A stretch of 64,000 nt of DNA from Antitrichia curtipendula (lineage: Eukaryota > Streptophyta > Bryopsida > Hypnales > Leucodontaceae): NCBI GenBank assembly GCA_951230915.1, contig OX579641.1, forward strand, positions 24,406,254 through 24,470,253, in the 5' to 3' direction. The translations under genes were made by a program, and so were the position numbers. The notes beneath the pieces are model-generated. The model was not told the DNA's origin. It ran no database searches and was given only the letters and a program-made list of their open reading frames with translations. This document shows, one piece after another, positions 1 through 64,000 of the stretch (position 1 is the first letter of the stretch; each line of letters begins with the position of its first letter).

Positions 1-3000
1 ATAGTTTCGCACATCATCATGGACCATAGCATATTGGATGCCCGCAAAATGCTAAACTCAAATTGAGGTGAAGGTGAGTTTGAGGGCACTGCAAGTGTTG
101 ACTTCAAATAAATGACAAGGCAGGGGATGATCTAAGGTAGTTTTTTGTCTGCTTCAAGGAGAAGGACAAGGATTTTCAAGGAAAGTTGTGGTAGATTGAG
201 CTCGAGCATAACTTGGCCTGTTTAGTTGGAGAAGAGGAGAAGGAGGAAGAGATTGATGCCCTTAAAAAGGAAATTTATGCCCTAAAGAAGGATGGTTGTA
301 CCCTCAAAGAGAAAGGATGCATGGGCTTTGTTTTTAAAGTTTTTATGAAATTAAGAACTAAAAAAATTTACTTTACTTTATTTTGACTATAGCACTGGCA
401 TAGGACACACTAGTATGTAGTAAAGAAGGAAAATTTTGTATAGAAGGGTGGCGTCAGGAAAAAATTGGACACTTCAGTTTTATATATAAGATAGCTCTAC
501 TTTGAAATGCATGAATGGATTTATAAAAACTATAGAGTATTGGAAACATGTCCTTGTAGATTTTCATGTAAAAATATGGTTATCTTAAATAAAATAGTTG
601 AAGCAAATAGCTCTACATCAAACACCCTCTCAACTTAGGTGTATACCTTAATTTACAAGGAAAGGTCTTTCCAAGACAACATTTCAATGACAAAGAATTT
701 GATTACCTTTAATTTATTTTTCTACAAAATAGTCAATTACATTATTCATTTGAAAACCATAAATCAAAGACCTCATAGGTATATGAAAAATCAATGTCAC
801 AAATTTATAATGTTCAATGAAATCATGTGCATTTTGGACACCTAAGATATCATATTAAGAAGTCTAGCTCTACAAAGCCTTAACTCCTTAGTCCAGCTAG
901 AGGTAATCAAGATTTTCAATACTATAGAGAGTTATTACAAAATGCAACTTTGAATTATAATTTAATGATAAAATTTGAACAAAAGTTGTAAAATAAGATC
1001 CATAAACTCATATCTATATGGCTAGACCAATTGCTATACCAACCAATCATCTAAAACCAATAAGAAAGCAAAAATTACAAAGTTCAATTAGAAATAGATT
1101 AAAGATTGAATATTTGTAATTTTCACAAGATTTTTTCTCTTCAAGTTCAAAATTTTAAGATCTAATTATGTTGATTTTCTAAGATTTTTATTTTACTTAT
1201 TTATTCAAGTCATTTTTGAAGAGACATTTGGTGCAATGGAAAAGTTAGTTTTGAGGGTTAGACATACTAATACCCTTGAACTATAGAAAATTTATAAACA
1301 AAGTTGTAAAAATTTATACCATTCGAAGGTAAGAGCACTAAACAAGAGTCCACAAAATAATATATAAACGGATGGAAAGACAAAGATTTTATGCACTCAA
1401 GACATATTAGCACTCCTTTGTTGTTCAAATTTGAACGTTTTATTTTTTACTGGTTTAACAAACAAATAAGCATCTATGCAACAAGAAACTTTGTCACTGT
1501 AGTTTTTGTGAGAGTTTTTGGCTCTTTCTTTGAATAGCATCTTTCTTCCACTTTCAGTGTTGATATTGTTGTTATTAATGCAAAGTCTTTTTTTCTTTGG
1601 TCCAAAGTCAATTAAAGTCAACATTAATACTTGATGATATAGTGGGTTTTCCAAAAATTAGGTTTTTAATTAAAATTCTCCAAATTTTGATGAGAGATAA
1701 CCAACCAATAAAATCTAGATTTTTCAGAAACAACCAACCAAATAAACAATTGTTAAACATTTTTTCTATGACTTTTCTTGTACCCACCTCAAGTCCTTTC
1801 ATTTTGTCTCTTGCTTTGAACATTTAAGGCACAATAACAATTCAACCATGGTTTTCATTGTAGAGAATAGAAAGGCACATTTTGAAATCAACATTTAAAA
1901 ATCTAAACCAAATTATAATCTTGACTTCTAATACTATAGCTTGTTGGTGAATAACAAGTTCTTTATATTTGTGGTAAATAGATTAATATTTTTGAAAAAA
2001 ATTCACCTTTTAGAATACTCTTGAAGATCCTTCACTTTCCATTGTAGTTCTATTTTGAAAAATAATTTCTCAATAATATTAGCACCCTTGTTTAGACTTT
2101 GTTTTGCCAAAGCTAAAGTTAACCACCAAAGGACTATGTGCCGGAGCCCACTTTGGATTTTTTTTAAACTTTGGTAGGTTCTATTGACTTCATAGTTTGA
2201 AATCTGGGTGTAGATTTTTTTAAATGGATGCTGATTATCGTAATTTGCATGTGAAGTTTTGTTTTATATCAATCTGATAAATATTACAAAAATTTAAAGG
2301 TTTAGAAAAAAAATCCAATGTCAAATTGGCAACTCAAAAATACTATAAAAAAAGATTAATTAATTTTATTGGATTTTATATATTGATACCTACTTAAAAA
2401 TATTTAAACCATTTCATTTTGAATAATAAGGTGAAAGTTATGAGTAGTTTTTTTGGTGGACAATGAAAAAAATAAAATAAAATTTAAAGTTGTTTTTTGA
2501 AGTCAATATTGATAATTTACAAATAAGAACTAAATATATAAAATTTTCAAAGGATGCCATTTGTATACAAGCACTTATTTTACCATTGGAATTAGCAGTT
2601 TTCATAAAAGTTATTAGCGCTTTATTTTTTCTTCCTTTCAGTACCACCTTCCATTTAATAGTTTTTTTTAAAAGATGCATATGAAAGCATTTTTGGTTAA
2701 ATATTTTTAAATATATATTTTCAAACCATTTTTCAATTTAATTACTAAAACACACAAAGTGCAAGACACACATTTTTTTTAATAAAAATGTTGAAAGACA
2801 AAATCTCACCATTTGTAAGGGCTAGAAAAGTTACATTTTGAAGATTAGGCGCATTGAATTTGCAATTGGTAGGGATATTCATTCAATTTTTTTGTAAAGA
2901 TGTACTAGATTGAATTAATTAAGTATTCTATGGATGGATTTGTGAAAGGAAATAGAAATGAAGATTTTGGCCTTGCTTTGGGGACAAGTATTTTGAAGTA

Positions 3001-5519
3001 GTTTTGGATCTCTAAACATCAAGAATTTTAGGAACAAAGCTATTATAATGATGACTACTTAAATATATATAAAATAATTTTATAGTAAAAGGGTACAAAA
3101 TATGTATAATGACCTAGTCCTAAAAGCATTCAAAGAAACATTTTAGAATGGTGTCCATTATTAAGTTACTTTAATATTTTGTTGAATCTTTTTGGTAACT
3201 AGAAAAGAATTCTATTACATCTTTAGAAGTATTTTTTTAGGCACTCAATATTATTTTTAGTAATATTATTATTAAACAACTATTAAATGACAGTAGATAG
3301 TAGTATATAAAATTCTCACCAGAAATAAGGACTCTCTATTTCTTTTATGGCTTAAAATATGTGCTTTGAATATGAAATAAATCTTTGAAGTGGTCCCCTT
3401 TTCTTTTTGCTTCAATCATATATATCTTTAGATTAAAAATTTGAAAATAATATGAAAAATTGATCTACTTAGAGAATCTTCAAATTCAAATTCAAGACTT
3501 CTTTCTAAACTATATGTAATCAGTTAAATCAATTTATATGACACATCTAAGTAATATATAACTCTTAAGTATTGCTTCTTCAAATAATGTCTCCATATAC
3601 ATATACATATATATCTTTATGTTAAAAAGAGATTTGAAGGAATATTTATCATCCTTCAAAACACTAAAATTAGTAGTTTAATAAGATTTTATTCAACTTC
3701 AAAGTATTGTAGATATTCAAATGTGTTAATTTTCATACCACAAGAAAAAAATACATTCCAACTAGTAAGTAGAAAATATGTGTTAGTTAGTTGGATTATA
3801 GCTTGTTGATTTTAATTAATCATATGGAGTTGGAAGATGGTTTTTGATTTTGAAGTAGAATTTTTTATTAAGTGGCTAAACTTTTCAAATTGAGTTACAA
3901 ATTTTAACTAACAATAAATAAAGTGTTTGAAGTAAACATAGTGCATCAGTTGGCTAGTAAATGCTAGTTAATTGGTTTCTAAAATTCAATTTGAACAATC
4001 CCATAGTGGATATGTAAGTTGGAAATGGACATATAGAGATCATACAAAGTGGATGTAGTGAAAAAACCCCGATACAATAGACCACATTCAGGTTCCAATC
4101 TACATTAGGGGTTAATTTAGACAATGGTTTTGACTTGCAAATAGAAGTTAAATTGAGTGCATCAAATTTTAGACTTTAGTTGCAACTTTTAAACCTAAAA
4201 AAAATTACATGTAAAAAAGAGAAGACTAACTTCAAGACAAATGCAACTTCCAATATATCTTTCATTAAAGTGTTATAGATTCAGTACTTGAAAATCATGC
4301 AAGAAGCGTAAGCAAAAGTTAATGAAATATGTTGTCAATCATTCCATTGAGCAATTGGATGCTTCCAAATTGCTTCTTAATCCCTAAAGGACCAGCATGC
4401 GTTTTTTGGCAGTATAGAAGTTTTGGGTAGGTACCTGTGACTGGAGATTTTTATATTTTTGGCTGAAATTTTAATAGAAGTTGTGCGCAAGGAATATCTT
4501 TCATATGATTTAAATTTTATGACATTTGGAAATACGAGTCAAAAGTTATGGTCTAATATGTTACTTTTTTTCCCGGCTGGGCAGTTTGGGCAGATAAAAA
4601 AAACTCACTTTTTTCAAAACCAAAAATTCGAAATTAGTTTTCTAAAGTTATATATACATGAAAAGCTTTGAATCATTCCATTTTGACCAATGAGTCAAAA
4701 GTTATGAGGAGTTTTAATTTGCGGGTAGTTATAGATTCTCTACTCTAAAATAAACTTTGAAGTCCTTTATCTTACTCACTTTTCAATATTTTTTGAAAAA
4801 TTAAAATCATAGGATGTAGATTGTTTATTACAACATTTTAACCATTGGGATTGACATTTTTCAATTCCATAACCAAATTTTTAATAATTTTGTATTTTGA
4901 ATCATTCTCTACTTCTTTCTACTTACTATTTTTTTTCCTATATGTTGTACAACTCCAAATGATGTGAAAGTTTTCAAGCATGTAGAAAACTTCTCTAGGA
5001 AAATGAATCCAAAGAAGCACCACCATTTTGGACATTTTTTCATAGAAAAGTGAGCTTGTGAAGTGCAGCTGCCCTGTTTTTTGCAGAGCCAAAAGAATGA
5101 TTTCAATGAATTTGAATGCTTAATTGCTTATATCTTGCAATCCACGTGGTGGAAATTTCTGAAATTTTAACACATGTTCTCTAGTCAGCACACTACAAGA
5201 TCCTACAGTTATATGTGTCAAAAAAAATTTCAAAAATTTGGTACTTGTACTAAAAATGGCAGTTCTTGAGCATTTTCGGTGAAAACATAGTCATGGAACT
5301 TTAGGGGTTAATCCACCTATTACTCCTACCTTTCACCTTTCATCACATTCCTAGTTCATGCCTACTTTGCCCACCATCATAAGTTCTCTTACTATTCCAA
5401 TTTCATAAGTAAGCTAAGTCATTCCATGTGATCTTTCTTTCAAACCTTTATAATCTAAACCATAGTGGTACATGTTCAAGATAACACTTGCTAAGTCACA
5501 TTAGAAGTTTTAGTGAATG
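1..5519. other. AT-rich intergenic DNA without a recognisable gene
   Basis: The stretch is strongly AT-rich with many short A and T runs. The open frames in it are short, low-complexity and Lys/Asn/Phe/Ile-rich, and none looks like a known protein. A segment near 4380-5330 contains the phrase 'cctaaaggac' and 'caagatcctac'-type words that also occur, diverged, near 46.9-47.3 kb. This suggests old dispersed repeats. I see no RNA gene. Confidence 0.6.
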
Positions 5520-5856
5520 ATAAATGTATTTTTAGTCAATATTTTTTTACATCAATAGAAAATTGAAGGCAATAGAAAATATATTTTTAGTTAATGTTCT
5601 TTTACATTATCATAAAAATAAAAGACAATAATAAATGCATTTTTAGTTAATGTTCTTTTACATTATCATAAAAATAAAAGGCAATAATAAATGTATTTTT
5701 AGTTAATGTTCTTTCACATTATCATAAAAATGAAAGGCAATTATAAATGTTTTTGTTTTTTTAATGTTCTTTCACATTATCATAAAAATAAAAGGCAATA
5801 ATAAATGCATTTTTAGTTAATGTTCTTTTACATTAACATAAAAATAAAAGGCAACA
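5520..5856. repeat. Tandem repeat, about six 57-bp units
   Basis: Roughly six diverged units of about 57 bp share the words 'ttttagttaatgttctttt', 'cattatcataaaaat' and 'aaaaggcaataataaatg'. The array ends about 100 bp upstream of the presumed transcription start of the F-box gene, so it lies in that gene's proximal promoter. The first and last units are the most diverged, as is usual for unequal-crossover arrays. Confidence 0.85.
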
Positions 5857-5907
5857 AGGCATGGTGTGGCAGCATGTATAAAAGGACCCAAACCTAGAGA
5901 GACGGTA

Positions 5908-5932
5908 CTTATATATATATATATATATATGA
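5908..5932 (+). promoter_or_regulatory. Candidate TATA region of the F-box gene
   Basis: An alternating TA run follows 'ggtacttatata' and lies 300-350 bp upstream of the F-box start codon. It is about 70 bp before a good splice donor (AAG|gtgcgt at about 6002) in the presumed 5' UTR. It could serve as a TATA box, or it could be only a microsatellite. Confidence 0.4.
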
Positions 5933-6277
5933 TTGCTTCAAGTCTTTGTGTCCATCTTCAGTTTCCATCTATATGTGCGCAAGTGCAAGTGTATCACTAC
6001 AAGGTGCGTTTCTTTTTATTCTAGTGATTGGAACCAATTCCATTCCTCCATTGGGTATGATTTCTAGCTTAACAAGCAATATTCTCTTTTGTGTGACAAA
6101 ATGATGCATGGTTTTGATCATGATTGGTTGATTTTTGCTCAATTGTTTCTGGAGTGGAATGGATAGAATTTAAATATATATTTTTTCTAAATTTAACATG
6201 TCTTGTATGTAATGATTTTAGATTTTATTCTTCAAGGACTTCTTCATCACAACCACAAGTTAATTGCAAGGAATTTA

Positions 6278-7645
6278 ATGGCAGCGCATGATTCGAAACA
6301 TAAGTATTACAAAAAAGGTGAAACTTCAGAAAGACTTCAAAGTTATCCGTATGCAGCTCCAGTCACTAGGCCATGCATACTTGCACCTCCCCCTCCCGAG
6401 ATGACCCTTGGTCCTACAAAAGAAATGGATTCCAAATTGTGGGGCAATCTACAACATCATATTGATCTAGAAAGGATTTTTGCCAAGTTGCCATTTCAAG
6501 AGTTTTTCCAGCTACGCCTTGTATGCAAGGATTTCAATGCAAGGGCTTCTGGTGAGAAATTCTTGGAGGCCAATGCAAATCTTTTTAGCAAAAAGCCTTT
6601 CTTTTGTTTAGTCCATCCACTTGGCATTTGGCAAATCTTCTTGGAGTATGACCGAGTCTCTAATGAATGGCACCAATTGCCAATTCCTACGCCAAATAGA
6701 ACCAATGATGATCACCTCTTCCCTCCCAAGTGGAGTGCTAGTAGGTATTTAATCTTTGCTAAACTCAAATGGCCTGATTATTGGATTTTCACAGTTTTTG
6801 ATCTCCATACAAGAATGCAACATAAACTACCTCCATTGTACAGGGATAGTAGATCAAATTCTAGATATTGGAATTTAGAGGGCTTGGTAGTGAATCAACT
6901 TGACAATACCTTTCAATTGGTCATCGGATCAATAGAAATGCGGAAAATACAAACAATACAAACTTTTGTTTATGATTCTGTCACCACAACCTGGAATTAT
7001 AAAGTCGAGCCTTTTCCGTTAGAGCTCAATCGATTAGGGGAATCTTCATCTCCTCCACATGGTAGTGTATGTCACAATGGCAATCTATACATATCAATGC
7101 ATGACGTTCCATACATCATGTCTTATAATTTGGCTACAGGTGTGTGGAATAGTTTCCACTGTCCCTCCGAGCATTCTTCAGCTGTTTATTTGGGTTGTTG
7201 GGACGGACATCTGTACGCTATATCATCTCGATGGGACCTAAATACTGATACTAGTGAATTATATGTCCATCAACTCTTTGAAGGCACCAACAAGCGGTGG
7301 GATGAAGTTTGTTCTATACCCTTGGATTTCTTTGATAAAATGTTTGAAACCAATGCTTCAAGCCCTACTCACAATCATGGTGCGTTAAAAAGATATGTGC
7401 AGGCCTCATTTTGCGATGAGTATGTATTCATTAGTGTTTTTCTCCAAGATTACCTTATAGTTGATTCAGGGTGTAACGGATACAAAGTATGGTGTAAGGA
7501 AATCTTGGTTCCAAGAAGATTTGCTTTGCTCAACCTCGAGACAAAAAAATGGGAACATTTGGATTTCCTTATTAGCAAGCATCCTCAAAGAATAGAAATA
7601 GATGATTGGAAGAAGAGAAGGCCAAAGTTGAATGGGGTGTCTTGA
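6278..7645 (+). CDS. F-box / kelch-type protein
   Basis: A single uninterrupted frame of 455 codons starts at ATG 6278 and stops with TGA at 7643-7645. An in-frame stretch continues upstream, but it lies behind a likely 5' UTR intron (donor about 6003, acceptor TTTTAG ending 6221). After splicing, 6278 is the first ATG. Residues about 54-91 form an F-box, with LERIFAKLPF followed by LRLVCKDFNA. The remainder is a beta-propeller-like region rich in Trp and Gly, with kelch-like pieces near residues 260-330 (NGNLYISM, CWDGHLYAISS). Such proteins are substrate receptors of SCF ubiquitin ligases: the F-box binds SKP1 and the propeller binds the target. The substrate cannot be told. The frame is intact, so it is probably functional. 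The neighbouring DNA is non-coding. Confidence 0.85.
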   Translation: MAAHDSKHKYYKKGETSERLQSYPYAAPVTRPCILAPPPPEMTLGPTKEMDSKLWGNLQHHIDLERIFAKLPFQEFFQLRLVCKDFNARASGEKFLEANANLFSKKPFFCLVHPLGIWQIFLEYDRVSNEWHQLPIPTPNRTNDDHLFPPKWSASRYLIFAKLKWPDYWIFTVFDLHTRMQHKLPPLYRDSRSNSRYWNLEGLVVNQLDNTFQLVIGSIEMRKIQTIQTFVYDSVTTTWNYKVEPFPLELNRLGESSSPPHGSVCHNGNLYISMHDVPYIMSYNLATGVWNSFHCPSEHSSAVYLGCWDGHLYAISSRWDLNTDTSELYVHQLFEGTNKRWDEVCSIPLDFFDKMFETNASSPTHNHGALKRYVQASFCDEYVFISVFLQDYLIVDSGCNGYKVWCKEILVPRRFALLNLETKKWEHLDFLISKHPQRIEIDDWKKRRPKLNGVS

Positions 7646-9055
7646 TATTCCTATTAGCAAGAATTGTCGAAGAATGGAAATGAGAACACATGATTGGAAG
7701 AGAACTTGGAAGAAGAGAAGGTTGAAGTTGAACAATGTGATGGAGAATCTCAAAGTGGATGGAAGAAGAAAAGACATCAACTAATTCTAAAAGATTAGTA
7801 CATATATATTTTTAGTTGTACAATTGTTGCAAAAGTTTCCAACAACACTTCCGTTGTATATTTTTGTTTGCAAGAGACAATGGAAATGTATGCATGACAA
7901 ATCACAAGAATGCTCATCATATTCTAGGTTTTCATTGTGAACATTGAATGAAATAATTGGATGATATTTCTCTAGAATGAGAACATGACACATTTTCTAC
8001 AGGAGTTGTGACATGGATCATGACATTGCATACTTAAATATAATAGATGAAATCAATTATGCAATAGATCACTTGTACAACCAAAGCTTTTTAGAAAAAA
8101 ATTTAGTTTTGAGAATAAATTCATATTATAAAATAGGATTGAAGTTATTGTAGGAGTTATTGTAGGAGTTACTGTAGGAGTTATTGAAGTCTATTTTAAT
8201 TTTGTAACCCATGTTTTGCATGAATAGAGGTTTATTAGAAAAGACTAAATTAGGGTGTGCAAAGCAAAACAAGCAAAAAATATTTGGTCTCATAGATCGT
8301 AACTTAAAGTAGTTGTAGTGCCAATTATAAAAGCTTGACAATTTCAAACTTGAAATTGCTACCATAGTATCATTGCCTCTATGCATGTCATCAACTTTTG
8401 CATTAGCATTGTTTTTTTAATAGAGATTGTAGTCAAGTAGTTTGTATTTCTTGTACATGATTTTTTTACTCAAATTTGTAGAACATTTCACGTACTTTCA
8501 TATTATTTTCATTACACTCAACCCTTTGTGACGAATTATAATTGTACACATCTAATTGGGCAATATTCAATATAAATTGTGAAGAGTTGTTTAAGAAGTC
8601 CATTTGTCCGTCCAAAGCAATGCCAATAGAGATTATTAGATGTATCTTTAATTTTTGAAATAAATCACTTTGGCTATAGATGGTTTAGGACAAATCTCAA
8701 GGAGCTTGTAGGACTTTAGGCAATGTAATATAAGTGCACATTGTGCACAAGTGTGCAACTTTATAAACATTGACTCAATCAATGATGTAAAGTTCATATA
8801 TAATTTGGATAAAAAAAAAGATTTCTCAATTACTATTCTTTGATTGCATTCAATATCATAGTCAGGGATCACTTTTGGTACATTTTTGCCGAGTAATTAA
8901 TTAAAGTCCAAAATGCACTTGAACACTTAAAGATATAGTTTTTTAGAAATTCAACAATAAAATAAAAAAATATTAAAATTTACCACCTCAAATAATTTTA
9001 AAAGTCACTTTTGTTGTAAGTGACCAAAGATGTATAGACAATCTCTTTATACAAG
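7646..9055. other. 3' flank of F-box gene and non-coding DNA
   Basis: Just after the F-box stop, about 7646-7740 is a diverged copy of the gene's own last 80 bp ('cctattagcaag', 'gattggaag', 'gaagagaagg'). The rest is AT-rich 3' UTR and intergenic sequence. It includes a short triplicated 'gttattgtaggagtta' tract near 8150-8185. I see no further gene. Confidence 0.6.
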
Positions 9056-9530
9056 TGGGGTGATAGGGGATAAAACAACCTATGTGAAATATGTAAATTA
9101 GGAGTAGTAGAAGCTCAACTGCTCACACCTAATTAAGTCTAAAGCATGAATTGTGTTTAATATAGAACTTCAGACCTCATTTTGGCATAGTAGAATAGCA
9201 AAAAGTTGGAAAATCAATATAAATTTCATCTTCAAAAATACATTTGAAATTTTGAGCCTCCAATCAAAACTCATGGAAAAAAATTTAGAAAAAAATTGAG
9301 TGTCCATATCTTTTTTTTGGAAGCTCAAAATCACAAATGGGTTGTAGAAGATGAAATATATTTTAATTTATCAACTATATTTATCAATTATATTTAGTTC
9401 ATTTACAAAAAAATTATTCTACTATGCCAAAATGAGGTCTAAAATTCTATATTGAACACAATTCTTGTGTTTTGACAATGTGCAGTCAAGCTCTCATCTT
9501 CAAATTAACCCATACCCTTTGAGGATTCAT
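9056..9530. mobile_element. Foldback (long inverted repeat) element, copy 1
   Basis: Two arms of about 190-210 bp face each other around a short centre near 9290-9310. The clearest paired words are 'cagacctcattttggcatag' in the left arm and 'ctatgccaaaatgaggtcta' in the right arm, with 'gaattgtgtttaatatagaa' against 'ttctatattgaacacaattc'. A related foldback lies at about 56897-57496, so this is a family. There is no coding capacity. The exact ends and target duplication are not clear. Confidence 0.7.
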
Positions 9531-12500
9531 GATGGACAATAGATTTTAGTATAAGAATGACCTCCATCCATTGCTTAAAAGACATGTGTTGGCATCAAGT
9601 TGTATAGGTATTTTTCCCAGCATTTCAACTTTCTCCACAATTAATTTTCTTTGGATTTGGCAATGTGACTTGTTAACTTTCAAAATCATTTGGCTTTAAA
9701 ATTTTGAATTATTTTCTACCAAAAGTGACCTCTAGGTACTTATTTAGTGTAGATTGCAAAGATTAACCTATGCTTGTCAAATTCTTATAATAAACAATTG
9801 GCAACTTTAATTTGGCAATAAAAAATTGCTAAGTGATACATGTATTTGATAAAAATTACTACCTAAAGATTCTTTCATCCTAAACGTGGATGTACCTTGG
9901 TCTAACTCAATTATAACTTTATTTTATACATATTTTATTTTGATCTTAAATTTAGAAGATAATGCCTAGAAAATTATCTTTCTAGTTTTTAAATTTTAAA
10001 AATTTGAAGACATAAAAAAATGCAATGAGTTGTTGCAATTGGAAGCTCCATGTGTTGTGATTCAAAAAACACAACATTGTATTACAATGTATTGAATTGT
10101 CATTTACAATAACAAAATGTTATATTGTATCGTATTGAATTCTCTTTTACAATAATAGATTATAATATGATTTCAACTGCAATTTACATGATATTGTTTT
10201 TCATTAATGCCCCCATTTTTTAACCAAAATTCCAAATTATTCTAATATATACTTTAATTGATTGATTTAGTTTTATATACACAATATATATATTTTTAAA
10301 TCACAATAATATACTCTTCCTTCCAAAAATTTATATAGAATCTCATTTTATAAAAAAATATTTATTCACACATGAAAATTATCAAAATTTTATCAATCAA
10401 TTATTCAAAGGCTAAATTTAACTTGATGGTATTGATTTGACATCACTGCCAAGAATGATTTAAAAAAATCAATTAATTAAAAAAACTCACAATTTTTTTA
10501 TGTTTATTTTTATTTCTTGAAAAGATTTCAAATTAATTGGATTATTTTTATATTTAACAATTTATATATGCCTATTAGTTTTTAGTTTTAAAATTATAAA
10601 ATCATAATTCATTGAAAAAAATTCACATTGACAAATAACACAATCATAGTCTCATTGCCAGTTTAGAATAAGAATATTCATCTCCAATATTTTGTCGAGT
10701 ATGAATATCTCTCATCCATATAATAACATTTTTTTATTTTTAATCTTTCAATTACAATTGAATGTTGATTGTTGAATGAACAATTGAATGCTTGGATACG
10801 TTCCTTCAAAGTCAATTTTGAACAGATTTTTTGAAAATTTGACAAAAGGTGCATATTAAGCTAAGTACCTTTAGGAGAAGGAGAAAAAAGTTCAACTGTA
10901 TACTTGAATGAAAAATTATGCTTGCTTGAAAAAATTTGGGCATTTTAGATAGTCTAGGAATCTTTTGGTAAATCCTTCATCTATTTTTGAATTTAGCAAG
11001 TATGTAGCTGATATAATATGGTATTAAATTTTCAAAAAAAATTTAAATTTAGTTCTAAAACACACTCAAAGAGGATTCAAACTTTAATAACTATGTTAAC
11101 CAATTTTTTTTTAAATTCTCCTAGCTTCAAATGTTATAACCTTGTAGTATATACAGTGAAAGATTTTGAAAGACTTTATATATATTCAAACAAATTGACT
11201 TTATGTTTTTGTTATTTGGAATTTAAAAAAAAACAAAAACAATGCACAAAAATTGACTTGTCTAGTGTATTGCTGGATTATTTGACCTCCTATTATTGTA
11301 GGGTGATTTAGAATAAGGTAGATTTCTTATTTTCTTGTGAGATATTGCATGAATGTATCTAAAAACTAAGTTGTAGTATTCAATGGTGTAGAATTTTAAT
11401 TGTGAATATAGAAAAAATCTCACTTGAAGCATGTTGTCCTTATTTGGTAGGATTGATGAAATTTAATTTTGAGATTACACTTTAGAGTTGGAAAGGTCAT
11501 AAATACCAAGTTGTAATGGCTAGATTTGTGGATTGTAAAATATGGTATAGATTGAATTCTAACAAGACAAGTCCTATTTAGCATCTTTATCCTTTGAACC
11601 CACACAAGTTAGTTGTTAAGGCAACGAACTCTAAATAATTCTTTATATAATTGTTAGCTTTTATCTATCTCATTTTGCTTTATTGGACCTAACCTACAAG
11701 GGAAGAGATGTTGCAAGGACAACTTTACACACACAAAGAATGTGAGGGAATTTGACTAGATTGGTAGTATTCATCTATGAGTTGCAATATCACTTTTGAC
11801 CCTTCTTTGTATCTAGGAGGTGCAAAAGATGCACTAAAACCTTAATTTAGTGAAAAAATAAGTTAATGTGATTAAATTTAATTCTACCATGCTTTGTTAT
11901 AATTCCCCCACAATAACAAGTTGTATCAAAACCAAAATCCAATTGAGAATAATAATTGGAAGACTGGTCAAATGAAAGGTGACATTTCAATGACTTAAAG
12001 GATAGTCCTAATGCCAAAAGGCTTTCAAAAAAGATGAAATTTAGGTTAAATTATTGATCCATCATTATTTATATTGAACTTATTATCTTATTTAATTATA
12101 ATAAAATCATGATGATGTACTAGAAACTAAATCACCTTTGTTGACGACCACCACCTAATGGTATTATAAAGTGTACCATACAAACAAAAGCATACAAAGA
12201 AATGATTAAATGATTAAAGATGAATTTTTTTTTTAATATTGAAATTTATCAATTTTTAACAAAACTCCCTCATTAATCTCAAAACAACCAAACAAAAAGA
12301 AAACACCCAATTAATTATAATATAGATGGACTAATTTCATTACTGTTTTATTTCATTTAGACTGCCAACAATATTATTCAGGGTTTTTTAATGTTTTTAT
12401 TTCAATTACTTCCTAAAGGTCATGACAATGTTTTACTAAAAAATGCTCCAAAATTACTATTTTTAGTGCAAAAAGCTATGAGGAAAAAAAATATTCTTTT

Positions 12501-14389
12501 GCACATTCAAATATAAGGTCATACATTAGATTTGCATGAAAATGTGTAAAAAATTTTCAAAAACTTCAATCAAATAGATTGTAAGATATTAGTGTACAAA
12601 ATAAGAGGGAATTTTTTTATAAAACCTATATTTTTAGACTTTGAACTTAACCTTAAAAAATTTTACTACAAAGTTATGAGGTTTAAATCTTTATGGTGGA
12701 GATTTGAATTGAAAATCGATTATTTCCTCTTTCCATAATAATCTTCTCGTTGGCCTTAGTTTTTTGTCCCCAAATGATCTTCCTATTGCATATTGTGACG
12801 TTGGAATAGGTCAAATTTGGCTTTCGATTGCTTTTGGAGACTAGCAAAACAATTGTAAGTAGTAGTTTTTTCTCCTTCTATCCATGCAATAATCAATCGA
12901 AAGACAAATGAAATGATTGGAGGGATCAATCAATATTGTTCATTCTTATTATCTATAGCATTTTCTTTGAGTATTTTCCAATTGACGGAGATGAAGTTTT
13001 GGGAGGCAAAATAGATGTCAAAACATAGTCTTGGACATGTACTAAAATGAAAATCTCAAACTCAACAATTGAATGTCCATTGGTGCTCTTTGAAAATGCC
13101 CCAAAAATTCCAATTTAGAGTGCTTCAAAACTATATTTTGAAAAAGGGCTTTGAAGCTCAAAGTTCCTTGGACGCTAAGAGTGCACCGAATTCTACATAT
13201 AATGCAAAATAGGTCCTTAAAATGTTATTTTAGCCTTTATCCGGAACATTTTGTCCAATAGAAAGATCATTTTAGAAAAAAGGTAGTACTTTTTATTTAT
13301 TTTTAAATCAATCCTTCATTTTTTTATTATAAAATTAAATCATTTCCAGTTCTAATCTACATCATATGGACATTTTTGTTCCAAAAAATTGTAGAAATTG
13401 AGTTTACAAATAATTTCTGTATGTTTTTTTATTTTTCAAAAAGATGATTTCATTATTCAAAAGAAAACTCTTCATGACTTTCACATCACTAATCCAGATG
13501 GAATGAATCAAATATTTCCATTTATAGAGAGAGAGACACACACATATACATATATTTCTATTTATAATTTTATTTTTGAGATTTTTGTACTTCCTTTTGT
13601 TGTGTGGACTTGAGCATTTTGTAATTAAGAGAGCATGATTTTTTTCTTTTAGCCAGCAAATGAAATTCTATTATTTCATACGAATCTTTTCTGAAATTTC
13701 AATAAATTTAATTCTCAGACTGTGAACCCTTAGGCACATGTACAAAAATTCATTATACAAATATTAGAATAACACCAAATCAACATTGCAATAACATCAT
13801 TTTAGTTTACATAATATACTATATAATTCTAGAATTGAAACAATATTAAAGTGAAAGCGAGATGAGATTTCTCTCAATGCTAAAATTCCTCAAATAAATA
13901 AAAATTGAAATAATGTAATTATATTGATTACTGGTCCAATGTTAACCTCTAAATGCCCAAGGTCTTTTTTGAGCTTTTAGGAATTTGCTCTAAATTGAAC
14001 AAAAAGCCAACATTTTGATAAGTTGTTTCAATTTTTTTGAATTCTAACCATACAAATTCAAACTAGACATGTTAGAGATTACATAAGAAAAGAAAATACA
14101 ACAATATCATGTATGGATTGAAAGATTATATTGTTTGATCATGTGGGTGTTAAAACATTGACAAAATGTACCTATCAAGAATAACAATTAATTGAAAGAA
14201 CATTGAAATTATTCGTTTAACATTGAAATTATTTATGATTAGTGTATATAGTCTTTGGTAATTAATGAATAATGTTTGACATTGTTTTGGAAGAACTAGT
14301 AGTTGAAATTGCTCGAAGTTTACTTATGGATTATTGTAAATTGGGGCAACAATGCCATATTGTTATAATTAGTTTTTTTCAACAATGAA
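9531..14389. other. AT-rich non-coding DNA
   Basis: There is no convincing ORF, RNA gene or repeat array. Segments near 12.4-12.6 kb resemble, in diverged form, segments near 47.4 kb (phrases such as 'aaaaattttcaaaaacttcaa'), suggesting old interspersed repeats. Confidence 0.55.
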
Positions 14390-14399
14390 CATAGAAATG
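14390..14399. repeat. Left target-site duplication of the MULE
   Basis: CATAGAAATG precedes the left inverted terminus and recurs directly after the right terminus at 45824-45833. The shared word is 12 bp (CATAGAAATGCA). The last CA is shared with the terminus, so the duplication is 10 bp under the alignment used here. Mutator-like elements usually make 8-11 bp duplications. Confidence 0.8.
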
Positions 14400-14600
14400 C
14401 AGCGGTGCTATTCTGTGAGCCTGTGAGCGGCGAGCGGGAATACTGTGAGCAGGGAGCACTGGAATTAGAAAAAATAGTATAGATATCAATAATAGTGGAA
14501 AATAAAAGGAGAATCCAAACATTTTGGGCTAAATTTGAAGTTCATTATAAATTTCAGGGTCTAGGTCCCCAGACCTATCACCGTGGACCTATGACCGTGG
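14400..14600 (+). repeat. Left terminal inverted repeat of the MULE
   Basis: It contains the terminal block ending in CTATTCTGTGAGC, several GTGAGC/GCGAGC words, and the subterminal block GACCTATGACCGTG. The latter is locally duplicated as GACCTATCACCGTG then GACCTATGACCGTG. All have inverted counterparts at the right end of the element. Confidence 0.75.
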
Positions 14601-16535
14601 ATAAAAATAATTTGTATTAGGGGTGTTGTTTATCATAATAGCATATAATGATGGGAGTATACATTGTAAAGACGAGGTGAAAGATGTGAAAGATGAACCT
14701 GACAATGGAAGGAAGGGTATATAAAATATAACCTTCAATTACAAGATTTTCCCAAAGAAAAATTTATACTTTTGTCCACAAGTGTAACTTCAGTTAGAAG
14801 TAATTTACATTCAGATCTCAGTCACTCTCAGGCTCTAGGGTTCCCAAGTATCAAACAGAACCTCGTTTGGAACGTTGATGATACCAGCCCGAATGAGGAG
14901 GTGCTTGACCTCATTAAAGCTGAAGCTTGGAGAATGTATGAACTTGTCATCTACTAGGTTCATTTTGCAAAAGTAACGAAATAAGTAATAGAGATGTTTG
15001 CAATTAACATATTGATGGCGTCCACCAATTGCTGAAACAGCCATGTCCACAAAATCAGGACAAGTACACTCCGAATACATGCCCAGTGTGATTCAGTAGA
15101 CTTTATGTGCAGGCTCCGTTCCAGATTGAAGGGAGATTATGGCTCCAAGTCCAGGAAAGGGAAGCATCGTGACTCCTAAGATTGTACCTTTGACGTTCCC
15201 AGCACTCTCCCACTTATTGCAATGCTCTGTAGTAGGAGCATTTGCAATACGTCTAATAGGCTTGTTTCGGCGAGTTGTTGGATAGGTGTCTGCATGCACA
15301 GGGATAGGCTGATCATACATGACCGCCTCAAAAACATTTGACATCGTGAATAATCGTCGAGGTGACATAGGTGGTCGGTCTTGGAGCTGGAATCCAGCTT
15401 CCTGCAGCAGAAGTGTTTCCTGACGAGATAAACTAGTGCCTGTCAATACATGCCAGATGTCTAGTACTTCAGGCCAATCAATTACCCAAGAACGTTTAGA
15501 GCCTCACACGCAACGGTGAACATCATCTGGGCAGAACCAAAAATCTGTCACGATCTCCTTATTTCCTCCGTACTGTTTTTTGGGTCCGCGGTATGTAGGA
15601 GCTGGAGTGCCTTTGCTTCCTCTTGCAATTTTGGCAACGCAACGGATGTTTGATCCTCGTTGCTGGGCATGACATTTGCAGCTAGACTTGTGGGATAACC
15701 TCGCAATATGCCATTGAGAAGTGTCACAATCACTTTCCAACGCAGTAGTGATATGTGGCACATGCTCACAGTTAGCCACTTCGTTCCTATCCTTGATAGA
15801 CTCCGTGGGTGTGCGTGTAGACCGAGTCATGACTCTTGGCTGAGAGAAGTTCACCTTGTCCGGCCGATGAGAATCACCATCCGACCCAATAGGGAGGTCT
15901 AGTTTGCGCTTACTATTGCCATATATCTCTTCACCCTCCAAGTGCGGAACACGCGTTGCAACCTCAGCTGCTCCAGGAATGACATTCAACGCCTCCGCGA
16001 TCTTTTTAGGGTTGCCGCTGTGTCTAGCACCTCTTAACTTTAGCTCCTCTTTCAATGGACCCAACCTTGACGTTGTGCCGTTCAAAAAAGACCGGTAATT
16101 TGTCATTTGTATGAAGGCTCAAATGCAATCATCACAGGTGGCGGCGAACAAGTCATTACCGCGATTACCCGACTGCTGCAACCATTTGTTGTGGACTGTT
16201 TCTGATAAGTTGCATGATGGCATGTCAACAATTTCCTCAACACTCAGTCCCTGCAAAAGAAATATTCTTGTTAGTCCTACAATTGTTAAGGCTGAAAAGA
16301 CTCAGACTTCAACTTGCGTAGGCATGGCAAAGCATTTATGATTTTGATCTCGTCAGCAGGCTGTGAAGGCACCTCTCGGCTCCGAGAGGTATGGCATCCT
16401 ATTACCGGTTTGATCACAATCATAGTTTTCCGTAATAATAATTTTGTAGCAAAGAAAGCCATCTCAAAGTGATAGTGCAAAAGGACAAAAGCAACAGAAC
16501 TGAAGGAGGGATCTAAACATACCATTTGCATAAAG

Positions 16536-16540
16536 CCTCC
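16536..16540. repeat. Left target-site duplication of the LTR retrotransposon (CCTCC)
   Basis: CCTCC directly precedes the 5' LTR and recurs at 33996-34000 directly after the 3' LTR. A 5-bp duplication is normal for LTR-retrotransposon integrase. Removing one copy restores the transposase reading frame exactly. Confidence 0.95.
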
Positions 16541-17801
16541 TGTGAGCCCCCGATTCGTCATTCGGGACTCACGCTTTTCTTTTTGTTAATTATTATGATT
16601 TTGAGTGTAGTTTAAACGTAAAAAGACCTAAAAAGAGTGTAAGACCAAAATAGGTGTGGCACATACCCATATAGCATTTGGTCACTTATATCTATAATCC
16701 CCTCAGACTAAACCCAATTCCCATTGTAAATAGACTAAAATCGGGATTCCGAGTGATTAAAACGGGTTTTTGGTAAATAGGGCTTAAAATGCCAAACCGA
16801 GGGCTAGGTAACCTCTGAGGGCTAGATTTGGTCCGAGGGAACACCGTTGAGGTCAGATAATCCATTTCCGACGATAGGTTTCACTTTCCCCATTTTACCG
16901 ACGAAATAGCAGAAACCCCGAATTGTTAGCCTGCAGGAGTTACAACCTCACGACCGACGCCTGGGAGGAATCGGAGGATGCCGCATGTCATTTTGGGGTG
17001 GAAATCGCATTTGGAGATCAACGGCGAAATCGGTTTGCCAAGATTCCCCCCGACAAAGAAGATTCCCTGGTGGCCGGATTTTGAAGGAGAAGTCAAGATT
17101 TGGTTCTCCTCCGACCCTTGTGCAAAGTAAGAATGTTAGCTTGCACATCCTTTGTGGAATTCCATGAGAGGTTCCATAAAAAGTTTCGGAATTTTCTAAC
17201 TTGCAGAAAATGTCTTTCCGAACGGTCAACCGCCAAAACCTACGATGGGAAATTCTTGGAAATTACCCAGGTTGCGGTAAAATCTCACTAAAAATTAGAA
17301 TAGCATCTTTTATGTTAATAAGATGCCCCAACAAGTTTCAAGACATTCCGATAGTCAGAAGTACCTGAACCGGCAAGATTCCCCGGAAATTGACAAATTT
17401 AAAGAATGCGGGAAAGTTGACCGGCGTCCCGGGAGCATACGGAATCGGAATGAGGTCAAAATTGGGTCTTTTCTTACTCCCTTATACCTTTTAGAGAACT
17501 TAGGCTAGTTACTTTTCTCAGAAAGGTCAAACTCCAAAAACTGGGTTTTTACCTTAATTTGGTGTTTAGTTAGCGCTAAGTTTTGTTGAGTTTTTAGCGT
17601 CAAAATAGGGGGTGGGGGGACCCTTGGACTAAAAATGGCCTTCTGAAGCCAATGGCGCAATCCGTTTGTGATTTGGAGTAAACCTCCAAAAGTTAGAGTT
17701 TTAATCCAGCGTAGAAAGTGAAAATCTAGAAGATTAGGATGAAAATCTTAATTGATAAGATTACCGTGTAGGAAAAGAGAGGGGGGTGAGGGCCTTGGAA
17801 A

Positions 17802-17812
17802 ACTATATAAGG
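17802..17812 (+). promoter_or_regulatory. TATA box of the 5' LTR promoter
   Basis: CTATATAAGGG lies in a context typical of plant LTR promoters and is followed by a CT-rich stretch suited to a start site about 30 bp downstream. This would make U3 about 1.3 kb and R-U5 over 3 kb. The same motif is at 30781-30791 in the 3' LTR, where it could drive transcription into the flanking, antisense transposase sequence. Confidence 0.65.
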
Positions 17813-18261
17813 GCTCTCATTTTCCTCTCATTTCACCCCTTTAGGTTCATTTTGAACCTCTTTTCAAGTTTTGGGTCCATTTAGTTGGATTTTGGCCATT
17901 TTAGGCCACGTTGCCAAATTCTTGTGTTTTTGGAGCATTTTTAGCTCCATTGTCACTCTTTCTCAAGCTCTCTTTGAAGGACATTGGGGTCCCTTCAAAG
18001 ATTGCCTTGGTTTTCTTGTGCTTTTGTACTACTTGTGTTTTGTTGAATTTTTTTGAAGTCCTTGTACTAATCCTAGGGAAACCTCTTTATGCCCGGCTTG
18101 CCGCTTGGAGGAACCTCTAGTGCTTTATTTCTAAGTTTCTTTGGTGGATTTGAGCATTACTAACTTGTGTTTAGAAGTCTTGAAGTACTAACCTCCACTA
18201 ACCCATGTAGTAGGAGTATCCTTGTCAACTAACCCTTGTTGCCTTTGTCCCCGTACTCCTT

Positions 18262-18640
18262 TTACACGGCGAAGCTTTGACTTCAAGGGTTGTGAGTTTA
18301 TAGAATTTAGATGTGTTTTTCCAAGCACGGCGGAGCTTTGAACCCCCTTTTGTTTTAAATTATGTCAATTGTGAGAGGACGGCAAAGCTTTGATTGTAGA
18401 TGTTTAGGAATCACTAAAATTTTTAGAGAAACCAAAACTACGGCGAAGCTTTGACTTTAGATGTTTAGGAATCACTAGTATTCTTAGAGAAAACCGAAAC
18501 CACGGCGAAGCTTTGAACCCCCTTGTGTTTTAATTTGTGTCAATTGTGAGAGGACGGCGAAGCTTTGACTTTAGATGGTTAGGAATCACTAGTATTTGTA
18601 GAAAAACCAAAACTACGGCGAAGCTTTGACTTTAGATAGT
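18262..18640 (+). repeat. Seven-copy 55-60 bp repeat in the LTR
   Basis: The core ACGGCGAAGCTTTGA recurs seven times between about 18266 and 18630, with small changes (CGGCGG, CGGCAA). Two spacer types alternate, one with 'tttagatgtttaggaatcac' and one with 'accccc' plus 'tgtcaattgtgagagg'. The same array is in the 3' LTR, about 31241-31619. Confidence 0.85.
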
Positions 18641-18795
18641 CTAGACTTTAACACTGTAAAGGGAAAAAATGAAGATGGGAAACGCTTGAAAACGTTCCAA
18701 CCATCTAGAGTTGGCCAAGGGCCAAGTAGCAATTTCCTTTATCCATAATTTTCCATTCCAAGCTAGTTAGCCTTAAACAAAAATTTAGATCACCA

Positions 18796-18970
18796 GTCCA
18801 GGCACCAAAATTCAATTGGGACCAGCAGTCACCGAGGCACCCAGTCCAGGCATCGAAATTCAGTTGGGACCAGCAATCACCGAGGCACCCAGTCCAGGCA
18901 CCAAAAATTCAATTGGGACAGTAGTCACCGAAACCCAGTCCAGGCACCGAAATTCATTTGGGCCGGAGCA
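18796..18970 (+). repeat. Four-copy 47-bp repeat in the LTR
   Basis: Units start AGTCCAGGCACC and continue with 'aaattcaattgggacc' and 'gtcaccgaggcaccc'. They begin near 18796, 18843, 18891 and 18935, and the last is diverged. The array is repeated in the 3' LTR 12,979 bp downstream. Confidence 0.85.
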
Positions 18971-19760
18971 GCACCCAGACTGGCCCAGTCCCGCAGGCTA
19001 ACACGTGTCCCGGGGTGACGTGGCGGAAGAGGGGTCCCGACCTCCCGCAGGCCGACACGTGGCGAGGGTAACGGGGGCTGCCTCCTCCGACTGCTCCCGA
19101 CCTGCCTGGCTCCGAATTCCAACTACTGGCCTGTCCAGGCCCCAAACTGGTTTCAAAAAAAAAATTGGATTATTGTTTTGTCCTAAAAAAAAAATTGAGA
19201 TAGTAGTTGGCCTTTCAACAAATTTTGAAGTTGGATGTGGGAAGGGAAAAATTAGATAAGAGCTTACAAGAGGTTGGAGAGGTGAAGAGGTAGAATAGGA
19301 AAAAAGTTGGGATGTCTTAGAGGTAGCGTTTCCACTACCAAAAAGAGTCCAAAAAAAAAACATCATAAAAGAAGAAAATCACTTAGAGCTCTCATAGGAC
19401 TCTTCAAGCTCTTGGAAAACCACAATTGTAAGTAATTTGAGAATGGGGAAGGTAGGAGGATGAAGGGAGATTAGGATTAGGGAGAATTGCTAAGAAATCT
19501 TGAAGAGTCAATTTGGACCATTAGTTTTTGGATAAAATAATAATTGACTTAGAAGAAGATAGGAGTCAATTATTATTTAGGAGTCAAGAGTCAATTATTT
19601 ATTCCAACTAGTCAACCTTTGGGATAACTAAATAATTGAGTAAGAATAGTGTAGAAAGAAAAGGAAGAAGGAGAGTTAGAAAGAAAAGGAAAGAATAGGA
19701 AAATTTGTATTAGAACCCAAACTTTAAGCGGTGAGCAAAAATACAAAAGCACTCTCAACC

Positions 19761-19823
19761 ATGGTGGACCAAGAATATTTGGATGAGCTCATCTACAACA
19801 CGGCGGATGAAGCTCAACTTGAG
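19761..19823 (+). CDS. Candidate 21-codon mini-exon inside the LTR
   Basis: ATG in good context (CAACCATGG) opens 21 codons beginning MVDQEYLDELIY and ending at GAG|gtaact, a strong splice donor in phase 0. About 1.4 kb downstream, after the LTR end and primer-binding site, the sequence TACTAAC (a classical branch site) precedes AG at 21249-21250. From there the frame enters the pre-gag ORF. Splicing would supply a start codon to that ORF and skip the in-frame TAA at 21239. The exon is also present in the 3' LTR (32740-32802). This is inference from splice signals only. Confidence 0.4.
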
Positions 19824-20168
19824 GTAACTTACTAACTTTTACCTTTCTTTTGGAATTGTTTAGATTAGCAACTAAATACTTAGCCGGAACTTCAAGGTCG
19901 ATTCAGAGAGTCTAAATTAGGATTTTTCCCAAGTTTATCTGTCAAAGTTGGTAGATTATGATTAGAGCTCTCCGAAAACACCTTAAACTTAGAATTTCGA
20001 TCTAAAACGAAGGAGTTAGCTTTGGATGAAGTTTAGAGTAAAAATCGGATGAAAAAGATTTAGAAGTGTCCAAGTGAAAGTTAATTAGAAAATTAGCAAG
20101 TAGAAGTAATCTGAATCATAGGAGTGGAATTAAAAGTAAAATTCAAAAGTAGGATTAGTAGTAATCAA

Positions 20169-20210
20169 CGGATGAAGTTTGAGGAACCGATTAGCGGTCA
20201 AACTTCATCC
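20169..20210. repeat. GGATGAAGTTT hairpin in the LTR (first of two)
   Basis: GGATGAAGTTTGA and TCAAACTTCATCC form a 13-bp perfect stem around a 15-nt loop. A second hairpin with the same arms, GGATGAAGTTT and AAACTTCATCC, lies at about 20630-20682. Both are followed by a CTTTTGCTAGGA word. Both recur in the 3' LTR. Confidence 0.7.
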
Positions 20211-21016
20211 ATCAATAACTTTTGCTAGGATAAGTTTAAAATCAAGTTAGAGACCATTTTGGAAAGCTTGAATTAGCCTCTTTGAGGAACAAATTTCAAA
20301 GTACTAAAAATAGCAACTGACCAGAATCCATTCCAAGCTTCAAAGAGCAAGGGGGGATAGAATTAGGGTGTCCAAACGTGATTAAGGAAGAAAGTTAGCA
20401 TTAGAATGTTAGAGTGACAACTTCAAGTGTTCCAATCGTAGTTCAAGCTTTGAGAAATACCAAGTTACCTAGAAGAAATAGAAGGATGAAATTTGGACCA
20501 GGAAACGGATGAAGTCAACTTAGATTAGTCCAATTAAGACTAAACTTAGAATTTAGTTAGAGTTTCACTATATCAAACTAGGGTTTAAATTTAACGATTA
20601 ATTGAAATAGGGAACAAGTCCAAAGTCATGGATGAAGTTTAATTTGCCCCGGAAAGGCTAAAACTTCATCCGTTGATATCTTTTGCTAGGAGAAGGGGAT
20701 AGGGATGAATTTTATGTTTTTAGAAATGGCATGAGATTCTCTACAACTTAGGATTGCTAAATTTAGACTGTAGCTAGTTTCGTTCAAAAATCACCGTGGC
20801 CTCTTTGATTGAAGTAGTTTTGGTAGAAATTGTAATTGTTGCATTCTTTTTGAGTTTGATTGCAATTGTTGGTATTTAGGGACTTAGAAAAAAGATCCAT
20901 TGCTTGGAAGGCACAATGGACCGACGTTAGGACACCCATAGGTTAGAATTTCTCGAAATACTAAGAACCTGGTTGTGTTTACTTATTTACCAAGGGTGGG
21001 TAAATAAGCGCTCACA

Positions 21017-21038
21017 TATTGGTGCGTCTGCCGGGAGC
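21017..21038 (+). promoter_or_regulatory. Primer-binding site
   Basis: TTGGTGCGTCTGCCGGGAG begins two bases after the 5' LTR. TGG at its start pairs with the universal CCA end of tRNA, and the remainder fits a tRNA 3' acceptor and T-stem. I suspect an Arg tRNA but cannot prove it. The same words, again after CACATAT, recur at about 21115-21140. Confidence 0.75.
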
Positions 21039-21190
21039 GTTTAGTTATTGATTAGAGATTTCTCTAATTAGAAACTAATATTCTTTTTCGGGTTTTCAAT
21101 TTTACTCCGGCATCCACATATTGGTGCGTCTGCCGGGAGTTTAGACGCTTAAATTCAAGAGTCTAGACTTCTCAAAGCAACGACGTAGTT

Positions 21191-22285
21191 ATGTTAAACC
21201 GACAATTACATAGTGGCTACTTGAATGACTACTTTTACTAACGTGTTGAGTGTTTTGTAAAGAACCTTGAGTGGGACGCCGACTTGGAGTTCTACCAAGC
21301 TCAAGATAGGTCTTCATTTCCCGGTTACAACGCTTGGAGGGCCACTCATCGGGGCATTCCGTTCAAGCACTATTTGGCACACGAGGTTGGCGAGACCGAG
21401 GACGAAGGCACTAAGGTCCTTCCCTTGAATGACTTGCTGCACGGGCCAATTCACTTGAAAATCTCTTTCGAGTATTGGTCCCACCTCGTCCGAGAGTATC
21501 TTACCCGGCCTAACGTCCACACTCCGGCGATCGCCCACGCCATCGCCCAAGGAGCCTTTGGTGTGCCTCGGCACAAGTTTAACGATTACCTAATCTTTTA
21601 TTGGGAACTCATTGTGGCAGCGTGGAACTTCGAGAACATCTACGTGAAGGAGTGTTTCGACGCCAAGTGTCCGACAACTACCACCCAAGAGGTGTTACTC
21701 GAGCTACCGCACATCGACATCCGATACAACGCGCCTACGCCCTTATTCGACGGGGAGCTCTACCGATTTGACTCTTCCAACGCCGAAAAGCTTCACGCCA
21801 CCGAAAACCCATACACTCAACTGCAGTTTTTTTGACCCTGGCACAACGGATTGCGTCATCTAACTGTAGACTGTTGCAGGGGCATTTCGACTCGATACGT
21901 TCCCTTTAACCTCACTACCGCTGTGCAGTTGCAGTACATCGCAGAGTACCAGGAGGCCTGCGAACCTTGTCAAGACTCGGAGGATTACCAAGTCTCACTT
22001 TTCACAGCGCCAGACCTCTGTCACCTCCACCAGCCTCGATTCCATCCGTTGTTCTACTCATACCCGAGCCGGAAGAAGAGAAGTCGGGACGGCCGTCTCA
22101 AAAACGCCACCTTCTTCACCAACGAGGACACGTGGGCGCGTTACCAGCCGGACCACGAGTACATCGAAGAAACGCAAGAGCCTTACTTCTTCGAGGTTCG
22201 ACCGGACGCCGCGGAGATTCTTAGCACGTTGATCTGCGAAGATCACGTGATAGCACCTGCTGCCAGCCATAGCGACAGTACTTAG
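21191..22285 (+). pseudogene. Pre-gag ORF of the LTR retrotransposon, function unknown
   Basis: One frame runs from ATG 21191 to the stop at 22285, interrupted by TAA at 21239-21241 and TGA at 21833-21835. If the LTR mini-exon is spliced to 21251, only the TGA remains. The frame is otherwise open for over 330 codons and uses GC-rich, codon-like sequence, unlike the AT-rich surroundings, so it was a real gene. The protein has aromatic-rich stretches (ISFEYWSHLVREYL, DYLIFYWELIVAAW) and a basic patch (SRKKRSRDGR). I recognise no domain. Tat/Ogre-type elements also carry an ORF before gag, but I cannot show homology. Both stops fit C-to-T changes (CAA to TAA, CGA to TGA). Confidence 0.6.
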
Positions 22286-22385
22286 CTCCAAGTCTTTCCG
22301 ATTTTCTAGTGTTGTATTGGATTTCCTATATATATATATGAGTGGTGTGGATTTGTGTGAATTGGGAGTCATCTTTTGGTAATAG

Positions 22386-25300
22386 ATGCCACCAAAATCT
22401 ACTAACACCCCAGGATCGACTAGATCTTTGAGATCTCAAGTAAATCAAGGGACTTCTTCTCGACCGGCATCCGCTTCACCACATTTGGAGGAAAGAGCAA
22501 GCCCACCCGCTCCGGCGGGAGAGCGCGACAGTTCCCCCGAAACATTTGAGACGGTTGACGCTAGCGAGAACTCATCGGCACACTCCGAAGAAATGGAGGG
22601 TCGAGGACACCCGGCCCCAGCCGGGCCACCTGAGGACCTTCCACAAGAAGAATTGATGGTCGATATTGACCCCATGATGCTACCACGAGGGCTACCCATC
22701 CTAGTTCCTCAAGGGCTACGGGAGATTTCTGTCCCACATCACCTTCCGAAGTTTTCTGGGGCCCGAGATGATGATCCTGCCGCCCACATTGAGAAGTTTG
22801 ATGAGATTCTTAGCTCTCATCTGGTTACCGACCCAGGATACTATCTCATTTGGTTCCCTAACACGCTAACGGGGACTGCATACTCGTGGTACCGTTCACA
22901 TGCTGCAGGTACCTTTGTAAACTGGCGGCAATTGCTAGCTGCCTTCTTGCGTAACTTCCAGCCAGAGACCGGACAACAACAGGCCTTGTCTGCGTTGACC
23001 AACACTCGGAAAGGTCCCACGGAAGACCTCACCACCTATATCCGGCGATTCCAGATGGTTTGCACCCGATATGTGGGACGCCTGCTCAATGACAATACGA
23101 TACGACACTACTTCATTCAGGGCATTGACTCGCCTATCACCATCCGCGACATCTTATCACGGAGGCCGGTGACACTAGGCGATGCCATCCAGGCAGCATT
23201 GGAAGTCGAAATTATCGACAAAGAGAATGACCGGATGGTAAGACGGATCGATGATCCCATTCCGGCATTCATTCCGGTACACCAACAAGGGAACACCTCG
23301 ATGACATACCGGTCCTCTCCACCTAAAATGGACGTTATCCCCCTATCTTCTCATGATCCTATGTTGCTCTTAACCGCGCCTGTTGATCAACTTCGTACAG
23401 AAATGCGACAAGTGTCCAGCGACATGACCCGTGCAGTAAGGGAACTTACGGAGCAGATGGCATGCCTTGTCAAAGGACAAAATCCGCAAGCCCCTCCAAG
23501 GTTCCACGAATCGGGATCACATTCAACAGGAGTCTGGTGCAACCACTGCGGCCAGCCCAACCATACTCCTCCGTTTTGTCCGTTGTTGAAGGACAACCCG
23601 CCTCAGCAGCGACCGCGAGGACAAGGACAACCTTATCAACATCCTAACGCCCAGAGACAGGTACGGAATACAAACTCCTTCGAAAAACCACTACCCCCTC
23701 GATGCTTTACTTGCAAACGGCCACATGGACCGGGTCAATGTTGGGTAGAGAACAACGTAATCTGCGAACGTTGCGGGGACCATCATCCCACGGTTCGGTG
23801 CACTGTTACTGACAAAGTAATTCCGCTAGAGTTTCCAAAAGCGGACTACGCCCGACAAGCTCAAGATAACCAGAGAGGGGTGAGGATAAATGAGTCTAGA
23901 GAGGCCGCTGGTCCACCTAACATGTACTATGATCATTCTAACAACCGTCAGACTCAGAATCCCCCTGCAGCAGTTCAGACGGCACAAGGCGTCATCCACC
24001 TACCACCTGCCCAGACTACACAGGACGCTAGGTTTGTTGGACAGGATGTGCCTGAGACTTCTAGAGCCAATGACTTTCAAAACTCCCTCTTTGTAGGGGT
24101 TGAAGTCTCTAACATAGAGACCATACAAAAGTCTCTTCCAGCATTAGTGGTTACCAGGGGAGGAGCAAAAACCGGTCTTCCACCAGTAACTGAATTAGAA
24201 GAGATTCCATCGCCAGTGTCTAGCTCGCATAGTAGCATGCACCTTCACTCCTCTCAGGATTCCCCTCAGTTCTCTGATTTGCAGAGTACTTTGAAAGAAA
24301 CTGCGAAGGAGGTTCGATTTGACGAACACCTTTCAACCCGAACCGAATTGGATGAAAATGAGTTCCAATTCATTGAAAGAGGAACCCCTTTTCATCCTTC
24401 AAACCCCCGACTACGGACTAAGGGTCGGAAGAGTAAGAACCCTTCTACCCCTTACGATTTGTGGGATGACCTGTCCAGATCTAAAGCTAATATTTCTTTT
24501 GGACAGGTGATCAATGTAGACCCTTCCATTCGCAAACAGTTCAAGGAAGGGGCTACAATTCCCAGAGTCCCTAAGCTCATTAGCCAAGTCAACAAGGTGG
24601 AACCCTTGCCTGACTTGGAAGGGTTTGATTCTGACATAGAACGCCCTGAGCCACTAATCAAGAAGACTAAATTAGACCTGAGAAGGTCTAAAGAGACTTT
24701 TGAGCCGATAGAGATTGATGTAGAGATACTAGACAAGATCATTCCCCGAGCTTTAGTCGATGATGGTAGCGGAGTCAACATTATGCCTGCTTTTACTATG
24801 CAAAAATTGGGTCTCGACATCACCCATCCATCTTACGTGACTCTGAAATGCGCCGATCAAAGGTCGGTCAAAACCATAGGTCGAATCAGGGATCTAAGAA
24901 TCCAAACTGGGGGAATCGATTATGTGTTAACATTTGAGATTCTACAGTTAGAGGATGAGTCCAATGGTGCTTATCCACTGTTACTAGGCCGTGAATTCCT
25001 CCGCCAAAGCGGCGGAATCGTGAACTGGTCTGAGAAGAGACCCACATTCACCTATGGTCCTGGAAACGCAAGAACAATGGTTGCAATTGCATCCAAGGGG
25101 CCATTGATCGAGGGTGATCAAGAGTTAGGGATGCCCTCACTTCCAACTACCCGAATCGAATCCTCAATTGACCTAGGTACCATAAAATGTATAGGTCCGG
25201 GTCTTTATGATTATATCGATGATGGGACATTCCGGCAGTGGCTCCAAGAGCATCCTTGCTCTAGCGAAGATGCATTTGTCATCACCAGTATTTCATCAAC

Positions 25301-26186
25301 CCCAACAACAGAGGGGACGACCATCGAGTCTCCAATTGTAATCTTGGAAGATGCAGAGAGTCGGACCACGCAGCTTACAACGACGGTCTCCTCTGCAGCC
25401 AGTATGGACACCACAGTTGGCCAACATCTTGGGTCGGGAGAGCAACATCCTTTAATAGATCCTAACCTCGAGGACAGTCCTCCATCGGTACACCTTCCGT
25501 CTTCACCAACAGAATACTGGTTGGCTAGTCCGGAGAAGGTAACTACTCTCGTCACTCCAAAACCACTCCGTCCTAAAGGGTCTATAGCTAAATCTCAATG
25601 TCGGTTTTGTGTGGCACCATATGAGATTGCAGAATGTCCATCTAGCCAACGTGTGTCTCTTCCTACTGATTGCCATCAATCCAAAGATTGGGATGTTTCA
25701 CTAACCCTGACTCTAGGTCAACCGTCAGTCAAAACCGCAGACCACAAAGGTAAACAAGTGGTTCCTAAACTTCCGGACCAGAACTCACGGAAGCCGGTCC
25801 CCATCAATCCTACTGACTCTGATTCAGATGGACCTATAGCCATCCGAGATTTTCCGGTTGGCTGCCAACCCCCTGCAGGTTGGATTCCGGGCATCCACGG
25901 CAACTGGGGCAAAGAAACCGATCCGGATAGCGAACATGAAGCCGTATTGCTACTGACAGCTATGCATGAAGCCGCTACCTCGGGATACACCGAAATCCCA
26001 TATGGGATCCACAATGCTCCAGTCCAACTGCAGCTAGCGCTTCAGCAAACCGAAGCAAACTATCCAGTGGAGATTCAACCGCAGTTGTCCCACAAGTTCA
26101 GAATTCGACCTCCACCCATTGGGAACCTGCACATATCTGCTTCTACAGCATTTGTCACCCTATTTCAATGGTATTTGGGCGCGTAG
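22386..26186 (+). CDS. Gag-protease polyprotein of the LTR retrotransposon
   Basis: An intact 1266-codon frame. Residues 1-110 are a low-complexity Ser/Pro/Glu-rich leader. Residues about 119-290 form a retrotransposon Gag domain (LPKFSGARDDD, then YSWYRSHAAG, then IRRFQMVCTRYVG). Three zinc-knuckle-like clusters follow near 385 (CNHCGQPNHTPPFC), 438 (CFTCKRPHGPGQC) and 459 (CERCGDHHPTVRC). A retropepsin-like aspartic protease lies at about 765-870, with VDDGSGVN as the catalytic loop (usually DTGA or DSGA) and LLLGREFL as the second signature. The last 380 residues are Pro/Ser/Thr-rich with no reverse transcriptase. Gag packages the RNA and the protease cuts the polyprotein. Polymerase functions must come from another element. 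The intact frame, beside a broken pre-gag ORF, suggests selection on Gag or recent arrival. Confidence 0.9.
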   Translation: MPPKSTNTPGSTRSLRSQVNQGTSSRPASASPHLEERASPPAPAGERDSSPETFETVDASENSSAHSEEMEGRGHPAPAGPPEDLPQEELMVDIDPMMLPRGLPILVPQGLREISVPHHLPKFSGARDDDPAAHIEKFDEILSSHLVTDPGYYLIWFPNTLTGTAYSWYRSHAAGTFVNWRQLLAAFLRNFQPETGQQQALSALTNTRKGPTEDLTTYIRRFQMVCTRYVGRLLNDNTIRHYFIQGIDSPITIRDILSRRPVTLGDAIQAALEVEIIDKENDRMVRRIDDPIPAFIPVHQQGNTSMTYRSSPPKMDVIPLSSHDPMLLLTAPVDQLRTEMRQVSSDMTRAVRELTEQMACLVKGQNPQAPPRFHESGSHSTGVWCNHCGQPNHTPPFCPLLKDNPPQQRPRGQGQPYQHPNAQRQVRNTNSFEKPLPPRCFTCKRPHGPGQCWVENNVICERCGDHHPTVRCTVTDKVIPLEFPKADYARQAQDNQRGVRINESREAAGPPNMYYDHSNNRQTQNPPAAVQTAQGVIHLPPAQTTQDARFVGQDVPETSRANDFQNSLFVGVEVSNIETIQKSLPALVVTRGGAKTGLPPVTELEEIPSPVSSSHSSMHLHSSQDSPQFSDLQSTLKETAKEVRFDEHLSTRTELDENEFQFIERGTPFHPSNPRLRTKGRKSKNPSTPYDLWDDLSRSKANISFGQVINVDPSIRKQFKEGATIPRVPKLISQVNKVEPLPDLEGFDSDIERPEPLIKKTKLDLRRSKETFEPIEIDVEILDKIIPRALVDDGSGVNIMPAFTMQKLGLDITHPSYVTLKCADQRSVKTIGRIRDLRIQTGGIDYVLTFEILQLEDESNGAYPLLLGREFLRQSGGIVNWSEKRPTFTYGPGNARTMVAIASKGPLIEGDQELGMPSLPTTRIESSIDLGTIKCIGPGLYDYIDDGTFRQWLQEHPCSSEDAFVITSISSTPTTEGTTIESPIVILEDAESRTTQLTTTVSSAASMDTTVGQHLGSGEQHPLIDPNLEDSPPSVHLPSSPTEYWLASPEKVTTLVTPKPLRPKGSIAKSQCRFCVAPYEIAECPSSQRVSLPTDCHQSKDWDVSLTLTLGQPSVKTADHKGKQVVPKLPDQNSRKPVPINPTDSDSDGPIAIRDFPVGCQPPAGWIPGIHGNWGKETDPDSEHEAVLLLTAMHEAATSGYTEIPYGIHNAPVQLQLALQQTEANYPVEIQPQLSHKFRIRPPPIGNLHISASTAFVTLFQWYLGA

Positions 26187-27540
26187 TTCCTAGATTCGAA
26201 TTGGGTTAGTATTCCTTTTTCAAAACCTTTGAAACATTTTGGTTGGTTGTCAATTCTAATGTTGATCTTGTTAAACCTACTTATGGGTGTAACACTTTAG
26301 CATTAGAAAATACGTAAAAGCCAAAGATAGGCCTCCAAACCAAAAACATGCAGTTATCATTTTGTTAACATTCTAATATATGAATTGTTAAAAAGGGTAA
26401 CTCGTAAAAAATCCACAAAAATTCCCTAAAAATCAAAAACTCTTAAAAAACAAACTAAACATCTATGATTTCCACTAACAACCTAGTCTATCAAAGACAT
26501 GGTTGTATATTCTAACTTTATATATTTTGTTGAAACCAATTCGATAGGTTATAACATCTTTCTAATGTTAGAAGACTACGTAAAAGTCAAATATAGACCT
26601 CCAAACAAAAACATGTAGCCATCCCTAGTTAGAAGGATAGCTCAGAAAAAAATTGACGAAAAACATCCTAAAGAACATCCGAATCTTTAGAATCACCAAA
26701 AACATTCAAAACTTTCACCAAAACCTTTAAAAATTACCATGATCTACTTCAAAGTTACTGCGCTACTTGGTTGTTATTTTCTTAAAGTTAGAAGTAACGT
26801 AAAACTGGCCGGCAAGGCTTCCAACACGGTTACTAAGGTACTTTCTTTCTGGTTGTTAATTGGAGATTGTCTACAAAAGACAGGTTCATTTAATGTAAAA
26901 TGAAAGGCCACCGGTCAGCCAGGCTTTAGATTAGGACGTTACTGTTACGTGACAATTAAGAATTTTTGGTTGTTAGTCACTTTAAGAGGAAGGGCTACGT
27001 AAAACTGGCTGACAAGGCCGCCAAAGAATCTTGATTTGTCCCACTTTCCACCTTTTGATCCCATTGGGATCCTAAAATGAGTCACACCAGAGCCACTTGG
27101 TTGTTAGTTCTTAGGTTTTCTCGTAGTATCAAGACTTACGAAGAAAATTTACATCTAACGTAAAAAGAAAGGCTTAACCGCCAGCCAACACTTTGTATAG
27201 ATTTGTTTTTGCTAATCTTCTTAGGATGTCAGAAAGGGACTTTTAGGAAAATCACCTAGGTACCCCCACTGTCAGAAGATAGCGTCACAAGGAAGCAAAT
27301 CCAGCTTCCTAGGTTTCTTTAATAGAACCGCTAGACCGGGCGTAATATATGCCAAAGTGCTGAAAGGACGGCTAGACGGGAAACTTTCTTGGGCTTACTC
27401 TAAAAAGTACTAACTGATACAATCTTGGATCTTCTTCACCATGAGTTGCCAGATGTACGGTTAGATACTAATGTGGGCCTGGGATCTCTAAGTCGCGACC
27501 CTAGTATAAAAGCAAAGGAAAAACCTTGCTTTGTATACTA
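26187..27540. repeat. Diverged internal repeats downstream of gag-protease
   Basis: No coding frame is visible here. Related words recur at roughly 200-280 bp intervals: TTGGTTGTTAG-type stretches followed by 'acgtaaaa' and then 'ggcctccaaac' or 'ggcaaggc'. Examples lie near 26240-26345, 26490-26610, 26760-26840, 26860-26930, 26965-27030 and 27100-27190. The array occupies the place where polymerase genes would be expected in an autonomous element. A TATAAAA at 27504-27510 precedes the next small ORF. Confidence 0.5.
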
Positions 27541-27575
27541 GAGGTTGTGTTGTTGCAGGTATAGTAGATTAGCAT

Positions 27576-27791
27576 ATGGATCGCAGGGCGTATCGACCAC
27601 CGTTGGTCTTACCATCAGGCGTCTTCAACATTCGCATACATTGCGTTGAGAAGCGTAGCTTCACCCAGTATCTCTTCACTCACTTTGGATTACAGTTTCT
27701 ACGTCAAGTTATGCAAAGTCCTTGGCCTGTGCCGATACCAGTGGTCACCTACGGTGACACTTGGGAGTGTGTCATTTACATCTTGATCTGA
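27576..27791 (+). CDS. Small ORF in the retrotransposon 3' part, unknown
   Basis: A 71-codon frame beginning MDRRAYRPPLVLP. It lies 65 bp after a TATAAAA and just after an acceptor-like TTGTTGCAG, so it could start a separate transcript or be a spliced exon. No domain is recognised, and it may be chance. Confidence 0.25.
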   Translation: MDRRAYRPPLVLPSGVFNIRIHCVEKRSFTQYLFTHFGLQFLRQVMQSPWPVPIPVVTYGDTWECVIYILI

Positions 27792-27935
27792 GCATTCTCC
27801 ATCTCTTTCTATCTTTCTCTTAGTCCAAACTCGCTCCGTCGAGGGAGGAAGGCCGGTTTGAAATCTTTTTTGGCTATAGGTCCAAGCCAACTCCATTTGG
27901 GGCGGACATTAGGGGATTAGTACAGCATAGCAATC

Positions 27936-28442
27936 ATGCCGGGTCACGCAACCAATGCCCCAGGTCCATCATCTTCGTCAACAGTGGTTACAGATCCGAG
28001 ACCGACGGAGGAGCCACCTACCGATCCAGTGGAGGAACCAACTTCAGAGCCGATGGAGGAGCTATCACCGCAGCAGCCGTTAACACAGCCAACCGATGAA
28101 CCAGAACCAGCAACCGACCTCTGGGTCGAAGATTTGGCAGAAATGCCAGATATCTTGATCAGTTTGTCCCAGGTCATGAACTCACGACGGCGACCACGTG
28201 AGGAGATGGAGCAGCCGGGGCAACCACATCCGCTGCGGCGACATCCCCCCGCACCCGAACCGTCGGGACCTTGGCCTCCGACAGGCAGATCCCTCATGAT
28301 CTACCTGCAGAACCAGTTGGATGCAGAAACTGGCAGGCAGACCATGTTTGAAGGCCAGTTCTACAACCTGGATGATTTCGTCACCATTCGCAGGCGATCT
28401 TTTGATAATCGGCACGAGTTCACAGCGTTGGGACCCTTATAG
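27936..28442 (+). CDS. Pro/Glu-rich ORF of the retrotransposon, unknown
   Basis: A 168-codon frame begins MPGHATNAPGPSSSS. Its first half is Pro, Glu and Thr rich. Its second half (LQNQLDAETGRQ, FYNLDDFVTIRRR) looks like a folded segment. It stops at TAG, after which the same frame stays open for 27 codons (ALPPEQRALYTLEVMNQI) to the next stop. The TAG is therefore plausibly a mutated CAG. The codon use is GC-rich like gag. No function can be assigned. Confidence 0.4.
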   Translation: MPGHATNAPGPSSSSTVVTDPRPTEEPPTDPVEEPTSEPMEELSPQQPLTQPTDEPEPATDLWVEDLAEMPDILISLSQVMNSRRRPREEMEQPGQPHPLRRHPPAPEPSGPWPPTGRSLMIYLQNQLDAETGRQTMFEGQFYNLDDFVTIRRRSFDNRHEFTALGPL

Positions 28443-28546
28443 GCTCTACCGCCAGAACAACGTGCCTTATACACGTTGGAGGTGATGAATCAAATCCTCA
28501 CATTCTTTGGAATGTTGTAGGGCTTGACCTTTCGTGTACATCTTGA

Positions 28547-28727
28547 AAAAAAAAAAAAAAAAAAAAAAAAATCACGCTCTGCAGGGGTACTTATAGCTCC
28601 TGACCGGTACAACGGACGTCTCCGGCCGTCGGGACTCGGTGGCGTTGGTCACTGTATTATTTTCCCGTCGACAACGGTTCGAACCCGGACCGGTTCACGC
28701 TATCCCCTGAGCTAGTGAAAAGGCAAG
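28547..28727 (-). mobile_element. Candidate tRNA-derived SINE with oligo-T end
   Basis: On the minus strand, TAGCTCAGGGGATAGC resembles the polymerase III box A/D-arm, and GGGTTCGAACC resembles box B/T-loop, about 28 nt further on. About 150 bp later the strand ends in a run of about 24 T (A24 on the plus strand, 28547-28570). The length of about 180 bp and the T-tail recall Au-type plant SINEs. No clear target duplication is visible, and the A-B spacing is short. Confidence 0.4.
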
Positions 28728-29050
28728 AAAGTCACCGACAACCGCGGCTGGAGACACCTTTTAAAGGGAGCTCCTGAGCATTGAGGTCTTGGACCCTTTC
28801 CCTTTTGTTTTTCTTTGTTTTTGTTTTTGTTTTTCTTCTTTCTTTTAGTCCAAGCTCACTCCGTTGAGGGAGGAAGGCGGTTTTGAAATATTTTTGGCTA
28901 TAGGTCCAAATTTGTTCTATCAAAGGCGGACAGGGGGTTTTCTTCTCTTTTCTATCTTCCCCTTAGTTCCAAACTCACTCCGTTGAGGGCGGAAGGTTGG
29001 ATTTTTATCATTTATTCTCTATAGATCCAAGTCAACTCCGATTGAGGCGG

Positions 29051-29519
29051 ATGGGAAAAAACAAGAAAATTAAAAACTAGAAAATAGAAAATGAACAAAA
29101 TTTTTTCACTCTTCTCTGATGCCAGATCCCTTAGATCTACATCAATCATTTTCCAGTCATTGAGTCGGTGTCTTCTCTCTTTGTCTTCTCTCTTTGTCAC
29201 TTTTTAAGTCCATCGCAGTATGTCAAAACCAGTCTTCTGTACGTCCCTAGGTCTTTTCGACTTTCTCACAGCTAGTGGTCAGTCGCACATCTTGATACCT
29301 AAGGCACTTGATGGTGGATCTTAGAATATTTTCCGGGTCTTAAGAGGGTGTAAAACAAAGGGCAGTCCTCCAAGAGATTCGTGTATTAGAAGTTCACCCC
29401 AGTATGATCGCCACCGTAGTCAAAAATCTGTATATATTGACCGTTTGCCCTTGGATAGATGTAGCAAGAGAGTCTGGGTCCCTATGATTTTGCAAATCAT
29501 ACCGCAGATGGCCGCCATA
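29051..29519. other. Retrotransposon 3' untranslated part before the 3' LTR
   Basis: No convincing ORF. The last bases before the LTR (GGCCGCCATAT) are not purine-rich, so the polypurine tract, normally next to the 3' LTR, is not obvious. A partial purine run GCAAGAGAG lies about 55 bp upstream. Confidence 0.5.
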
Positions 29520-32500
29520 TGTGAGCCCCCGATTCGTCACTCGGGACTCACGCTTTTCTTTTTGTTAATTATTATGATTTTGAGTGTAGTTTAAACGTAA
29601 AAAGACCTAAAAAGAGTGTAAGACCAAAATAGGTGTGGCACATATCCATATAGCATTTGGTCACTTATATCTATAATCCCCTCAGACTAAACCCAATTCC
29701 CATTGTAAATAGACTAAAATCGGGATTCCGAGTGATTAAAACGGGTTTTTGGTAAATAGGGCTTAAAATGCCAAACCGAGGGCTAGGTAACCTCTGAGGG
29801 CTAGATTTGGTCCGAGGGAACACCGTTGAGGTCAGATAATCCATTTCCGACGATAGGTTTCACTTTCCCCATTTTACCGACGAAATAGCAGAAACCCCGA
29901 ATTGTTAGCCTGCAGGAGTTACAACCTCACGACCGACGCCTGGGAGGAATCGGAGGATGCCGCATGTCATTTTGGGGTGGAAATCGCATTTGGAGATCAA
30001 CGGCGAAATCGGTTTGCCAAGATTCCCCCCGACAAAGAAGATTCCCTGGTGGCCGGATTTTGAAGGAGAAGTCAAGATTTGGTTCTCCTCCGACCCTTGT
30101 GCAAAGTAAGAATGTTAGCTTGCACATCCTTTGTGGAATTCCATGAGAGGTTCCATAAAAAGTTTCGGAATTTTCTAACTTGCAGAAAATGTCTTTCCGA
30201 ACGGTCAACCGCCAAAACCTACGATGGGAAATTCTTGGAAATTACCCAGGTTGCAGTAAAATCTCACTAAAAATTAGAATAGCATCTTTTATGTTAATAA
30301 GATGCCCCAACAAGTTTCAAGACATTCCGATAGTCAGAAGTACCCGAACCGGCAAGATTCCCCGGAAATTGACAAATTTAAAGAATGCGGGAAAGTTGAC
30401 CGGCGTCCCGGGAGCATACGGAATCGGAATGAGGTCAAAATTGGGTCTTTTCTTACTCCCTTATACCTTTTAGAGAACTTAGGCTAGTTACTTTTCTCAG
30501 AAAGGTCAAACTCCAAAAACTGGGTTTTTACCTTAATTTGGTGTTTAGTTAGCGCTAAGTTTTGTTGAGTTTTTAGCGTCAAAATAGGGGGTGGGGGGAC
30601 CCTTGGACTAAAAATGGCCTTCTGAAGCCAATGGCGCAATCCGTTTGTGATTTGGAGTAAACCTCCAAAAGTTAGAGTTTTAATCCAGCGTAGAAAGTGA
30701 AAATCTAGAAGATTAGGATGAAAATCTTAATTGATAAGATTACCGTGTAGGAAAAGAGAGGGGGGTGAGGGCCTTGGAAAACTATATAAGGGCTCTCATT
30801 TTCCTCTCATTTCACCCCTTTAGGTTCATTTTGAACCTCTTTTCAAGTTTTGGGTCCATTTAGTTGGATTTTGGCCATTTTAGGCCACGTTGCCAAATTC
30901 TTGTGTTTTTGGAGCATTTTTAGCTCCATTGTCACTCTTTCTCAAGCTCTCTTTGAAGGACATTGGGGTCCCTTCAAAGATTGCCTTGGTTTTCTTGTGC
31001 TTTTGTACTACTTGTGTTTTGTTGAATTTTTTTGAAGTCCTTGTACTAATCCTAGGGAAACCTCTTTATGCCCGGCTTGCCGCTTGGAGGAACCTCTAGT
31101 GCTTTATTTCTAAGTTTCTTTGGTGGATTTGAGCATTACTAACTTGTGTTTAGAAGTCTTGAAGTACTAACCTCCACTAACCCATGTAGTAGGAGTATCC
31201 TTGTCAACTAACCCTTGTTGCCTTTGTCCCCGTACTCCTTTTACACGGCGAAGCTTTGACTTCAAGGGTTGTGAGTTTATAGAATTTAGATGTGTTTTTC
31301 CAAGCACGGCGGAGCTTTGAACCCCCTTTTGTTTTAAATTATGTCAATTGTGAGAGGACGGCAAAGCTTTGATTGTAGATGTTTAGGAATCACTAAAATT
31401 TTTAGAGAAACCAAAACTACGGCGAAGCTTTGACTTTAGATGTTTAGGAATCACTAGTATTCTTAGAGAAAACCGAAACCACGGCGAAGCTTTGAACCCC
31501 CTTGTGTTTTAATTTGTGTCAATTGTGAGAGGACGGCGAAGCTTTGACTTTAGATGGTTAGGAATCACTAGTATTTGTAGAAAAACCAAAACTACGGCGA
31601 AGCTTTGACTTTAGATAGTCTAGACTTTAACACTGTAAAGGGAAAAAATGAAGATGGGAAACGCTTGAAAACGTTCCAACCATCTAGAGTTGGCCAAGGG
31701 CCAAGTAGCAATTTCCTTTATCCATAATTTTCCATTCCAAGCTAGTTAGCCTTAAACAAAAATTTAGATCACCAGTCCAGGCACCAAAATTCAATTGGGA
31801 CCAGCAGTCACCGAGGCACCCAGTCCAGGCATCGAAATTCAGTTGGGACCAGCAATCACCGAGGCACCCAGTCCAGGCACCAAAAATTCAATTGGGACAG
31901 TAGTCACCGAAACCCAGTCCAGGCACCGAAATTCATTTGGGCCGGAGCAGCACCCAGACTGGCCCAGTCCCGCAGGCTAACACGTGTCCCGGGGTGACGT
32001 GGCGGAAGAGGGGTCCCGACCTCCCGCAGGCCGACACGTGGCGAGGGTAACGGGGGCTGCCTCCTCCGACTGCTCCCGACCTGCCTGGCTCCGAATTCCA
32101 ACTACTGGCCTGTCCAGGCCCCAAACTGGTTTCAAAAAAAAAATTGGATTATTGTTTTGTCCTAAAAAAAAAATTGAGATAGTAGTTGGCCTTTCAACAA
32201 ATTTTGAAGTTGGATGTGGGAAGGGAAAAATTAGATAAGAGCTTACAAGAGGTTGGAGAGGTGAAGAGGTAGAATAGGAAAAAAGTTGGGATGTCTTAGA
32301 GGTAGCGTTTCCACTACCAAAAAGAGTCCAAAAAAAAAACATCATAAAAGAAGAAAATCACTTAGAGCTCTCATAGGACTCTTCAAGCTCTTGGAAAACC
32401 ACAATTGTAAGTAATTTGAGAATGGGGAAGGTAGGAGGATGAAGGGAGATTAGGATTAGGGAGAATTGCTAAGAAATCTTGAAGAGTCAATTTGGACCAT

Positions 32501-33995
32501 TAGTTTTTGGATAAAATAATAATTGACTTAGAAGAAGATAGGAGTCAATTATTATTTAGGAGTCAAGAGTCAATTATTTATTCCAACTAGTCAACCTTTG
32601 GGATAACTAAATAATTGAGTAAGAATAGTGTAGAAAGAAAAGGAAGAAGGAGAGTTAGAAAGAAAAGGAAAGAATAGGAAAATTTGTATTAGAACCCAAA
32701 CTTTAAGCGGTGAGCAAAAATACAAAAGCACTCTCAACCATGGTGGACCAAGAATATTTGGATGAGCTCATCTACAACACGGCGGATGAAGCTCAACTTG
32801 AGGTAACTTACTAACTTTTACCTTTCTTTTGGAATTGTTTAGATTAGCAACTAAATACTTAGCCGGAACTTCAAGGTCGATTCAGAGAGTCTAAATTAGG
32901 ATTTTTCCCAAGTTTATCTGTCAAAGTTGGTAGATTATGATTAGAGCTCTCCGAAAACACCTTAAACTTAGAATTTCGATCTAAAACGAAGGAGTTAGCT
33001 TTGGATGAAGTTTAGAGTAAAAATCGGATGAAAAAGATTTAGAAGTGTCCAAGTGAAAGTTAATTAGAAAATTAGCAAGTAGAAGTAATCTGAATCATAG
33101 GAGTGGAATTAAAAGTAAAATTCAAAAGTAGGATTAGTAGTAATCAACGGATGAAGTTTGAGGAACCGATTAGCGGTCAAACTTCATCCATCAATAACTT
33201 TTGCTAGGATAAGTTTAAAATCAAGTTAGAGACCATTTTGGAAAGCTTGAATTAGCCTCTTTGAGGAACAAATTTCAAAGTACTAAAAATAGCAACTGAC
33301 CAGAATCCATTCCAAGCTTCAAAGAGCAAGGGGGGATAGAATTAGGGTGTCCAAACGTGATTAAGGAAGAAAGTTAGCATTAGAATGTTAGAGTGACAAC
33401 TTCAAGTGTTCCAATCGTAGTTCAAGCTTTGAGAAATACCAAGTTACCTAGAAGAAATAGAAGGATGAAATTTGGACCAGGAAACGGATGAAGTCAACTT
33501 AGATTAGTCCAATTAAGACTAAACTTAGAATTTAGTTAGAGTTTCACTATATCAAACTAGGGTTTAAATTTAACGATTAATTGAAATAGGGAACAAGTCC
33601 AAAGTCATGGATGAAGTTTAATTTGCCCCGGAAAGGCTAAAACTTCATCCGTTGATATCTTTTGCTAGGAGAAGGGGATAGGGATGAATTTTATGTTTTT
33701 AGAAATGGCATGAGATTCTCTACAACTTAGGATTGCTAAATTTAGACTGTAGCTAGTTTCGTTCAAAAATCACCGTGGCCTCTTTGATTGAAGTAGTTTT
33801 GGTAGAAATTGTAATTGTTGCATTCTTTTTGAGTTTGATTGCAATTGTTGGTATTTAGGGACTTAGAAAAAAGATCCATTGCTTGGAAGGCACAATGGAC
33901 CGACGTTAGGACACCCATAGGTTAGAATTTCTCGAAATACTAAGAACCTGGTTGTGTTTACTTATTTACCAAGGGTGGGTAAATAAGCGCTCACA
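29520..33995 (+). repeat. 3' long terminal repeat
   Basis: Its 4476 bp are a nearly identical direct copy of 16541-21016 at constant offset 12,979, again TGTGAGC to GCTCACA, with no indels. About four transitions separate the two copies. It is followed by CCTCC. Its last bases supply a stop codon (33962-33964) in the truncated transposase frame. Confidence 0.95.
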
Positions 33996-34000
33996 CCTCC
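33996..34000. repeat. Right target-site duplication of the LTR retrotransposon (CCTCC)
   Basis: Matches 16536-16540. It lies within the transposase codons for Trp-Gly-Gly. Confidence 0.95.
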
Positions 34001-36142
34001 CCATTGGCGATATCGGAAGTGCCAAAAAGCGAGCCACAACTCCAATTCACGCAGAGCATCTTTTGAGGCTGCCCCGGATGATAACCACCAAGATCGAATG
34101 GCCAAATACCTTATCTCAGCTTCCTCCATAGTGATTGAGTCTTTATATTGCTTGCATAGACGTATATGTTGGTGTTGCATATCCGGTTTGATGAGCTTCT
34201 GGGTATGCCGGTGCAACAAAGTACTCCAGTGCAGAAGACATGTTCGTTCGCGATTGACCATCTCCATTTTGGGGTTCCCCGTGCCATATACAATTCGAAC
34301 AGCATTCCAATTTGCTTGCGCGCTATCTGCCATGAAGCCCTTGAAGTTTGTATTCACTACGCCGTTGCGTCTCATGACATCATTTAGTAACCTCCACATA
34401 ATGCACTGGATCTCAGTATCTTCAGATTGCATGTCACAAACGACAATTGTCATGACCTTTCTACATCCTGTGTCATAGACATGGCAGGCCATGGTGGTCC
34501 AATCCTTTACTCGTTTTACGTGATCAAACATGAGCCACGCGTTCTCCAAATCTCCTCCCACTTGCATACGCTTCACCAAGTCTACCCCACTACCAAGTCC
34601 ATTGACCAACATCTTAAACAAGTACATTTTTTCTTTTCCCTGTCCAGGAAAAATGCTCTCATGAATGTATTCAAACTTTAGATTTCGTTTCATATTCATA
34701 ATGCTATCTATGACCCCACCTTTTCCAGTGCTACGAAATGAAGAAATAGTGTTACGGATGTTCGGGGAACTAAGGATTTGGAACCTATCCATGACATCTT
34801 CCAGCGACTTCCCCCGCAGCAACTCCTTTGGACCTTCACTGTTGTGTATGAGGTAGTTCTCCAGAAATTGTTTACTAGCTGCAAGGGCTATGACTGAGTT
34901 AGTGGCACTAGGGTTTTTTAAGACTTCACCTGCAATGAGCTCCGAAATGGTGTCTAACGACTCTCTACAGGTTCCAGAAGCAACAGGATGCATGTGATTA
35001 CCCAAATGGATGCATGCTCTTGTCATCCCTGGAGTATCACTATAAACGTAATAAACTCTAGCATCACAAGTACTGACGCAGTGGGGTGAACTTTTGCATA
35101 TTTTGCAAAGAACAGTAGAATCCTTTGGAGAGAGTGCACCAACATAGAAAGGAGTAGGAGTATATCCACACCATTCAGTCTCATTCCGCTTGGAAGATCG
35201 CCTGAAATAGTCACAATCGGAATTGTTACAAATCAAATGACCTGTACAAGATGATTTTCGGAATTTCAAGCTATCCTGATTATGGATATTGGATGTAATG
35301 GTCCGACACCATGCATGCCCATCGTATCGTTTATCCATACCCTGTAAGTTCCCAGCAGCGGATGATGAAGACGGAGCACGAAGAGAAGGCAACTCGAATA
35401 CTACGTTTCCATCAAAGTCTGCAAGAAGGTACTGTACTTTCTGATGGTCGAGCAAATCATAATCTAATGCAGCAACCTCGTTCCTAGATCCGCGAATAGA
35501 TGCTAGTTTGCGAAGGCACCCAACGATACTGTGCCCGACTAAAATATTTGGGTGAGTTGGTGGTCTTGAGTGAGTGGACAAAGCAGGACTAGTAGTAGGC
35601 GTGGAGTACCTACCGGATGTTGTTTCCTGTATGTCACTACAGACACGTCTAGGAAGTGTTGTTGCAAGACCTGGTTGACTAAGCGACTCTCCCTCCGGCT
35701 CACTAGATAAATCTATCACAGGGACATTAACTTCTAGCTTCACTCGGACAAGTTGAATTGGAGTCGTAGCAATTGTAAAGCGATCACTGTCCACAGAAGT
35801 TCCTATATTTTGGCCTACAAACAGCATGTTAACAGTAGAGTGGTCTGACTCCCGTGGCAATCTCTCAGTAGAAGTATCCTGCATGATAGAAGGCAAACCA
35901 TATACCCTATAACGCCCTCGACGGAGGTGCCAGCAATGACCGTCCTCTAGAATTAACTTTGGCATATGGATGGACTCTATTAAGTGCCCCAAATCAGACA
36001 TGACTTCCTCCTCAACATAAATACTAGATTGGAGAAATCCGAAACGAACATAAAGGAGGTGAGAAGACACTATAGCATACCCTCCTTCTCCTAAAGGCAG
36101 AACTAATGGAATTTCACGGCCATCCGCTCTAATGGTGGCCAT

Positions 36143-37628
36143 TGACGAAGCAAACTTGGACACACTTGAAATGAGAACACTTTTACAGCAACCATAGAAA
36201 ACAAAAACTCCTACTGAATGAAGTGATCCAGACGTAGAAAATATGCGGGCATGTACTTGTCTTACAACGGGAACTTCAAAAGATAGGAATAATGTGTCTT
36301 CATTGCGTATAATGATGCAGTACTATCACTAGCCCCCAATTTGGATGTCTAAAATCGCCGCCCAAATGTATATTAGGAGTAAGTACTCTTAAAGCGAGAC
36401 AATATCTAACCTAAGTCATAAATGAGAGTAATTCAAAATTCAAGGACCATGTGACATGTCTGTAGATTTGGGATACATGTAGAGAGGAGTCCACGTAGAC
36501 ACCTCCTACTTTGCTATCAGAACGCAGGCATAGGACCTTTTCCCCCCATCCCATGATACATCACGGCGTCATTGCAGAGTTGTCCCATAAAATCATAAAA
36601 AATGTAGCTGACCTATATATATGATGACAGGAAGATTTTGAAAACGGGCTAAATCTAGGGTGACTGATTTCAACAGCTCTTGGAACTGGCCGTCACTACC
36701 AACTGACAAACAAGTATTAGATATAACATGTGAACACAGTTGTGGTTGCCGAAGTTTAGGTTCACAGTTGTGGTATACTGTTCAGAGGCGCTGTGTCTAA
36801 ATGAAATTACAAAAGGAGAGTAGGACTTTCAAATTGGTCATTAGGATATGTATGGACATCTTAGTTAGAGGATTTTGGAAGGGTCATTACTTTCTGAAAG
36901 TAATATGAACTATTAGTCTCATGCCTTTAGCACAACACATACCCGACAGTAGTTTATTGAGTAAAGCGAGGAAATCCAAGAAGAGAGGAAGGTCCCATTT
37001 CTCATCACGAAAGGAGTTAACCCTTGCACAATTGAGAAGGCAAAGTACTGAGACCAAGAAGAGAGTGGCCCTGCTATGTGGGACATCCTGCATCGAAGAC
37101 AACAAAGCGTCCAAAACCTCCAGCGACCATTCTGTAAGTCCCGCATGATTGCATGATGATAATTTGCTTTTTGAATTACATTTACTTCTAGAACTAGAAA
37201 TCAACCAAGCGTTTCCTACATGATCATTATCATGCAATGTTGAAAGTGACCCTTGAATACAGATTCGATGATACCTACATTAGGAAAAAGATGCCCCTAG
37301 CATTGTTCCAAATTTTATAACTTGGGTCAATTCTAACAATCATACATTGTCTCGCAATTCATAGAATCGGGATTAAGCAGCGTTCCATTTTCCTGTTCTA
37401 TAAGCTGATGTTCTTAGAACCGGGATAGTCTACATGCACAAGGAACTTTCTGGGAAACCTAATTTTAAGAGGTCCGTGGGAAAAGACGAACGAAACGGAG
37501 CTCGGTGCGCGTCTGGTTCACTTTTATGGAGGTAGTTCTTAGAGTTTAGGGTTTAGTGTTTTGCGAGTTTCCGCTACCTCAGCATCAGTTTTGCTCATCC
37601 TTTCTCACTTCCTCAATAGACCGAAACA
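36143..37628. promoter_or_regulatory. Divergent intergenic region between transposase and methyltransferase genes
   Basis: About 1.5 kb separates the two head-to-head start codons and should hold both promoters. A telobox-like GTTTAGGGTTTAG lies at about 37546-37558, some 70 bp before the plus-strand start codon. This is a common position for such motifs in plant promoters. A possible extra minus-strand exon is annotated separately inside this region. Confidence 0.5.
36943..37131 (-). CDS. Possible minus-strand exon of unknown gene
   Basis: On the minus strand a 189-nt open segment is bounded by TTACAG| and |GTATGTG, both good splice sites. Its translation (SLEVLDALLSSMQDVP, LFLDFLALLNKLLS) is helical and protein-like. 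It could be a 5' exon of the transposase gene, a remnant of another captured gene, or chance. The opposite strand is also open and has a donor-like GTAAGT at about 37134. Confidence 0.25.
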
Positions 37629-40600
37629 ATGGTGCGGAAGCCAGCGACCAGGAATGCAGCTCCAAGAGGACGCAGCCGCGACGGAGATCGCGTCAACGAC
37701 GAGTGGGATGGCGGCCGCGAGAACGACGAAGGGGCGTGAGACAGAAGCAGTCCCCAGAAAACGCATCGAGCCGAGCCTGCGAGCGACGCCGGAGAAACCC
37801 TGACAGTCCAGGGCAACAAGGTGACATTTTTTGGGTTTCGTCTCGCCTTTCAATTTGCTTGCGCATCAGGGTTTAGGGGGTGACCAGTCCCTCTCGGCGC
37901 CGAGAGCGTCCAGCTTTATCCCCGAGGTGATCCCACTGGGACGGGTGATCGGGTCAAGGTGAAACATTTTTTTGGTTTCGTCCTGCCCTTCAATTTGTTT
38001 GCGCATCAGGGTTTAGAGGGTGACCAGTCCCTCTCGGCGCCGAGAGCGTCCAGCTTGCTCCCCCAAGGTGATCCCACTGGGACGGGTGATCGGGTCAAGG
38101 TGAAACATTTTTTTGGTTTCGTCCCGCCCTTCAATTTGCTTGCGCATCAGGGTTTAGGGGGTGACCAGTCCCTCTCGACGCCGAGAGCGTCCAGCTTGCT
38201 CCCCCGACGTGATCCCATTGGGACGGGTACTAGGGTCAAGGTGACATTTTTTTGGTTTCGTCCCGCCCTTCAATTTGTTTGCGCATCAGGGTTTAGAGGG
38301 TGACCAGTCCCTCTCGGCGTCGAGAGCGTCCAGCTTGCTCCCCCGACGTGATCCCATTGGGACGGGTACTAGGGTCAAGGTGACATTTTTTTGGTTTCGT
38401 CCCGCCCTTCAATTTGTTTGCGCATCAGGGTTTAGGGGGTGACCAGTCCCTCTCGGCGCCGAGAGCGTCCAGCTTGCTCCCCCGACGTGATCCCATTGGG
38501 ACGGGTACTAGGGTCAAGGTGACATTTTTTTGGTTTCGTCCCGCCCTTCAATTTGTTTGCGCATCAGGGTTTAGGGGGTGACCAGTCCCTCTCGGCGCCG
38601 AAAGCGTCCAGCTTGCTTCCCCGACGTGATCCCATTGGGACGGGTACTAGGGTCAAGGTGACATTTTTTTGGTTTCGTCCCGCCCTTCAATTTGTTTGCG
38701 CATCAGGGTTTAGAGGGTGACCAGTCCCTCTCGGCGCCGAGAGCGTCCAGCTTTATCCCCGAGGTGATCCCACTGGGACGGGTGATCGGGTTAAGGTGAA
38801 ACATTTTTTTGGTTTCGTCCCGCCCTTTCAATTTGTTTGCGCATCAGGATTTAGGGGGTGACCAGTCCCTCTCGGCGCCGAGAGCGTCCAGCTTGCTCCC
38901 CCGACGTGATCCCATTGGGACGGGTACTAGGGTCAAGGTGACATTTTTTTGGTTTCGTCCCGCCCTTCAATTTGTTTGCGCATCAGGGTTTAGGGGGTGA
39001 CCAGTCCCTCTCGGCGCCGAAAGCGTCCAGCTTGCTTCCCCGACGTGATCCCATTGGGACGGGTACTAGGGTCAAGGTGACATTTTTTTGGTTTCGTCCC
39101 GCCCTTCAATTTGTTTGCGCATCAGGGTTTAGAGGGTGACCAGTCCCTCTCGGCGCCGAGAGCGTCCAGCTTGCTCCCCCGAGGTGATCCCACTGGGACG
39201 GGTGATCGGGTTAAGGTGAAACATTTTTTTGGTTTCGTCCCGCCCTTTCAATTTGTTTGCGCATCAGGGTTTAGGGGGTGACCAGTCCCTCTCGGCGCCG
39301 AGAGCGTCCAGCTTGCTCCCCCGACGTGATCCCATTGGGACGGGTACTAGGGTCAAGGTGACATTTTTTTGGTTTCGTCCCGCCCTTCAATTTGTTTGCG
39401 CATCAGGGTTTAGGGGGTGACCAGTCCCTCTCGGCGCCGAAAGCGTCCAGCTTGCTTCCCCGACGTGATCCCATTGGGACGGGTACTAGGGTCAAGGTGA
39501 CATTTTTTTGGTTTCGTCCCGCCCTTCAATTTGTTTGCGCATCAGGGTTTAGAGGGTGACCAGTCCCTCTCGGCGCCGAGAGCGTCCAGCTTTATCCCCG
39601 AGGTGATCCCACTGGGACGGGTGATCGGGTTAAGGTGAAACATTTTTTTGGTTTCGTCCCGCCCTTTCAATTTGTTTGCGCATCAGGATTTAGGGGGTGA
39701 CCAGTCCCTCTCGGCGCCGAGAGCGTCCAGCTTGCTCCCCCGACGTGATCCCATTGGGACGGGTACTAGGGTCAAGGTGACATTTTTTTGGTTTCGTCCC
39801 GCCCTTCAATTTGTTTGCGCATCAGGGTTTAGGGGGTGACCAGTCCCTCTCGGCGCCGAAAGCGTCCAGCTTGCTTCCCCGACGTGATCCCATTGGGACG
39901 GGTACTAGGGTCAAGGTGACATTTTTTTGGTTTCGTCCCGCCCTTCAATTTGTTTGCGCATCAGGGTTTAGAGGGTGACCAGTCCCTCTCGGCGCCGAGA
40001 GCGTCCAGCTTGCTCCCCCGAGGTGATCCCACTGGGACGGGTGATCGGGTTAAGGTGAAACATTTTTTTGGTTTCGTCCCGCCCTTTCAATTTGTTTGCG
40101 CATCAGGGTTTAGGGGGTGACCAGTCCCTCTCGGCGCCGAGAGCGTCCAGCTTTATCCCCGAGGTGATCCCACTGGGACGGGTGATCGGGTTAAGGTGAA
40201 ACATTTTTTTGGTTTCGTCCCGCCCTTTCAATTTGTTTGCGCATCAGGGTTTAGGGGGTGACCAGTCCCTCTCGGCGCCGAGAGCGTCCAGCTTGCTCCC
40301 CCGACGTGATCCCATTGGGACGGGTACTAGGGTCAAGGTGACATTTTTTTGGTTTCGTCCCGCCCTTCAATTTGTTTGCGCATCAGGGTTTAGGGGGTGA
40401 CCAGTCCCTCTCGGCGCCGAAAGCGTCCAGCTTGCTTCCCCGACGTGATCCCATTGGGACGGGTACTAGGGTCAAGGTGACATTTTTTTGGTTTCGTCCC
40501 GCCCTTCAATTTGTTTGCGCATCAGGGTTTAGAGGGTGACCAGTCCCTCTCGGCGCCGAGAGCGTCCAGCTTGCTCCCCCGAGGTGATCCCACTGGGACG

Positions 40601-43600
40601 GGTGATCAGGTTAAGGTGAAACATTTTTTTGGTTTCGTCCCGCCCTTTCAATTTGTTTGCGCATCAGGGTTTAGGGGGTGACCAGTCCCTCTCGGCGCCG
40701 AGAGCGTCTAGCTTGCTCCCCCGACGTGATCCTATATTTCGTGATGCCGCGGACCACATTAACTTTGAGTGCTGTACTGTTTTCCAGGTTTTGCCCGAGG
40801 CTACTCCTGATCTTTAGGTGGACATGGAACCTGAGAATGTTGAATCGCCTATCCCTGATCAGCCGGACATATCAATGGCTGAAGACATGGAAGAGGACGG
40901 ATCCGAGGCCGATGATTTAGAACCAGTGGATGACTTCATTTCGGAGGATGCTCTACGTAGATCCCAGAAAGTGAATTCGGTGTCGTCCATCTCAAGTCTC
41001 CGAATGAAGCCCCATTCCGTATCTCGACTCCGAATTCCATTGTGTCGCCTGTCTGCGATGCCTATGGTTAGACCAGCATTGAAGTCTGACTTGACTAGGC
41101 TAGCTGAAGAATTTGTCTTTGGGTACAGGGATGGGTCGGCCGTCTTCTATGTTTCAATTACAAATGAACGGGGGAAGAGGAGCACGTCAAAGAAAGTGAG
41201 AAGGTTGCATGGGGACCTCTTTGGAATGAAGAGAATGATGTGTTTAATGGAATTTTGAGTTCTACGCCGGAGTTGAAGCATCTCCAGAACTCTAAGTTCT
41301 TTGTATGCGATGGTAACCATCGGCTTCTGGCTTGGTCATCATATATTTCTCATCACCATGATAACGACCGAGATTGGCATGTTTCCGTTGACTCTATATT
41401 ATAAGAGACAAAGGGGCGGATTGGAGAAGTCATGCATGTTATGCACGACATAAATAAGTACGTGCTGAAATCTCTCCTCCTGTTTTGTGACTCTTTTGTC
41501 ATGTTTTCCTATGAGCCAAGGGATTCTGACGAATTGTTTGATTTGTAATTACAGACACACTGAGAATTCATTTATCCGGACAAGCTTGGTGCACACCTTG
41601 TACCGGGTCCGCAAATACGGAGTCATGCCCTTGGATAAGTTCGCCGATCACTTGAGTGCCTCTGAGATGTTACAATGCACTCAGAATTTGAGGAAGTCAT
41701 GGTACAGCATGTCGTTAGAGGTGTTTACGGCATTCATTTATCGTGTAAGTGTCACTGTTCCCCTTGAAGTACACTTCAGTTACATATATTCTTCAGTTCT
41801 CATTGTTTTCTTATCTCACTTGTCTTATCCATTTTCCGTTTCAGTATGAAATAGCTGCCGCAGCAGATACTGCAGTGAGGTTGTATAAGGAAGACACGCC
41901 AATGGAGGAGCAGACAGAGAATGGAGTTCTGGCTGCGATGAGACTAGGAACGAAAGAGAAGACAGCTGTTTTGACCAAAAAGTTGGGGAAGCTCACTGCT
42001 GTGGCTAATCCAAGTCTCGGGAAGGAGTGGCTTGATGAGGTGAGTTCTCATTTTGACAGATTTTCAATTTCTCAATGTTGTTGAATGTATTTGTAATTCT
42101 AATTTTTCCAATGATTCTGTGAAGATTGAGCGCCACTGGTGTACAAATACTATCCTAGAGATGACTCTCGACAAGTTGCAGATGATTACTACCTGCAATG
42201 TATCGTCAGAGCACAAAATCATGTGGTTACGTTGGTGGAACTCGTCCACCCAAACTAGAGAGGCTCGTCGATTTCCTATGAAGCCCGTGGGTGAAAATGA
42301 CTTAAAAGCCTTCTTAGTCAAGGCGTGTTGGTACGCAGGGGTGAGTGACTTCAACTGGTGTTTTATCTCCCCATTGTTCTCTACATCATTTGAATTCGTA
42401 ACTTAAATCTCTCTACAGGAGTTGACTTGCATGTTGATGCTTACCTAAAACCGCTTCCATCTCTTGAATGTTCAAATACAGGATGCAGTAATAGAAATGT
42501 TTGACAATATCGTCAAGAAGGATAATCTGGATTTGGCCATGGACTTGCCTCAAGAACCCGAGGGTTTAGCTGAATACATCGAGGGCTGGAGAATCCAACT
42601 GTGGGATCATTCATTCCTTTCTCACTTCAGAGGCCACGATGTCTTCAAAAAGTCTGATTTGTTTTCGAAGCACAAGGGTTCTGACCTCGTGGTCAAGCGA
42701 GTAATATTCAAGTAAATTTTTATTTGAACTGATTATTTTCAAATGCAATCAAATTTTGTTTTCTAGGGATCTCGTTTATATCACAGCTCTGAGACGTATT
42801 TACCTTGTCAGGTTCTTCAAGTACGAGTTGCTTTCAAAAGCAGCAATTGCAAAGCGCGACCTGCCTCTATTTCTAAGTACATGGCTAGACGTTTCCACCG
42901 AACACTGCATGTTTTCTCCTTCACAGTTGCGGTGGTGGACAAGTGCTCACTTGAAGTCCGGAGCATGGTATTTGGACTGCCCTCTTGAGTTCACACCTCT
43001 ACCGGAGGAGAGATTGAAACGTTCCATTGACTCCCAAGAACTTGTGCCTGAGTACGACGAGTTCAATGGCTTGGACGAGGATGCTAGAGCAAAGGCAATG
43101 AAGAGGAGGGAGGAGGCCGACAAGAAGATTGCCGTGAAGAACTCCGAGGCAATCGACAAGGCGCTTCAACGAGTGACGAAGAAGAAGTTCAAAACTGCTG
43201 AGAAGGTGAAGGTGACGTCTAAGGAGAAGAATGTGGAGCAGACTCCAAAGCAACTGATAGCCGGTTCATCTGTCGTGGATCAGGGTTCTCGATTGCAGAC
43301 ATCCATTTCTAGAGGCTCGAAGCGTGGATCGGAACGATTAGCACTCACGGAAACGGGCTTAGTTCGTGGACCCACTGTCATTGACTTCGTCAATGACACA
43401 GACATCTCCGTTGATGAATTCATTTGCAACTCGTCTCTAACGGTAGTTCTTGCTGATCCACTGCCTCCGCTTTACCATGACATACTAAAATTCATGGAAA
43501 AGGTGCGGCCCTCTCCTCTCATCTACAATGTCATTTTCACTCACTTGTTGTCTTTTTGTGTATTATACTGAATTTCCTCTTAATTGCAGCACGCAACGGA

Positions 43601-44982
43601 TAAAGATCGATCCTTCAAAGGAGTTCGAAGTACGTCGCCACGGGTGGACCTCATCATCACCGACATGCCTGAAGGGCTACCTGTTCCTACTGTGTCCAAG
43701 CCTCCTTCTGCGATTCCAAAGTGGAATCAGCGCTCCGATTCCTGGCTTGAATCTCTTTTCGAATTCGCCGATGGACATTTACAGGATGATGGGGCACTAC
43801 TTATTATTTATCCTTACAGGGCCCAAGCCCAAGCTGACATCCGTAGCTATGTAGATCCCTATGCTTTCAAATTACGGAAGGAATGGTGGGGGGCAAACCG
43901 CTTGCACTTAATGTCGCCCTTGGATCGTTCATTGACGGTAATGTCCCCTCTCGTGCCAAGTTCTTAGCTTCACTTCAATATTTTTCACATTCTGGTAAGA
44001 GCTGAAGTGACATTGATTACTTTTGTTTTGTAGACGTTGCGTTTCGGAATTCAGTTGTTTGTGAGGAACTTGCCGAACGTTGGTCCTTCAAAGTTTGCAT
44101 TCCAGCCCTGTCCGACATTGCTTGCACTCGAGGTGGATGTTGAGCGTGACGACATTATGCAGAACTTCACTACCTCGGAAACGATGGCCATGGACAAGGG
44201 TACTCCGTGGAGAGGGGCGCGTGAGAAGGACCCTCGATTTATGGCCATGTTCATTGAAGCGTCATCTATCCCGGGTGACATGGTTCTAGATTGTACGGCT
44301 TCAACTGGTACATTGTAGAACCAACCCTTCACATGTTAATGATGTAAATTACATTTCAAAGCTGTTGCACTTGATGTAGTCAAATTTTAATTTCAATTCA
44401 ATGTTCATGTTTCAGGGGCCTCAATCCACGCTTGCAGGCTTCTAGACAGGCACATTATAGCCCTAGAAGAAGACAAGGCCATCTTCGATGCAATGTTGGC
44501 TCCTCTCATTCATCTAGTTCATGTTGTTCCTGTAATACCTGCACCTGTGACATTGGCCTCTAACGATCCACATGTAGAGGAGGTCGTGGTTCAACATATT
44601 ATCAAGAAATCTCAATTCAGTAAGTAAGTCTTTTTTGAATTTGTACTTGTTCATGTTCATTTCACCTTGGCCTATCTTAAGACATTTATAACTCTTTTTT
44701 TTTCCATACAGCATGATTAGTAATGAGGTGCAACACTAGCCATTGTACTCTTCGCCCGGGTTTTTTCCTAGTCCGGAGCAACCGTACCTACTTCCCCCCT
44801 ATGCCGAGGCGTTAGCAGTTCAATTTGCATCCCAGCGCCTTCTCCCTACACGGAATAAGGCTACTCCTTTAGACCCTAGGGTGTTGGAATTTGTAGATGT
44901 GGAAGTTGAAGAAGCCGATGAGGAGACCTCTAGTAGTGATAGCAGTGTTCATTCTCACTCAATGTCTTCTTCGTCTACGTGA
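37629..44982 (+). pseudogene. ParB-like domain / N6A-N4C-type DNA methyltransferase fusion gene, broken
   Basis: Eleven exons with GT-AG introns and fully consistent phases: 37629-37820, 40818-41457, 41555-41744, 41845-42039, 42125-42340, 42419-42711, 42767-43502, 43590-43937, 44034-44307, 44416-44623, 44712-44982. The sum is a multiple of three once a 1-nt deletion near 41196 is allowed, giving about 1187 aa. Order: basic Arg-rich start; acidic segment; ParB/sulfiredoxin-like motif FFVCDGNHRLLAW (exon 2); long helical region; Lys/Glu-rich coiled-coil-like linker (exon 7); methyltransferase with motif IV (DLIITDMPEGLP, exon 8) before motif I (VLDCTASTGG, exons 9-10) and IALEEDKAIF. This order is typical of beta-class amino-methyltransferases, which methylate adenine N6 or cytosine N4 from S-adenosylmethionine. 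ParB-methyltransferase fusions are known in bacteria and phages. Damage: TGA 37737-37739, the frameshift, TAA 41402-41404, TAA 42446-42448, TAG 44737-44739. The exon 2 start could also be 40788, which would add an in-frame TAG. Confidence 0.8.
37818..40735 (+). repeat. Intron-1 minisatellite, 21 units of 139-142 bp
   Basis: GCGCATCAGG marks each unit, 21 times from 37861 to 40659, at spacings of 139-142 bp. Each unit contains a run of T after 'caaggtgaca', 'ggtttcgtcccgcccttcaa', a telobox AGGGTTTAGGG (some units AGGGTTTAGAGG) and usually the perfect palindrome CTCTCGGCGCCGAGAG. Spacings repeat as 141/142-139-139, a three-unit period of about 420 bp. The variant CATCAGGATTTAG recurs 839 bp apart, suggesting six-unit blocks. 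The first unit starts at the exon 1 donor (CAAG|gtgaca), so the array probably arose by duplicating the exon-intron junction. Confidence 0.95.
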
Positions 44983-45310
44983 TCTTGTTTTGAGATAGAT
45001 CATTCTTGTTTGATCTATTTCTCCATCTTCTACTCTTTCCTTTATGCATTTGAAAAATGATGCCAATATAGCTACTAGCTCATGGTCCTCAGATTTGAAT
45101 TTGTATTGTCAATATCTTGTCATGGTTTTGATTGTGGTAAATGACTGTATCTATAGTCATTTACTACTTGTTTTAGGGGGTGCGCCCCTTGATTTGCATA
45201 AATTGGTTAGAAACAAAGAGAGCTTTGTTGCTTTTAATTTTTGGGGTGGAAAGGGATCCAAATTACTTTAGTTCATATGATGTACTGCCATTTTTTATGT
45301 ACATGCAAGA
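44983..45310. other. 3' flank of the methyltransferase gene inside the MULE
   Basis: A likely 3' UTR after the final stop, AT-rich, with no further gene visible. Confidence 0.5.
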
Positions 45311-45475
45311 ATTTTTTATTTTTTATTTTTGAAACAAGCGAGTTGAGGAAACACACTGCAAAGGGTCTGTCAGGAAGAGAGGCTGATTTCTCGCAAGCTA
45401 GAGAAACTACTTCTACCAGGTTTCAAACCCGCAACCACATTATTTGGTTTAAGTACCTCTCGACCATCCTCCGGT
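45311..45475 (-). mobile_element. Candidate tRNA-derived SINE in the MULE right subterminal region
   Basis: On the minus strand, GGATGGTCGAGAGGTAC resembles a Leu/Ser-tRNA box A, and GCGGGTTTGAAACCTGG, about 35 nt downstream, resembles box B. A body of about 110 bp follows, ending in the A-rich tail AAAAATAAAAAATAAAAAAT. The layout (head, body, A-rich tail, about 165 bp) is that of a SINE. I see no clear target duplication. Confidence 0.45.
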
Positions 45476-45689
45476 AGTTTAGGATCATCGCGGCCCAACA
45501 TGCAAGATTTAGGCCATGTTCAAACCCTATAATTCCCTAAATCCACTGTAGAATTCCAAGGAGGCGCAATTACTAAACCCTAAACCGAATTAGTTCATTG
45601 TTTTATAACTTCAAGTATAGTGAAATTCAATAATATTTAGCCATAGAGTGTCCCTCAAGGGTTAAAATCATTTTAGGTATCCAAAATCC

Positions 45690-45823
45690 GAACATTATTT
45701 TAGAATTTCTATCCTACTGCTGTATTTTTCATAAACACGGTCATAGGTCCCACCCTAGAATTCAGTCTAAAAAACTGTATGCTCCCAGGCTCACGCTCGC
45801 AAGCTCACAGAATAGCAACCCTG
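45690..45823 (-). repeat. Right terminal inverted repeat of the MULE
   Basis: Read inwards on the minus strand it begins CAGGGTTGCTATTC then TGTGAGC, with GCGAGC and GTGAGC words, and contains GGACCTATGACCGTG about 70 bp in. It matches the left end in block order, though the spacing differs. Confidence 0.75.
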
Positions 45824-45833
45824 CATAGAAATG
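45824..45833. repeat. Right target-site duplication of the MULE
   Basis: CATAGAAATG identical to 14390-14399, directly after the right terminus. The identity continues two further bases (CA). Confidence 0.8.
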
Positions 45834-45835
45834 CA

Positions 45836-48580
45836 AGCATATTGGTACAAGTAGATATTCTACAACCATTGAAGGTGCTTATAGCATAAACATCTACGAA
45901 TATAGATATCCGTCTATAACATAGGTACTTTACAATCAAGAAAGTCTTTTATAATATAGACACCTATAACGTATGTATATAGACTTTTAGGCTCATGTGC
46001 TTATAATCATAGGTTGACATAATAGCAACCCTCATGGTTTTGGCAAGACTAAAATCATGTTTTAGATTTTTCACACTAAAGGCTATTTTTTTTCCTTGTC
46101 TGCTTAGACTCTTCATTTTCTGGTTGCCTTAACTTTACTTATTTTCTCTGGTTTTGTCTTTTCTAAATTGATATTATTTTTTATTACTACATCTTTTTCT
46201 TGATTGTTTTGTCTTTTCAACTTAACGATCATTGAATAAACATTTTAGAATTTTACACTTTAAAAAGTCACTCTCTACAATTTCTAATATACTTTTAAAA
46301 AATTCCCAAAATTAGGCTTCGCAGAAATTTAAAAAAATTCTACAACCTTTTGCACATTTTACTACTAATATTTTAGAAATTTTACCCTCACTCTAGTGTG
46401 CATGTACAAGTAATAAAAACAGAATAAAAGTGATGACTTTATTTATTTAGAAAAAAACAAATTTATGACGTGTAGAGGGACAATCAATTTTGCCACTAAA
46501 ATCAATCCTAACAATGGAGATAATGGAAAAGACCTAAATTTTTCATATGTACTAGACTTTGTATTTAATCCCTAAAGTCCCATTGGTCCTATGGGAGCCA
46601 AAATGCAACTTTGAGGAGGCTCATACGGTCTCAATATTCATCACAATGTACTAAAACTTTGTGTAAAGCTAGGAAAGTACATAAGTTTTTTGGAAATATA
46701 ATTTTTATTTCAATTAGTACCCAAAAGTAAAAGTTATTGCACAAAAAGTCAAAAATAGAGGTTAGGGGCAGTCCAAATTTAATTAATTAATTTTTAATAA
46801 TAATAATAATATTTTTCTAATACATTATATTTGGACTAGTGATGAGAAAGTTATGGACGATCTTGTTTTTCAAGCAATCTAAAGGATGTTCTTGGAAAAA
46901 AAATTGTCCAACTTTGAACTATGCTAATATCTTCCAATCCGTACAGTCAAATTTGATGAAATTTTTATCACATGATTTCAGACAAGTGAAGTACAAGATC
47001 CTATGGTTAGATTCTTAAAATATATTGTTGTTTTTGCTTTCTTGGATGAATGCAATAGAAATTATAATTTAGAGTGTTTTTTGACAGAAAAATGGCCTTC
47101 AGACTTTAGGGGTTAAAAATATATACAAATGTTAAAGACCAAGTCATGTTATGCAATTGATTGGATGAAATAATCCTACATCATCTTATATTTCATTAAA
47201 AACAATTTAATACCTAGTTTAATACTTTAATACTTTAATACCTAGTTTTCAAATTCAGCCTTTAATCCCTAAAGGACTGACTTAACCCTGAAAGGACATA
47301 GGCGTATTTGAGGTATAAATAATGAAAAATTGCCACTCTTTAGGACACTAAGATAAAAATAATATTTTTTTTTCAAAATTCAACCATACAAATTTGTACT
47401 ACTAGACTACTATAGGAATGTGTGGAAAAAATTTCAAAAACTTTGACCAAATGGATTGATAGAATATAAAGTTTAAAATTAGACAAAAAAGGCCAACAAC
47501 CTTTACCTCCTCCTAGAGTGAAATTTTCACACTACACATGGTTATTTTTTTACATTTACATCTTGTATCATATAAGTTATACACCTGTCAAATTTTAGAG
47601 TAAAGGAGGAGTTTTGCAAAAGTTTCCCAATCAAAATAAAAGATTCAAGGCAATGTAACTTTTGATCCAAGCACCCAATTGAAAAAAAATGAATTATATT
47701 CCTACTTGACGGGTACATTTAGTCATACCTTGTGTCAAAATTTTGTAAACATCCGACCAAAATTGACTTCTTAGGAACCTATTCAAATTTTTAATTGTCC
47801 ATTCAATAGACAATTGTCCTTTGGGTATTAGTAAATATGCAAAATTATATGGAGTATTCATTACACTAGCATATTATGTATACTGTAAAGGATGTTGTGG
47901 AGCCATTGGTCTAGGAGTAGGCAACTATAAGTTCCCCAATTTGTCTTTAACCTTATAGTCAAAATGTCAAAAAAAAATGATGGATGGAAAATATGATTTT
48001 AGCCACTTACAATGGAGTTTGCGTTTCTTCCATCCAAATATTTCATGAAGAGAGTGCTAATCGTTTCAACCATTTTGTTGTACAAATTTTGAAAATTCTT
48101 TTGTATAAATATTTAATAAATTTTAGAAAAATAGTATTGGTATTATACGATTTATGACTCTAAAAGCTTTATAAAAATAAAATATATAATGTGAGTGAAA
48201 GTTAAATTAAAAAAATAAATCAAGAAACGCCAAAATTTTGTTTGTAATAAAAAATTGAAATAATAATTATTTGAAAAATTATTTGTATTATATAAAATTA
48301 TTGGTGATAATACACGCAAATCTAATCATATGCCTCATGGAATCTATGGTTAATAATCTACAATTTTCATTCAAACTAGCCTGCCTTGTGCCGTTGTCAC
48401 AATTAAATTTTTTTTTTAAAGTGATTTTTTAATTCATAAAAACTTTGAAATTCAATAAAAAAATTTCCATGAAATGAAATGCCATAAAACAAAGCCTGTG
48501 CACCCCTCCTCACTGAGCACTTTCCAATTGTACCAAGTATGTGACTGGGGGACGCACAATGCAAGAGATTTCAACCTCAC
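45836..48580. other. AT-rich non-coding DNA
   Basis: No supported gene. Parts near 46.9-47.5 kb resemble, in diverged form, parts near 4.4-5.3 and 12.5 kb, as expected of old interspersed repeats. Confidence 0.55.
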
Positions 48581-48736
48581 AAACAAAACAAAACAAAACA
48601 AACAAACAAACAAACAAACAAACACACAAACAAACAAACAAACAAACAAACAAACAAACAAACAAACAAACAAACAAACAAACAAACAAACAAACAAACA
48701 AACAAACAAACAAACAAACAAACAAACAAACAAACA
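48581..48736. repeat. (AAAC)n microsatellite
   Basis: About 38 tandem AAAC units are interrupted only by one CACA variant near 48623 and by AAAAC variants at the left end. The long Cys/Leu/Phe/Val and Gln/Thr/Asn/Lys frames across it are artefacts of the repeat. Confidence 0.95.
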
Positions 48737-48929
48737 CCCTATCTTAATGCATGGATGTTGATACTAAATTTATCTTTCAAGCACTATTTTATAATAAAAT
48801 TTTAAAAATCATCAAATTTTGAGGTATCCCTTGAACTTTTGGGTTTGGGAGTTACTAATATTTATGCCGGCCAAGTGCCTTTGAGGAACCAATAATAAAG
48901 CGTCAATCCTCCACAAGTGAAGCATACTT

Positions 48930-50234
48930 TTGAGTTTTCGACACGTGGCATCATGTGGTTGGACAGAGCCTTTGGAAAGCTCAAAGTGGAAAGTTCGTCG
49001 TCTTCTTTTACCACACTACCGAAGTTGGGTGTGTGCAGCGAATTCTTGTTGTGTTATCGTTCCTCGCTCCTCTGTAAGCTCCGTTACAAGCGCGAGCTGC
49101 GTCGGGCTGCCACCAATCTGTCCCTGGCAATAAGCAATCACAGTGTGACCTAACACAAATAAATAGCTCATCGAAAGGAACGCGGTGAAATTTGGTGGTG
49201 TTTATAGGTTTCCGCGGCTTCCTTTTTCAGGTACCTCTCAAACGCATAATTCGCTTGGCTTGATGACCGTAGAGCTTCGGATTATACTTCCGGGAGGTTT
49301 TCAATCTCTCTTTTTCTATTTTCGTTGCTTTTTTGTTGCAATCGGGGCTATTTGTCGCGTGACTAGTTTTTAGGGTTTGGGAGGGCACTTGCTTTTGGGA
49401 CTCTGATTGCGTTTTTCGCACTCTTGAGGATCGTCAGGTTGTGGAAGATATGAGGGTATACGTCTCGCGTTTGCACCTTGAATTGAATTGCTGAATTTGT
49501 AAGGGACTGGAACAGTCTTAAGTTTTCGGGGTTTTGGTGCTCACGATTGGGTGGTTGGTTTTGGGAGGAGGGAGGATCTCTGCATTTACTTTGAGTTTTA
49601 TTTTCCCGCGTTGCTGTGAAGCTGTCGATGGGTTCTTAATTGATTAGACGGCACAGTGAATTTGTCTTGAAGCGAAGTAATTGTTACGCTTTCATGTAGC
49701 GTTTCGGAGTCACGTTTGATTAGTAGGTTTTCCTTTCACGATTGCGGCTGCTACGTGCTGAAGTTGGTTAGCGCCTTTAGTTTCGAGTCATGTTTGAAAT
49801 TTGGCAAGTTGAAAAGGTTTGTACAAAATTTTCTTTTCAGATGTCTTTTTGGCTCCTCTGAGCGCTTACTTCATAGTAATGCGTGCTGAAATTTACGGAG
49901 GAACAATGATCTGAAAGCTGATATGAAGTTCAAGCAGTACATCTTACTCTCTTTCCGTGTCGAGTTGATAGAATTGTCCCATTGTCCTCTGTTTCTGTTA
50001 GATAATTCGCTTCCAAAGGGTTTGCAGAGGGGTTTCGGGAATCTAAGTTTGTATGTATTGAAAAGTATTTGTCTATGGGGAAGAAGGATGAGATGGATAG
50101 GGTTTATAGTTTTGGAGTTCCTATCTTACTAAAACTATCGTTTTTTTTGCAGTGCTCTATAATAAAGAAATCAGGCAGAAAAGTTGTGGCAGTTGCATGA
50201 AGGTGTTATTTCCTGAACACGGTGGTTTCTCATT
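48930..50234 (+). promoter_or_regulatory. Promoter and 5' untranslated region of the ATG18 gene
   Basis: A G-box (CACGTG) lies within CGACACGTGGCA at about 48940. GC content then rises compared with the flanks, typical of a plant promoter and 5' UTR. A T-rich acceptor, TTTTTTTTGCAG, ends at about 50152, 80 bp before the start codon, suggesting at least one 5' UTR intron. The exact start site is not determined. Confidence 0.45.
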
Positions 50235-52184
50235 ATGGCCCTAGCAGCGCCTTTGCAAGTGCCGCCCTCTCAGCAGGGGCATCACAATAAAATTAGTTCT
50301 GATTCCATGTCGCCTTCACCAGTCTCTTCCACCTCGCTCACGGTTTCGCCTCAGACTTCACCCGGGCGAGAGATACCCCAAGCAACACCTGTGGAGGAAG
50401 CCCTTCTCTCAGTCGCTTTCAACCAGGATTATGGATGCTTCTCGTGTGGCACACAGACAGGTTTCCGCATCTACAATTGCGATCCTTTTAAAGAGACATT
50501 TCGTCGTGAATTTGATGGTGCCGGCATTGCTCTAGTGGAGATGCTGTTCCGGTGCAACATCTTGGCTCTTGTTGGTGGTGGCAAGGCACCTCGGTACTCT
50601 CCCAATAAGGTCATGATTTGGGACGATCAGCAGAGCCGGTGTATTGGTGAGCTCTCATTCAGGAGTGAAGTTCGAGCTGTTCGTTTGCGAAGGGACAAAA
50701 TTGTTGTCGTGCTCGAATTTAAGATCTACGTGTATAATTTCGCTGATCTAAAGCTGCTTCACCAAATTGAGACGTTGTCGAATACTAGGGGCATTTGTGC
50801 ACTCTCTCCTGGACCAACGTCATGCGTCCTTGCATGCCCTGGGCAGCGGCTAGGGGAGATCCGGATCGAGTTGTACAGTGTGAAGAAGACTAGGTTTGTG
50901 CAGGCGCACGACTCTTCTCTTGCATGTTTGGCACTCAGCCAAAATGGCGCTTTCCTGGCCACAGCTAGTAACAAGGGTACCCTTATTCGCATCTTCAGTA
51001 CTGTGGATGGTTCGAAATTGCAAGAGGTAACAAAATTTTATATTACGTCGTTTGTTGCTCAACATGATTGAGCCATCTTACTTTCGCTCTGATATTATTT
51101 TTTGATGAATATTTTTGAAGATATCGTCAAGGATAGTCACTGGCAACATGTTTTGGTTCACTAAGAATCATCGTTGAGTTGCTACGGATGATCTCTTAAT
51201 GATTGTTTTCATGTCCTTCGCAGCTTCGACGAGGAGTTGAGCGAGCAGAGATTTTTAGCATCTCCTTCTCTGCAAATGCACACTGGCTTGCTGTTTCTAG
51301 CGACAAAGGCACCGTGCATGTATTTGGTTTGAAATCCACAACTGAAGAAACTCGCTCCGAGATCATTTCGACGGCTGCGTCACCATCTTCCAATGGAACG
51401 GCAATCTCATCTGGTGGAGGCGGGGGTTTTCTCCTTGGTGCCCCGGCATCATTATTGTCGTTTGCAACGGCAAATGCGGGTTCATCATTAGCCTTCATGA
51501 AAGGTGACCAATTTATTTATCTTGGGTCTATTCCTTTCTCGCTAGCTATCAATTTGTACCTCAGGACTTCTTGAGTCTGCATGCAATTTATGAGGACATA
51601 GAGTCCAAAATACAGGACTAGAGTTGTTTCCTGTGGTGGCTTGTTGAAGTCACTATTATCTGCCGGATTAAACTCATCCACGTAATGCTCATACTCTAAC
51701 TTTGGCTATTGATTGCAGGTGTCCTGCCCAAGTACTTCAGTTCAGAGTGGTCTTTTGCACAATTTCGTGTTCCTGAAGAGACGAGGACAATTGTTGCATT
51801 CGGCCCACAGAAGAATACTATTGTCATTGTTTGCGCAAATGGCAGGTATGTTTGTAAGATCAAATGTGATTCAAATTCAAGTTTTAAAGCTGTACCCTTG
51901 ACACGATTCTGGCTACGGTGCTTTACAAAAGTTGGCCTTGACAATCATTCTTTGCTGTCTATTTGCTAAGCTGTATTTGTTATTTGGGCTCAGGCTGAGC
52001 GTCTAACCCATTAATTGTCCTTGCAAAATTTGTATTTGGAGCTCATTCTGACAGCATTACTGTGACATTGTCCAGTTATTACAGGTGCTCCTTTGATGGA
52101 AACCATGGTGGAGAAATGGTGCAGACTGAGTATGAGCGTTTTTTGAAGCATGATGGAACGGAGGAGGAAACTGTCAGTGTATAA
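50235..52184 (+). CDS. ATG18: ATG18/WIPI autophagy protein (PROPPIN)
   Basis: Four coding exons: 50235-51026, 51224-51503, 51719-51845, 52085-52184, with GT-AG introns in phases 0, 1 and 2. Together they encode 432 aa, close to the usual plant ATG18a length of about 420-430. The protein has a Ser/Pro-rich N-terminus (residues 1-50) and then a seven-bladed WD40-type beta-propeller. Residues 265-268 are LRRG, matching the F/LRRG motif that binds phosphatidylinositol 3-phosphate. Family phrases [17 protein letters not shown] and [11 protein letters not shown] precede it, and [20 protein letters not shown] follows. Proteins of this family bind PI3P on the growing phagophore, work with ATG2 and help autophagosome formation. 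All exons are open and splice sites canonical, so the gene is probably functional. It may be one of several ATG18 paralogues. Confidence 0.95.
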
Positions 52185-52640
52185 ATGCAGATGGTCTAAC
52201 CTAACATTATTGGAAGTGTGATTGGAGGGGAATTCAGTCCCTTAATGAAAGTGGAAGCTTTTGGTGCAACGGTGTGCTCGTGCACAGTATCATGTAATAC
52301 TGCAATGCTTTGCCGAAGGATGTCCATGCATTGCAGCAGAATGCCGTTGTATTCTTTAGAAGGATATCTCAGAACCGAGTGTCTTATGTTACCCTGATTC
52401 CTGCGTATTTATTTATTTACGCAACCTTGTGCCATGAAGGCGCCTCGGGTCTTTAGAGATCGAACTGATCCTCCCGAGAGCAGATGCATCTCTTCAGACG
52501 GATTTGAAGCTTATGCCGATATGCTGCTCCATCAAATTCACTGGACAAATGATGTTTTAGCTGTACAGTAAGAATTTGTAGGAAGACCTTTTATGATAGC
52601 TGTGAATACCAAATTGTAATCCAAAAATACTTTATTTTTT
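52185..52640 (+). other. 3' untranslated region of the ATG18 gene
   Basis: The sequence after the stop keeps a transcribed-like composition for about 450 bp, then becomes AT-rich after 'ccaaaaatactttattt' at about 52620-52640. No single canonical AATAAA stands out. Confidence 0.4.
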
Positions 52641-53494
52641 TTGTATTTGAATTGTGATTTTTGATGACTGGTTGATAAAAGAGTCACAGTTGTTACGTTT
52701 CATAGTGACTGTACAGTACATAGCACTTCACTTCAGTAAAAGCACTGAATGCCAAGTAACGCAATCCTTCCTGGAGTGAAAATGTCGAATTTGTACCTCT
52801 CACTTGAAACGAGCGCATGAATCTTTTCTTGAAATTTTGCTAATTTTTGCCTATATATTTATAAACACGTATTCTCAATTTCATCAAATTCATAATACAA
52901 AAAGCTTTTAAAAGAAGAACTCAATCATTGGTTTGGATGAATGAGAAGATTTTGGTAAAAAAAATTTGGAACCTTTCTATTCATAGTTTAGATTTTAGAT
53001 GTTGGAGTGTTCAGGCTTTAATCTCTTAAACACTCTGACATCCATATTCTAGATTTTGAGGGCTTCAAGGCACTGGTTTGTCCAACTAACTCTTCTCAGT
53101 TATCCAATGTAATACTTGAATCTTAAAAAAGACAACCTTTTTTTGTAACCAATTTCATGAAATATGGTAAATGATATATTTGTACAAATGTATAAATAAA
53201 ACAAACCAAAGGATTGAAGTGTTAAAAGGAGTTGGGACTATGTACACAAGGAATTATGATTTCCAAAGTTGATGCAAGCATGCTATGACAATCAATGCCC
53301 TATTTGGAAAAATATTCTTTCTTTAATCCTTTAACCTTCAAACATTGTGAAGGGCTAAAAGTATCTAAGTGAAACCATAGAAACAAATAATGGCACCAAT
53401 TCATCAGAAGAAGAACTAAAGCGATTTTTAGGGTTATTAGGATTTAGGGTCGTATCCAATAATATGATTTCTTCATTAGACTTGAGGAGTTCAG

Positions 53495-53935
53495 TCGTGT
53501 GACTATGTAGAAGCCTCATAACCCATAAACGATGCTACGGCCATTTTCTAGTCAATGAATGACATAGAATCTTTGTGTATAGGATACAAGTGCAACTATT
53601 CATCCTTGGAATTCTACATCGAAAGGAGAGGTCTTATATAGTAGTTTGACTTCCAATGAATGCTTCAGATTTTTTTAACCCTTAAATAATGAGCCGATCA
53701 CCGTGGAAATCATCTATTAAGGTACTGTGTGAATTGTTGGCTTAAAAAAATGAAAAAGCATTCATTTGAAGACAAACTATTGTAGAAGACCTTCTCTTTT
53801 AGACACAAAATTTGGAAGATGAATAGTTGCACTTTTGTCTTGCATGAAGAGATTCTTTGTCATTTGTCGTCCAGAAAATGTCCTCCACGTCGTTTGTGGG
53901 TTAAACCAACTATTTACACAATCACACAATGCCAA
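53495..53935. mobile_element. Imperfect foldback (long inverted repeat)
   Basis: A left arm of about 200 bp (53495-53695) pairs with a right arm (53740-53935). Matching words include 'gtgcaactattcatc' at about 53590 against 'gatgaatagttgcac' at about 53820, and 'aatgaatgctt' against 'aagcattcatt'. This suggests a MITE-like or foldback element. No coding capacity and no defined target duplication. Confidence 0.6.
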
Positions 53936-56631
53936 AAGGGATGATTTCCATGGTCCCAGGCCCGTCCTCTAAGGGTTAACATCGCTCTTTTCATTCAACT
54001 TCGGCATCATTTCCTGTCCAGCTGCAGTTTCTGTTCATGCTTTCGTATGTAATTGCGGTTGTGGGTTTAGGGTTTAGGTGCTTGGAAAGTACATACGGTA
54101 TGACTTGAAGGTATGGATGTGCACAAGCGGCGTCCTCAGCTCCTCGTCACCCTACACCGAACTCGGCCCGTCACCCTGCCGTCAAAGAATGTGTACTAGG
54201 AACGGCAATATTTTCTCATTCAGTTCAGCTTTTGATGTGATCATGTGAAAGTTGTTAAGGTAATCCCGTCAGCTTCCTATTTCCGACATCTTACTTTTGG
54301 CCCCATTACCACCTTGAAACTCATCGAAGTCCATGTATTTTTCTGACAAAATCAGCTCATTAATTTCAGCTTGGGTAACGTGTCTACCATTGATTGGTGG
54401 ATATCCAAGTACTGTACTCATAGATACAATCTATGGCGGTAATGGGTTGTTGATCTGGCTTTTATAAATTAATCCATGGGCGGATTTGTAATTTCAGGGC
54501 AGTCAACTTCAACAATTCATAGAAATTTCAATTTTCATCGGAAAATTATAATTCCACTTGGGTTTGATTTGTGAAACATGCATACACCTTTGAAAAATAG
54601 GTGACCCCATTGAAGTTGACTCCAACATAGCCAGATCGCAAATCGCAAATCAGGGTGGTAATAGGCTTGTCTACCTTAAGAGGACAATGGTTTTGACTTG
54701 AGGAGCAGTTACTGCACTCACAGATCCTGACGAAGCTAGAGTTCAAAGAAATCAGGTTGAAAACCAGAGCCGCCCCCATGCAGGCTAACTGTGCTGTTTC
54801 AACTCGAAGGTACGGACTCTGAATGTCAAATCCTACTACACTTTGGAGGGTTAGCTTTTCACGCAGGTTTGCGTTACAGTGCCACTGTGATATGGACAGG
54901 ACAGAGCAGAGCAGAGCAGAGCAGGGTAGGGGTTTCATTCATTTCACTCTAGGTAACCCAAGCATAAACTTACATTGAATTCTCTCTTGCTGGTATGATG
55001 CTTTGTAGAGAATCAAAATTTGTCGACACATAGAACTTGCACAATCTGTGATCAAGAAGAGAGACGGTAGCACATACATATAACGAATTGATGACGATAG
55101 CATCACACAACTGTGCAATGTTCTCAGAACTTGAAGTTACATATCGAGTTGAATGATTCCCACATCAAAGAGTGGACGATCGTGGAAGCAACACAGGGTC
55201 ACTCACATCCGATTGGGTGGGATTATTTCAATTTCGACAGGTGATGCCATAATTACCCCCAAAAAACAAGACTCATTAATTATAACTTTCACATCTCTAA
55301 TCCAAATGGAACAAATCAAAAGTTTTCCATGTCGACATAAATATATTCTATGAGAAGGGAAAATTATAGTTTTTATTTTGAGTTTCTCTTGCCTGGGTTC
55401 GAGCATTTTGTACTTACGAGTGCGTTGTGCTTATGAGCGTAAGAGTGGATGGTTAAGAGGGACGAAAATGTGTCTGTTTTGATTTCCATATTGCCATCAA
55501 TTGGAGATGAGTTCCAGAACCCGAGAATGATGTGCCTTCCAAATTTTGCAGGAGAACGCACACGTACTCAAATCACCCAAGTCATTCGGGAATTGCGCGA
55601 AACCAAGTATCGATCGAACCGAGCATTCCATGGAACGGAAAATAGAAGACGAAACAGCCTTGAATATGCGTGGTGTCTTGCACAAAAGAACGGACTGTTC
55701 TCTTCGGGACAACTAGAGGGGGGAATCAGAAAATCTGCAGGATGGTGGAGTGTGGATAATTAAGAGAAGATGGGTGCGTTTCATTTACGAACACATATTT
55801 TGTCCACATTGTGAAGATCAGAGCATCTGGGTAGGTCCATGTTGCAGCGTGTGACAAGGTGAACTTGCAGTTAATCTACAAGGTAGGTAATCTAAGTCTA
55901 CAAACATTCCTGGTTTAATTAAGTGTCTGGAGTTAATTCCATAGTAACTCACAGCAGCAATGTCTTCACTCAAATGGCTACAGGAGATTCAATTTCTTAT
56001 ATTTCAATTCGTGGTATTTTTCAATCTTCTGAGATGTTTTACACAATTTGAAATGTACAACTTTTTAAACACAAGATACATTATGTATAAATACAGAACA
56101 AGGGGACTGATAATGTGTCCCCGAAAGCCTTCAAAACTAATTGGTTCACTGGGATATCTTTGCACTACTTTCACGTCAAGTCTGTACATAGATGTTGTGA
56201 GGCTTATTGGTCCAGTTTTCTCACCTTGGATATATTAAGTACCGGTATGGTATACGTTCAATCCTTGTGGACATGCACAGGGGAGTAGATATGGGTTTAA
56301 TTCACGACTTATGAAGATGGTAATTAACTACATTATAATTGATGGGACAATGATATGCCATTTTGCAAGTGAAGGAGTTAAATTATCAGACTGGTTGCTA
56401 CGGTGCCCTCAGAACAATCAGTTTTTTCATGAGGGTAACTTACTCCATGGAAATTAAATAGCAGATCATTCCTCACTAATGTCATGCGTGATTAATTAGA
56501 CTGAACTTTGAACATATCCAATTATTTTTTTCATGGGTACAATGTCCGGTATGGTACAACCCAATTGTTTGGGCAAGAAAGAAAATAGGCCATCCAATTT
56601 AGTAGTACTAGCTAGTCATCAATTGCTTGAG
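53936..56631. other. Non-coding DNA with two unassigned open frames
   Basis: A minus-strand frame at 54546-54938 (130 codons, Cys-rich middle with CECSNC) and a plus-strand frame at 55449-55763 (104 codons) are open. Neither shows a domain I recognise or convincing splice context, and I do not call them genes. A short GAGCA tandem repeat lies near 54903-54922. Confidence 0.4.
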
Positions 56632-57909
56632 TTAGAGCATCCCCACGCCTGACGCGCCAAGGAGGGGCGCCAAGTGCTGCGTTGGCGTGTGGATTTGGAG
56701 AGCGGGGCTTTACCATTCCTCCTCTTCCCCACGGCTGACGCGCCATGCAGGGGCGCCAAACGGGTATTACTGGAAAGAATTTAAAGGTTTTGATATAAAA
56801 CTTGCAAAACTTACACATTTTACTTCCAATGCATCAATAAGCACTCTCTTACATTGTTTCCAGAGCACTTCCAATTTAATTTGTTTTCCTGAGGAAGAAG
56901 AGTAGCTTACCATATACACATGGGGTGGTAGGAGGTAGAACAAACAATGTGGGATAATTAAATTAGATGTAGTAGGAGCTCCACCACTCATAGTTTTTTC
57001 CAAAGTAGAAATTGTGTTAGAATTAAAATTTCAGACCTCATTTAGGCATAGTAGATTAACTTTTTTCAAAATACTTTGAACTCATAAAAGATGTGAAATC
57101 AAGACAAATTTCACCTCCATAAATCCGTTTGTGATTTCAAGACTCCAATCAAAAGTTATGGACAAATTTCAAAAGAGGATTTGAAGGGAATTTTTTTTTA
57201 CATTTGTAGAAATGCATAGTAGAAATTTGTGAATAACTTTTGACTAGAGACTTGAAATCTCAAACGGATTTTTAGAGATGAAATTTATCTTGATTTCACA
57301 TCTTTTATGAGTTCAAAGTGTTTTGGAAAAAGTTAATCTACTATGCCTAAATGAGGTCTGAAATTTTAATTCTAACACAATTTCTACTTTGGAAAAAAAC
57401 TATGAATGGTGGAGCTCCTACTACATGTAATTTACTTATCCCACATTGTTTGTTCTACCTCCTAGCACCCCATGTGTATATAGTAAGCTTCTCTTACCTT
57501 TTACAACGCATCGAAGGTGAATGTACATTTCTCCCAATTATCTAGATACAAAGTGAAGGTAACTTTATTCTAGTTGGGAAATGTCTTCTTTTCAGTTTTT
57601 TCACACAAGTAAAGGAAAATTTTTTGAGGTTAAAATTACTTGTGAGAAAATTCTGAGGGCAAAAGGGGGGTGTGCCTCGAAGATTGGTGAGAAGGGCTGT
57701 CAGTGCCTCGAAACTGGGTTGAAAAAGGTAGTCAGAGCCTTTGGCGAGCCGCGCTGAAGCTCCACTACTTCCCCGTGTCTCCTTCAAATTCTGGCGCGGC
57801 CGGGCTGTTTTCCCCGTTTGGCGCGTCAGCCGTGGGGGAGGAAATGAAGCCAGGGCTTGCTCAGTCAGCGTGTTAGGCCGCTTCGCGAGCAGCCGTGGCG
57901 ATGCTCTTA
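56632..57909. mobile_element. Non-autonomous PIF/Harbinger-like element with TTA target duplication
   Basis: The element 56635-57906 begins GAGCATCCCCACG, and its other end read inwards is GAGCATCGCCACGG. TTA flanks both sides (56632-56634 and 57907-57909). Subterminal GC-rich blocks are also inverted: CCACGGCTGACGCGCCA near 56731 against TGGCGCGTCAGCCGTGG near 57818. A 3-bp TTA/TWA duplication with such ends is typical of PIF/Harbinger MITE-like elements. It has no transposase and contains the second foldback copy. Confidence 0.65.
56897..57496. mobile_element. Foldback element, copy 2, nested in the Harbinger-like element
   Basis: Arms of about 275-280 bp (56897-57171 and 57215-57496) surround a loop of about 43 bp. 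Examples: 'cagacctcatttaggcatag' against 'ctatgcctaaatgaggtctg', and 'accatatacacatggggtg' against 'caccccatgtgtatatag'. It shares its core words and layout with the 9056-9530 foldback. Confidence 0.8.
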
Positions 57910-60900
57910 CTGCCTTAAATCATGCTGACCTCAAATTTTGGTCCTTTGAAGCTGTAGCTGCACAACCGAGAAAACAACGGCAGCTCATCTAGATCACTTC
58001 CATCGTTTGACCAGCCTCTAATGTGTTGTACAGTACAGTGGAGTACTGAAAGCTTACCAACTACCTTTTGGAGCCATTCAATATTTTTGATACAATGTGC
58101 ATTATAATTGGAATTTTTTTGGTAAGCACAATTATCATTGCAATCCCAATCAACCATACCCAAATTTCTGTTTTTAAAAATCAAAACTCCATTTTGGGTG
58201 AATTGTTTCATTTAAAATTCATGATTTTACATTATCATTGATTGAAATCATTGGTGATGAATTTTTTAAATTTGATTGCATATAGGTATAGGAAACATCT
58301 ATATGCACATCTTTCTTTCTAACCAACATTTTCAAAAGAGCTTCAAAATTTAATCTATAGAGATTTCAATGTTGAGGTGACTGTATCCAAATTTTGTAAA
58401 ATAGATATCTCTTTATTGTAATTAGATTTTTCTATTTGCACCTTACATAGTTTCTAATTTTGTACATTTGAACATGATGGTACAATTACTTTGCCAAAAT
58501 CAAGTTGAAATATAGAGATATCCATTTCTTCAAAGTTTGGTCATATGATACTTTTCATTGAACTCTTCACTAATCATCTTTTTGTTATTTAATACAAAAG
58601 ATGTGTATATGGATGGTCAAAACATCCTTGCAATCAATTTTTTTTTTAAATCATTATCAATTGTATTCAATAAAATATTATGTAAAACCACAAAAATTGC
58701 CTTTAAAAATTCACCAAAAATAAAATTTTGCTTTTTTGAAACTAAAATTTGGTATGCTTGATTGGAATTGGATAAAAATTGAATGATAAATATACAAGAT
58801 GAAAAAAAAACAATTTTGTTCTATATTATATAGAAATCTTTGAATGACTCTAAAAGGTAGTTTGTAAACTTTTAGTACCCAATTGTACAATATTCCTTCC
58901 CAAGAGCAAAAAAGTAGCATAACAACCTCTCTTCTCTACACTCCATTAGTAGTTCATCTTGTAAGCAGTCATGCACAATGACTTGTATCAATCTAAAAAT
59001 ATACTCCCTTCGTCTCCAAATGATCTTCATGTTAAACAAAATGCTTTGGATTAAACTTGAAAATAACAAATTTTCAAATTTCTTTTGAGCGGTTAGTAGA
59101 TTTTGATGCACTCCTATTGTCCTAAGAATTTCAGTTTTGGATTGGTTTTCAAAATAAAGTTATGGTGGATTGAAGAGAGGCAATTTTTGACCATTTTTTT
59201 GAAACACCGCTAGCCAATCATTTCATGAATTCCCGCGCAATGGATTGCGTCCTTTTCTCTTTCCACAAAGACTTTGTGGACAACTCAATTCTTCAACTCA
59301 AAAGTCGAGAGATTGGAATCAAGTCAGTTAACGATTTCCACGGGGACGATTCTAATTCCATCCACTTGTCTAAAAGATGTCAGGCTATTAATGGATGGCA
59401 ACTACGTCATCCTTACTGTCACCTCCCAAGATTACCAATCAAAATTCCTGTGGAGCTTCCACTTGTTGTATCGTGCCATTTTTAAATGCTTCCATTGAAT
59501 GTGTATTAAATTATTGTATTAAATTATTAATTGCTTCCACTCATTGAATCATGTAGTATTAAATTATTAATTGATTCTTTGTGCACATTCAAAGGCTTGA
59601 TTTCCCAGGTTTTCTCTTCTACGTCATAGATGGAAGATCATTTTGGAACAAAAAATGAAGGCCAACCAGAAGATCATTTTGGGACAAAGGAAGTAATTAA
59701 CAACAAACGTTGCTAACAAATGAAATTATAACATTGTTTGATGAGGTTGTAGCTAGAATCTTAATGTTTATTAAGTAATCCGTTCTTGACATTGATTTTT
59801 CAATAAGCACAAACAATTACTAACCAATTAGCTACTCTAGCACACTCCAACAAAATAACCAAATGGCATGACTAGAACTGGAGAAATCTCATTAATTCTA
59901 GAAGCAACAACTCAAATTCCAACACTGATACTAGAAACTACAATCTTGCCATTGTTGTAGATTGATTAGAACCACAATCCTCCTACTTCACCCTACTTCA
60001 CCAACAAGCTCTTCTAATCTAATGAAGACCATAAGTCCTCATTCAAGAAATTGAACATTTCAACGGTTATTTCAAAATCACTTGACCCAAGTACTGCCCC
60101 TTGAACATGCGGCAAAATGTCCTAAACCAAAGCAGTTGGGATGATGAGGGGTGCACCAGCATAAAGATGACATTTTTCCAAGTCCAAACTATGCACAAGG
60201 ACTAAGGTATGATTTGAAGTGTAGGGATTGGGAACACTCATATTTCGAGTTGGTTGTTGTCATAGAGGGGATGCATCATGCTGCCACCTTGGATCACCAT
60301 ACTTCTTGCAGCTTTACAGAAGAATCACAACTCGTGTCTGACCTCTAGAACATTCAAGCCAAAATCGAGCATCTTGTTGCAATTGTGTAAGCCCTGGCTT
60401 CACACACACACCTCAAAAACAACACTAGGCCAATCTACTTTGAAGTGCCGTGAACTCAGCTTGAACAGGTACTCGTAGAACGCGACAATCGGAACCCTAG
60501 TTTAGAGATGAAACCTGAATAGGACGAAATCGAATGCGAATGCGAACACGCCGAACAGGGTCACCAAAACACATGATATCTACATGGCCATCAAACTGCT
60601 GACTCCGAATTTGCGTAGTGCGTGTTTTGCATCTGCATAAGTTTTGTACCCGAGGATGTTTCTTGCACGTCCAACCTGTTTAAACATCACAAAACTTCAC
60701 TCATCAAAAAGCGACAAAGACACGACCTCCGAAACCACAACCACAACTTGGCTCAGTCCCGGAGGAAGCAAGGAGACTCCTGCATGATTCCGAAACCACA
60801 CTTTCTTCAGGAAAGCTCTAAAAGGGTTCCATTGCAATAGTGCACAATTCTTGCGAGCAAGGGCGTGAAGCGGGAACCAACTTGATGGACGCATTCACCC

Positions 60901-63386
60901 TTGAAAGGATAAAGCAATGATGTTTCCGGAAACAACAAAGATAGTCACACGCACCATGAAAGCCGGAAAATGTGCCATGCACCACTTCCGCTTTGGAAAC
61001 GCAAGTTGCGGAGTCGGTAGTCGGACAGCTCCTCATCCGGTAACGGAAAGGAAAGTACGTTCATCCAAATAACTTTGGGAACGCCGTGGGCACGAGATTT
61101 TGGAATCCGGGATTTCATGCCACCGCATAGTGCGAGGAAGAGCTGTAAGGGTTTTTTAACAAGATTTTAGCCTTGCTATCTTCAATTTGGATTGAAACTT
61201 GCAGGAAGAAAACTTTTTGCACTCTATTTTTTGGAGACAAATCTTAACACAGCATTTTATAATCATGCCAAATTTTGGAGCATGCAAATTTCTAGAATAT
61301 TGTAGAGAAGGATTTGAATTTTGTATGTCCAATGATTGGCAAGTTTACTCTACCAGGCTCAAGAATGCACCAACCGAATGCATCAGACACCCTAAACTAG
61401 AGCACAAAAAAAACACAACTAGAGTGAAACAATCAATAGAAAGGGGGAGGAGACGGGAAGGAGGGAGGCAGGAGGTTGAAACGGAAATGCATGAGAAGCA
61501 CAAGTAAACCCTAATTCGAAAGAGACAGGGATACAAGAGACAATCAAACTTGTGAGGGAGACAACAACTACAATGTAAAGGGTGGTGCTTTGAGAGACAA
61601 AGGTTATGGAGATAGACAAGCTGAGGAGGGAGATGGTCACATTACTAGCCTCTTTCCAATAGCCTTGTCTGAGTCTTGACCTTCACTTCTCCAACTCTAA
61701 TCCCATCTATGGGAAGTCATTTCTTTGCATGACACCCAACCCTCGCTTGAACACCAACACAATGTATTTCTAAGCTTCAAAATATGGGGTAGTCCATATT
61801 TCAAAAAAATTGTTGTGAAGCTGTGATATGAAGTGCAACTTAGGAGAATAATTTAGAGATGGCTCTCAAACAAATATCTAACATTCTCTATTTTATTTTA
61901 TTTAAGTAATTCAAAATTCCTTTCAAAGTTGATTTTAGATTGAATAATATAATTTTGCACAAAAATTCTTTCTTCCTAAGTTTAAAACCAAATTTCTAAT
62001 ATGGATATAACCTTGCAATTTACTAAAAATTTGTCAATAATGAGGTAAAATATGCATATTTCCTTGAAACTATAAAATATTTGGAAAAAAAAGCTTTTGA
62101 AATCTATATCATACATAGTTAGAAAAATAATACAAGAATTTAGAAAACTTTGTGGATGAAATGGTTAACTTTCAATCATCAAAAGTCAAATTACAACTTA
62201 TTCATGATTGAGTCAAAATTTGACATTTGCATTCTTAAAAGAATGAATATATATATACAAACATTCAAATTCCAAACAATGGAAGAGTGCAAGTATGTCT
62301 CAAACACAAAAATCTTCATTTATCATTCATCTTAGTGATTTTTATAAGAATCTTTATTTTTTTATGGTATTTTTTCTAAAATAATATTTTACTTGAAATT
62401 TGACTAACATTTGTTTTAGATTGTTTGAAATTTGAGCGTTGTTCCTTTTAGGAGTTTTCAATATTCTTATTGAAAGATTATTTGCAATTTTGAATGTTTT
62501 TCAAAAGTTTGGATAGACCTTGATCAATGGGCATAGACTTCATAAATGCCTCATTTTGAAAGTTAAGCTTTGTTTATTTGACAAAGTTTTCAAAAATTTA
62601 TCCATGGAGTAGTTATGTGGACTATAAGTGTCCAATGGATGACTTTAGAGCCCCCTAGAGTTTAGAGACCAACATATTTTTCATCCAAAAAGGGGTGCTA
62701 ACTGAATACACTAAAGATGGGTGTAGTTTAATTTCTTCATTAAAGGGTTTTGGATTTTTTTGGAATGTAACATTCAACAAAAGTTGTTCATGGCAATTCT
62801 AGTACACTTCGTAGGGGAGGATATTTTTGTTCCTTCTTCCCCCTACTACCGAGGCCTATCACAAAGACATTCAATCAAAATTATCACATTCCTTGCATAA
62901 TTATATGCATCCTTTCATTCTATAGTTTCTCTTGAAGTCATTCACCAAACACTTTTTGTCCTTTGAAACATTTCATGGTCATAAGGTATCTTTTCCCTTG
63001 TATATAAACAAGTCTTTTACTATGAGGAGAACATGTGTTCTCACATGGATTATATTTTAAATTCTTCTTAAAACTAACCTCTAGTATGAAGGTACAAATA
63101 AAGGATATAAGAAATTTAATCAAAGGGTAGTAGGGACATAATCACCTCTCTTTTATTGATTTAACCTCTACAATCTCAAAGTCCCCTTGGAAGATCCTTG
63201 AAATTTCAAGCAAGCTCGTGTGACCTCAATTTTTGACATGATTTTCTTGAACTTTTATTGAAGATAGAAAAATACATTACCTTCATAAGAATATAATTTA
63301 TATTTCAATTGGTGCCCAAGAGAGCGTTTTGTGCCATCCAATTGCAAAGCCCCAAAAGCAATGCGTCTAAGTAAATAAATAAATAA

Positions 63387-63426
<40 letters not shown>

Positions 63427-63534
63427 TTTTAAATTTTTTTTCCTCACAGATTATTGTTTTATGTAAATAGAAAATTTTAATTGATTTTATTTTGATTATT
63501 CATGTGAAAGTTATTGAGGTTCTTCTCACATTAC
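57910..63534. other. Non-coding DNA, some GC-richer patches, no supported gene
   Basis: Most of it is AT-rich. The 60150-61150 stretch is GC-richer and could be a decayed gene, but its open frames on both strands are under 75 codons and none looks like a known family. (TAAA)n and (AT)n runs occur at about 63375-63420. I see no RNA gene. Confidence 0.45.
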
Positions 63535-63800
63535 AAAAGTTTTCAGGCCTCAACAAGGCCGTTAGTTCTGTACCCCCCTTGCAATTTCGGTGCAATTAAA
63601 GAATTTTTTTAATATTAAAAAATTGATCTGATGTGGCACTACTTGTGCCACGTCAGAGCCACGTCAGCACATCTATATTTTTTATTTATTTTTTACTTTT
63701 TTTTTATTTTTTTTATTTTTATTTTTTTTTCTGTACTTGCACTGCCGGGGTGCCGAAAATCAGAAAGTGGCGGCCTTCTGCAGGCCTCAGAATTTTCCTA
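63535..63800. mobile_element. Small inverted-repeat element (MITE-like)
   Basis: 'caggcctcaacaaggccgt' near 63545 pairs with 'cggccttctgcaggcct' near 63771. An inner hairpin, GTGGCACTACTTGTGCCAC, lies at about 63632-63650. About 260 bp in all, without coding capacity. Ends and target duplication are not certain. Confidence 0.4.
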
Positions 63801-64000
63801 ATGTGTGGGCACTTATAGCATCTTTGTCAAAAAATAACTTATAGGATTCATTTGTGAATTCAATTTTATAATTTTTGGAAAAATAGGTCTCTATAGTTTA
63901 TCTTGCTTGCTAGAACAATCTCATCATTAAATTAGTGTATTTTAACCCCTACAGGATTGAGGCCTTTTCTCCATCAAAATACACTCAAAAATGCTACTTC

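Follow-up and report, generated by a model that had tools for sequence, protein, structure and literature searches.

The 64-kb window analysed here, a stretch of the genome of the moss Antitrichia curtipendula, contains a two-gene DNA transposon whose second protein, combining a predicted ParB-like domain with an altered methyltransferase (MTase)-like domain, may act as a self-recognition factor by binding 16-bp palindromes of the element itself (probability about 0.5). The transposon has defined ends and target-site duplications, and its divergent gene pair recurs in dozens of copies; the second gene is under purifying selection, motif IV of its MTase-like domain is replaced, and the palindromes recur across subfamilies. 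The ParB-like and MTase-like folds are predicted from models. Both the replaced motif IV and the palindrome are additions to the initial annotation, which had described a transposon-borne fusion gene. The features of the element are as follows.

14390..14399, no strand: left target-site duplication CATAGAAATG, 10 bp, read by eye
14400..14429, plus strand: left terminal inverted repeat, starting with CAGCGGTGCTATTCTGTGAGC
14838..16250, minus strand: transposase exon 2, with SWIM-like CxC...CxH by eye; 3′ limit approximate
16251..16522, minus strand: transposase intron, with one palindrome (one mismatch) at 16375-16386
16523..16540, minus strand: 3′ end of transposase exon 1, interrupted by the LTR retrotransposon
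16541..33995, plus strand: nested LTR retrotransposon, foreign to the two-gene system
33996..36142, minus strand: 5′ part of transposase exon 1, ATG at 36142
37629..37820, plus strand: exon 1 of the ParB-MTase gene
37821..40787, plus strand: intron 1, filled with a 139-bp repeat (about 21 units) and containing 21 palindrome cores (0-1 mismatch)
40788..41457, plus strand: exon 2, coding for the N-terminal tail and the bulk of the ParB-like domain, CDGNHR included; it carries a frameshift and stops in the window copy
41555..41744, plus strand: exon 3 of the ParB-MTase gene
41845..42039, plus strand: exon 4 of the ParB-MTase gene
42125..42340, plus strand: exon 5 of the ParB-MTase gene
42482..42711, plus strand: exon 6 of the ParB-MTase gene
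42767..43502, plus strand: exon 7, middle region, charged linker and start of the MTase-like domain
43590..43937, plus strand: exon 8, DMPEG at the motif IV position
44034..44307, plus strand: exon 9, reaching motif I (DCTASTG)
44416..44623, plus strand: exon 10, completing the MTase-like domain
44712..44982, plus strand: exon 11, encoding the C-terminal tail; interrupted by one stop in the window copy
45794..45823, minus strand: right terminal inverted repeat, ending with GCTCACAGAATAGCAACCCTG
45824..45833, no strand: right target-site duplication CATAGAAATG, 10 bp, by eye

The common termini reported earlier around the gene were recovered as imperfect inverted ends (33 nt, 88% identity, outer limits 14400 and 45823) flanked by the 10-bp duplication, and the terminal sequences of the window element recur in four other elements. 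All five complete elements examined have common ends and 10-bp target duplications (the latter read by eye), and in all five the two copies of the target site enclose the ParB-MTase gene. The retrotransposon nested in the window copy has its own target duplication, CCTCC, and LTRs (16541-21016 and 29520-33995) that are 99.9% identical. MULE transposons generate target duplications of about 8-11 bp, a range that includes the 10 bp of this family, and the transposase displays a SWIM-like CxC...CxH and conserved D, D and E candidates, these recognized by eye only. The duplications and the SWIM-like pattern make the earlier assignment to a MULE with a SWIM transposase plausible, although no Pfam transposase or SWIM family matched the whole transposase at E<=10 or two pieces of it at E<=1. 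Rfam and tRNA scans over the 64-kb window returned no matches.

A divergent ParB/MTase exon was found within 15 kb of 57 of the 62 scored transposases (two of the 57 being counted through ParB/MTase copies from a separate listing), and non-divergent pairs were absent, supporting the view that the gene sits in a transposon and adjoins its transposase. When one local amplification on C1, with nine transposases, was excluded, 48/53 remained paired. Conversely, a transposase was present in the 10-kb pieces around 17 of 20 ParB-MTase loci (absent at L013, L022 and L026). The gene is thus multicopy and within the element, rather than a single-copy host gene outside transposons, and the arrangement of the pair is identical in all subfamilies examined.

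The gene model of eleven exons with consistent phases holds, with GT-AG introns throughout 37629-44982 whose positions are matched in other copies with small differences between models, as expected of the spliceosomal introns proposed at the outset. The end of exon 1 was placed at 37820 because a nearer donor GT, at 37736, is missing in 9/9 comparable copies (ten were aligned, L017 not being comparable). A model in which exon 1 is spurious and translation starts at 40824 was rejected, as other group-1 copies keep an open reading frame through exon 1, which is joined by a phase-0 splice. The encoded protein has about 1,150 residues, and the spliced protein of group 2 is 66% identical. The window copy itself is no longer intact, with one frameshift and several stops in frame.

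Profile analysis of the MTase part alone supported the methyltransferase fold of the initial annotation, with a PF01555 score of 29.1 bits against a cut-off of 26.7 bits; the whole protein (25.0 bits) and the group-2 domain (25.8 bits) scored under it. Profile matches of this part included DpnA, MboIIA and CcrM, a beta-class N6/N4 MTase fold was also predicted by Foldseek and VIA, and motif IV precedes motif I, the order of beta-class enzymes. For the ParB-like part of the proposed fusion, sequence-family support failed: profile searches gave no family match above cut-off, comparison with PDB sequences gave nothing at E<=10 and Foldseek nothing under E 0.001. This part stands as a predicted fold, its model being consistent with the ParB/sulfiredoxin superfamily. 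It carries the conserved arginine of that superfamily (G-x-x-R type motif), and we infer that the arginine of CDGNHR is the nucleotide-pocket residue. CDGNHR occurs in 118 of 120 homologues among the matches listed, with CDGNHK in one and one unmatched. The homologues, one of them from the moss Ceratodon purpureus, came from alignment-based searches; a single-sequence protein search gave no match at E<=0.001, and no relatives were confirmed in viral contigs or prokaryote genomes using two peptide patterns for each. The moss homologue and the CG plus CHG decay seen in the copies both point to a plant host.

The palindrome, CYCTCGGCGCCGAGRG, is 16 bp long and is repeated in introns and intergenic DNA across several subfamilies. 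The genome contains 342 sites of this 16-mer and none of its reversed control. All 50 sites among the matches listed, all on C1, have a listed element exon no more than 15 kb away (2.3% of C1), many of them being grouped in the same elements or in the local amplification. Individual elements hold 3, 9, 8, 9 and 22 cores with at most one mismatch (expected 0.0 from 30 Markov resamples), and the window holds 22 against 0.03 expected; non-coding DNA of the element is thus enriched for a short motif, as in VANC-type systems. The transposase intron holds one palindrome in 5/5 elements (that of E9 with two mismatches), and in E20 and E23 weaker sites with one or two mismatches lie 3′ of the MTase gene. 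Outside low-complexity matches, the intergenic DNA of E9 and E23 does not align. The subfamily L041+L046 has six perfect palindromes, three of them within an unrelated 87-bp array, and in the most distant subfamily, L040+L045, an altered form, CTCTCGGTGGCGAGAG, is repeated.

The initial annotation had raised the possibility of an active N6-adenine/N4-cytosine DNA methyltransferase that marks the element's DNA. In beta-class N6/N4 enzymes the canonical motif IV is [DNS]PP[YFWH]. Here it reads D[MLV]PEG, not DPPY/F/W, in 26/26 own-genome models, and the 11 outside homologues that cover it have DxPE (nine), DQPK (one) or DVLE (one), with DPPY/F/W/H in none; motif I of the own-genome family also lacks FxGxG. 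Such changes to motifs IV and I would be expected to abolish MTase activity. With motif IV replaced in both own copies and homologues, the sequences make ordinary N-methyltransferase activity unlikely; the active enzyme was dropped as the leading view after this census, and DNA marking by the gene is now considered improbable. The gene might instead be a passenger, either a functionless captured fragment or a host gene with elements inserted alongside, as the disrupted window copy and the 5/62 scored transposases without a ParB/MTase neighbour among the copies listed could suggest. Between subfamilies, however, dN/dS is 0.12-0.18 for the MTase part (4/4 pairs) and 0.08 for the ParB part in the sole pair with unsaturated dS, which largely refutes the passenger reading; the constant arrangement of the pair and the location of the gene within duplicated target sites also argue against it, and we regard it as highly improbable.

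Lying 5′ of two divergent genes, the palindromes could be promoter or transposase sites. They might serve the transposase, or a host transcription factor, as a shared bidirectional promoter and enhancer, while the ParB-MTase protein aids transposition otherwise, for instance by nicking, synapsis or end protection. The placement of palindromes between and within the two genes fits this explanation, their co-occurrence with the transposase is as strict as with the ParB gene, and nicking is reported for the ParB-methylase BCE_0392 in the available part of PMC5512222. Yet the sites in the transposase intron and the weaker ones 3′ of the MTase gene are odd for a promoter alone, and the palindromes lie away from the termini. 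Transposases are expected to bind at termini. On balance this explanation appears rather unlikely.

Under the self-recognition reading, a dimer would recognize the palindrome through its ParB-like (or MTase-like) domain, by analogy with ParB at parS, and the bound protein would spread, or recruit partners, across the element's regulatory DNA. There it might counter host silencing or license expression and transposition, like VANC for Arabidopsis VANDAL elements, the MTase-like domain perhaps being a non-catalytic module that binds DNA or a partner. A fuller version is possible but doubtful: a transposon-own ParB/parS system in which a ParB-fold protein with a dead MTase module loads at intron and intergenic palindromes, spreads and shields the element from CG/CHG silencing, site and protein co-changing between subfamilies. 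Several observations run counter to self-recognition. Transition scars in CG and CHG contexts mark the inserted copies, in the transposase and the MTase gene as much as in the intergenic DNA. The palindromes are not clearly spared from methylation decay, diverging at 15/432 CpG sites versus 151/2792 in other intergenic DNA and at 2.2% versus 1.8% of all sites. The most distant subfamily has no core within one mismatch. As for CpG observed/expected, the intergenic DNA (0.80-0.95) exceeds the two genes (0.60-0.75), but this difference is not used as evidence here because a young LTR element also reaches 0.82.

If self-recognition is correct, it would represent a second, independent route to a plant transposon carrying its own sequence-specific factor and target sites, built from components with counterparts in the segregation of bacterial plasmids and in DNA modification by phages. 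This would also mean that a DNA methyltransferase fold has been retained under selection despite a replaced catalytic motif, make transposon escape from silencing a question in an early land-plant lineage, and provide a testable palindrome, protein and set of natural site variants.

Among the literature matches listed, mostly outside subscription papers, there was no plant transposon with a ParB-MTase gene. Related combinations exist elsewhere. According to the accessible part of PMC12704722, phages and prophages encode ParB-CTPase folds fused to N6_N4 methyltransferases, similar kinds of domain in one polypeptide with a mobile-element link; here the protein is spliced, of a eukaryotic transposon and altered in motif IV. 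Bacillus cereus BCE_0392, likened by its description in excerpts of PMC5512222, also joins a ParB domain to an adenine methylase, but is bacterial and is the protein with reported nicking. Transposons may likewise carry methyltransferase-type domains, as with DNMTs in dinoflagellate and charophyte retrotransposons and Dam-like enzymes in DIRS elements (PMC5890265), or the MTases of giant-virus Mariner elements (PMC3627910); these involve other MTase or element classes, and the excerpts of both sources make no mention of a ParB-like part. Bacterial ParB/parS offers a similar predicted ParB fold and a multi-copy 16-bp palindrome on the same element, although the parS sequence differs from CYCTCGGCGCCGAGRG.

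A close parallel in described workings, rather than in sequence, is VANDAL/VANC of Arabidopsis, as presented in the available portions of PMC5735166 and PMC10398659. There too each element pairs a transposase with an accessory gene, and a short element-unique motif is dense in non-coding DNA (introns and upstream of the transposase), often in tandem repeats and with variants between families, as here. Motif binding and demethylation have been demonstrated for VANC, whose motifs, YAGTATTAY and AGTTGTCC, are short and in those portions not described as palindromes. In the moss element, by contrast, the motif is a palindrome conserved across several subfamilies, and the accompanying protein has ParB-like and MTase-like parts.

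The DNA transposon spans window positions 14400-45823 on contig C9 of the surveyed genome (400 Mb, 303 contigs). Its inverted ends match imperfectly (33 nt, 88%), and it has a 10-bp target duplication, CATAGAAATG. The features of the region are:

6197-7645, flanking F-box-like gene (named by eye from translation)
16541-33995, nested LTR retrotransposon, 17.5 kb, interrupting the DNA transposon
37629-44982, second gene, with ParB-like and methyltransferase-like parts, beside the transposase
50217-51574, flanking WIPI/ATG18-like gene (named by eye from translation)

The nested retrotransposon (LTRs of 4,476 bp, 99.9% identical; 5-bp duplication CCTCC) is very young, and its insertion point lies in a transposase exon near the transposase intron. 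Four other complete copies from this genome (E9, E11, E20 and E23), completed with flanks, had the same ends as the window element and their own 10-bp duplications, read by eye as AGAATTAAAC, CCTACCGCCC, TCCATAACAC and AGTCCCATTG. Their length is about 11.9-15.1 kb, and that of the window element, leaving out the nested insertion, ~14.0 kb. The transposase gene has two exons and lies on the minus strand; a Pfam profile search gave no match, and inspection by eye of five aligned copies, one of which (S41) stops short of the C-terminal part, showed a SWIM-like CxC...CxH and candidate conserved D, D and E residues. Transitions in element copies affected 3.3-5.1% of CG, 3.2-4.3% of CHG and 0.7-1.3% of other C contexts, and this 3-7x excess is what methylation of CG and CHG sites in a plant would be expected to leave. 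Elsewhere, the window holds MITE-like foldback elements (self-complementary stretches at 56898-57495, 53519-53903, 58033-58888 and 9045-9467, the last related to the first) and an (ACAA)n microsatellite of ~39 units (48579-48736).

The second gene has 11 exons with consistent phases and GT-AG introns throughout, encoding a spliced protein of ~1,150 residues; the window copy is broken. The transposase was found in the same 10-kb piece in 17/20 fetched pieces. Genome-wide, 62 of 1,855 candidate transposase matches and 150 of 1,248 candidate ParB-exon matches were scored, 16 of the ParB-exon matches being near-identical copies of one amplified segment. Among the 62 transposase matches listed, 57 had a divergent, opposite-strand ParB/MTase exon within 15 kb (two resting on copies found in a separate copy listing) and five had no listed ParB/MTase neighbour; no pair within 15 kb among the matches listed had any non-divergent orientation. 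Subtracting the amplified segment (9/62 transposases) left 48/53. At C1 41.44-42.12 Mb, ~15 near-identical copies of a transposon-bearing segment, spaced ~40-60 kb apart in both orientations, represent a recent large local amplification; locus L042 touches one of them.

The family sequence D[ML]PEG aligned to motif IV of DpnA (HMMER), that stretch alone being sub-threshold, and D[MLV]PEG was found in 26/26 own-genome gene models. Among the 11 of 16 outside homologues covering the motif, nine read DxPE, one DQPK and one DVLE, and none was canonical. A motif IV of this kind is not expected to sustain ordinary amino-methyl transfer. The initial annotation had suggested that the methyltransferase could mark the element's own DNA, and these motif IV sequences argue against such activity, which is the main correction made here. 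The own-genome family has no FxGxG in motif I, which reads DCTA[AS]TG and similar there and DL[TI]AGTG in four homologues. P0007-P0010, on contigs of 200-520 kb, are a divergent lineage with DL[TI]AGTG and a motif IV of DVPEN; their motif I is nearer to a cofactor-binding motif. For the methyltransferase-like part, one close homologue is named as coming from the moss Ceratodon purpureus, which together with the CG and CHG transitions makes a moss host likely. The ParB-like family is widespread in environmental DNA (354 metagenome proteins, mostly on short contigs; homologues P0017-P0136).

Between subfamilies, dN/dS was 0.12-0.18 in 4/4 pairs for the methyltransferase-like part and 0.08 for the ParB-like part in the single pair with unsaturated dS; whole second-gene proteins of groups 1 and 2 share 66% amino-acid identity. 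The within-subfamily ratio, 0.40-0.47 overall, is closer to neutral, as expected if copies decay after insertion.

A 16-bp palindrome recurs in non-coding element DNA: CTCTCGGCGCCGAGAG in group 1 (window-like), in 139-bp arrays, and CCCTCGGCGCCGAGGG in group 2, dispersed without a 139-bp-type array. Its core was perfect in 19/20 fetched pieces and changed in L012. Complete elements carry 3-22 sites each at <=1 mismatch (expected 0.0); the window has 22 (0.03 expected), 21 inside intron 1 and one inside the transposase intron, which holds one palindrome in 5/5 complete elements (E9's with 2 mismatches). Intergenic DNA of E9 and E23 gave no blastn match beyond low-complexity hits. The L041+L046 subfamily has six perfect sites, three inside an unrelated 87-bp array; L040+L045, the most distant subfamily, has no palindrome core at <=1 mismatch and repeats CTCTCGGTGGCGAGAG. 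The 16-mer occurs 342 times in the genome and its reversed control 0 times. Each of the 50 sites listed (all on C1, and not independent events) has a listed element exon no more than 15 kb away, and these exons cover 2.3% of C1. In the repeats at 37817-40732, the 139-bp unit contains, beside the palindrome, another imperfect inverted repeat that resembles GATCCCACTGGGAC.

The predicted ParB fold and the palindrome suggest parS-type loading. Together with a VANDAL/VANC-like layout, they lead us to propose that the second-gene protein acts in self-recognition of the element and that its methyltransferase fold is non-catalytic; the protein would bind the palindrome, dimerise, spread and counter silencing. 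Counting against this proposal, the palindromes in existing copies show no clear sparing from decay, and they may instead be promoter or transposase sites.

ParB-methyltransferase fusions are described in phages (PMC12704722), and methyltransferases in other transposons (PMC5890265, PMC3627910); no plant transposon with such a fused gene was found in the literature searched. The likeness to Arabidopsis VANDAL elements and their accessory protein VANC, as described in PMC5735166, lies in an element-borne accessory gene, a short motif that occurs within introns and also upstream of the transposase, and tandem motif arrays that come and go.
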